In this document: positions 1-33,499 of the stretch, one piece after another | Layout of the letters: each line of letters begins with the position of its first letter | Numbering within the stretch: position 1 is the first letter of the stretch | Source: a virus | Direction: 5' to 3' (one strand) | Length of the DNA stretch: 33,499 bases | Virus record (IMG/VR): IMGVR_UViG_3300006870_000041 | Span: 1-33,499 of that record | Program-made: the position numbers and the translations under genes | Notes under the pieces: model-generated | Databases searched by the model: none | Seen by the model: the letters and a program-made list of their open reading frames with translations, nothing else | Told to the model about the DNA's origin: nothing

Positions 1-7
1 TGGAAGT

Positions 8-178
8 ATGAAACATTTATGGCAAGACAGAAGGTACTCGGCGTGTATTCTAGGTATAATAGGTTTAGTGTTCCTTGGTTATACCAAGGGTACTGACGTA
101 GGCGTTCCGTTATCTACCATCTGTATCGGGTTAGGTGCTGCGAACGCTTATCAAAAGAAGGGTGCTAATGACAAATAA
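8..178 (+). CDS. Small hydrophobic protein, holin-like candidate
   Basis: A 56-residue product with two hydrophobic stretches (about residues 11-26 and 33-48), a basic amphipathic start and a Lys-rich end. It overlaps the next gene by 11 bases, so the two are probably translated together. Small two-helix membrane proteins next to another membrane-anchored protein at the end of a late operon are often holins or holin partners, but no family motif is visible. The frame stays open to the window edge and the GGAAG upstream is too close for a good ribosome site, so the true start may lie outside the window. Confidence 0.55.
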   Translation: MKHLWQDRRYSACILGIIGLVFLGYTKGTDVGVPLSTICIGLGAANAYQKKGANDK

Positions 179-665
179 AGCTACTTTAGGTATTTACATT
201 GGTATAGGTTTAACAGTTGCTTTTCTAGCTGGCCGATTTTCTACACCTGAAAAAGTAAAGATCGAGAAAGTTGAAGTTGTTAAACTTGTAGAACGTGAAG
301 ACCTAAAAGAAGCAATTAAAAAAGACGAAACGAAAGAGATAACAACTGAAGTGATCGAGAAGAAAGATGGGACAAAGATTACCAGAACTAAAACTCGAAT
401 CGTCAATAAAGATCAAACTAAAAAGTACAAAACGAAATCAAAAGATTTAAGTAGCGAGAAACGAGAGAGTAAATTAGTTGAGAACCGCGCTCGTAATCGA
501 ATCACTCTGTTAAAATTCGCACCAGAGTCGTTACGTGATTTCAGGGAAGTAAATAGAAACTTTGGAATTATGTATCAACATGAGTTTTTTTTGAATATTC
601 ATGGCGTAATTGGTGCTAAGATTAATAAGTTCGAACCATTTGTAGGAATAGGGATTAGTTTCTAA
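168..665 (+). CDS. Membrane-anchored Lys/Glu-rich protein, possible spanin-like
   Basis: 165 residues from the ATG at 168, which has AAGG seven bases upstream; a further start at 135 would run deep into the previous gene. Residues 6-22 form one N-terminal membrane segment. Residues 30-115 are strongly charged (repeated EK, KD, TK) and probably helical or extended. The last 35 residues alternate Gly and aromatic residues and end in GIGISF, like the closing strand of an outer-membrane beta-barrel. An inner-membrane anchor, a long linker and an outer-membrane-like end would suit a periplasm-spanning lysis protein. That role is inference; no spanin lipobox is present. Confidence 0.6.
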   Translation: MTNKATLGIYIGIGLTVAFLAGRFSTPEKVKIEKVEVVKLVEREDLKEAIKKDETKEITTEVIEKKDGTKITRTKTRIVNKDQTKKYKTKSKDLSSEKRESKLVENRARNRITLLKFAPESLRDFREVNRNFGIMYQHEFFLNIHGVIGAKINKFEPFVGIGISF

Positions 666-919
666 TGAGCTTCACACCTGAAGAGACACGACAAATTGTA
701 GCTGATATAGCGACGATTAAAACAAAGGTTGAAGGGATTAGTAATAACTTACCTGAAATTAAAAGCGATGTTAAAAAGAATACTAAGCACCGCTTTAAAG
801 TAAATTCTATTTTGGCGTTGTTGACGTTTTTAATCCCAGTCTATCTGAAGTTTTTTCACAAACCTCACCTAGCAAAACAAGTGAAGAACCCTCCCTCAGT
901 GTCGAGAGATAACCCTTAA
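665..919 (+). CDS. Single-span membrane protein, XhlA-like
   Basis: 84 residues, starting on a TAATG overlap with the preceding gene. The first 40 residues look like an amphipathic or coiled helix (EETRQIVADIATIKTKVEGI), followed by basic residues and one hydrophobic segment at about 46-64. This layout recalls XhlA-type holin partners or short phage membrane anchors. The tail after residue 65 is polar and overlaps a convergent gene by 113 bases. Function is inferred only from architecture and from its neighbours, which are also membrane proteins. Confidence 0.5.
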   Translation: MSFTPEETRQIVADIATIKTKVEGISNNLPEIKSDVKKNTKHRFKVNSILALLTFLIPVYLKFFHKPHLAKQVKNPPSVSRDNP

Positions 920-1034
920 CATCGTAAGGATAAGTTTTGTACTCACCAATTTTAACCCATCTATTTTTGACTTTTTTAAAAAACTGTAAAAGCCTTTTTC
1001 TACCGCAACGATTAATGGTGTATCCTATCTCCAT
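807..1034 (-). CDS. Small basic protein, unknown
   Basis: 75 residues, rich in Lys/Arg in the first third and aromatic in the middle (WVKIGEYKTYPYDVKGYL). Its ATG overlaps the end of the metallopeptidase gene by 10 bases and has AGGGAAG eight bases upstream, which argues for a real, co-translated gene. It overlaps the convergent gene at 665-919 by 113 bases. No family recognised. Confidence 0.5.
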   Translation of the reverse strand: MEIGYTINRCGRKRLLQFFKKVKNRWVKIGEYKTYPYDVKGYLSTLREGSSLVLLGEVCEKTSDRLGLKTSTTPK

Positions 1035-1333
1035 TTCACAGACTTCCCTATCGACATATAGAGAAGTTCACCGATTAAATCGATAAAAGGTTCATTATCA
1101 CATAGTTCTTCTTGCCGAGCGTGATCTAACAAAGCGTGGGCATATTCATGCCAAAACGTTTGCTCGACCTGTTCAACAGCTATCTCATTACCATTGACTT
1201 GCGTTTGTACAAATATTTCATTGGAGTAACACCTGTAAAGGCCTGTACAACCTTCTTTAGGGATATTCTGGACTATTTTTACTTTGATAGTTTGGCCACC
1301 GAGTTTGACCTGTCTGGGGATATTGTAGGACAT
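1025..1333 (-). CDS. Zinc metallopeptidase-like protein (HExxH)
   Basis: 102 residues from the ATG at 1333, preceded by GGAGG at seven bases; an earlier start at 1363 lacks this site. The HEYAHALLDHA motif is the gluzincin/ImmA-IrrE type zinc site, followed by an acidic helix (NEPFIDLIGELLY) that can supply the third ligand. The N-terminal half is beta-rich (IPRQVKLGGQTIKVKIVQN). Small phage proteins of this kind are annotated as IrrE-like or SprT-like peptidases. They may cleave regulators or bind zinc structurally; the substrate is unknown. Confidence 0.7.
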   Translation of the reverse strand: MSYNIPRQVKLGGQTIKVKIVQNIPKEGCTGLYRCYSNEIFVQTQVNGNEIAVEQVEQTFWHEYAHALLDHARQEELCDNEPFIDLIGELLYMSIGKSVKWR

Positions 1334-1425
1334 CGTAATTCCTCCGTACCTTAATGATACCAAGGTGAGATGTGTCGGTTCTATAGGGAGTTTAAGTCAG
1401 GTATATAGTAGAGTGGTTTACTTGT

Positions 1426-1455
1426 TTGTTAAGTAATCTTTCAAGTGCGTATAAT
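1426..1455 (+). promoter_or_regulatory. Sigma70-like promoter for a leaderless gene
   Basis: TTGTTA (1426-1431), 18-bp spacer, perfect TATAAT (1450-1455). The expected transcription start is at about 1461-1462, on the ATG of the next gene, and no Shine-Dalgarno sequence lies before that ATG. Confidence 0.65.
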
Positions 1456-1460
1456 TAGAT

Positions 1461-1844
1461 ATGTCCTATATAAACGGAAATATAGCTGAGATTCAATTCT
1501 TGCTTGAAGCTACTAAGAAAGGACTACTAATATCTAAACCTCAATCATCCTATAGCGTTTACGATTACATTGTTGACAACGGTAAGAAGATGTTGAAGCT
1601 TCAAATCAAGTCATGTTTCCTAAACGGTCCACGATTTGGAACAAATGTATGTAAAGGTAAATCAGTTAAGAAATCGTACACTAAAGACGATTGTGACATA
1701 ATAATTATATTTATTGCTAAACATTTAATCTGGTTTTTTATACCTGTTGAGGAACTTCTCACCATTAAGAAAATTACACTATTACCTTTCGGTGATTCAA
1801 AGTGGAACAAGTATAGGGAAGATTGGGCCTCACTATTACAATGA
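1461..1844 (+). CDS. PD-(D/E)XK endonuclease, group I intron endonuclease-like
   Basis: 127 residues. The N-terminus GNIAEIQFLLEATKKG, then YDYIVDNG and LKLQIKS, matches the PD-(D/E)XK layout (Glu in the first helix, Asp at the second strand, Q-x-K at the third). It resembles the PDDEXK_5/I-Ssp6803I-like family, also seen as free-standing resolvase-like proteins. The domain begins at residue 6, so the start cannot lie much downstream. It stands alone on the plus strand between two minus-strand blocks, with its own promoter and apparently no leader. It may be a free-standing homing endonuclease or a repair/resolvase nuclease. Confidence 0.7.
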   Translation: MSYINGNIAEIQFLLEATKKGLLISKPQSSYSVYDYIVDNGKKMLKLQIKSCFLNGPRFGTNVCKGKSVKKSYTKDDCDIIIIFIAKHLIWFFIPVEELLTIKKITLLPFGDSKWNKYREDWASLLQ

Positions 1845-1847
1845 GGC
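1827..1847 (+). terminator. Possible weak hairpin at gene end
   Basis: GCCTCA (1827-1832) pairs with TGAGGC (1842-1847) around a nine-base loop and contains the stop codon of the endonuclease gene. The following bases (GTTTATG) are a poor U-tract. Confidence 0.25.
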
Positions 1848-1918
1848 GTTTATGATTGATTGTTGGTATTGTTGGTACTTATACGAAATGACTTTCCTTA
1901 TTCAATACAGTGAGTACG

Positions 1919-2161
1919 TTACAGTTTAACCTTGTTAACAATAACCTTACCGTTAACTGTCTCTTTCTTTAAAGTCCACGCTAAGTTGTAATGCTTGCAC
2001 TTATCTATAATACGCCTAACACTATTTCCAATACTGATAGTATCATCGAAAGGTTTGTCATCTTCTTTGGTAAATACTACTTTACTTATCTGTCGCAAGC
2101 TCATTCGTTTCTTACCGATAGCTTTAATAATCTTCCATTCTCTCTCACTAAAATTGTTCAT
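1919..2161 (-). CDS. Winged-helix DNA-binding protein
   Basis: 80 residues. It starts on a TAATG overlap with the polymerase gene, with GGGAG seven bases upstream. The SEREWKIIKAIG.KRMSLRQISKVVF segment reads as a winged helix-turn-helix, followed by a long helix and a beta wing (TLKKETVNGKVIVNKVKL). Likely binds DNA as a small regulator or replication accessory; the target is unknown. Being last in the polymerase operon, it may act in feedback, which is inference. Confidence 0.55.
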   Translation of the reverse strand: MNNFSEREWKIIKAIGKKRMSLRQISKVVFTKEDDKPFDDTISIGNSVRRIIDKCKHYNLAWTLKKETVNGKVIVNKVKL

Positions 2162-4116
2162 TAATTGCTCCCGATAATAAGTTTCTTGGTTTCTTCAGTG
2201 TAGTAATCCCAGTCAACATCATTCCAATCAAAATCAGAAGCTACATTACACTGTTTTACTTTACGACCAGATTGAATAGATGTTTCTCTTGTAGTGTACT
2301 TACTCTTGTTCCCTGTATGAACGCGAGCATCCCAAACATCTTTACCAATTTCCTTCATTACCTCATTGAAATATTCATCTTTTAATTTATTCTTTCTTTT
2401 GTATTGACCTTCTTCACCTTTAGGGGGTGAAATCTTTTTCATAGGTTGTCCCGCTATCGATACATAATATCTACAGGTCTTTTGTTGTTGTTCATCGCCT
2501 ATAAATAATTTACTGCCACCAGGCGTTTTGTAACGTAACATGAAATCAAACGGATCGGTGATAAGCCTTATTGCAACTTCTACCGGCCAAGACTCGGTAT
2601 GAACTTTCTCAACAGCTTTCTTACTTGCTAAATTTGAATAATCTTTGTTCCAAAAACCATCGTAGTCTTCAATACATGTTGGGTACTGATAAGCTCCTTT
2701 ACGTTTTAGCTTACCGTCCATTGTCTCGGCCATGTAATTGTTAACGTCACGAATCCACATACGAGAGTAATCGACACGTTCTAATTCAAGACCTGTCATG
2801 TTCTCCCACTCTTTACACCATATCTCAAATAACCAAATATACTCTTTATTGATACGTATTGTGATACCGTCAGTATTCCCTTGGATCAACTCACAGTCAG
2901 GTAACAAGTCCATCATTTCTACCAATTGAAGAATCTGAAGTTGACCATTACAAGTAATCTGCAACATAGTCTTTGGATCATAGAGCGGTGAATAGGTGTT
3001 ATTGAAGTTACCATACGCACCGTTACCTGCGAGCTTTAAAGCTTTGTTACGACTTGTTCCCTTTGCATATTGACCTCTATCCTTCTTAACTTGCGCATAG
3101 GCCATTGTAAAAGACTCACCAAGATGTTCAGGACCGAAACCATTAGCAATAGCGACACTCGGATACATTGCAGCAACGTCAATATCAATGATTTGATGGG
3201 TTTCATCTGTATAAAATATTTTATTTTCTGCTGAAGCATGTACACCACCTATACCAAAATGAAAACGTAAACCAGACAAGCTATGTTCTATAGCAGGTTT
3301 CTCGCTTGAACCAAAATATACAACTTGTCTTTTAAACCATGTCAAAACTTTTTCAAATATTTCAGTTCTAAAATAAATCTTCGGTAAAATAATATCTTTC
3401 AACTCAACGACAGTTCTGATCGACTGTCTAGGTTTTCCACCAGCGTAACACTTGTCTTTACCGATTCTATTAATAAGATAAGACGTACCAATTTTTACGT
3501 CTGAATAATTTAAAACATCACCTTTTAAAATACCATCGTCCACGTACTCTCTTCTAAGATCGATGTGATGTTTGTTATACAAGAAAAACTTTTCAGTCTC
3601 TATAACATCGTGAACGTTGTATTCACGAAGATGATCTTTCTCTTGGTCATTGAGTGATCTTATATCATACGGTAAGTCTTGTAACGAATCGGATCGCATG
3701 GCAAACTGTAACGCTTTTAACGATGTTGCTTTCATCTTGTTATCAAAGTGACAAACTTTCATAATATCAATTTGCGGTATAATACGATTGTAGACACCTA
3801 TGTTCTTAACTCTCGCTCCATAACTCTGAGACTTAATAATTCTATTAGCGATTTCACTAGCTCTTTGAAATGTGAAAGGGTGCGAATTAACTAAAAAATC
3901 GTGAAGAATATTGTAATCGAAACCAACATTATTATAACCAACCATTTCAATGTTGAGATTTTTTAAGTAACCAAGGAAATTAAAAAGCTCTGTCTTTTGA
4001 TTAACTCTATCTGAAATCTCATACAATTGTACGTCTGTTGAATTTGTAAACTTCCCACAAAACGTAAAAATGTTAGGAAAGGTTTCTAAGTCATAAGTAT
4101 AATATTGTCGTTCCAT
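2161..4116 (-). CDS. Family B DNA polymerase with 3'-5' exonuclease
   Basis: About 651 residues from the ATG at 4116; two GTG codons lie just upstream. It replicates phage DNA. Exonuclease motifs: DLE at 9-11 (Exo I), YNNVGFDYN at 61-69 (Exo II), YNVHD at 166-170 (Exo III). Polymerase motifs: A, DVAAMYPS at about 313-320; B, KLAGNGAYG at about 361-369; C, NTDG at about 414-417, where the usual YxDTDS reads QGNTDG. The second, metal-binding Asp of motif C is kept while the first is Asn. The size is close to compact phage PolB enzymes, but no phi29-type protein-priming insertion was recognised. The gene lies downstream of an SSB-like gene and a terminator-like hairpin. Confidence 0.92.
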   Translation of the reverse strand: MERQYYTYDLETFPNIFTFCGKFTNSTDVQLYEISDRVNQKTELFNFLGYLKNLNIEMVGYNNVGFDYNILHDFLVNSHPFTFQRASEIANRIIKSQSYGARVKNIGVYNRIIPQIDIMKVCHFDNKMKATSLKALQFAMRSDSLQDLPYDIRSLNDQEKDHLREYNVHDVIETEKFFLYNKHHIDLRREYVDDGILKGDVLNYSDVKIGTSYLINRIGKDKCYAGGKPRQSIRTVVELKDIILPKIYFRTEIFEKVLTWFKRQVVYFGSSEKPAIEHSLSGLRFHFGIGGVHASAENKIFYTDETHQIIDIDVAAMYPSVAIANGFGPEHLGESFTMAYAQVKKDRGQYAKGTSRNKALKLAGNGAYGNFNNTYSPLYDPKTMLQITCNGQLQILQLVEMMDLLPDCELIQGNTDGITIRINKEYIWLFEIWCKEWENMTGLELERVDYSRMWIRDVNNYMAETMDGKLKRKGAYQYPTCIEDYDGFWNKDYSNLASKKAVEKVHTESWPVEVAIRLITDPFDFMLRYKTPGGSKLFIGDEQQQKTCRYYVSIAGQPMKKISPPKGEEGQYKRKNKLKDEYFNEVMKEIGKDVWDARVHTGNKSKYTTRETSIQSGRKVKQCNVASDFDWNDVDWDYYTEETKKLIIGSN

Positions 4117-4123
4117 CACCACT

Positions 4124-4186
4124 TCTTTAAAAATGCCCCTCCCTCAATAACTGCTACATTACTCTTTCAAGGAGTGAGGGAGAGGC
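4124..4186 (-). terminator. Intra-operon terminator/attenuator before polymerase
   Basis: On the minus strand GCCTCTCCCTCA (4186-4175) can pair with TGAGGGAGGGGC (4146-4135), 11 of 12 positions, followed by ATTTTT. A smaller ACTC/GAGT hairpin sits in the 28-base loop. It should reduce read-through from the SSB-like gene into the polymerase gene. Confidence 0.6.
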
Positions 4187-4216
4187 GATATTAAAACTCT
4201 GCGCCTAGAGTATTAA

Positions 4217-5203
4217 CTAAGGTGTAGGCATACCGTGTTGAGGTAAGGCTCCCGGTGCGCCCAGTTGAGGACCGCCAATCACATTCGCTTGTTGGAGGTT
4301 TGGATCAACTGCTGGCATTTGCGCACCAGGAGTGGGTGTGTGTGTCCCTGGTAATCCCTGTTGTGGTAATTGATTATTAGTTTGTGGAAGACCTTGTGCA
4401 GGTGCTTGACCTTGTTGTGGGTTCATGATGTGACCTGGCAATACGTTATAGTTCGGGTCAGCAGCGGGGAAACCTTGTGCAGGTGCTTGACCTTGTTGCG
4501 GTAGTCCCTGTTGTGGAAGACCTTGTGGTGGTAATGCTGCTGCACCAGGAGCTTGTACACCTGTATCAACTTCCATCTGCCCAGCGTAAGACGGTGCTGT
4601 ATTACCGAAAACTTCATCACCTGAAGGAGCATTAATAATCGCTTTACCAGCGGCAACAAGTTGAACGAATACAGGGTTAACGTAAAGACCTGCTTTACCT
4701 TGCCCTTTAGCAGGATGAGCTTTCACGTTAAGTTGAACATTAACGTAGTCACCACACTTAATTCCTTGGTTCGTTAAAACGTTCTCGCCGTTTTGCCAAA
4801 CGTAAAACTTTGGCGGGATACGAGTTGTACAAGCAATAACAATATGGTTCTTGTAACCTTCTTTGTTGGCCAAGGGATTACCGTTCCTATCTACATCAAC
4901 GTCACCATCTTTAATTTTAAGAGGGAAACCGTTAGGAAGTTGAGTAGCACCGTTAAAAAGTGTCATTGCCTCGTTATAAAGAGTTTGATAAGCGGTTGTG
5001 TACTGTTGAGTGTTTTGATTCGTTGCCGGATCAAGTTTAGGGATTGCCAACCCAAAACCGTATTCAACAACTGGTGTACCGTCAGCGTTAAACTCTGGTT
5101 GATTCGTTTGAAAATTCTTTTTTTGTTTGCCTTCAAATAGTGATCCACCAACCCAAACGATTCTACCTTGAGTTAATAGATTTGTTCCGTTTCCTTCAGA
5201 CAT
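4217..5203 (-). CDS. DUF2815-like single-stranded DNA-binding protein
   Basis: 328 residues, starting eight bases inside the end of the DUF2800 gene with GGAGG in that overlap. Residues 1-215 form an OB-fold-like beta domain: an N-terminal GRIVWVGGSLFEG strand pair, central IKDGD, and CGDYVNVQLNVKAH. This matches the pattern of DUF2815 SSB-like proteins, which in many phages sit beside DUF2800 and a DNA polymerase, as here. Residues 215-328 are a disordered Gln/Pro/Gly tail with repeated LPQQG and GQAPAQG units. Unlike classical SSB, the tail ends in GMPTP with no acidic tip. Confidence 0.75.
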   Translation of the reverse strand: MSEGNGTNLLTQGRIVWVGGSLFEGKQKKNFQTNQPEFNADGTPVVEYGFGLAIPKLDPATNQNTQQYTTAYQTLYNEAMTLFNGATQLPNGFPLKIKDGDVDVDRNGNPLANKEGYKNHIVIACTTRIPPKFYVWQNGENVLTNQGIKCGDYVNVQLNVKAHPAKGQGKAGLYVNPVFVQLVAAGKAIINAPSGDEVFGNTAPSYAGQMEVDTGVQAPGAAALPPQGLPQQGLPQQGQAPAQGFPAADPNYNVLPGHIMNPQQGQAPAQGLPQTNNQLPQQGLPGTHTPTPGAQMPAVDPNLQQANVIGGPQLGAPGALPQHGMPTP

Positions 5204-6308
5204 TTACTACCTCCATTTTTGGTTCTTCTTTTCCGAAAACATTATCTGCTAATTCTTTTGCGCTTTTCTTCTCTAGCTTAACACCGATGAAATGTTTCTC
5301 TGCTAGTTGATTAATTAAATCTTTATGTACGCCAGCCTTTTGCGCCTTCCCTGGTGTCATAATAGTTCTTTCTGTAATGTCCTTTCCTGTCATTAACTTA
5401 ATAGCTTCAGGAGTAACACCACTTTTCCATTTCCGATTACTAAACCTTTGCGTTTGAACATAACCAGGAATGATACCGCCTTGCTTGATTCTCATTGTTG
5501 CTAATTCAACCAAGGAGTCTTGTTTAATTTTTAAAACTTCTTCAGCACGTTTAATGTGATCAAGTTGTTTCGACAATTCATCGTTGTTAATCGAGTCTTG
5601 ATGGAAGTCAGTTGAAACTTCTAAAGCACGATGAAACAAACGATTAAAAGCGGGGCAAGCTTCAGCAGCACCGGGGCAATACTTACAATGTTTAGAGGTT
5701 GTTAACTCTTTATTACCGTTAACAATCTCATTCATTCTATCTTCAATTTGTTTTTTGTAATCACACAATTGTTGATAAGTAATCACCCATGTACGACTTG
5801 AACCGTCTTCATGATGCGCCCTTGGTTGATGTATCGTCAATGAAATTTTATCGAACGCTCGCCCTCGTCTTATGACTTCCCCAATAGCATAACCGATAAG
5901 CTGCCAATTCTCTTCAACTTCAACAATACCAAAACCATATTTCAAATCTTCAACACAAAGAGTACCTTCATGATCAACGAAAGAAACATCTGGTCTTCCC
6001 TTAATCCAAACACCAACTTGAGTTTGCCAATTGATCTTCACTTCACAGAGAATTGCTGAATCTACAGCGTTTCTCGACATAACATCTTGTACAATTGGAT
6101 CGATGTAAAACTTCATGTCGTCATCGATGTGAACTCCATTGTTGGCGATAACAGGTATCTCTTCACCAAGTAACTTCTTTTCAAAATATTCACCCGCTGC
6201 TGTTCCTTCTTTGTTGAATACAGTATCCGTATCGACTTCAGGAAATTGCAAGTGCATGAAACCAGCGCACACCATTGGTCGTGCTAGTTTTGAACATGAT
6301 ATTTTCAT
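5196..6308 (-). CDS. DUF2800 RecB/Cas4-like PD-(D/E)XK nuclease
   Basis: 370 residues, TAATG-coupled to the upstream gene. Core motifs: EGTAAGEYFE at 34-43, GRPDVSF with D107, EDLKYG with D121 and K123, then WQLIGYA at 135-141, the helix that follows the catalytic strand in RecB-family nucleases. C208, C211 and C218 (CKYCPGAAEAC), perhaps with C5 or C14, could hold an iron-sulfur cluster as in Cas4/AddB. DUF2800 proteins are thought to act in phage recombination or DNA end processing with the neighbouring DUF2815 protein. Confidence 0.8.
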   Translation of the reverse strand: MKISCSKLARPMVCAGFMHLQFPEVDTDTVFNKEGTAAGEYFEKKLLGEEIPVIANNGVHIDDDMKFYIDPIVQDVMSRNAVDSAILCEVKINWQTQVGVWIKGRPDVSFVDHEGTLCVEDLKYGFGIVEVEENWQLIGYAIGEVIRRGRAFDKISLTIHQPRAHHEDGSSRTWVITYQQLCDYKKQIEDRMNEIVNGNKELTTSKHCKYCPGAAEACPAFNRLFHRALEVSTDFHQDSINNDELSKQLDHIKRAEEVLKIKQDSLVELATMRIKQGGIIPGYVQTQRFSNRKWKSGVTPEAIKLMTGKDITERTIMTPGKAQKAGVHKDLINQLAEKHFIGVKLEKKSAKELADNVFGKEEPKMEVVNV

Positions 6309-6964
6309 TATTGAACCTTAGTGATAATCCCTCTAGTCGTCCAATCATCAAAAAGAACTTGTTTACTCTCATTAGTGATTGACCAAATCTCTTCAACTTT
6401 AAAATACGTTTTAAGTTCGTTGATATAAGATTGTTGAAGTTTGTTCGCGCTGATTAACTGTGCAACGACCATGGGAAATTGATTCGTGAATGTATCAAGT
6501 GTATGAGCGTTCGCCACAGGCATTGAAGGTGATGGTGGTGCGGCGGTTGTTGGTACAGGTTCAGTTGTTCCATTTACTACATTACCATTCAACAACTCAG
6601 CTTTGACTTGATTAAATAAATCTTTATCAACACCTTTTCTTTTCTTCCAAACACCTTTAGTAGTTTGAGTTTTAGAACTTGCGTGAATCCTTTTATCCCA
6701 CGGTAAACCTTCAGCATCTACTTCTTCTGTTGTTGAACTTTCTACAGTTTCAGGAGCTTTGAATTGTCCCGCTGGTGTTGTATCCAATTCTAATTTAATT
6801 TCATCTGCTTTAGGGTTTTCAAAAACATCTTCACCTTGAGGCGTTGTTAAAGCGGGAGCAGGTGCCTCACCTAGAAACCCATCGAGTTCGTTTTTAAGAC
6901 TCGATACTTTACGTGCTAACGCGGGTAATGTGTCGGCCTTTAGTGTAATAGTATGTACACTCAT
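6308..6964 (-). CDS. Phage protein with LPWDxRIH motif, unknown
   Basis: 218 residues and first gene of the minus-strand replication operon, with AGGAGA before its ATG. A low-complexity Pro/Thr/Glu region (30-95) leads to LPWDKRIHASSKTQTTKGVW followed by KKRKGVDKDLFNQVKAEL. This short segment recurs in phage proteins near replication genes, usually of unknown function. The C-terminal 70 residues are helical (LISANKLQQSYINELKTYF). Probably a replication accessory or scaffold; no enzymatic motif seen. Confidence 0.6.
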   Translation of the reverse strand: MSVHTITLKADTLPALARKVSSLKNELDGFLGEAPAPALTTPQGEDVFENPKADEIKLELDTTPAGQFKAPETVESSTTEEVDAEGLPWDKRIHASSKTQTTKGVWKKRKGVDKDLFNQVKAELLNGNVVNGTTEPVPTTAAPPSPSMPVANAHTLDTFTNQFPMVVAQLISANKLQQSYINELKTYFKVEEIWSITNESKQVLFDDWTTRGIITKVQ

Positions 6965-6999
6965 TTTCAGTCTCCTTTAGAAAAAATCTCAGTATTAAA

Positions 7000-7028
7000 T
7001 AAATAAATAAACGCTTGCCAATCGTCAA
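7000..7028 (-). promoter_or_regulatory. Candidate promoter of the minus replication operon
   Basis: On the minus strand TTGACG (7028-7023), 17-bp spacer, TATTTA (7005-7000), about 36 bases before the ATG at 6964. The -10 is weak. It lies in the 80-bp gap between the two divergent replication operons. Confidence 0.4.
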
Positions 7029-7051
7029 GAAAATATTTCATAGTGATCAAT

Positions 7052-8713
7052 ATGATCAACCTTAGACCTTACCAAGAGAATCTGAAAACAGATATTTATA
7101 ATGCCTGGGACGCTGGTTATAAAAATGTTATGGCACGTAGCGCAACGGGGTCTGGTAAAACTATCCTCATGTGCGCAATCGTTAAAGAGTGTTTAGAGCA
7201 AAACATTTCAACAGCTATGATTGTTCATCGTAAAGAACTCGTTCAACAAATCTCATTAACTCTAGCTAAGTTCGATATAAAACATAATATTATAGCTTCA
7301 AGAAAAGATGTTAGAGGTATTATCGCCGCTCAACGTAGACTTTACGGTAGGCAATTTTACGATCCTGATTCCTTGGTGACTGTAATATCTGTTGACACCT
7401 TAATAGCTCGTTACGATTTATATAAGAATTGGGCGAAAGGTGTTAACCAATGGTTCATTGATGAAGCCGCTCACGTTTTAAAAGAAAACAAATGGGGTAA
7501 AGCCGCTGCGTATTTTGAAAACGCTAGAGGACTTGGTGTAACTGCAACACCTGAAAGACTTGATCGTAAAGGTTTAGGTTCACATGCAGATGGTGTATTC
7601 GATACAATGGTTGAAGGACCGCCTATAAGATGGTTTATCGACAATGGTTATCTTAGTAAATATAAAATCGTCATACCTCGATCCGATTATAAAAACTTTT
7701 TAAAAGAAGCTTCAGACAAATCAGACTTCTCAAAACAAGCAATGAAACAAGCTTCAAAGAAATCGCAAATTGTCGGTGACGTTGTTGAAAATTATTTAAA
7801 ATTTGCCAAGGGTAAGCAGACAATAGTTTTTACTACCGACATTGAGACAGCTAAAGACATGCAAGCTAAATTTATAGAAGCTGGCATACCCGCTAAAGAG
7901 TTAAACGGTACTACTAACGACAGGGAAAGATTAGAAGGGATATTAAAGTTTGAAGAGAAAAAAATAAAAGTTTTAATCAATGTTGACCTCTTTGACGAAG
8001 GCCTGGACGTTCCCGGTATTGAGTGCGTTTCAATGTGTAGACCTACTAAGAGTTTGGGTAAGGTTCTCCAAATGCAGGGACGCGGGTTAAGAGTAGCTGA
8101 AGGTAAAGATCACCTTATAATCATTGATCACGTAGGTAATATAGCAGGTCCGAACGGTCACGGTCTACCTTGCAAAAAAAGAGAATGGACCCTTGATAGA
8201 ATTAAAAAGACCGGGCAGAAAATAAACTTCCTTCGTATCTGTTCAGACGTTATGTGCAACTCACCTTATGATAGAGCGTTAACCGAGTGTCCCTGGTGTG
8301 GAACAGAAGCACTAAAATCTTCACGCACCAATGGTCCAAGTGAGAGAGTGTTACCAGAACAAGTAGATGGTGATTTGTTTTTAATCGACCCTGAAACATT
8401 GAGGGAAATTGAGGAAGGTGCTGTACTTGAAAGTCCCGCTCACATGGCAGAAAGGGTAGGACATGCGGCGGGTGCGGGGGCAGCGTTACGGGCCATGAAA
8501 AATCAAAACGACAGAATAGAAACTCAAGGCAAGTTAGGTGAAGCAATCGCTAAAGCTGCTGGTGTCCTTAAAACTCATTACGGTTATAGCGATAGATCAA
8601 TACATAAAAAGTTTTATATTTGTTTTGGTATGACGATAACCGAAGCGTTGGGTGAAAAGAAAGTTGACATGGAAAAGTTAATAGTGAAGTTAGAAAACAA
8701 CGAGATGTTATGA
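7052..8713 (+). CDS. Superfamily 2 DEAD-like DNA helicase
   Basis: About 553 residues from the ATG at 7052; a GTG at 7043 is possible, and neither has a clear ribosome site. Walker A ATGSGKT at 31-37, DEAA box at 137-140 in FIDEAAH, motif III GVTATP, and motif VI QMQGRGLR in the second RecA domain. After the helicase core comes a CxxxxC...CxxC zinc ribbon (CSDVMCNSPYDRALTECPWCG), then a linker and a helical end. It is of the type that unwinds or remodels DNA during phage replication or recombination. First gene of the plus-strand replication operon. Confidence 0.88.
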   Translation: MINLRPYQENLKTDIYNAWDAGYKNVMARSATGSGKTILMCAIVKECLEQNISTAMIVHRKELVQQISLTLAKFDIKHNIIASRKDVRGIIAAQRRLYGRQFYDPDSLVTVISVDTLIARYDLYKNWAKGVNQWFIDEAAHVLKENKWGKAAAYFENARGLGVTATPERLDRKGLGSHADGVFDTMVEGPPIRWFIDNGYLSKYKIVIPRSDYKNFLKEASDKSDFSKQAMKQASKKSQIVGDVVENYLKFAKGKQTIVFTTDIETAKDMQAKFIEAGIPAKELNGTTNDRERLEGILKFEEKKIKVLINVDLFDEGLDVPGIECVSMCRPTKSLGKVLQMQGRGLRVAEGKDHLIIIDHVGNIAGPNGHGLPCKKREWTLDRIKKTGQKINFLRICSDVMCNSPYDRALTECPWCGTEALKSSRTNGPSERVLPEQVDGDLFLIDPETLREIEEGAVLESPAHMAERVGHAAGAGAALRAMKNQNDRIETQGKLGEAIAKAAGVLKTHYGYSDRSIHKKFYICFGMTITEALGEKKVDMEKLIVKLENNEML

Positions 8714-8793
8714 AAGAAAAATGGAAAAACATTAAAGGTTGCGAAGCTTACTACAATGCTTTTTTAACGTTGCACGGATACACACCATGGTAG
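8710..8793 (+). CDS. 27-residue microprotein, translation-coupled
   Basis: Starts on an ATGA overlap with the helicase stop and encodes a 27-residue peptide rich in Lys and aromatics that ends in GYTPW. It may be real or a coupling leader; its only support is the overlap and position. Confidence 0.35.
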   Translation: MKEKWKNIKGCEAYYNAFLTLHGYTPW

Positions 8794-8855
8794 ATCAAAT
8801 AACACTTGAAGCAATTATTGTAGCAGTAATAATATTTTTATTCATAATCAAATAA
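8787..8855 (+). CDS. 22-residue single-span membrane microprotein
   Basis: A 22-residue peptide with about 13 hydrophobic residues in a row near its end (AIIVAVIIFLFII) and a final Lys. Its ATG lies inside the end of the preceding microprotein and the stop is followed at once by the ribosome site of the DUF3310 gene. Length and composition fit a one-helix membrane peptide. The ribosome site (GGA) is weak. Confidence 0.4.
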   Translation: MVDQITLEAIIVAVIIFLFIIK

Positions 8856-8866
8856 GGAGACTTAAA

Positions 8867-9265
8867 ATGACCAAAGCGTTAGACAAACAAGTAGGTGGAA
8901 ACCACTACAAGAATTTTAAATTTCAACCAGCGGAGTTTATCATCGCCAACAACCTTGGCTTTTGTGAAGGTAATGCGATCAAATACATCTGTCGTTACAA
9001 ACTTAAAAACGGTGTTGAAGATTTAAAGAAAGCGAAACATTACATTGAGATGTTGATTGAGGAAGAAGAAGGTGTCAAAGTCCCTGGTAGATCACTCTAT
9101 GATGGTGACTGTCTACCAAAGCTACCGAAGATACCTTCACCGTCAGTACCAGAAAAACAGATTAACGAAAAATTAAAAAAGATTAGAGAAGACCTTCAAA
9201 AACAACATTCGCAAGCTTTAGAAAAAGAATTTGCTAAAGAACTTAATCCGAGTCTACATGTATGA
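8867..9265 (+). CDS. DUF3310 family protein (SaV-like)
   Basis: 132 residues with AAGGAGA upstream. The start QVGGNHYKNFKFQPAEFI, then FCEGNAIKYICRYKLKNGVEDLKKAKHYIEMLIE, is the signature of DUF3310, a small helical domain common in phages and linked to nucleotide-metabolism folds (MazG-like neighbourhood). Residues 66-132 form a Pro-containing linker and a coiled helix. Function is not established; the context suggests replication or nucleotide-pool control. Confidence 0.85.
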   Translation: MTKALDKQVGGNHYKNFKFQPAEFIIANNLGFCEGNAIKYICRYKLKNGVEDLKKAKHYIEMLIEEEEGVKVPGRSLYDGDCLPKLPKIPSPSVPEKQINEKLKKIREDLQKQHSQALEKEFAKELNPSLHV

Positions 9266-9654
9266 AAGATGAATCAACAGTACAGCAGGAAGCGCAACTT
9301 TACGCTCGTTCCAAAGATTGTTTTTTAATGAGAAATAATTGCGGGGCCTTCAAAGACGAAACAGGTCGTATGGTCCGTTACGGTCTTGGAAACATTTCTA
9401 AACAACACCAAGAAAACTCAGCTTCTAGCGACCTTATCGGTTTCACTCGTATACTTATTACCCCTGACATGGTTGGTAAAACCTTAGCGGTTTTCACCGC
9501 TGCTGAATGTAAAAAAGAAGCTTGGAACCCTGATAAAAAATTTGACAAACGAGAAAGAGCGCAACTTAACTTCATTAATTGGGTGGTTATGAATGGAGGC
9601 TACGCAGGATTTATTAATTCTGTTGACAGTTTCGGTAATATTCTACCAAAATAA
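9262..9654 (+). CDS. VRR-NUC-like PD-(D/E)XK nuclease
   Basis: 130 residues, ATGA-coupled to the DUF3310 gene. SSDLIGFTRI, then AVFTAAECKKE (E-x-K), then AQLNFINWVVMNGGYAGFI follows the D...ExK...Q-x-x-F order of the VRR-NUC/PD-(D/E)XK nucleases often found in phage replication modules. VRR-NUC domains act as structure-specific nucleases, likely at forks or recombination intermediates. Confidence 0.75.
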   Translation: MKDESTVQQEAQLYARSKDCFLMRNNCGAFKDETGRMVRYGLGNISKQHQENSASSDLIGFTRILITPDMVGKTLAVFTAAECKKEAWNPDKKFDKRERAQLNFINWVVMNGGYAGFINSVDSFGNILPK

Positions 9655-9660
9655 ACTTCT

Positions 9661-9729
9661 ACCTAGTGGATAGATTTTCCTGATCCGTCAATTGAAAGAG
9701 TGAATTAAGTCTCCACTTTTCCACTAGGT
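9661..9729. promoter_or_regulatory. 10-bp inverted repeat before the primase gene
   Basis: ACCTAGTGGA (9661-9670) and its exact complement TCCACTAGGT (9720-9729), 49 bases apart, in the only sizeable gap of this operon. Could be an operator pair or the base of an RNA structure. Confidence 0.45.
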
Positions 9730-9745
9730 TTCTAAGAGACTTTTA

Positions 9746-9793
9746 ATGAGGCTTAAAAACAATATGAAATTAAACCAGGATAAAACACTTTGA
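9746..9793 (+). CDS. 15-codon leader ORF overlapping primase start
   Basis: A 15-residue reading frame with AAGAGA upstream whose TGA overlaps the TTG start of the primase gene (TTGA). It may let ribosomes re-initiate on the rare TTG start; the peptide itself is probably not functional. Confidence 0.3.
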   Translation: MRLKNNMKLNQDKTL

Positions 9794-11730
9794 GCATTTG
9801 GAAGTTCTTTCCAGCTACTCTCACGCCCGATGGACGTAAAGTACCAGTCAAGGGTTTTAAATGGCGCGAAGATTGTTCAAGCGACCAAGGCGTTATTAAT
9901 TCTTGGTCAACTCAATACCCTCAACTAAAATTCTACGGACTCCCGACTGGCCCTGATAACGACCTGCTCGTTCTCGACGTTGATGTTAAAAGTGGCGGTC
10001 TTGAAACAATTAAAAAATACAATATCCCAATTACAATGAGTCAACGAACTCGTTCAGGTGGTGTTCATTATTTTTTCAAATATCCTAAAGATGGAAAACG
10101 ATATGGGAACCGCGCTGGTTTCGATCAAGGTTTAGATATTCGTGGGGCAGATGGGTATGTAATTTTTTATGGCGTTGATAACACTCCAATTTGTGAAGCT
10201 CCTGATTGGTTTAAATCCCACGCCCTAGCGGTTGAAAAAGAAGCTGTCAATCTAGAAGATGTGGTTAAAATCGACCCGGAAATTGTCAAGCAAAAATTAG
10301 ATGAATCGTGTGAAAATATACGCAACGCTCCCGAAGGAGAATCTAACAACGTTCTCAACACTGAAGCATATAAAATAGGCCAATTAGTAACGAGCGGAAG
10401 CGTTGATCGTGAACATGCTTATAACGAGTTATTTAACGCTGCTAAAGAGCGCGGTAAACCAGATCAAGAAGCAAGGGCAACAATTGAATCAGGACTTAAA
10501 GGTGGTGCCTCAAACCCTGTTATAAGTCCCTTCGGTAATCGACAACCTGAACTACTTGTTCCGACTTTTGAAGCAACGCCACCAGAACGTTGGACACCAT
10601 CGTTTTTTACAACATACGATTTAATGAATTTCTCCAAATTAAAAAGACCACAGATTTTTAAAGATTGGTCAACTCAAGATATTCACTTAACAACCGCCGA
10701 TGGTGGTACAGGTAAAACAACATTGAAACTTTACGAGGCAGTATGTCTTGCTCTAGGTGAACCTTTCCTTGGCCATGAGTGTTTGTTAGAAGGTGGTGGT
10801 CGTACTCTATTTGTCACAGGTGAAGACACCGCTGAAAAATTAGCGGCGATGATAGGTTCTATTTTAAAACAAATGGACATTCATAAAGATCGTGAGAAAG
10901 TAGCAAAAATAAAAAACAATATTCTAATTAAAAAAGATGAAGACCTTTGTTTAATCGATAAAGCTCGTAATGGTTTTATAACGTTAAACACCGAGGCGTA
11001 TAGTAAAGTATGTGAAGCAATCGAAGATTTAAAACCCGATATGATTGTATTTGATCCAATTGCTTCGTTTTGGGGAAGTGAAAGCGCACTTAACGACATG
11101 TCTAAAATCGTCGCGAAATTTATGGGACGTTTAGTTGTTAAAAGTAATGCGTGTGTTGAGATGATTAATCACATGGGTAAAGCTTCTTCATCTACCAAGG
11201 ACATGACTCAATTTGCAGGTCGTGGTGGAACAGCGTTACCTTCTCATTCAAGAGTGAGTCGCGTCCTTCGTCTTGTCGATCATGAAGAGTACAAACAGTT
11301 AACCGGAAACGACTTGACTGAGAACCAATCAGCAATGATGTGCAACGTGAATAAGTTTTCAGATGGTAGTCCGCTTTTTAATGAACCGTTTTTAATTGTT
11401 AGAGAAGGTTTCTTATTTTCTAAAGTAACTGTCGTTGCTGAGAAGATTAAAGAAGAGTTAGACAAAGCGAGCGATACTGAAAGAGTTTTTGGTTATATTA
11501 AAACTCAACGAAACGCTGGACGATACCCAAATAAAGAAATAATCACAGCACACTTCAACGCTCAAGCAGATAAGATAAGCAAAGAGAGAACGAATCAAGC
11601 TCTAGCACTTCTTTGTTATGAAGGACACATGGGCGAGATGGTTAAAACGATACTTAACCCTGACATTGAGGCAGGTGGAAAAGTTTATATGATAACGGAT
11701 ATGGACGGTAAAGAGGTGAAAAATGCCTAA
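9790..11730 (+). CDS. PrimPol-RepA-like primase/helicase
   Basis: 646 residues from a TTG with AGGA nine bases upstream. Residues 1-135 are a bifunctional primase-polymerase domain: D63/D65 in VLDVDVK, H93 in GGVHYFF and D116 in LDIRGADG are the catalytic set. Residues 270-500 are a RecA-type hexameric helicase domain (RepA/AAA_25-like): Walker A DGGTGKTT at 304-311, Walker B MIVFDP at 418-423, and a conserved NHMGKASS loop. The C-terminal 110 residues are helical and may be winged. It should prime and unwind DNA at the fork with the PolB enzyme. Confidence 0.9.
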   Translation: MSIWKFFPATLTPDGRKVPVKGFKWREDCSSDQGVINSWSTQYPQLKFYGLPTGPDNDLLVLDVDVKSGGLETIKKYNIPITMSQRTRSGGVHYFFKYPKDGKRYGNRAGFDQGLDIRGADGYVIFYGVDNTPICEAPDWFKSHALAVEKEAVNLEDVVKIDPEIVKQKLDESCENIRNAPEGESNNVLNTEAYKIGQLVTSGSVDREHAYNELFNAAKERGKPDQEARATIESGLKGGASNPVISPFGNRQPELLVPTFEATPPERWTPSFFTTYDLMNFSKLKRPQIFKDWSTQDIHLTTADGGTGKTTLKLYEAVCLALGEPFLGHECLLEGGGRTLFVTGEDTAEKLAAMIGSILKQMDIHKDREKVAKIKNNILIKKDEDLCLIDKARNGFITLNTEAYSKVCEAIEDLKPDMIVFDPIASFWGSESALNDMSKIVAKFMGRLVVKSNACVEMINHMGKASSSTKDMTQFAGRGGTALPSHSRVSRVLRLVDHEEYKQLTGNDLTENQSAMMCNVNKFSDGSPLFNEPFLIVREGFLFSKVTVVAEKIKEELDKASDTERVFGYIKTQRNAGRYPNKEIITAHFNAQADKISKERTNQALALLCYEGHMGEMVKTILNPDIEAGGKVYMITDMDGKEVKNA

Positions 11731-12016
11731 AGGTGTAGCTTCGTTCACTTGTCACGAACGAAAGATAAAAGAGTGTAACGGTTGTAAAGAGGTTTTACCT
11801 TTTAGTCGTTTTTCAATGTCTAGTTGGAAAGGAACACCTAGAAGTTACTGTAACGTTTGTAGAAATAAAATACAGTGGGCGCGAAAAATGGAAAATAAAA
11901 TAGAGCAATTCCCCACGCTTTACGCTCAATGCGATAACGATGATTGCTGTTATATATGGGCGAGAAGTAGAGGAATGATCTGTCCTAAATGCAAGCTGGA
12001 ACATAATGAACAGTAA
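11723..12016 (+). CDS. Double zinc-ribbon small protein
   Basis: 97 residues, overlapping the primase end by eight bases. Cys pairs ECNGC and YCNVC form one zinc site across residues 18-47; a second set, CDNDDCC and CPKC, lies near the end. The first half resembles zinc-finger segments that precede HNH nucleases in phages, but no HNH histidines follow. Probably a nucleic-acid-binding or structural zinc protein; function unknown. Confidence 0.65.
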   Translation: MPKGVASFTCHERKIKECNGCKEVLPFSRFSMSSWKGTPRSYCNVCRNKIQWARKMENKIEQFPTLYAQCDNDDCCYIWARSRGMICPKCKLEHNEQ

Positions 12017-12263
12017 ATACCACAAGACCGTTAAACGTAAATACGATGAAACAATAGTTCACCATGAACAGAACTTTTGCAACTCGAAAGCTTTGTGGGG
12101 GTTTGAATCAACTCTGGATCAAGAGAAGATAACTTGCGTTGGTTGTTTAGCATCTGTCATGTGGCGAAGAAATAAAAAGATAATGGATTACCAAGATTGC
12201 TTGAATAGAGCGAGAGTATTGGTAGAAGCTAAGTTAACTGTTGAACGAGCGAGGATAGAATGA
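12006..12263 (+). CDS. Small protein, unknown
   Basis: 85 residues, starting within the end of the zinc-ribbon gene. Basic N-terminus, one CVGC pair plus a distant Cys, and a long C-terminal helix (DCLNRARVLVEAKLTVERARIE). Its ATG overlap with both neighbours fits an operon gene. No family recognised. Confidence 0.55.
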   Translation: MNSKYHKTVKRKYDETIVHHEQNFCNSKALWGFESTLDQEKITCVGCLASVMWRRNKKIMDYQDCLNRARVLVEAKLTVERARIE

Positions 12264-12448
12264 AAAACACCACTAAAGAAGCGTTGAAAAACATTAAATT
12301 ATCTGACGGTGAAAAAGAGTTTTGTAATACTGTTAGAGATAAAAATAGACTTAACAGGCGACCGACTAAACCAAAGTTTAAAGTTGAAACAAAATTCAAC
12401 GGATCGGTTTACTTGAAAAAGAAAAGATTATTGGAGAGTGAAGGGTGA
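12260..12448 (+). CDS. Small basic protein, unknown
   Basis: 62 residues, ATGA-coupled to the upstream gene, Lys/Arg-rich with a basic centre (KNRLNRRPTKPKFKVETKF). Likely binds nucleic acid or a partner; no family recognised. Confidence 0.5.
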   Translation: MKNTTKEALKNIKLSDGEKEFCNTVRDKNRLNRRPTKPKFKVETKFNGSVYLKKKRLLESEG

Positions 12449-12609
12449 CTGAAAAAGAAATACGCGACATGAAAAAACGTTTGGATTACTTAGAATACAC
12501 TCTTCGTTTCATCAACGATTGGATCGATGAGTCCTATAAAATGTGGGGAAAATGGCCCATGCCCAAAGAGTTGCGGGACAGATTGAAAAAAGCGAAGGCG
12601 AACAATTAA
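12445..12609 (+). CDS. Small helical protein, GTG start, unknown
   Basis: 54 residues from a GTG that overlaps the previous stop (GTGA), with GGAGAGTGAAGG just upstream. The product is a charged amphipathic helix (EIRDMKKRLDYLEYTLRFI) followed by a Trp-rich turn and a basic tail. It ends the plus-strand operon; its stop overlaps the convergent gene's stop on TTAA. Confidence 0.6.
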   Translation: MTEKEIRDMKKRLDYLEYTLRFINDWIDESYKMWGKWPMPKELRDRLKKAKANN

Positions 12610-12863
12610 AGCTCACCTAAGTATTCGCACTTTAATAAGAACTCAGTTCCACCCCACCCTAATCGAGGTGAATTGGAAGTCCATTCCATATAAGGTCTAG
12701 GTAAACCTTGCATTTTGTAAAAAGAATTTAACACTTTGTTGGTACACTTTCTACCGTCCATCACTTTCCAGTAAACACCGTCGTCACTCAATTCAGTAAA
12801 GATTGCAACTAAGTCACCATTAGGTTTTAAATAAACACCGGGTTTAAATATTTTATCGTTCAT
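12606..12863 (-). CDS. Small protein, unknown
   Basis: 85 residues from the ATG at 12863, on a TAATG overlap with the upstream gene; an earlier start at 12884 would overlap more and has no better ribosome site. Beta-rich and aromatic (GVYLKPNGDLVAIFTELSDD, YWKVMDG). Last gene of the minus-strand regulatory operon. No family recognised. Confidence 0.55.
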   Translation of the reverse strand: MNDKIFKPGVYLKPNGDLVAIFTELSDDGVYWKVMDGRKCTNKVLNSFYKMQGLPRPYMEWTSNSPRLGWGGTEFLLKCEYLGEL

Positions 12864-13066
12864 TAATGTTCCGTATTTTTCCAAACTGTTTCGTTTAACT
12901 CGTCAATTCTTATTTCTATATTAATTAACCGTTTTGCCATGAACGCCAAGAGTTCAAGATTTTCTCTTTCGTAAACGGTTAAACCATCGCTAGTAACATT
13001 CTTACGTTGATGGGAAATACGTTCTAAATCTTTATGTATTTTATCTAAGTATGTTATGTCACTCAT
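12863..13066 (-). CDS. Small coiled-coil protein, unknown
   Basis: 67 residues from the ATG at 13066, which overlaps the previous stop (TGATG) and has GGGGGGAG close upstream. Mostly helical with heptad-like hydrophobics (LLAFMAKRLINIEIRIDEL). No family recognised. Confidence 0.55.
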   Translation of the reverse strand: MSDITYLDKIHKDLERISHQRKNVTSDGLTVYERENLELLAFMAKRLINIEIRIDELNETVWKNTEH

Positions 13067-13197
13067 CACTCTCCCCCCTTTATCCTCTTGGCGAGTTGGA
13101 TTGCTCTCTCGTAATCATCACCACCATAGTATTGTTCGTGCGATTGCAGCAATGCTTTTGCAAGCTCGTCGCGTTCTTTTTTCATTTCACAAGTCAT
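13066..13197 (-). CDS. 43-residue helical protein, unknown
   Basis: A short reading frame with GAGGTGAG upstream and overlaps of 11 and 1 bases with its neighbours, filling what would otherwise be a gap in the operon. The product is charged and helical (EMKKERDELAKALLQSHEQ, then YERAIQLAKRIKGGE). It runs from the ATG at 13197 to a TGATG junction. Confidence 0.55.
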   Translation of the reverse strand: MTCEMKKERDELAKALLQSHEQYYGGDDYERAIQLAKRIKGGE

Positions 13198-13417
13198 ACT
13201 CACCTCTTTCTTTTTTCAATAACTGACAAATCTTAAATAGTCTCTTGGACTTTTTACGTACACCAAGTTGCTTAGAACAACCGCATAACAATGGAGTATA
13301 GTCTTCAACTGTGCGACTATATAAAGTACAAACATTTAAAGACTTTCTTTCAAAACGATCCAGTTTGTGAAGAGTGAAAATAAAATTACTAACTAATAAC
13401 ATGTTTAACGGTGTCAT
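13187..13417 (-). CDS. Small basic protein, unknown
   Basis: 76 residues from the ATG at 13417, with AAAGGG eight bases upstream. Hydrophobic N-terminus, a Cys cluster in the middle (CTLYSR...LLCGC) and a strongly basic C-terminal third (VRKKSKRLFKICQLLKKERG). No family recognised. Confidence 0.45.
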   Translation of the reverse strand: MTPLNMLLVSNFIFTLHKLDRFERKSLNVCTLYSRTVEDYTPLLCGCSKQLGVRKKSKRLFKICQLLKKERGEYDL

Positions 13418-13435
13418 AACCAATACCCTTTAAGT

Positions 13436-13684
13436 TTAAAACCAACTCACAATTACGTTCCACCATTCTATGGCCGTTGCGCCTACGAAAGGGATAACTA
13501 CACTGTAGAGAAACAGTATGAAAAATACTAAAAACACTGTGCCGACTATAAAAGTTATGGCGAAATCAACTATATTCTTAACGTCTTCGTTATCTTTATA
13601 CTTATAATAAATAAAACCTAGTATCGCCAAGAGTGCAGATATTCCTCCAACAATTGATGACCCTACTATAAATTCTAAACTCAT
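13436..13684 (-). CDS. Integral membrane protein, two or three spans
   Basis: 82 residues. A Gly-rich hydrophobic helix at 5-27 (VGSSIVGGISALLAILGFIYY), a short polar loop (KYKDNEDVKN), then one or two more hydrophobic helices up to residue 72 and an aromatic end. AAGAGG precedes the ATG. Unusual in a regulatory operon; it could be a superinfection-exclusion or envelope protein, which is inference. Confidence 0.6.
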   Translation of the reverse strand: MSLEFIVGSSIVGGISALLAILGFIYYKYKDNEDVKNIVDFAITFIVGTVFLVFFILFLYSVVIPFVGATAIEWWNVIVSWF

Positions 13685-13736
13685 TATTTTAACCTCTTAC
13701 GATAACCTTACTACTAATTCCTCTATATCTAGGCAT

Positions 13737-13991
13737 CTACAACCCCACCTTTATCTTTAACTCTTTACCAGGCACAATTGCCTTAACTATCTTGGTGAAC
13801 GTATCAATTGAAGGAGTCGCTTCACCATACTCATAACCGCTATATCCTGTTGAACTTTTGTAACCTACTAAACTAGCCACCGCCCTATGACTAAGACCTG
13901 CACTCTTTCTTAATTCACTTAGGAAGTCGGGAGAGATACTTGTAAAGTTTCTACCTGTAACGCTCACCTTACCTGCTGTTACTGTTATCAT
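13737..13991 (-). CDS. XRE-type helix-turn-helix regulator
   Basis: 84 residues, starting directly after the ParB-like stop with GAGG seven bases upstream. Residues 27-75 are a Cro/CI-type HTH: LSELRKSAGLSHRAVASLVGY, then a recognition-helix region (SGYEYGEATPSIDTFTKIVKAI). A short beta strand precedes it. Likely a transcriptional repressor of phage promoters; candidate targets are the palindromes at 15995-16403. Confidence 0.75.
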   Translation of the reverse strand: MITVTAGKVSVTGRNFTSISPDFLSELRKSAGLSHRAVASLVGYKSSTGYSGYEYGEATPSIDTFTKIVKAIVPGKELKIKVGL

Positions 13992-14807
13992 TTAAAACCT
14001 CGGTCGAGTAAAATGATCTTTACTCTCACCATAAATCAACTGCATTAGATATTCTGTTATACCACCTTCAATGTCTTCTTTTTCCGATACGTAAAGAGGA
14101 ACCCTAACAGTGGTGTAACCAATACTTTTAGAACCATTTTTAAACTGTCTAAAAGATGCACCTTTTCTTATGGTTCCGGCCATTGCTCTAACAGTTGTAG
14201 AGTTATACTTTCCATTTAGAACGCCGTCTAAAATTTCTTGTCCTTCTGACCTACTAATAAGGTTAGATTTTTGAAGATTCGCAACGGTTGTAGCGGTACT
14301 TAAACCAACTAAACCTTTTTTTCTAACGGCATTGGTATCGGTGGTAATCTTCTCAGTGTATTTTTGAGGGAAAGCACCAAAAGCATTGAGTAACGATTCT
14401 ACTCTTGCTTCAGTAATACCTAAACGAACGGAACACTCTTTTTTCGTTAGGAAATGTTTAGTAATAAGAAGTTTGAGAAGTCTACCTTGTTCAAAAGCTG
14501 AAACATCTTTACGTTGCAAGTTTTCAGACATATTAAAAACCAAGAGGTCGGCCATATCCTTAATATTGTCGTTAATAACAGCGTCAACCGATGCTTCACC
14601 TAAATTTTTAACGGCCCTAAAACGACGATTGCCCGCCACCAATACATAAGGTTTTTTACCTCTACCATTAAAAGCTTTAGTCACAACAACTGGCTGAATC
14701 AAACCGGATTCTTTAATTGACTCCATAAGCTCGGAACAATCTTCTTCATTAGCTCTTGAGTTTTCAATAAGAGCTACATCACTTAACTTTACTTTTTTCA
14801 ATAACAT
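13992..14807 (-). CDS. ParB/Spo0J-like protein
   Basis: 271 residues with AAGGAGA upstream. Residues 5-100 form a ParB/sulfiredoxin-like N-domain: ESGLIQPVVV, AGNRRFRAV (the GxRR CTP-binding motif), then NMSENLQRKDVSAFEQG. Residues 115-150 look like the ParB HTH (TKKECSVRLGITEARVESLL). The C-terminal part is not recognised. No ParA ATPase lies beside it. Phage ParB-like proteins may act in plasmid-like maintenance or as DNA-binding regulators; its place in a regulator operon fits the latter. Confidence 0.85.
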   Translation of the reverse strand: MLLKKVKLSDVALIENSRANEEDCSELMESIKESGLIQPVVVTKAFNGRGKKPYVLVAGNRRFRAVKNLGEASVDAVINDNIKDMADLLVFNMSENLQRKDVSAFEQGRLLKLLITKHFLTKKECSVRLGITEARVESLLNAFGAFPQKYTEKITTDTNAVRKKGLVGLSTATTVANLQKSNLISRSEGQEILDGVLNGKYNSTTVRAMAGTIRKGASFRQFKNGSKSIGYTTVRVPLYVSEKEDIEGGITEYLMQLIYGESKDHFTRPRF

Positions 14808-14827
14808 TTTAGTCTCCTTAGTTATTA

Positions 14828-15097
14828 TTAAAACTCTCCCATAAGCGAAGGCCTACGTTCAAACATTCTCAATAGTCGCGAGTTTGTTTCATTAAAGGGG
14901 CGGGAACCTGTGATCCAGAGTCTAACCGCTTGGGGCGATACACCTAATAATTTTGCAAATTGGTTAATGTCGAGGGAGAAGCGTTTCATAAACGAATGTA
15001 CTTCATCACCTGTTAAAGGGGTGTGGGTGTTCTTTGTTAAAGGGGTGTTATCACCTCTTAAAGGGGTGTTATCAATCCTTGGTAGTGTGTTAGTCAT
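14828..15097 (-). CDS. HTH regulator with repeated TPL N-terminus
   Basis: 89 residues, ATGA-coupled to the upstream gene with AAGGAG in front. Residues 1-32 hold three imperfect repeats (DNTPL, DNTPL, HTPL). Residues 38-80 are a Cro/XRE-like HTH: INQFAKLLGVSPQAVRLWITG, then a hydrophobic helix. The repeated DNA (TTAAAGGGGTGT on plus) might also be a protein-binding site inside the gene. Likely a transcriptional regulator. Confidence 0.7.
   Translation of the reverse strand: MTNTLPRIDNTPLRGDNTPLTKNTHTPLTGDEVHSFMKRFSLDINQFAKLLGVSPQAVRLWITGSRPFNETNSRLLRMFERRPSLMGEF
15013..15069 (+). repeat. Three TTAAAGGGGTGT repeats inside HTH gene
   Basis: Exact 12-mers at 15013-15024, 15037-15048 and 15058-15069, spaced 24 and 21 bases, so in frame with the gene. 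Related TAAAGGGGCGGG 12-mers occur at 14893 and 16042. Confidence 0.7.
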
Positions 15098-15345
15098 AAT
15101 TCAACTCCTTCCCTACTAGGGACCAATTCGTGAGAGATCGTAAATTTATTTTTAAAGTCGTCTAATTCTCTTACGAATATCACATGCGGGTCGTAGTATT
15201 TAACGTAAGATACCGCTTCAACCCATTCACCTGTTACAGGTTCTTTAAGTTTAACGAAACCAAGGATATTATAAACTTCCATGTCGTGCGACACATGTGC
15301 GCTACCTTTATAGTGGTAATTAGCACTCGTTACTAAATCGTTCAT
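15094..15345 (-). CDS. Small beta-rich protein, DUF1653-like
   Basis: 83 residues with GGAGA before the ATG. YHYKGSAHVSHDMEVYNILGFVK, then SYVKYYD.HVIFVRELDDFKNKF, has the order of DUF1653 (Y-H-x-K-G, a valine-rich strand, an aromatic strand, then a W/F-V-R-x-x-x-x-F end). Function of that family is unknown. First gene after the promoter at 15389-15416. Confidence 0.5.
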   Translation of the reverse strand: MNDLVTSANYHYKGSAHVSHDMEVYNILGFVKLKEPVTGEWVEAVSYVKYYDPHVIFVRELDDFKNKFTISHELVPSREGVEL

Positions 15346-15388
15346 TTGTTTTAAGTCTCCAAAAGAATAAGTCTCAATGTTTAGAAAG

Positions 15389-15416
15389 CATATAACCCCA
15401 AATCAGGGTACGTCAA
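15389..15416 (-). promoter_or_regulatory. Promoter of the minus regulatory operon
   Basis: On the minus strand TTGACG (15416-15411), 16-bp spacer, TATATG (15394-15389), 44 bases before the ATG at 15345. The spacer holds ACCC-TGATTT-GGGGT, a short inverted repeat that could be an operator. Confidence 0.55.
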
Positions 15417-15419
15417 TAA

Positions 15420-15896
15420 TTAATTTTCAAATTCTTTTTTTAATTTTTCGTACTGTTTACGACGTTTCTCTTTATCGTCAGGTAACATGTCACTTTTAAG
15501 TTTGTAGCAAAGATAACCAGGAGCTTCTTCAGGCCTATTGGCCAATTTAGGTTTTTTATAAGTGGCGATAACACCAGATTTAATGAGGTCTTCTAAAGCT
15601 TTTAAAAGATCGGCCTTATCATCGATACCTATATCTTGGCGAGACAAACATAATAAATCTTTACCTAAGTGACCTTTAGCAGTTTTAACATAATTGATGA
15701 TCTTTGCTTGATCTGACTCATTTGATTTAGCTGATACAACACCAAGGTTGTAGTCGAAAGGGTTCTTATTCGACATTTCATTATCTAAAGCTATGGCCAA
15801 TAAACGACTCTTAGGTATTTTCTTGTTTTCAGCATACTTATAGAGTTCTTTATAGTGGTGTTCAGAAACGTAAGTCGTTAGCTTTCTAAATGGCAT
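15420..15896 (-). CDS. Possible ribbon-helix-helix/winged DNA-binding protein
   Basis: 158 residues from the ATG at 15896, preceded by AAGGAGATAAAACCC; a longer frame to 15956 lacks such a site. The start FRKLTTYVSEHHYKELYKYAENKKIPKSRLLAIALDNEM has the beta-strand and two-helix order of RHH proteins. The C-terminal half (DKADLLKALEDLIKSGVIATYKK) reads as a winged helix, then a basic coiled tail. It is the gene nearest the palindromic operator at 15995, so it may be autoregulated, which is inference. Confidence 0.6.
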   Translation of the reverse strand: MPFRKLTTYVSEHHYKELYKYAENKKIPKSRLLAIALDNEMSNKNPFDYNLGVVSAKSNESDQAKIINYVKTAKGHLGKDLLCLSRQDIGIDDKADLLKALEDLIKSGVIATYKKPKLANRPEEAPGYLCYKLKSDMLPDDKEKRRKQYEKLKKEFEN

Positions 15897-15975
15897 GGGT
15901 TTTATCTCCTTTTTAAAATTTCCCCAACCGTACACCGTTAGTAAATTGAAAGTCAAATGACGAAAACAGAGTGTG

Positions 15976-15981
15976 ATAATA
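15976..15981 (-). promoter_or_regulatory. Candidate -10 box of the minus gene at 15896
   Basis: TATTAT on the minus strand, with the palindrome at 15995-16007 covering where a -35 box would lie. No good -35 hexamer is visible. Confidence 0.3.
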
Positions 15982-15993
15982 TGCGATAAGATA

Positions 15994-16008
15994 TAGAACT
16001 ATGTTCTA
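15994..16008. promoter_or_regulatory. Operator 1: TAGAAC-TAT-GTTCTA palindrome
   Basis: Perfect 6-bp arms around a 3-bp centre, positioned over the -35 region of the leftward promoter. Core GAACNNNGTTC is shared with three sites to the right. Confidence 0.75.
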
Positions 16009-16058
16009 AACTAATGAATAAATAAAAATGGTTTATGTATGTAAAGGGGCGGGCGTGG

Positions 16059-16166
16059 TTTTTGGAAAGTGCCTAATCACCCTTTTGTTAGGGAGTAAAT
16101 ATAGAAAACAAATGTTGCACTATATTTGCTTCCTAATTTACACCCTTGGGTGGGACTCTCCAAAAA
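16059..16166 (+). ncRNA. Large nested hairpin, possible structured RNA
   Basis: Outer arms 16059-16073 and 16152-16166 pair at 13 of 15 positions. A 5-bp CACCC/GGGTG pairing at 16078-16082 and 16148-16152 lies within (one base shared with the outer stem). The inner arms 16088-16104 and 16120-16136 pair over all 17 positions if two G-U pairs are allowed, around a 15-base loop. The G-U pairs favour an RNA role over cruciform DNA. The G-rich AAGGGGCGGGCGTGG lies just upstream. It sits inside the divergent control region where no credible gene is seen. Confidence 0.55.
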
Positions 16167-16292
16167 TATCATATAAATTACACTATGTAAAACTCTTTAA
16201 AATCATACACTTACAGTTATCCTTGGTTACGTTAAATAATGCAACGCTAATAAATAGTAAACGGAGCGTTATAAATAACTAATGTAAAAATT

Positions 16293-16403
16293 AGAACAGA
16301 GTTCTTCAAGGTGTAGAAGGGTAATATAAACGTAAAAGTAAACGAAGAACAGTGTTCCAAATGTTAGGGGGTGGAGAGTTGATAGTATTAAAGAACAGTG
16401 TTC
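16293..16403. promoter_or_regulatory. Operators 2-4: GAACNNNGTTC cluster
   Basis: GAAC-AGA-GTTC at 16294-16304, GAAC-AGT-GTTC at 16347-16357 and 16393-16403, spaced 53 and 46 bases. The last lies where the -35 box of the rightward promoter would be (TATAAC at 16423-16428). Each is an 11-bp palindrome with 4-bp arms. The stretch 16009-16468 otherwise holds the nested hairpin and no convincing coding sequence. Confidence 0.75.
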
Positions 16404-16468
16404 CAAAATTAATCTATTGTCATATAACGTGGGAGTGGATAGTAATGTTAAGTAAACGGAGAGTGATA

Positions 16469-16726
16469 ATGACGATATTTGATGCATTAAAGAGTTTAAC
16501 AGAACGTGAGATATTCTTTTGTTTTCAAAGCAGGGCGGGTTATAAGTTCTACAATCTGGCCGTTGCTGATCCAACCGGAAAAGTTCACCACTTCCATTCT
16601 GATAACCTTGGCCATATAAAAGATGAGTTAGATTTGATGTGGGACTTTGATAAACCCGCTGTAGTTAAAACCACCGCAAGAGGTAGTAAAAAGTTACCCA
16701 TTCCAGCGGGATTACCTGTACCATAA
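16469..16726 (+). CDS. Small protein, unknown
   Basis: 85 residues from the ATG at 16469, with GGAG about eight bases upstream; the frame is open further upstream but runs through the operators. Mixed alpha/beta: TIFDALKSLTEREIFFCF, then FYNLAVADPTGKVHHFHSD, an acidic helix and a Lys/Pro-rich end. First gene of the rightward operon that leads to the HNH gene. No family recognised. Confidence 0.55.
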   Translation: MTIFDALKSLTEREIFFCFQSRAGYKFYNLAVADPTGKVHHFHSDNLGHIKDELDLMWDFDKPAVVKTTARGSKKLPIPAGLPVP

Positions 16727-16729
16727 GAT

Positions 16730-17131
16730 ATGCCTAAAAAACCAAAGCAATTTAAACCCAATCGACACGTATCGAATAAGAAGTATAGAAGACCAGGACA
16801 ACTCTCGGCTAGAGAGAAAGGTTACGATTCAAATTGGGATAAGTATCGCTTCAGGTTCCTACATCACAATCCAAAGTGTTATGTGTGTGGTGCTAAATCA
16901 ACGGTGGTGGATCATTACGTAGCGTGGAAAGTAGATAAGGAAAAGTATTTTTGGAATGAGCAAAACTTTTGTCCTATGTGTCAGTATTGTCACAACTACG
17001 TGACTGGAAAGTTTGATAAACATAAAGTACCGTTATGTGCAGAGAAGAGTGAGTGGATAAAAGAACAAAGAGAAAAGTTTAATATTAACATCAAGGTAAA
17101 AATTGTTAAGTTACCAAAGGAAGTTAAGTAA
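16730..17131 (+). CDS. HNH endonuclease, packaging-associated (gp74-like)
   Basis: 133 residues. A basic N-terminus, RGYDS.W-type segment (REKGYDSNWDKYRFRFL), CYVCG zinc pair at about 50-53, VVDHYVAW with the catalytic D-H, then NEQNFCPMCQYCHNYVTGK with the second zinc pair and last His. This is the pattern of HK97 gp74-like HNH proteins, which nick DNA and stimulate terminase in cos phages. Here it lies about 6 kb before the terminase genes, separated by the accessory cassette. Confidence 0.85.
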   Translation: MPKKPKQFKPNRHVSNKKYRRPGQLSAREKGYDSNWDKYRFRFLHHNPKCYVCGAKSTVVDHYVAWKVDKEKYFWNEQNFCPMCQYCHNYVTGKFDKHKVPLCAEKSEWIKEQREKFNINIKVKIVKLPKEVK

Positions 17132-17132
17132 T

Positions 17133-17354
17133 ATGAGTGATCTATTTAAAAAGTTTGAAGAGTTATTAAAGAAGTACAACCTAACCAAGCAATACGCAGA
17201 TAATGTTAAACAGTATCACAACAAAGCACCTGAAGAGTTTTGTAAAAGTGAACCTAACAATGGATGGGTGATGAGAGCGTTCAATTGGGAGAAGGTTACT
17301 CCAAACGCTAAGGTTTGGAAGAGAGTACATAAAGAGTGGGTAGGAATGTTGTAG
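17133..17354 (+). CDS. Small helical protein, unknown
   Basis: 73 residues from the ATG at 17133 (a longer frame begins inside the HNH gene). Coiled N-terminal helix (LFKKFEELLKKYNL), then aromatic and basic turns (NWEKVTPNAKVWKRVHKEW). Its stop overlaps the next gene's GTG. No family recognised. Confidence 0.55.
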   Translation: MSDLFKKFEELLKKYNLTKQYADNVKQYHNKAPEEFCKSEPNNGWVMRAFNWEKVTPNAKVWKRVHKEWVGML

Positions 17355-17686
17355 TGGATTTAACACTCACTCGTCCTTGTGATAATTGTCCATTTAGAAC
17401 AGACGTAACACCTTATTTGAGTTACGAAAGAGCTAATGAGATTGCGTTAGCTTTAGACTGTGATGAATCTTTCAGTTGTCACAAGACTTCAACATGTCAG
17501 GGAAAGAGTAACATGGACAAAGGTGTGAAACATTGTGCTGGAGCTATGATAATGATGGAGAAGATGAACAGACCTAATCAATGGATGAGAATATGTGAAC
17601 GTATAGGTCATTACGACAGGAGAAAATTAGATATGAACTCTCCTGTTTACCATGACTTCGATCATTTCGTAGATGCTCATGAGTAA
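17354..17686 (+). CDS. Cys/His cluster protein, DUF6283-like
   Basis: 110 residues from a GTG that overlaps the previous stop (TAGTG), with AGGA upstream; a GTG at 17336 is an alternative. PCDNCPFR, then FSCHKTSTCQ, then KHCAGAMIMM follows the CxxCPFR...CH.T...CAG pattern of the DUF6283-type phage proteins. The conserved Cys and His suggest a bound metal or iron-sulfur cluster. Function is not established. Confidence 0.65.
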   Translation: MDLTLTRPCDNCPFRTDVTPYLSYERANEIALALDCDESFSCHKTSTCQGKSNMDKGVKHCAGAMIMMEKMNRPNQWMRICERIGHYDRRKLDMNSPVYHDFDHFVDAHE

Positions 17687-17707
17687 AAGGGTAGGCCCCT
17701 TCTTTTC
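17687..17707 (+). terminator. Possible terminator after the DUF6283-like gene
   Basis: AAGGG and CCCTT can form a 5-bp hairpin with a short loop, followed by CTTTTC. Weak stem and short U-tract. Confidence 0.3.
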
Positions 17708-17771
17708 TAGAGACTGAAAAAAAATTTAAGGGGGCGGTCACTATTTGGATCGTCCACCAAGGAGAGACTTA

Positions 17772-17993
17772 ATGGAAGAAGATGTAAAGATTAAAGAAGG
17801 TATCTGGTTTCATCCAGAAAAGGGAACCGCAATAGTGTGGTTTAATTACGGTAAAAATAGATGGGTTATTCACCGTGGTAAATACTGGTTTTGTAAATAT
17901 GCAAATGAATGGTTCCCATCAACTCAAGAATTTTTCATGAAGTCATACATAAATAAAGTAATGAAAGATTACGAATTTATTTGTGAATATTAA
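17772..17993 (+). CDS. Small aromatic-rich protein, unknown
   Basis: 73 residues from the ATG at 17772 with AAGGAGAGA upstream; a longer frame lacks this. Beta-rich with many Trp/Tyr/Phe (GIWFHPEKGTAIVWFNYGKN, HRGKYWFCKYANEWFP). Last gene before the long non-coding region. No family recognised. Confidence 0.6.
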   Translation: MEEDVKIKEGIWFHPEKGTAIVWFNYGKNRWVIHRGKYWFCKYANEWFPSTQEFFMKSYINKVMKDYEFICEY

Positions 17994-18010
17994 ACCAATC
18001 CCTTGGTGAA

Positions 18011-18160
18011 TGTTTAATAAATATAATTTATAAAATACCAAAAAATTTTTAAAATATTTTTGTAGTTTTTTTAAAATTTTATAAAATTATTTTTTTTTAA
18101 TTTAATATTTTTAAAAAATGTTTCTAAATTTTTAAATTTTTTTAAATGATAATTTAATTA
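18011..18160. other. Extremely AT-rich block, candidate DNA unwinding element
   Basis: I count 8 G/C bases in these 150 (about 95% AT), mostly short A and T runs. It is followed within 60 bases by the first of a family of dyad repeats. An easily melted block next to repeated protein sites is the usual plan of a replication origin. No gene is seen in 17994-18799. Confidence 0.5.
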
Positions 18161-18221
18161 TTATGGTTTTTGAAAAACCTATCGAAAGTGAGCTTTTTAC
18201 AAACCAAAGATTTTACAATAT

Positions 18222-18469
18222 TTAAGTGGTTGATTTTACTAGGGTTGTAAGTGCGCGAAATCACGTAGAAAATCAAAAGTTGTAAGTGCGCGAAATCACT
18301 AGGTTTTTCCAAAATTTCCAAAAATTCAAAAAACTGAAAAATGTAAGTGCCTGAAAATAGATGAAAATTACTAAATTTTGAAAACTATTTGTAAAGAAAA
18401 CTTGATAATTCAAAGCTTTGAAACGATGGAAAAGACTAAATGAATAGTTAAGTACCTGAAAATAGGTAC
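18222..18469. repeat. Left set of 22-bp dyad repeats (five copies)
   Basis: Copies at 18222, 18247, 18282, 18343 and 18448, each 22 bp: left half-site GTAAGTR (some begin TTAAGT), an 8-bp core of the CCTGAAAT type, and a right half-site like YACGTAC. Copy two carries a G in the left arm and the matching C in the right arm, as expected for a protein that reads both halves. Spacing is irregular (25, 35, 61, 105). The same motif recurs beyond the cassette at 21924-22196. Confidence 0.75.
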
Positions 18470-18544
18470 AAATAACTAAATCATTTTTGAATTCTCTAAA
18501 ATATTTCAAGTCATAAACCTTTATGAATCGTTTTCGGCCTTTCT

Positions 18545-18591
18545 AAGCGTTTTTAAAAAAATACCTATGTGTTAACTCACATAAAACGCTT
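18545..18591. other. Nested inverted repeat
   Basis: AAGCGTTTT (18545-18553) pairs with AAAACGCTT (18583-18591); inside lies TATGTG-TTAACT-CACATA. Could be a structured leader or protein-binding site in the non-coding region. Confidence 0.45.
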
Positions 18592-18606
18592 AAAACGTTT
18601 CTATTC

Positions 18607-18666
18607 TATCGGTGCGCACGTTCGACGATAACTGTTTGAAATTATGTCAATAGTTTATCGGTGCGC
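18607..18666 (+). repeat. Two TATCGGTGCGC direct repeats
   Basis: Exact 11-mers at 18607-18617 and 18656-18666; the first runs into GTGCGCAC, a perfect 8-bp palindrome. They sit 70-130 bases upstream of the cassette promoter. Confidence 0.55.
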
Positions 18667-18734
18667 TTTGAGCATAATCAATGAGGATAAAAGCGTGAAA
18701 ATATTACATTTTTTAAATTTTTTTCCGAAAAGTC

Positions 18735-18763
18735 TTGTGTCGAACGTCGAACGATAGTAATAT
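18735..18763 (+). promoter_or_regulatory. Candidate promoter/operator of the accessory cassette
   Basis: TTGTGT (18735-18740), 17-bp spacer, TAATAT (18758-18763), about 36 bases before the first cassette ATG. TCGAACG is tandemly repeated (18740-18753) in the spacer, and its inverse CGTTCGA occurs at 18619, suggesting a repressor or activator site. Confidence 0.5.
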
Positions 18764-18799
18764 AAAGGTAGAAATTAAACATTAATAAGGAAAAACAAA

Positions 18800-19090
18800 A
18801 TGAAAGAAGAAACAAAAGAAAAACTATATAAAAAAACTTTTGAACATTTTAAGAATGACTTTGATTTAGAAAATGATGATAGCGGTTTCAAATTTTCGTT
18901 TGCCTTCGCTTTACGTGAAATATGCAATTTGTATCATGACGGCATGTTTTCAGAATTATATATTCTTGGAAGTGCTTTAAGTATTGAATGGCGTTTTGAT
19001 TCACCTTATGAAACGTATGACGAAAACGATATAGAACAAAAAGAATGTTACGAGTTTTTTTTAGATGAATTCAATTTAAGGGATATTTAA
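18800..19090 (+). CDS. Acidic accessory protein, unknown
   Basis: 96 residues with AAGGA before the ATG. Acidic and aromatic, helical (FKFSFAFALREICNLYHDGMFSELYILGSALSIEW). First gene of an AT-rich, same-strand set of eight. Its A-rich coding sequence is unlike the head genes. No family recognised. Confidence 0.6.
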   Translation: MKEETKEKLYKKTFEHFKNDFDLENDDSGFKFSFAFALREICNLYHDGMFSELYILGSALSIEWRFDSPYETYDENDIEQKECYEFFLDEFNLRDI

Positions 19091-19092
19091 AA

Positions 19093-19479
19093 ATGAAAAA
19101 TGAATATTATATGGCTGATTATTATCATTGTAATAATTGCGACAATTACGCAGACGATATCATAAGTGAAAAAGAAAAAGTAATATGTGAAAATTGTGAT
19201 GAAACAATGATAGCCGTTTTTAGTGAATTATTATTATCAGACTTCCATGGTATTTATATTCCTAAAGTTTTTGTAGAAAGTTTTGATTTAGAAAAATGGA
19301 ATTTAAAACTTGATAAAGAAGAAAAAGAAATTTTAAATAATCCCGAAAACGAATCATATTGGGATTCTTGGAATGATGTTTTAAACAATGCTGAATTAAT
19401 CGATAAAGATAAAAATAAATATTTTTTGCATCAAGATGGTGACTTATTCGCAAAATGTTACGTTGAATTTAAAGGATAA
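19093..19479 (+). CDS. Zinc-ribbon accessory protein of a common phage/plasmid family
   Basis: 128 residues. CNNC and CENC (about residues 13-36) form an N-terminal zinc ribbon. The rest holds IYIPKVFVESFD and YWDSWNDVLNNAELIDKDK, then FLHQDGDLFA, a pattern I associate with small phage and plasmid accessory proteins (x-W-D-x-W-D-x-V-L-N-N-A, then Y-Q-D-G-D-L-W). Their function is not established. It is the only zinc protein of the cassette. Confidence 0.65.
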   Translation: MKNEYYMADYYHCNNCDNYADDIISEKEKVICENCDETMIAVFSELLLSDFHGIYIPKVFVESFDLEKWNLKLDKEEKEILNNPENESYWDSWNDVLNNAELIDKDKNKYFLHQDGDLFAKCYVEFKG

Positions 19480-19483
19480 AAAA

Positions 19484-19813
19484 ATGAATAGTATGACACA
19501 TAAAAAAATGGTCCCTGATATTCAAGTATTTTTTACGAATAACAAGAATAAAACGTGGTTTTTAGCAATTACCACCGAATATCCAAAATTTAAATTTGTT
19601 AAAATGAATCGAACGTCTAAAGGTTATAGTTTCAATGATGTTTTAAAAATTAATAATGTTGTCGCTACTATATCAATGGGCTATCACTTGGATTATATGT
19701 CAAGTGAAGAACTACGCGCAATAGATGAATATTTAGAAGAAAATTATTTAGCAAAAAATATTTATAATGAGGCGGTTAAAAATACTTTTACGGCCGACGA
19801 TATACCATTTTAA
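19484..19813 (+). CDS. Accessory protein, unknown
   Basis: 109 residues from the ATG at 19484 with AAAGGAT upstream; the longer frame starts within the preceding gene. Alpha/beta (IQVFFTNNKNKTWFLAITTE, then YHLDYMSSEELRAIDEYLEE). Ends in an ADDIPF tail like the acidic tip of SSB proteins (DDDIPF), so it may dock on the same partners; that link is inference. Confidence 0.6.
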   Translation: MNSMTHKKMVPDIQVFFTNNKNKTWFLAITTEYPKFKFVKMNRTSKGYSFNDVLKINNVVATISMGYHLDYMSSEELRAIDEYLEENYLAKNIYNEAVKNTFTADDIPF

Positions 19814-19830
19814 AAAAGGATAGGTGAATT

Positions 19831-19986
19831 ATGAAAAAATATAGAATCGATTATGCTTTTCAAAAAATTTATATTTTCGATCATAATCAAAACGCTTATT
19901 TATTTTTTTGTACTTTTCAAAGTATCGGAGCAAAAAAAAGCAATAGAGAAAAAACAATTTTAAAATTATTAGAAAAGGATAAATAA
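19831..19986 (+). CDS. 51-residue basic protein, unknown
   Basis: A short frame that fills the gap between its neighbours, with AAAGGATAGGTGA upstream. Aromatic-rich first half (YAFQKIYIFDHNQNAYLFFCTF), basic helical second half. No family recognised. Confidence 0.6.
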   Translation: MKKYRIDYAFQKIYIFDHNQNAYLFFCTFQSIGAKKSNREKTILKLLEKDK

Positions 19987-19989
19987 ATT

Positions 19990-20598
19990 ATGAGACAAGA
20001 AACAATAATAAAAACATATTTAAAATTTAATGAATTGAATGACGAACAAAAAGAAAAAGTGATCGAAAATAATAGAGATATAAATACCGATTATGAATGG
20101 TGGCAATTTACTAAAGAAGACTTTCACGCGCAATTAGATATTCTTGGCTTTTACGATGTTGAAAGTTATTTCAGTGGTTTCTGGTCACAAGGCGATGGCG
20201 CATCTTTCACCGGAAAATTTAGCTATCCAGAAAATGAAAAAGAAATAGAAACAATTTTAAAAAACTTAATAGATAATTATAATTATAAAGACGATAAGTT
20301 AGACTATGCTAAAAATATTCTACGCAATGCCATGATAGAAAAAAAGAAAGATATAGATGACGATTATTATCCTTGCGAATTAGAAATTTATTCACGTTCC
20401 AATTACTGCCATTCTAATACAATGCAATTATTAAATAATGACAATGATTGTTTTTTAGAAAATTGTCGATGGCTTGCCGATGAATATTATAAAACTTTAG
20501 ACGATGAATATTATTATTTAGTAAGTGATGAGGCGATAACAGAAACATTAATAATTAATGACTATGAATTTGATATAGATACTTTAAAAATAGGATGA
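19990..20598 (+). CDS. Widespread phage accessory protein (YFSGFWSQGDGA motif)
   Basis: 202 residues, the largest of the cassette. EWWQFTKEDFHAQLDILGF, YFSGFWSQGDGASFTG, and the C-terminal LADEYYKTLDDEYYYLVSDE are hallmarks of a widespread phage protein sometimes labelled antitoxin of a toxin-antitoxin stability system. No partner toxin is apparent and the function is not established. Acidic and aromatic; it may mimic DNA, which is speculation. Confidence 0.75.
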   Translation: MRQETIIKTYLKFNELNDEQKEKVIENNRDINTDYEWWQFTKEDFHAQLDILGFYDVESYFSGFWSQGDGASFTGKFSYPENEKEIETILKNLIDNYNYKDDKLDYAKNILRNAMIEKKKDIDDDYYPCELEIYSRSNYCHSNTMQLLNNDNDCFLENCRWLADEYYKTLDDEYYYLVSDEAITETLIINDYEFDIDTLKIG

Positions 20599-20604
20599 AT
20601 AAAA

Positions 20605-20895
20605 ATGACTTTAGAAATAAAAACAAATAATCAATTTAGAGAAATTATTTACTGGTATGATTTAACAGAAAAAGAAAAAGATGAATTAAAAGATAATTAC
20701 GACACAATAGAGGAAAGTAGTTTTTTTAGATATAAAAATCAAGTTTATGATTTAAACGACTTTATGAGGCTAGAAAAAAATTCTCTCTTTCCCGATTCTT
20801 GGCATGGTTATTCAAACGATAGTTTTTTTTCAGGTATTTTAATTGAACTAAGTAATTGTGGTGATGGTGTAAAGGTAGGTTTTTATGCCTGTTAA
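20605..20895 (+). CDS. Phage/plasmid accessory protein (FFRYKxxVYDLxDFMR)
   Basis: 96 residues. FFRYKNQVYDLNDFMRLEK, then FPDSWHGYSNDSFFSGILIE, then GDGVKVGFY matches a small family often seen in phage and plasmid accessory regions with the preceding gene's family. Overlaps the next gene by 11 bases. Function unknown. Confidence 0.7.
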   Translation: MTLEIKTNNQFREIIYWYDLTEKEKDELKDNYDTIEESSFFRYKNQVYDLNDFMRLEKNSLFPDSWHGYSNDSFFSGILIELSNCGDGVKVGFYAC

Positions 20896-21142
20896 ATTTG
20901 ATGAATATAGCGCGACAATATGTAAGCATTATATTACTGCGATTGAATACTATGATATTTCAGGTTTAACCGGTAGTGAAATTAAAAATATCAATGAATT
21001 TTTAGATCAATGGCCTAACGCTTGTTTTGAGTATAGTGAGGAAAGTGATTTTTGCCGTGATGATATTACAGGTTTAATGGCCGACTGTATAGAGGTAAAA
21101 ATATTTATACCAAAAAAGGAAAATTTAAAACTTATTAAATAG
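20885..21142 (+). CDS. Small acidic accessory protein
   Basis: 85 residues, with GGTAGG upstream inside the previous gene. SGLTGSEIKNINEFLDQWPN, then FEYSEESDFCRDDITGLMAD, then a VKIFIPKK strand resembles a small accessory family (DUF6926-like) that travels with the two genes upstream. Function unknown. Confidence 0.6.
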   Translation: MPVKFDEYSATICKHYITAIEYYDISGLTGSEIKNINEFLDQWPNACFEYSEESDFCRDDITGLMADCIEVKIFIPKKENLKLIK

Positions 21143-21153
21143 GAAAATGAAAA

Positions 21154-21342
21154 ATGAATAATGAAAAAACAGAAAGAATCGCAGCGCGAATTTTACCCGT
21201 AAACAAAAGGAAAATAAGGCGATATTTTAAAACTTATACTTTTAGAGATATTTTGGAAGCGGTAATTTCACTATTTGAAAATGATAAAACTTTTAAAAAT
21301 AAATTTATTAAAACATTAAAAGAATTGAAAGAGGAAAGTTAA
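21154..21342 (+). CDS. Small basic helical protein, unknown
   Basis: 62 residues, Lys/Arg-rich throughout and helical (ERIAARILPVNKRKIRRYF, then a helix to the end). Last gene of the cassette and directly followed by its terminator. May bind nucleic acid; no family recognised. Confidence 0.55.
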   Translation: MNNEKTERIAARILPVNKRKIRRYFKTYTFRDILEAVISLFENDKTFKNKFIKTLKELKEES

Positions 21343-21371
21343 AAAAGCTTTTTAAAATTCTCGAATAATTT

Positions 21372-21396
21372 AGGCCCTCATATTGGGCCTTTTTTA
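21372..21396 (+). terminator. Terminator of the accessory cassette
   Basis: AGGCCC (21372-21377) and GGGCCT (21385-21390) around a 7-base loop, followed by TTTTTT with one A shortly after. It lies between convergent genes and could work in both directions. Confidence 0.75.
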
Positions 21397-21621
21397 TTTT
21401 AAAGTAATATTCAAAAATTCTATATTTTCAATAATTGCTTTACTTATCTTTTCGCTAATTGATTCTATATTCCTTTTATTGAATCCTATTTTCCCTAATT
21501 CCTTGGCTATTGTGTCGCCTTCTTTATATTCAATTTCATATACGTTTTTTCTATGATGAATTATTATCAATTTCTTATTGTCTAGATGCTCAATACTGAC
21601 TTTGATTAATTTACGTTTCAT
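21394..21621 (-). CDS. Small protein convergent to the cassette, unknown
   Basis: 75 residues. Alpha/beta: KVSIEHLDNKKLIIIHHR, YEIEYKEGD, then a helix (IESISEKISKAIIENIEF). Its ribosome site is weak (AGGG, 10 bases away). Transcription into it would begin beside the minisatellite at 21683-21836. No family recognised. Confidence 0.5.
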   Translation of the reverse strand: MKRKLIKVSIEHLDNKKLIIIHHRKNVYEIEYKEGDTIAKELGKIGFNKRNIESISEKISKAIIENIEFLNITLK

Positions 21622-21682
21622 ATACGGTGCCCTAGTGAAAAGTGAAATAGTCGTAAAATTTTTAGGGGCGCTTATCTTTTGG

Positions 21683-21836
21683 GCCTCTATATAGTGCCTC
21701 TATATAGTGCCTCTATTGTGGCCTCTATATAGTGCCTCTATATAGTGCCTCTATATAGTGCCTCTATATAGTGCCTCTATATAGTGCCTCTATTGTGGCC
21801 TCTATATAGTGCCTCTATATAGTGCCTCTATGTATG
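21683..21836. repeat. 13-bp minisatellite GCCTCTATATAGT (12 units)
   Basis: Tandem units: two full, one 12-bp variant (GCCTCTATTGTG), five full, another variant at 21786, two full, and a final GCCTCTATGTATG. The core CTATATAG is self-complementary. Lies just upstream of the minus-strand gene and before the 42-bp array. No gene is seen between 21622 and 22410. Confidence 0.85.
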
Positions 21837-21923
21837 GCCTTTAATGCTTCATTAAATAATTGAAAATGATAATAAAATTGTAGAATAATGTTAAAAATTC
21901 CAATTAATGCGAGAAATAACGTT

Positions 21924-22196
21924 ATAAGTACCTGAAATTACGTAAAAAAATAAAAAGAAAATGTTTTAAATACCCGATATTACGTACAATTATGTCATTA
22001 TGGTAAGCTAAGTACCTGAAATTACGTACAATTATGTCATTATGGTAAGCTAAGTACCTGAAATTACGTACAATTATGTCATTATGGTAAGCTAAGTACC
22101 TGAAATTACGTTAAAAATATAAAATTCTGCTCGTAAGTGCTTGAAATTACATACTACAAGGTAAACGTTCCATCGTAAGTCATTGATTTTACGTAG
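21924..22196. repeat. Right dyad-repeat array, seven 22-bp copies phased at 42 bp
   Basis: Copies start at 21924, 21966, 22008, 22050, 22092, 22133 and 22175: steps of 42, 42, 42, 42, 41, 42. Each 22-mer has half-sites GTAAGTA-like and TACGTAC-like around an 8-bp core of the CCTGAAAT type, the same motif as at 18222-18469. The 20-bp spacers following copies two, three and four are identical, so part of the array grew by recent tandem duplication; other spacers differ. Phasing near four helical turns would place bound proteins on one face of DNA. Confidence 0.85.
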
Positions 22197-22260
22197 AAAA
22201 AAGAATGTCAAGAAAAATTTATAAAAAAATCAAAAAAAAAGTCAATAAAATCAAGCACTT

Positions 22261-22379
22261 AGCAGGGGGAGGTCGTGGGCTACCGCGTTAAGGGGCTGGA
22301 ACGCCGGGTTAGCAAAGCATAGCCGAGAGGTGGTTTCATTCTGAAAAACCCTTTGTCATAGTTTACGGAACGTGGAACG
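22261..22379 (+). other. GC-rich island, candidate cos region
   Basis: A GC-rich stretch (AGCAGGGGGAGG... to AGCCGAGAGG) in otherwise AT-rich DNA, just before the small terminase gene, where cos sites usually lie. It can fold (GCGTT/AACGC and GGCTA/TAGCC). GGAACG occurs at 22298, 22367 and 22374 and could be terminase-binding repeats. No tRNA-like TpsiC arm was found. Confidence 0.4.
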
Positions 22380-22410
22380 CGAGTTAACCTATTGTAAAAA
22401 GGTGTATGTA

Positions 22411-22755
22411 TTGAAGAAGCCAAAAATGCCTTCAGGTAAAGGTCCAGTTTTTAAAAAACAATGGAAAATTTTAGTTGATATAATCTACACCAAAGAAAAC
22501 GTTCATGATAATTTATTCGAGCAATTATCAATACTTTGTGACTTATATCAAGAATATCACGATCTTTCTAAGTTTATCAAAGAGAACGGTTACTCTTATG
22601 AAAGTGAAACTCGAAACGGTAATCAAGTAAAAAAATACCCTGAAGTAGATCAACGAAACAAAGTTCTATCGGATATTAGAATGTTTTCTAAAATGTTGGG
22701 TATAACTGCTGAAGGTAAGTACGTACCTGAAGATGATAATAATGAGTGGACATAA
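22411..22755 (+). CDS. terS: Small terminase subunit, P27 family
   Basis: About 114 residues from the TTG at 22411, which has AAGGTG six bases upstream; GTG at 22372 and ATG at 22426 are alternatives with weaker sites. VHDNLFEQLSILCDLYQEY, then RNGNQVKKYPEVDQ, then IRMFSKMLGITAEG is typical of P27-like small terminases. It binds the packaging site and brings DNA to the large subunit. It is followed by a homing-type HNH gene and then the large subunit, with overlaps. Confidence 0.8.
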   Translation: MKKPKMPSGKGPVFKKQWKILVDIIYTKENVHDNLFEQLSILCDLYQEYHDLSKFIKENGYSYESETRNGNQVKKYPEVDQRNKVLSDIRMFSKMLGITAEGKYVPEDDNNEWT

Positions 22756-23311
22756 CCTAAGATGGAGGTTTGTACCTGGGTATGAAGGTTATTATAGAGT
22801 TTCAGATACAGGTGTTGTCGCCAGTGTAGAAAGATTAGTAGTCACCAAGGATAGGCTAGGTAGACCTGCAAAAAGAAAAGTCAAAAATAAGATTTTGCGA
22901 ACTCACATAAGTAAGAATGGAGGTTACGAAACCGTTCAACTTTCTATGAATGGGAAAGCAAAATATTTCATGGTCCATCGTTTAGTTATGTTAGCGTTTG
23001 TTGGCCCTTTACCTGAAAATAAAGAAATTAATCACAAAGACTTTAACCCTTTAAACAATCATTTAGAAAATTTAGAGTATGTCACCCATAAGGAAAACAC
23101 TTTATACTCTTATGAGAACGGCAGGTTTTATATCCCAAAAGGTCAAGAAAACGGTGCTACTAAAGTAACAGAACAACAAGTTAAAGAAATGACACAATTG
23201 AAGATAAACGGAATGAGTTATAGACAATTAGGTGAAAAATTTGGAATATCCCACACACAAGCTAGACGTATTTGCACCAGGGAGAATTGGAAGCACTTAG
23301 ATGTTGAATAG
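22742..23311 (+). CDS. NUMOD4-HNH homing endonuclease
   Basis: 189 residues from the ATG at 22742 (an ATG at 22733 is possible); it overlaps the small terminase end. RWRFVPGYEGYYRVSDTGVV is a NUMOD4 domain. VHRLVMLAFVGPLPENKEINHKDFNPLNNHLENLEYVTH is an HNH_3 nuclease, and the C-terminus is a helix-turn-helix (KINGMSYRQLGEKFGISHTQ). Free-standing homing endonucleases of this type insert into phage genomes at conserved genes, here between the two terminase genes. Confidence 0.9.
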   Translation: MSGHNLRWRFVPGYEGYYRVSDTGVVASVERLVVTKDRLGRPAKRKVKNKILRTHISKNGGYETVQLSMNGKAKYFMVHRLVMLAFVGPLPENKEINHKDFNPLNNHLENLEYVTHKENTLYSYENGRFYIPKGQENGATKVTEQQVKEMTQLKINGMSYRQLGEKFGISHTQARRICTRENWKHLDVE

Positions 23312-24980
23312 TAAACAATACCCCAATTGCGCTAGAGCTTTTAAATACGCTGAAAAAATACTCAGTGGTGAAATTGCATCGTGCTGGCAAATTAAAGCAA
23401 GTTGCGAACGCTTTAAACGAGATTTAGAAAACCCTAAATTCTATTTTGATTTTGATAAAGCAGAAAGAGCTTGTAGATTACTTCAAAAATTTCCGCACAT
23501 TAAAGGACCGCTTGCAGGTCAACCATTACTATTAGATGACTGGCAGTTATTTATTCACGTTAATGTTTTCGGGTTCATGTGGGCAAATGGAAAATCGAAA
23601 GGTTTTAGAAGATTCACAAAAGTTTTTGTTTTATGTGCCAGAAAAAACGGCAAAACAGCGTTATCATCACCTGTCGGTCTTTATTCTTTAGCACTTGATG
23701 GAGAATCAGGGGCAGAAGTTTATTCCTTGGCCAGTAAAAAAGATCAAGCAAGAATTGTATTTGATACATCTAGAGAACAATTAAAAAGATCGCCTTCGTT
23801 CGCCAAGAAAACTGGGACTGAATTATTTCGCCACCATATTGAGAACGATAGAACAGCTTCAGTATATAAACCGCTTGCTAGTGACTCTAATTCTCTGGAT
23901 GGCCTAGGTCCATCTACGGTTATTTTTGACGAAGTGCATAGTTTTAAAGATCGAAACCTTTATGGTGTTATGGAAACTGCTGTAGGTGCGAGAAAACAAC
24001 CTCTACTATGGGCCATTTCAACCGCTGGTTTCGACGATACTGGAATATGTTACGAGCTTCAGACCGATTTAGAGAAAGTTTTAAAACAAGAATATGAAGA
24101 TGATTCTCAATTCGGGATGATTTATACAATCGATAAAGATGATGATTTTCGTGATAAGAGTTGTTGGATTAAGGCCAACCCTAATTTAGGTGTATCGGTT
24201 TCAGAAGAATATATACAAGGGATGGTTGATAAAGCTATTCGACAACCTGGAAACAAAAACAACGTTCTAACTAAACACTTCAATATATGGTGTACAGCTA
24301 GTGAAAACCTTTTCGACATGCTTGCTTTCGACGATTGCGCGGTAAAAGATTTAAAAAGAGAAGATTACTTAAAGACAGCTTGTTATGCAGGGATAGATTT
24401 AGCTTCAAAAATTGACTTAACTGGTTTTGTTTATATCCACAAAAAAGATGATCTTTACTATTTGTTTAGTGATGCTTTCTTACCCGAAGCTGCAATCGAG
24501 AATAGTAAAAACGCTTCTTATCCTGCATGGGTAGAAGAAGGCCATCTTATATCAACCAAGGGTGAAGCAATTAATTACAACACTCTAGGAGATTATTTTT
24601 TAGACGAAGTGGATAGTAAAACAGTTAGGGAAAGCTTCTATGACCCTTGGTCTGCTAGTCAGTTTTCGCAAACGATGAGTGCTGAAGGTATCGAAATGAC
24701 TGAATTTAAAATGAATACAGGTAATGTTTCGGAACCGTTAAAATTTTTGGATGCTATTATAAGGGAAAGAAAACTAAGGCACAACGGATGCCCTGTGTTA
24801 CGATGGTGTTTCGGCAACGTAGTTGTAAAAGAAGACCATAATGGTAATATTTATTTTCGGAAAGCTCATGCAAAATTCAAAATTGACCTTGCCGTAGCCG
24901 CGACGATGGCCATAGCGGGATGGATTGGCGAGCAAGAGGAAGAGTCAGTTTACGAAAAACGTGGCATTATCGTTCTTTGA
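23301..24980 (+). CDS. terL: Large terminase subunit, HK97/Terminase_1 type
   Basis: 559 residues. Starts 11 bases inside the HNH gene. Walker A CARKNGKT at 112-119, Walker B VIFDE at 197-201 followed by HSF, and a nuclease domain whose first acid is D356 in AGIDLASKIDLTGF. These are the motor ATPase and RNase H-like nuclease of phage terminases, which package DNA into the prohead and cut it. The closest pattern is Terminase_1 of HK97-like phages, generally cos or headful users; the gp74-like HNH protein points to cos. Confidence 0.95.
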   Translation: MLNSKQYPNCARAFKYAEKILSGEIASCWQIKASCERFKRDLENPKFYFDFDKAERACRLLQKFPHIKGPLAGQPLLLDDWQLFIHVNVFGFMWANGKSKGFRRFTKVFVLCARKNGKTALSSPVGLYSLALDGESGAEVYSLASKKDQARIVFDTSREQLKRSPSFAKKTGTELFRHHIENDRTASVYKPLASDSNSLDGLGPSTVIFDEVHSFKDRNLYGVMETAVGARKQPLLWAISTAGFDDTGICYELQTDLEKVLKQEYEDDSQFGMIYTIDKDDDFRDKSCWIKANPNLGVSVSEEYIQGMVDKAIRQPGNKNNVLTKHFNIWCTASENLFDMLAFDDCAVKDLKREDYLKTACYAGIDLASKIDLTGFVYIHKKDDLYYLFSDAFLPEAAIENSKNASYPAWVEEGHLISTKGEAINYNTLGDYFLDEVDSKTVRESFYDPWSASQFSQTMSAEGIEMTEFKMNTGNVSEPLKFLDAIIRERKLRHNGCPVLRWCFGNVVVKEDHNGNIYFRKAHAKFKIDLAVAATMAIAGWIGEQEEESVYEKRGIIVL

Positions 24981-25013
24981 CGTTTAGAATTAAAGATATT
25001 ATAGGGGAAAAAC

Positions 25014-25721
25014 ATGGATGGCCTACTCAAGCTAAATAATAAAAGCTCGTTTCGAGTTGTTAACAGAAGTCAAACCAAAGCTGAAATTATAATTTATGAC
25101 GAAATCGGACCTTACGAATTTTTCGATCAAGTCTCAGCTAAGATGGTTGATAAAGAACTAAAAGCTCTACCTGATACTGTAAACGATATTGAAGTTAGAC
25201 TCAATAGCCCTGGTGGCGATGTGTTTGAAGGCTTCACCATTTATAATCGTTTAAAGCAACATAAAGCCAAAGTCACAATTTATGTTGATGGACTTGCTGC
25301 CTCGATTGCTTCAATCATAGCGATGGCAGGTGACGACATTATAATGGGTGAAGGCGCACTCATGATGATTCACAAACCTTGGACCTGGACCGCTGGCAAT
25401 AGTTCTGAACTTGAAGAAACTATTGACCGTTTGATGGATATTGAGGAACAATTAGTCAAGGTATATCAGAAAAAAACTGGTTTAGATCGGTCTGAAATTA
25501 AGTCTATGCTTGCAAAAGAGACTTGGATGGACGGTGATCAAGCATTAAGTCAAGGTTTTGTCACTGAATTATTTCAAAGTGAAGAAACCATTGCTGCTTC
25601 AGCTATTGATAAATCAGTTTGGATTAAACATAAGCCAAAAGTTAAGGATAACAATTTGGCCAACAAGGAAAAGTTGAACGATTTCAAAAAGAATATTCAA
25701 GAGTATCTAGCTCGTACTTAA
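25014..25721 (+). CDS. Prohead protease, ClpP-like (S14)
   Basis: 235 residues with AGGGG before the ATG. Strand-loop IEVRLNSPGGDVFEG, catalytic Ser97 in DGLAASIAS, catalytic His120 in MMIHKP, and the conserved WMDGDQALSQGFV end. Such ClpP-like proteins cleave the capsid scaffold in HK97-type phages. The last 40 residues form a charged tail. Followed by the capsid gene, as usual. Confidence 0.92.
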   Translation: MDGLLKLNNKSSFRVVNRSQTKAEIIIYDEIGPYEFFDQVSAKMVDKELKALPDTVNDIEVRLNSPGGDVFEGFTIYNRLKQHKAKVTIYVDGLAASIASIIAMAGDDIIMGEGALMMIHKPWTWTAGNSSELEETIDRLMDIEEQLVKVYQKKTGLDRSEIKSMLAKETWMDGDQALSQGFVTELFQSEETIAASAIDKSVWIKHKPKVKDNNLANKEKLNDFKKNIQEYLART

Positions 25722-25774
25722 CGTAGCGACTTTTGAGTTTTTTTGGATTTTAAAATATCTATAAGGAGATAGAA

Positions 25775-27070
25775 ATGAAAGAAAAATTGGAAAAACTTAG
25801 AGCGCGAATGGGTGAAATTTCTAACGCTCTTAAAGCATTTGACAACGTTGATAATTTCTCTGACGAGCAAATCAATGAAATTAACGAGCTTAATGGTGAG
25901 TTTAAAAATCTTGCTAAACAAGCTGACGCACTTCAAGCTACTATTGACATTCAGGCACAAGCTTCAGCATCAACTAGAGTTGCTGCTCCAGTAGCTCCTG
26001 TTGTTAATCAAGTTCCAGCGGGTCAAGGTGCTAGAACAAGTAACCACTACGACAAGACCATGGGGTTCAAAAACTTTGGTGAGTTTGCTGGTGCCGTTGC
26101 TGATATTTCAAAAGGTAAAATTCACAATAACTTCAACAACTCTACAGCTTACGAGCTAGCCGGAGAGGATGGAGGAGTCCTTATTCCAACTGACTTTATG
26201 TCGGATATTAGAGAGAAAGTAACCTCAGATGAATCTCTATTACCAAGAACTTCAAACTTCACTACTTCAAGTAACCACATGTCTGTACCTACAGATGAGA
26301 AGGAACCTTGGAACGGTGGTATTACTGCTTCATGGCTTGGAGAAGGTCAACAGTATACAGCTAGTAAGCAAGAGTTAGGTCAAGCTAACTTTAGACTTCA
26401 CAAGCTTGGTGCTTTGGTTAAGTGTACTGACGAGCTTCTAGAAGATGCTTCAGCACTTGAGTCTTACATTAGACGTAAAGCTCCTAGTGCAATCGTTCAC
26501 AAGCTTAACGATGCTATTATTGCTGGCGACGGTTCTGCTAAACCAAGTGGTATCATCAACAGTGGTTTTACTTTTGAAGTAGCAAAAGAAGGCGGTCAAA
26601 CGGCTGACACTATTGTTTACAACAATATCATCAAAATGGAAGCTAGATTACTTCCTCAGTCTGCTGGTAGAGCGGTTTGGCTTGCTCATCCACAAGTTAA
26701 AGAGCAACTTCGTCAACTACAAGACTCTAACGGTAACTTGATTTACATGAACGGTGGTCAATTCGCTAACGCTGCTGCACCAGGGTTTGACACTCTTCTA
26801 GGTAAACCAGTTGTTTATATGATGGGTTCAATGCCTCAATTAGGTAACTCAGGTGACTTAATCTTGGCCGACCTTGATTACTATTACTCGGTACTTAAAA
26901 CTTCTGCGATTACTCAAGATGTTTCAACACACTTGTTCTTCGACAGAGATATTACAGCTTTCAAATTCACTATGAGAGTTGATGGTAAGTGTCCATTTAA
27001 GGCCCCTGTAACAACTCAGAACGGAAGTTTTGATATGTCAGGTTTCGTTAAATTGGCCGAAAGAGCTTAA
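25775..27070 (+). CDS. HK97-fold major capsid protein
   Basis: 431 residues with AAGGAG upstream. Residues 1-70 are the coiled scaffold (delta) domain (EKLEKLRARMGEISNALKAF). An Ala/Val linker (75-95) is a likely cleavage region. The HK97 fold follows: GGVLIPTDFMSDIREKV, SWLGEGQQYTASKQELGQAN, ELLEDAS.LESYIRRK, AIIAGDGSAKPSGI, LGKPVVYM, then the C-terminal strand. It forms the head shell. A strong terminator follows the gene. Confidence 0.95.
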   Translation: MKEKLEKLRARMGEISNALKAFDNVDNFSDEQINEINELNGEFKNLAKQADALQATIDIQAQASASTRVAAPVAPVVNQVPAGQGARTSNHYDKTMGFKNFGEFAGAVADISKGKIHNNFNNSTAYELAGEDGGVLIPTDFMSDIREKVTSDESLLPRTSNFTTSSNHMSVPTDEKEPWNGGITASWLGEGQQYTASKQELGQANFRLHKLGALVKCTDELLEDASALESYIRRKAPSAIVHKLNDAIIAGDGSAKPSGIINSGFTFEVAKEGGQTADTIVYNNIIKMEARLLPQSAGRAVWLAHPQVKEQLRQLQDSNGNLIYMNGGQFANAAAPGFDTLLGKPVVYMMGSMPQLGNSGDLILADLDYYYSVLKTSAITQDVSTHLFFDRDITAFKFTMRVDGKCPFKAPVTTQNGSFDMSGFVKLAERA

Positions 27071-27082
27071 TAAAATAATCGG

Positions 27083-27115
27083 GGTGTTGGTCTTCGGGTC
27101 AACATCTCATTTTTT
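27083..27115 (+). terminator. UUCG-loop terminator after major capsid gene
   Basis: GGTGTTGGTC and GGTCAACATC form a 10-bp stem (three G-U pairs) closing a UUCG tetraloop, then TCATTTTTT. Confidence 0.85.
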
Positions 27116-27138
27116 AAAAAATTTTAAGGAGAACAGAA

Positions 27139-27651
27139 ATGAGTGATAATAAATTTTATGCAGAAAAAATCGGTTCAAAGCAGGTATCTGCACCTGCTGA
27201 TTTAAACGGCGCTGCTGTAACTGGTGCTAGAGTTAGTACAGATACAGGTAGTCGAGTAGCTGTTGAGCTTTCCTTTGGTGCAAGTGCCGCTGCTACAATT
27301 GATGTTTCTTTTCAGCAACATGATGCCGCTGCTGGTGGTAACTCAAAAGCTCTTACCATTCAAGGTAACTACTATGTTAAGTCTGGTGCTGATACTAAGT
27401 TTACTAAGACTGAAATTCGTCCAGATGATTCAGGACTTTCAGATAGTGTTAGTTTAGCTGCTGATTTTGGTGGCGACGGTTCTGCTGGTGGCATCGTTGT
27501 TTTCGATTTCCCTGCTGAATTTCTTGATGCTAACGGTGGTTTCAACCATCTTTCAGTTAACGTTGCTGACTCAACAGCGATTAAAATCATGTCAGGTGTT
27601 TATCATGTATCTAACGTAGATCATGAACCTGCTTATGATCTAGACCTTTAA
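27139..27651 (+). CDS. Putative capsid decoration protein
   Basis: 170 residues with AAGGAG upstream. Ala/Gly/Ser-rich beta structure (AAATIDVSFQQHDAAAGGN, DSVSLAADFGGDGSAGGIVV) with no trans-membrane or enzyme motif. Lies directly after the capsid gene, between two strong terminators, a place usually held by head decoration or cement proteins. The identity is inferred from position and composition. Confidence 0.6.
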   Translation: MSDNKFYAEKIGSKQVSAPADLNGAAVTGARVSTDTGSRVAVELSFGASAAATIDVSFQQHDAAAGGNSKALTIQGNYYVKSGADTKFTKTEIRPDDSGLSDSVSLAADFGGDGSAGGIVVFDFPAEFLDANGGFNHLSVNVADSTAIKIMSGVYHVSNVDHEPAYDLDL

Positions 27652-27657
27652 TCAACG

Positions 27658-27679
27658 AAGGGGCTTCGGCCCCTTTTTT
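27658..27679 (+). terminator. UUCG-loop terminator after decoration gene
   Basis: AAGGGGC and GCCCCTT pair over seven positions around TTCG, followed by TTTT. Strong Rho-independent form. Confidence 0.9.
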
Positions 27680-27705
27680 CTTTACCGTTACCTGGGAGAC
27701 TCTAA

Positions 27706-28053
27706 GTGAGTAGTAAAAAAGTTAAGTTATATTTTACGCGGGATTGTCCCACTTCAACAATTACTTATAAAGCAGGAAACATTTACGAGATTGAACTTTT
27801 GAACGAAGGTTCAATGGATCGATGGACTCGAAGAGGTTGTATTCTACCTGAAGAAGCTCCTGAAAGACTTAAAGCAAATGAACCTGTATCTGAACCTGAA
27901 GTAGTGGAACCGCCTAAAGACGATCCACCTGCTGAAGAACCTACTGTAGAAGAACCTGAACAGGAATCTGAAGAGGAAGAACCTACTGTAGAAGAACCGG
28001 AGAAACCTGCAAAACAATCTCCGAAAAATAAAAGAAACAACAAAAGAAATTAG
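27706..28053 (+). CDS. Small head-region protein with acidic repeat tail
   Basis: 115 residues from a GTG with GGGAG seven bases upstream. Residues 1-55 are a small beta domain (KKVKLYFTRDCPTSTITYKAGNIYEIEL). Residues 60-100 are a Glu/Pro repeat (EEPTVEEPE twice), and the end is basic (KNKRNNKRN). Possible head-assembly or connector protein; no family recognised. Confidence 0.55.
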   Translation: MSSKKVKLYFTRDCPTSTITYKAGNIYEIELLNEGSMDRWTRRGCILPEEAPERLKANEPVSEPEVVEPPKDDPPAEEPTVEEPEQESEEEEPTVEEPEKPAKQSPKNKRNNKRN

Positions 28054-28062
28054 GTCTAAATA

Positions 28063-29334
28063 ATGGGTATCTTGTCCTTCCTGAATCGGAAAAAATACGT
28101 AGAAGCTCAACCTAGAGTCAATTCTAGAATGGTTATCCCTTCTGGTGGTATATATGTGACTGAAGACACCGCTATGCAGGTCGCTGCCTTTTATAGGGGT
28201 GTCACATATATATCAACTCAGATAGGTAAACTCCCTTGGCGTGTTAAAAACAAAGACAACGAGATACAAGATCGAAACAAAGTAGATCAAATTCTAAGAC
28301 TTACACCTAACCCTGAAACAAACTCTATGATGTTGAGAATGTTTCTTATTCAGCAAGCGTTGATATATGGAAATGGATACGCTGAGATTGAAAGGGATAA
28401 TGTAGGTAGAGTCGTTGCCTTATGGCCAATGTTGTCCAGGGACGTACAACCTGTAAGGTTGGCGGGAACAAACGAATTAGTTTATCGAATAGTCGGTGGT
28501 GGACTTAACGGTGCCACCGATACTTTTTTAAGAAAACAAAACATTTTTAAATTGGCCAATTTTCACACCAAAGACGGTATTCACGGTCTAGGTTTGATTG
28601 AGTTCGCTTCTGAGACTCTTGGAACTGCCAAGGGTGCAGATCAATTCGCCAATTCATTATTTTCCAACGGTGGTATGCCTTCTGGTGTTTTAAAGACCGA
28701 TAGGACTTTATCGGAAGAAGCAAGCGGAAGAATAATCGAGAGTTGGAAAACTTCTCACGGTGGACGCAAAGTCGGTGGAACTGCCTTACTTGAAGAAGGT
28801 TTAAGTTACGAAGCGATTTCTCACGATCCACAAGTATTACAATTTTTAGAATCAAGAAAATTCTCTGTATTAGAATTAGCAAGGTTTCTAGGTCTTCCAC
28901 CTACTAAACTTTTCGACACTAATGCAGCGACATTTAATAATATTGAAAACGCTAACCTTGAAGTAGCCACTGACACTTTAGATGCATGGGCGAGAAACCT
29001 TGAAACTGAAGCTGACGTAAAATTATTATCAAACGGTTTCGGTGGTAATAGAACTGAAATTGATCTTCAAGCTGTTTTTCGTGGTGACATGGAGACTCGT
29101 TCACAATACTTTACGAGACTCATGCAAGCTGCTGCCATTACTCCTAATGAGATACGTATTGCTGAAGGTAAGTCGCCTTACAAAGGTGGCGATAGGTATT
29201 ACGTGGCCACTAACAATTACACACCTGCTGATAAAGTAGACGAGTTGTTAGAATCTCAGACTTCATCGAATCAGCCTAATCCTGAAGAGACAGAGTTAAA
29301 CAACGCAGCGATAAAATATTTTAACAAAAACTAA
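28063..29334 (+). CDS. Portal protein, HK97 family
   Basis: 423 residues. Typical start MGILSFLNRKK, then VAAFYRGVTYISTQIGKLPWRV, YGNGYAEIERD, GLIEFASETLG, and FLGLPPTKLFDT near the middle, with ITPNEIRIAEGKSPYKGGDRYYV at the end. This is the HK97-type portal pattern: the ring through which DNA enters the head. It lies after the capsid and decoration genes rather than between terminase and protease, an unusual order. Confidence 0.92.
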   Translation: MGILSFLNRKKYVEAQPRVNSRMVIPSGGIYVTEDTAMQVAAFYRGVTYISTQIGKLPWRVKNKDNEIQDRNKVDQILRLTPNPETNSMMLRMFLIQQALIYGNGYAEIERDNVGRVVALWPMLSRDVQPVRLAGTNELVYRIVGGGLNGATDTFLRKQNIFKLANFHTKDGIHGLGLIEFASETLGTAKGADQFANSLFSNGGMPSGVLKTDRTLSEEASGRIIESWKTSHGGRKVGGTALLEEGLSYEAISHDPQVLQFLESRKFSVLELARFLGLPPTKLFDTNAATFNNIENANLEVATDTLDAWARNLETEADVKLLSNGFGGNRTEIDLQAVFRGDMETRSQYFTRLMQAAAITPNEIRIAEGKSPYKGGDRYYVATNNYTPADKVDELLESQTSSNQPNPEETELNNAAIKYFNKN

Positions 29335-29363
29335 ACTCGTTATACACGCAGTAGGTTTGAGTA

Positions 29364-31112
29364 GTGAAACTGAATAAAACAGTTATCTTGGCGTTAATCG
29401 ACGCTATCATTAACGATAAAATTGATTCTGGGATACTCAGTAACAAGAGAGGTCCGAGAGGTTTTCGCGGTAAAGACGGTGAAGACTTTGACTTCGATGA
29501 ACATAAAGCTCAAATTCTACAATTCGTTAAACAATCTGTTATTGAACAAAAAGCAGAGTTCAGACTAACAGAAGATGAAATACGAGAAATCAAATTAAAA
29601 TTTAACGAACTTTCCCTAGATGATATTGAATCTCTTAAAGGTAATCGTGGACCTAGAGGTTATCCAGGTAAAGACGGTGAAGACTTTGACTTCGATGAAC
29701 ATAAAGAAAAGATATTTAATCAACTTATAAATCTCATCGATCAAAACATTGATGAATTAAAAGTTAAATATTCTGATTTATCTGATGAAGATAGAGAATC
29801 CTTGCGCGGTCAACGAGGTTATCGCGGTCAAAAAGGTAAACCGGGTAAAGACGGTCAACAAGGCAAGTCGGCTTACGATGTTTGGTTAGAGTCTAATGAA
29901 GGCACTGAAGAAGATTTTTTAAATTCTCTTAAAGGTGAGAAGGGTGAATCGGGTGAGCAAGGTAATAGAGGTCTTAGAGGTTTCAAAGGTCTTAAAGGTG
30001 AATCCGGTGAAAATGGTCTTTCAGCTTACGAGATATGGTCACAAAACAATGAAGGTACTAAAGAAGATTTTTTAAATTCTCTTAAAGGTGAGAAGGGTGA
30101 AAAAGGCGATCAAGGTGAACAAGGTTATCGAGGTCAAAAAGGTCGTCGAGGTGTTACAGGTGAGAAGGGTGATCAAGGCGAGCGTGGTGTACGCGGTCCT
30201 TTAGGTCTTCCAGGTATTCAAGGCAGAAATGGACGAGATGGTGAAGACGGTAGAGATGGTCAAGACGGACAAGACGCGCCAGTTATCGACGAGATTAAAC
30301 TAAAGAAAAAAACTAATAATAAATTTGCTATAGAATTTAGTTTCAGCGATGGATCAATTATTGAAACTAATAGTATCGCTATGGCCTCTGTCACGACCAT
30401 ATATAATTCGTTCGCTGCTACAGGTGGTGGCGGTGGTGGATTATCTTCAATACCTATCTTATTAGATGGTACACTTATAGGTAACGCTGAATCTATTAAC
30501 TTTCTCGACTCAACTGTTGAAGTTGATGGAACTGACCCAAATCAAATAAACGTAACACCTTTAACGAAAGTGACACTCTTTGAAGAGGGTGTTGAGGTTG
30601 GTGATTGTTTTAACAAGATAGACTTTTGCGGTGATAACGTAACAGTTGCTTCAAGTACAGTCATAGCCGATTGGCCAGATTTATCTTCCGTTACAACTAT
30701 GGCAGGTTTCGGTGACGAGACTAGAGCTAAAGTTTTATTTAGTAACGATGCTCAAAGATTATCTAAAACGTTTACAGCAGGTGAAGATATTACTGCCTTT
30801 CAATATGTAAGATTAGGTGTATCCCAGGAGGTATTTGTCGCTACTAATAATGCAACTTTTGAAGACGCTAAAGTTAGAGGACTTGCTTTGAACGCAGGAC
30901 TTACAGGTGAAAATATATCAGTATTATTATTTGGTTTAGATGATGCCAACTCTTTTAATTTCACTATTAACAATCCGTTCTTTTTAGGAGTTAACGGAGC
31001 AGCAATTCAAAACCCGCCAGTTACGGTCGGTGAGTTTGTCGTTGAGTTGGGTGAATCTCTTGGTAACGGTGTAGTCTTTAATGATATTCAGACACCACAG
31101 GAGATTGTATAA
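29364..31112 (+). CDS. Collagen-like fibre protein
   Basis: 582 residues from a GTG with TAGG upstream. Gly-X-Y blocks near residues 32, 95 and 148-310 (GEKGEKGDQGEQGYRGQKG and similar) form collagen triple helices. They are split by two near-identical DFDFDEHK segments and by two SAYxxWxxNxGTxEDFLNSLKG linkers, known from other collagen-like phage proteins. A Gly-rich hinge (near 355) precedes a beta-rich C-terminal head (about 360-582). Likely a trimeric head or tail fibre that projects from the particle. Confidence 0.85.
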   Translation: MKLNKTVILALIDAIINDKIDSGILSNKRGPRGFRGKDGEDFDFDEHKAQILQFVKQSVIEQKAEFRLTEDEIREIKLKFNELSLDDIESLKGNRGPRGYPGKDGEDFDFDEHKEKIFNQLINLIDQNIDELKVKYSDLSDEDRESLRGQRGYRGQKGKPGKDGQQGKSAYDVWLESNEGTEEDFLNSLKGEKGESGEQGNRGLRGFKGLKGESGENGLSAYEIWSQNNEGTKEDFLNSLKGEKGEKGDQGEQGYRGQKGRRGVTGEKGDQGERGVRGPLGLPGIQGRNGRDGEDGRDGQDGQDAPVIDEIKLKKKTNNKFAIEFSFSDGSIIETNSIAMASVTTIYNSFAATGGGGGGLSSIPILLDGTLIGNAESINFLDSTVEVDGTDPNQINVTPLTKVTLFEEGVEVGDCFNKIDFCGDNVTVASSTVIADWPDLSSVTTMAGFGDETRAKVLFSNDAQRLSKTFTAGEDITAFQYVRLGVSQEVFVATNNATFEDAKVRGLALNAGLTGENISVLLFGLDDANSFNFTINNPFFLGVNGAAIQNPPVTVGEFVVELGESLGNGVVFNDIQTPQEIV

Positions 31113-31549
31113 TGTCTTTTTGGGTAATAGGACAAAAGAAAGTCGGTGGACAAAAGGTTTTAACTGAACCTGTTAATATCGGTAACGCTAATGTTGTGTT
31201 AGTAGATGTCCCTTGTGAAGCAAGTGTTTACGTTGGTGCTGTGGTTATTATGAAAGCAATAGGAGAAGCTAAAAACGCTCTAGCAGATAATATCAGTAAC
31301 GCTAACGTTCTAGGAATTTGCGAAAGTAAATCATCTGCTACAGTTTGCAATGTGAGAGTCCTTGGTAAATCGGAAAGTATTTTTACAAGTCTTGATGTGA
31401 CCAAAGAGTATTTTTTAAGTCCAACAGTTCCGGGCGCTATACAAACGACGATACCTACTAACGTAGGTGAAGTTGTCGTTAAAATAGGACAACCTTTTAG
31501 TGCTACTTCAATGGTTGTTCTCAAAGGTCAAATGTTGGAGAGAGAATGA
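31112..31549 (+). CDS. Small structural protein, resembles collagen fibre C-terminus
   Basis: 145 residues, TAATG-coupled to the fibre gene. VYVGAVVIMK, NVLGICESK, NVRVLGKSE, YFLSPTVPGAIQTTIPTNVGEVVVKIG recur in the same order in the last 120 residues of the fibre protein (FFLGVNGAAIQNPPVTVGEFVVELG). This repeated beta module is common in phage fibres and capsid-associated proteins. Likely a structural or fibre-associated protein made from a duplicated domain. Confidence 0.6.
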   Translation: MSFWVIGQKKVGGQKVLTEPVNIGNANVVLVDVPCEASVYVGAVVIMKAIGEAKNALADNISNANVLGICESKSSATVCNVRVLGKSESIFTSLDVTKEYFLSPTVPGAIQTTIPTNVGEVVVKIGQPFSATSMVVLKGQMLERE

Positions 31550-31755
31550 TACAGACAAGAGACTTATGGATTGCTGCTTTTATAATTAATCAAGGCGAAA
31601 AACTTGTTAAGTTTGAGGTTATTTCTAGAGGTAAAGCTAAGTTTTACTTCAACATCTCTGACGAGCGATATAATGAATTAAAGTTAAAGTTTTTTCAAGG
31701 TGATCTAAGTAAAATAAAACAAACCATGGAAGAACTTAAAGACCTAGCGTATTAG
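31546..31755 (+). CDS. DUF5659-like small protein
   Basis: 69 residues, ATGA-coupled. QTRDLWIAAFIINQGEKLV, then KAKFYFNISDERYNELKLKFFQGDL resembles DUF5659, a small phage domain of unknown function whose order is D-L-x-x-A-A, then K-x-x-F-x-F, then a helical end. Sits among structural genes. Confidence 0.6.
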   Translation: MIQTRDLWIAAFIINQGEKLVKFEVISRGKAKFYFNISDERYNELKLKFFQGDLSKIKQTMEELKDLAY

Positions 31756-31767
31756 GAGATTATTGTT

Positions 31768-31842
31768 ATGGTTACACTTAAAGGTTTTAATTATGAAATA
31801 AACCTTGCTAATATAGAAACACCGAGTAAATCGAAGAGGTAG
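31768..31842 (+). CDS. 24-residue microprotein
   Basis: A short frame with AGGAG nine bases before its ATG, filling the space between two structural genes; its last codons hold the ribosome site of the next gene. The peptide is mildly basic at its end (SKSKR). Function unknown; supported by ribosome site and position. Confidence 0.45.
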   Translation: MVTLKGFNYEINLANIETPSKSKR

Positions 31843-31845
31843 GCA

Positions 31846-32328
31846 ATGTCGGAAAAATTTCTGTACGTCAAACCTTCGGGTACTTACGGTGAAAAAGAAG
31901 GTTTTGAGATTGCCGATCACATCGACGAATCTGCTGGACCCGCTGATAGTGGCAAACCTGTAGTTCTCAATAATGACGGTAAAATTGATCCGAGTATGGT
32001 TGATATACTTTGGACTAAAAAAACCGAAACCGCTACAGCATCAAGTGTTACAAATATCGACTTAACTTCGATAGATAATTTTATAAGTTTAGATTACATT
32101 TATACAATCTGGACAGATGATAAAACTAAAGTTCGTTCCGCGTACATGAGAGTTATAAGAACTTCAGCTACAGATACCAAGGACTCGGTACACGGTAGGT
32201 TAAGAGTGGGAATGTTAAACGTAAATGTTAATGTGAATGTGGTTGCTGGCCAAGCACAATTACAAGTTACTAACAACGAAACTTTTAATGTAAACGTAGA
32301 GGTCGCAAGACTTCAACTAGGAGGATAA
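31846..32328 (+). CDS. Structural beta-rich protein, unknown
   Basis: 160 residues with AGAGGTAGG before the ATG. N-terminal 45 residues are polar with Gly/Pro turns (KPSGTYGEKEGFEIADH); the rest is beta-rich with an Asn/Val repeat (LNVNVNVNVVAGQAQLQVTN). The C-terminal strand order resembles the end of the next gene's product. Likely virion-associated. Confidence 0.5.
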   Translation: MSEKFLYVKPSGTYGEKEGFEIADHIDESAGPADSGKPVVLNNDGKIDPSMVDILWTKKTETATASSVTNIDLTSIDNFISLDYIYTIWTDDKTKVRSAYMRVIRTSATDTKDSVHGRLRVGMLNVNVNVNVVAGQAQLQVTNNETFNVNVEVARLQLGG

Positions 32329-32329
32329 A

Positions 32330-33031
32330 ATGGCAAGAACAGGATTTACAATTGAAAAATTTTTGCAGATGGTATCTGAGAACGGAGATTCAGGGGCAAC
32401 CCTTCTTTTCGGTTCAGGTGCGCCAGGTGGAGATACAAATGCTCAGGATGCTGCCGAACTGGGGTCAGGGTATCTTAGAACTGACAACTTTGAGTTTTAT
32501 CAAAAACTCGCAAATGCAGGTGCCGCCGCTGACTGGTACAGCTACGGCTCTCTTTATACTGTTCTTGGAATCTCTAAGGGCGATGTAGACTTAGGAACTT
32601 TTACTGGTGGAATTGTTACTGATAATTCTGATGTACGAACGGTAATCCAAGACTTAATTGATTATATTACTAGTAATATTGTTGAAGACCTTAGTGAAGA
32701 CGGTGTAACTACTGTCACGACTATTGATGAAGAATTGGTAGATAACGTATGCGCTGTTCACTATTTTGTTTGCGTATCCTTGGCCGATGACCCTGCACGA
32801 AGACAATCTTTCTTCGTACATGCTATGCATGATGGAACGGCTTCTGCTGACGCTGCTAATATTGATGACAATGTTTATTCTAAAAACAAGCATGGTGCCA
32901 CATTTGACTATAGTTTAACTGTGGAGCTTTCTGGTACTGGTACTGCTCAGGAGATGCAATTAAGAGTTGCTTCAACTGAGACAAACGGAGTAGACGTTCG
33001 CGCTAGAAAAGTAGGACAGGTATTATTCTAG
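32330..33031 (+). CDS. Structural beta-rich protein, unknown
   Basis: 233 residues with AGGAGG before its ATG. The first half is mixed (DSGATLLFGSGAPGGDTN, YYSYGSLY-like region near residue 70). The second half is beta-sandwich-like (HYFVCVSLADDPARRQSFFVHAM, DYSLTVELSG, EMQLRVASTETNGVDVRARKVG) and resembles the preceding protein's end. Likely a fibre, appendage or virion protein. Confidence 0.5.
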   Translation: MARTGFTIEKFLQMVSENGDSGATLLFGSGAPGGDTNAQDAAELGSGYLRTDNFEFYQKLANAGAAADWYSYGSLYTVLGISKGDVDLGTFTGGIVTDNSDVRTVIQDLIDYITSNIVEDLSEDGVTTVTTIDEELVDNVCAVHYFVCVSLADDPARRQSFFVHAMHDGTASADAANIDDNVYSKNKHGATFDYSLTVELSGTGTAQEMQLRVASTETNGVDVRARKVGQVLF

Positions 33032-33032
33032 A

Positions 33033-33499
33033 ATGATAGATTCTAATAAAAGTTTTGATGTAGATTCGGGGTTAGGGCCAGGAGGCCCTGACAACCCAAA
33101 ACTATTTAGTGGTGCAGGAGTTCCTAACTTCATTGCTCCTATTGGTTCTGTTTGTTTCGATACAGATGGAACCAAATACAAATTCGTTGGACCTTCGGCG
33201 AACGATTGGATTTCAATGGGTTCAAGTCTCATCGGGGCTTTAGGATATTCGTGGACTGACGGAAAATCTTTCCCGTATTTATTTACTGACAGCAATAACT
33301 ACACAACAGTTTCAAAATTTGTATGGCCGGGTAGTGATATGTTCGGCGATCTATCTCAGATATATTTAAACAAAGCAGTTAAAAATGCAGTAAAAGATTG
33401 CGCTGTTAGAGTGTACGATGTGACAAACAATCAAGTAATTGCCGAGATAACATCATTCAATAACACTGATTTTATGCCCAGCGATATGGGTGCGATACT
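33033..33499 (+). CDS. Structural protein, partial (open at window edge)
   Basis: Reading frame from the ATG at 33033 stays open to the window end, at least 155 codons. The product so far is Gly/Asp-rich at the start (DVDSGLGPGGPDNPK) and then beta-like (FIAPIGSVCFDTDGTKYKFV, SSLIGALGYSW). It continues the series of virion-like genes. The 3' end is missing, so no family is assigned. Confidence 0.55.
   Translation, partial: MIDSNKSFDVDSGLGPGGPDNPKLFSGAGVPNFIAPIGSVCFDTDGTKYKFVGPSANDWISMGSSLIGALGYSWTDGKSFPYLFTDSNNYTTVSKFVWPGSDMFGDLSQIYLNKAVKNAVKDCAVRVYDVTNNQVIAEITSFNNTDFMPSDMGAI

Follow-up and report, generated by a model that had tools for sequence, protein, structure and literature searches.

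The window, i.e. the whole 33,499-nucleotide stretch of viral DNA analysed here, carries a regular series of short repeats at 21925-22200, which raises the question of what kind of protein these repeats attract and what its binding would serve. On balance, we consider it more likely than not that the array is a group of sites, amplified and in part diverged, at which a dimeric transcription regulator binds, and that it belongs to an upstream element widespread among phages of Proteobacteria. The original prediction had preferred a replication, partition or filament-nucleating array, a preference which is not supported, as canonical sites of the same kind cluster before sigma-70 promoters in many unrelated phages.

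Repeat copies in the window

The array consists of seven 20-bp units on the same strand (Table 1), separated by steps of 42, 42, 42, 42, 41 and 42 bp, and both the number and the positions of the units agree with what had been predicted. The three identical spacers mentioned there are those of copies 2-4, while the spacers of copies 1, 2, 5, 6 and 7 resemble each other no more than shuffled sequence does. Despite these unrelated spacers the 20-mers are identical at 14-19 of 20 bases, so the claim that the motif is kept where the spacers are not holds as well. Since the 42-bp period survives unrelated spacers, the unit length may be constrained in the window phage or may reflect an old duplication. 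The motif expression has 11 matches in the window, whereas its 200 dinucleotide shuffles averaged 0.055 matches and yielded one at most, and an origin by chance is excluded.

Copies 1-5 represent an amplified variant that has diverged, copy 7 is canonical and copy 6 falls between the two. With the class model described below, copies 1-6 score about 1-9 bits (8.7 at most), having retained TAAGT and GA but not the weak half of the site. The dyad that had been predicted for the repeats is a property of the class logo and is weak in the array copies themselves, in which 6 of 10 pairs of TAAGTACCTG/AAATTACGTA match. The interior copies carry another weak 20-bp symmetry, TAAGTA-N8-TACGTA, and due to this different symmetry a changed binder is possible. 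Querying phage records with the array region returned no match, and Rfam gave no convincing one.

The five copies predicted further to the left are present, with steps of 25, 35, 61 and 105 bp and therefore without the 42-bp period. The set of 12 copies was incomplete, however, as two canonical inverted copies had been missed, one to the right of the array and the other upstream of the leftward regulator genes. The canonical members of the window according to the class model, namely 18223 (+), 22176 (+), 22261 (-) and 16213 (-), all lie at 20-23 bits, the median of the training sites being 24.4 bits, and the best position besides the known copies scores 10.2 bits.

Table 1 Coordinates of the repeat copies and associated features in the window
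Feature	Position	Strand	Sequence or remarks
ParB-like protein, candidate phage-encoded binder	13992..14807	-	ParB_N; PDB relatives Noc/ParB
Promoter-like TTTACA-N17-TATTTT, extended TGA	16163..16191	-	read by eye; offset class taken from other phages
Canonical copy upstream of leftward regulator genes	16189..16213	-	TAAGTGTATGATTTTAAAGAGTTTT; 20.1 bits (class model)
Left-cluster copy 1, canonical	18223..18247	+	23.4 bits (class model)
Left-cluster variant copy	18248..18267	+	TAAGTGCGCGAAATCACGTA
Left-cluster variant copy	18283..18302	+	TAAGTGCGCGAAATCACTAG
Left-cluster variant copy	18344..18363	+	TAAGTGCCTGAAAATAGATG
Left-cluster variant copy	18449..18468	+	TAAGTACCTGAAAATAGGTA
Array copy 1	21925..21944	+	TAAGTACCTGAAATTACGTA; divergent variant, followed by an A-rich spacer
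Array copy 2	21967..21986	+	TAAATACCCGATATTACGTA
Array copy 3	22009..22028	+	TAAGTACCTGAAATTACGTA
Array copy 4	22051..22070	+	same as copy 3, spacer included
Array copy 5	22093..22112	+	TAAGTACCTGAAATTACGTT
Array copy 6	22134..22153	+	TAAGTGCTTGAAATTACATA; between variant and canonical class; 16.8 bits in one scoring, 8.7 with the class model
Array copy 7	22176..22200	+	canonical TAAGTCATTGATTTTAC...; 27.4 bits in one scoring, 20.5 with the class model
Promoter-like TTGACT-N16-TATAAA	22218..22245	-	read from sequence
Inverted canonical copy right of the array	22237..22261	-	TAAGTGCTTGATTTTATTGACTTTT; 22.0 bits (class model)
Putative genome terminus (cos)	22302..22311		from assembly ends
Terminase small subunit ORF (Terminase_4), first gene right of the array	22372..22755	+	

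Between the left cluster and the array lies an A/T-rich (~26% G+C) accessory cassette of small genes (18500-21350), which matches PHROGs 5162, 1845 and 21544, none of them with a function. Homologues of its last gene and of the antisense gene 21394-21621 are found at the same place in the related contig G004. Between this 75-aa antisense gene and the array, a 13-bp unit GCCTCTATATAGT is repeated in tandem ~11.6 times, some of the repeats being 12-bp variants GCCTCTATTGTG (21683-21831). At 18600-18780, repeated TATCGGTGCGC and TCGAACG/ACGTTCGACG elements flank a possible promoter TTGTGT-N17-TAATAT before the cassette and are perhaps a separate operator.

A class of 25-bp dyads in phages of Proteobacteria

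A search for two adjacent copies returned another contig of the window phage (L004) and five loci on other contigs, which have the form TAAGTNNTTGATTTTAC. The single-copy scan with CTAAGTNNTTGATTTTACNNG extended the list to at least 120 viral stretches from phages of many kinds, the sites being mostly intergenic, and the tandem scan with three half-sites TAAGTNNNTGA gave at least 119 viral stretches compared to about one expected by chance, according to a rough estimate. From the tandem matches 91 distinct arrays were parsed, a few of which are simple repeats. Their spacings peak at 25-28, 36-38, 42 and 51-52 bp, the longest array at 28 bp containing 12 copies, and in other phages the element is single, paired or arrayed. 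Given these other spacings and the unphased left cluster, the four-turn period is a local feature and not a rule of the class, contrary to the general placement every four turns that had been suggested.

The logo was built from 204 non-redundant array sites seeded on TAAGT and TGA only and represents a 25-bp imperfect dyad with a strong half TAAGTNNTTGA, a 3-bp centre and a weak inverted half TNAANNANTT. The latter matches at the dyad offset alone (4.53 of 9 positions, with a mean of 2.46 at shifted offsets), and some phages possess perfect 25-bp palindromes. Such a dyad suits a symmetric dimer.

Almost all of the named carriers are phages of Proteobacteria, their hosts including Stenotrophomonas, Vibrio, Klebsiella, Aeromonas, Pelagibacter and the Roseobacter group. 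When 264 Gb of bacterial genomes were searched with a stricter long consensus, eight matches were obtained. Each of them belongs to a member of the Proteobacteria or Desulfobacterota, and four of the eight directly follow tRNA genes. Proteobacterial chromosomes (L148-L155, L354-L373) contain a few canonical sites each, for instance 11 in Bradyrhizobium compared to 0 in the control, several of which immediately follow a tRNA end or a partial tRNA, the way att sites do. Naming a host factor from these att-like sites was attempted and dropped, the sites being too mixed.

Phasing to promoters and the repeats of phage DLP6

Promoters were scanned downstream of 587 distinct sites, the window phage being left out; the criteria were relaxed and the sequences are partly related. 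Downstream of them lie 120 sigma-70 promoters, while positions drawn at random within these loci would lead one to expect 22. Counted from the first T of the site, the -35 box begins at +20-22, +30-33 or +41-42 and almost never in between, the +30-33 class alone having 35 members compared to ~0.3 expected. Offsets stepping by one helical turn are the signature of a regulator that needs to face RNA polymerase. Helical phasing, which had been predicted for the repeats, is thereby found between the site and the -35 box in other phages, and not as a four-turn rule between the sites. The arrangement is similar to that of CRP class I activator sites, where a dimer site is also located upstream of the -35 box at one-turn steps, but the class has a different sequence and forms tandem arrays. 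A recurrent layout is site-25-site-37-site-promoter, and several of the downstream promoters have the form TTTACTT...TATAAT, which we take to be associated with T4 early promoters. The phased layout shows no enrichment across 399 host genomes (2 matches compared to 7 in the control), so the layout itself is a phage usage.

In the window, the -35 box of the promoter-like pair next to the 16213 site starts 22 bp past the first base of the site, matching the +20-22 class of other phages, and the pair would drive the leftward regulators. The pair at 22218..22245 reads left through the array toward the 75-aa gene, with an offset of 16, which is outside the phased classes. No good sigma-70 promoter was found at a phased distance to the right of the array.

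The Stenotrophomonas phage DLP6 contains 25 motif matches compared to 0 in the control, mostly as 25-bp pairs, and one triple with the 25/37 spacing, the recurrent layout described above, immediately precedes TTTACT/TATAAT. In 2017, a motif finder had predicted 25 'phage promoters' in DLP6, most of them paired and preceding gene clusters (PMC5349666). These appear to be the same repeats as the class sites, and the core TCAACGACTTA, which is TAAGTCGTTGA reversed, seems to be shared with the window class. The authors took the motif itself for the promoter, whereas here the dyad is located upstream of separate sigma-70 boxes, and the 25-bp spacing in DLP6 differs from the diverged 42-bp array of the window. 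Within the library searched with the motif text, only this paper, which treats the repeats as promoters, and a primer in an ICEclc paper were found. The control sequence is apparently otherwise undescribed, although the original statement that no named system with this layout is known is not supported in view of the apparently identical DLP6 'promoters'.

Candidate binding factors and the packaging end

According to the explanation favoured here, a regulator bound on the RNA polymerase face would assist or condition initiation, and the sites in the window would govern the leftward operon of regulators, the accessory cassette and the region near the packaging end. The simplest history of the array is that a canonical site was duplicated in tandem to give the interior 42-bp units, which then drifted. 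The binding factor is probably encoded by the host, in Proteobacteria, because no DNA-binding protein is common to the carriers and early promoters are active before any phage protein is present. No shared DNA-binding protein was found among the single-site loci, the array loci and four site-bearing phages, although no more than ~15 kb per phage is covered by these loci and an unlinked shared regulator could be missed. As the host chromosomes are without the phased layout, it is solely the absence of a shared phage protein that points to the host. More tentatively, and with somewhat less than even confidence, we suggest that many unrelated proteobacterial phages have converged on one host regulator by placing the 25-bp dyad, alone or in arrays, at exact helical offsets before early promoters, and that in the window phage the site was tandemly amplified at 42 bp and diverged beside the packaging end. 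If the class is what it seems, phages of very different Proteobacteria would have a cis-regulatory code in common, a specific conserved host protein would be predicted to be used or answered to right after infection, and a sequence rule would be available for early promoters in uncultured marine phages.

Among the other explanations, all of them weaker than control by a transcription regulator, is that the sites are bound by host IHF and that the array is a string of phased bends near the packaging end or a promoter. The reverse complement of the canonical form, AAATCAANNACTTA, fits the IHF consensus WATCARNNNNTTR (PMC8421141), perfectly so at 18223, 22176 and 22261 (-); most array copies are one mismatch off, 18248 and 18283 have three mismatches, and near-matches seldom alter the IHF core positions. 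A T-run ~10 bp from the core resembles the A-tract of strong IHF sites (PMC8421141), the carriers are phages of Proteobacteria, and some of the genomic copies lie immediately behind tRNA ends, in the manner of att sites. However, IHF covers ~35 bp per bound site (PMC8421141), to which the many class arrays with a 25-28 bp spacing are ill-suited, the GT/AC within the free N4 of the IHF consensus is highly conserved in the class, and the unit is a 25-bp dyad, in some phages a perfect palindrome, whereas IHF sites are asymmetric. IHF was given up as the preferred answer on the strength of the dyad logo and the 25-28 bp arrays, and we regard it as unlikely.

A phage-encoded dimer, for example the ParB-like protein, might instead bind the array as a spreading or loop-forming centre with a layout like that of the sopC centromere of the F plasmid, which has 12 repeats of 43 bp with an inverted repeat. 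The period is nearly equal, there is one dyad per unit, the protein has a ParB_N and HTH architecture with Noc/ParB structural relatives, the array copies have acquired a different symmetry, and the relatives G003 and G004 possess neither the ParB-like protein nor the sites, although their contigs break where the array would sit. On the other hand, no ParA was recognised by reading or by Pfam in the genome parts and proteins scanned, and the array lies 7 kb from the ParB-like gene, while a ParABS or sopC-like system comprises ParA, ParB and a linked centromere. The sequence is also unrelated to sopC, there is a second, unphased cluster, and the class is located upstream of promoters. Direct comparison with DLP6, G016 and CRP-603, three phages with canonical sites, yielded no homologue of the ParB-like protein, which speaks against the proposal that this protein is the binder; such a partition centre seems rather improbable. 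The winged-helix and 89-aa HTH proteins, proposed in the same place, fare no better, as G003 has homologues of both and no site within 3 mismatches. In addition to the 89-aa HTH protein, this 45-kb contig shares the replication genes and a 178-aa protein with the window phage, but its terminal region is possibly missing. In G004, site matches are at background level at most, and both contigs may lack the array strip.

Iterons of a replication origin, next to an A/T-rich stretch for unwinding (22197-22240), would account for direct repeats beside such a stretch in a phage with its own polymerase and a Prim-Pol/AAA_25 protein. It is very improbable, though, that the array is one: the copies form two clusters 3.5 kb apart, canonical copies elsewhere are found at promoters, G003 has the same replication genes and no recognisable copies, and there is no clear skew change at the array. 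A CRISPR array was rejected, in agreement with the original prediction, since the 20-bp repeats are degenerate, the spacers of copies 2-4 are identical and no cas match was obtained in the proteins scanned.

Overlapping contigs close the genome of the window phage at ~51 kb. It possesses an HK97-type head and packaging block (terminase, portal, capsid and ClpP-like protease), the DNA polymerase and Prim-Pol/AAA_25 genes, and a leftward cluster of small regulators including the ParB-like protein. One contig stops at 22301 and others begin at 22312, 22322, 22322 and ~22345, and this clustering of assembly ends suggests a physical terminus just to the right of the array, ~100-380 bp from it. The array might then be a part of the cos packaging signal bound by the small terminase or a helper protein, as its end is ~100 bp from the putative terminus and Vibrio phage 1271 likewise has a canonical site ahead of terS, flanked by loosely similar sequence. 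This is again very improbable: five copies are 3.5 kb away, most carriers are not cos phages of the window type, and a GGAACG repeat between the terminus and terS, which recurs in relatives, is a better candidate for the terminase signal.

GGAACG is found at 22298, 22367 and 22374 (22298-22379), and its ACGGAACGTGGAACG part recurs upstream of terS in the relatives L012 and L014 as a candidate terminase-binding repeat. The cos-proximal stretch, when queried in phages, gave only weak matches at chance level. The inverted site and the following G-rich stretch (22237-22300) resemble the terS-proximal stretch of Vibrio phage 1271 (L380, ~2030-2110), with a local score of 55 compared to a shuffle maximum of 45. 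As for the rest of the genome, the 47-kb contig G002 is 100% identical to the window over the early region (1-18029) and only ~74-82% identical in the head and packaging genes, with a sharp mosaic boundary, and the region 29364-31112 codes for a structural protein that contains collagen-like triple-helix repeats and an internal duplication of 153 bp.
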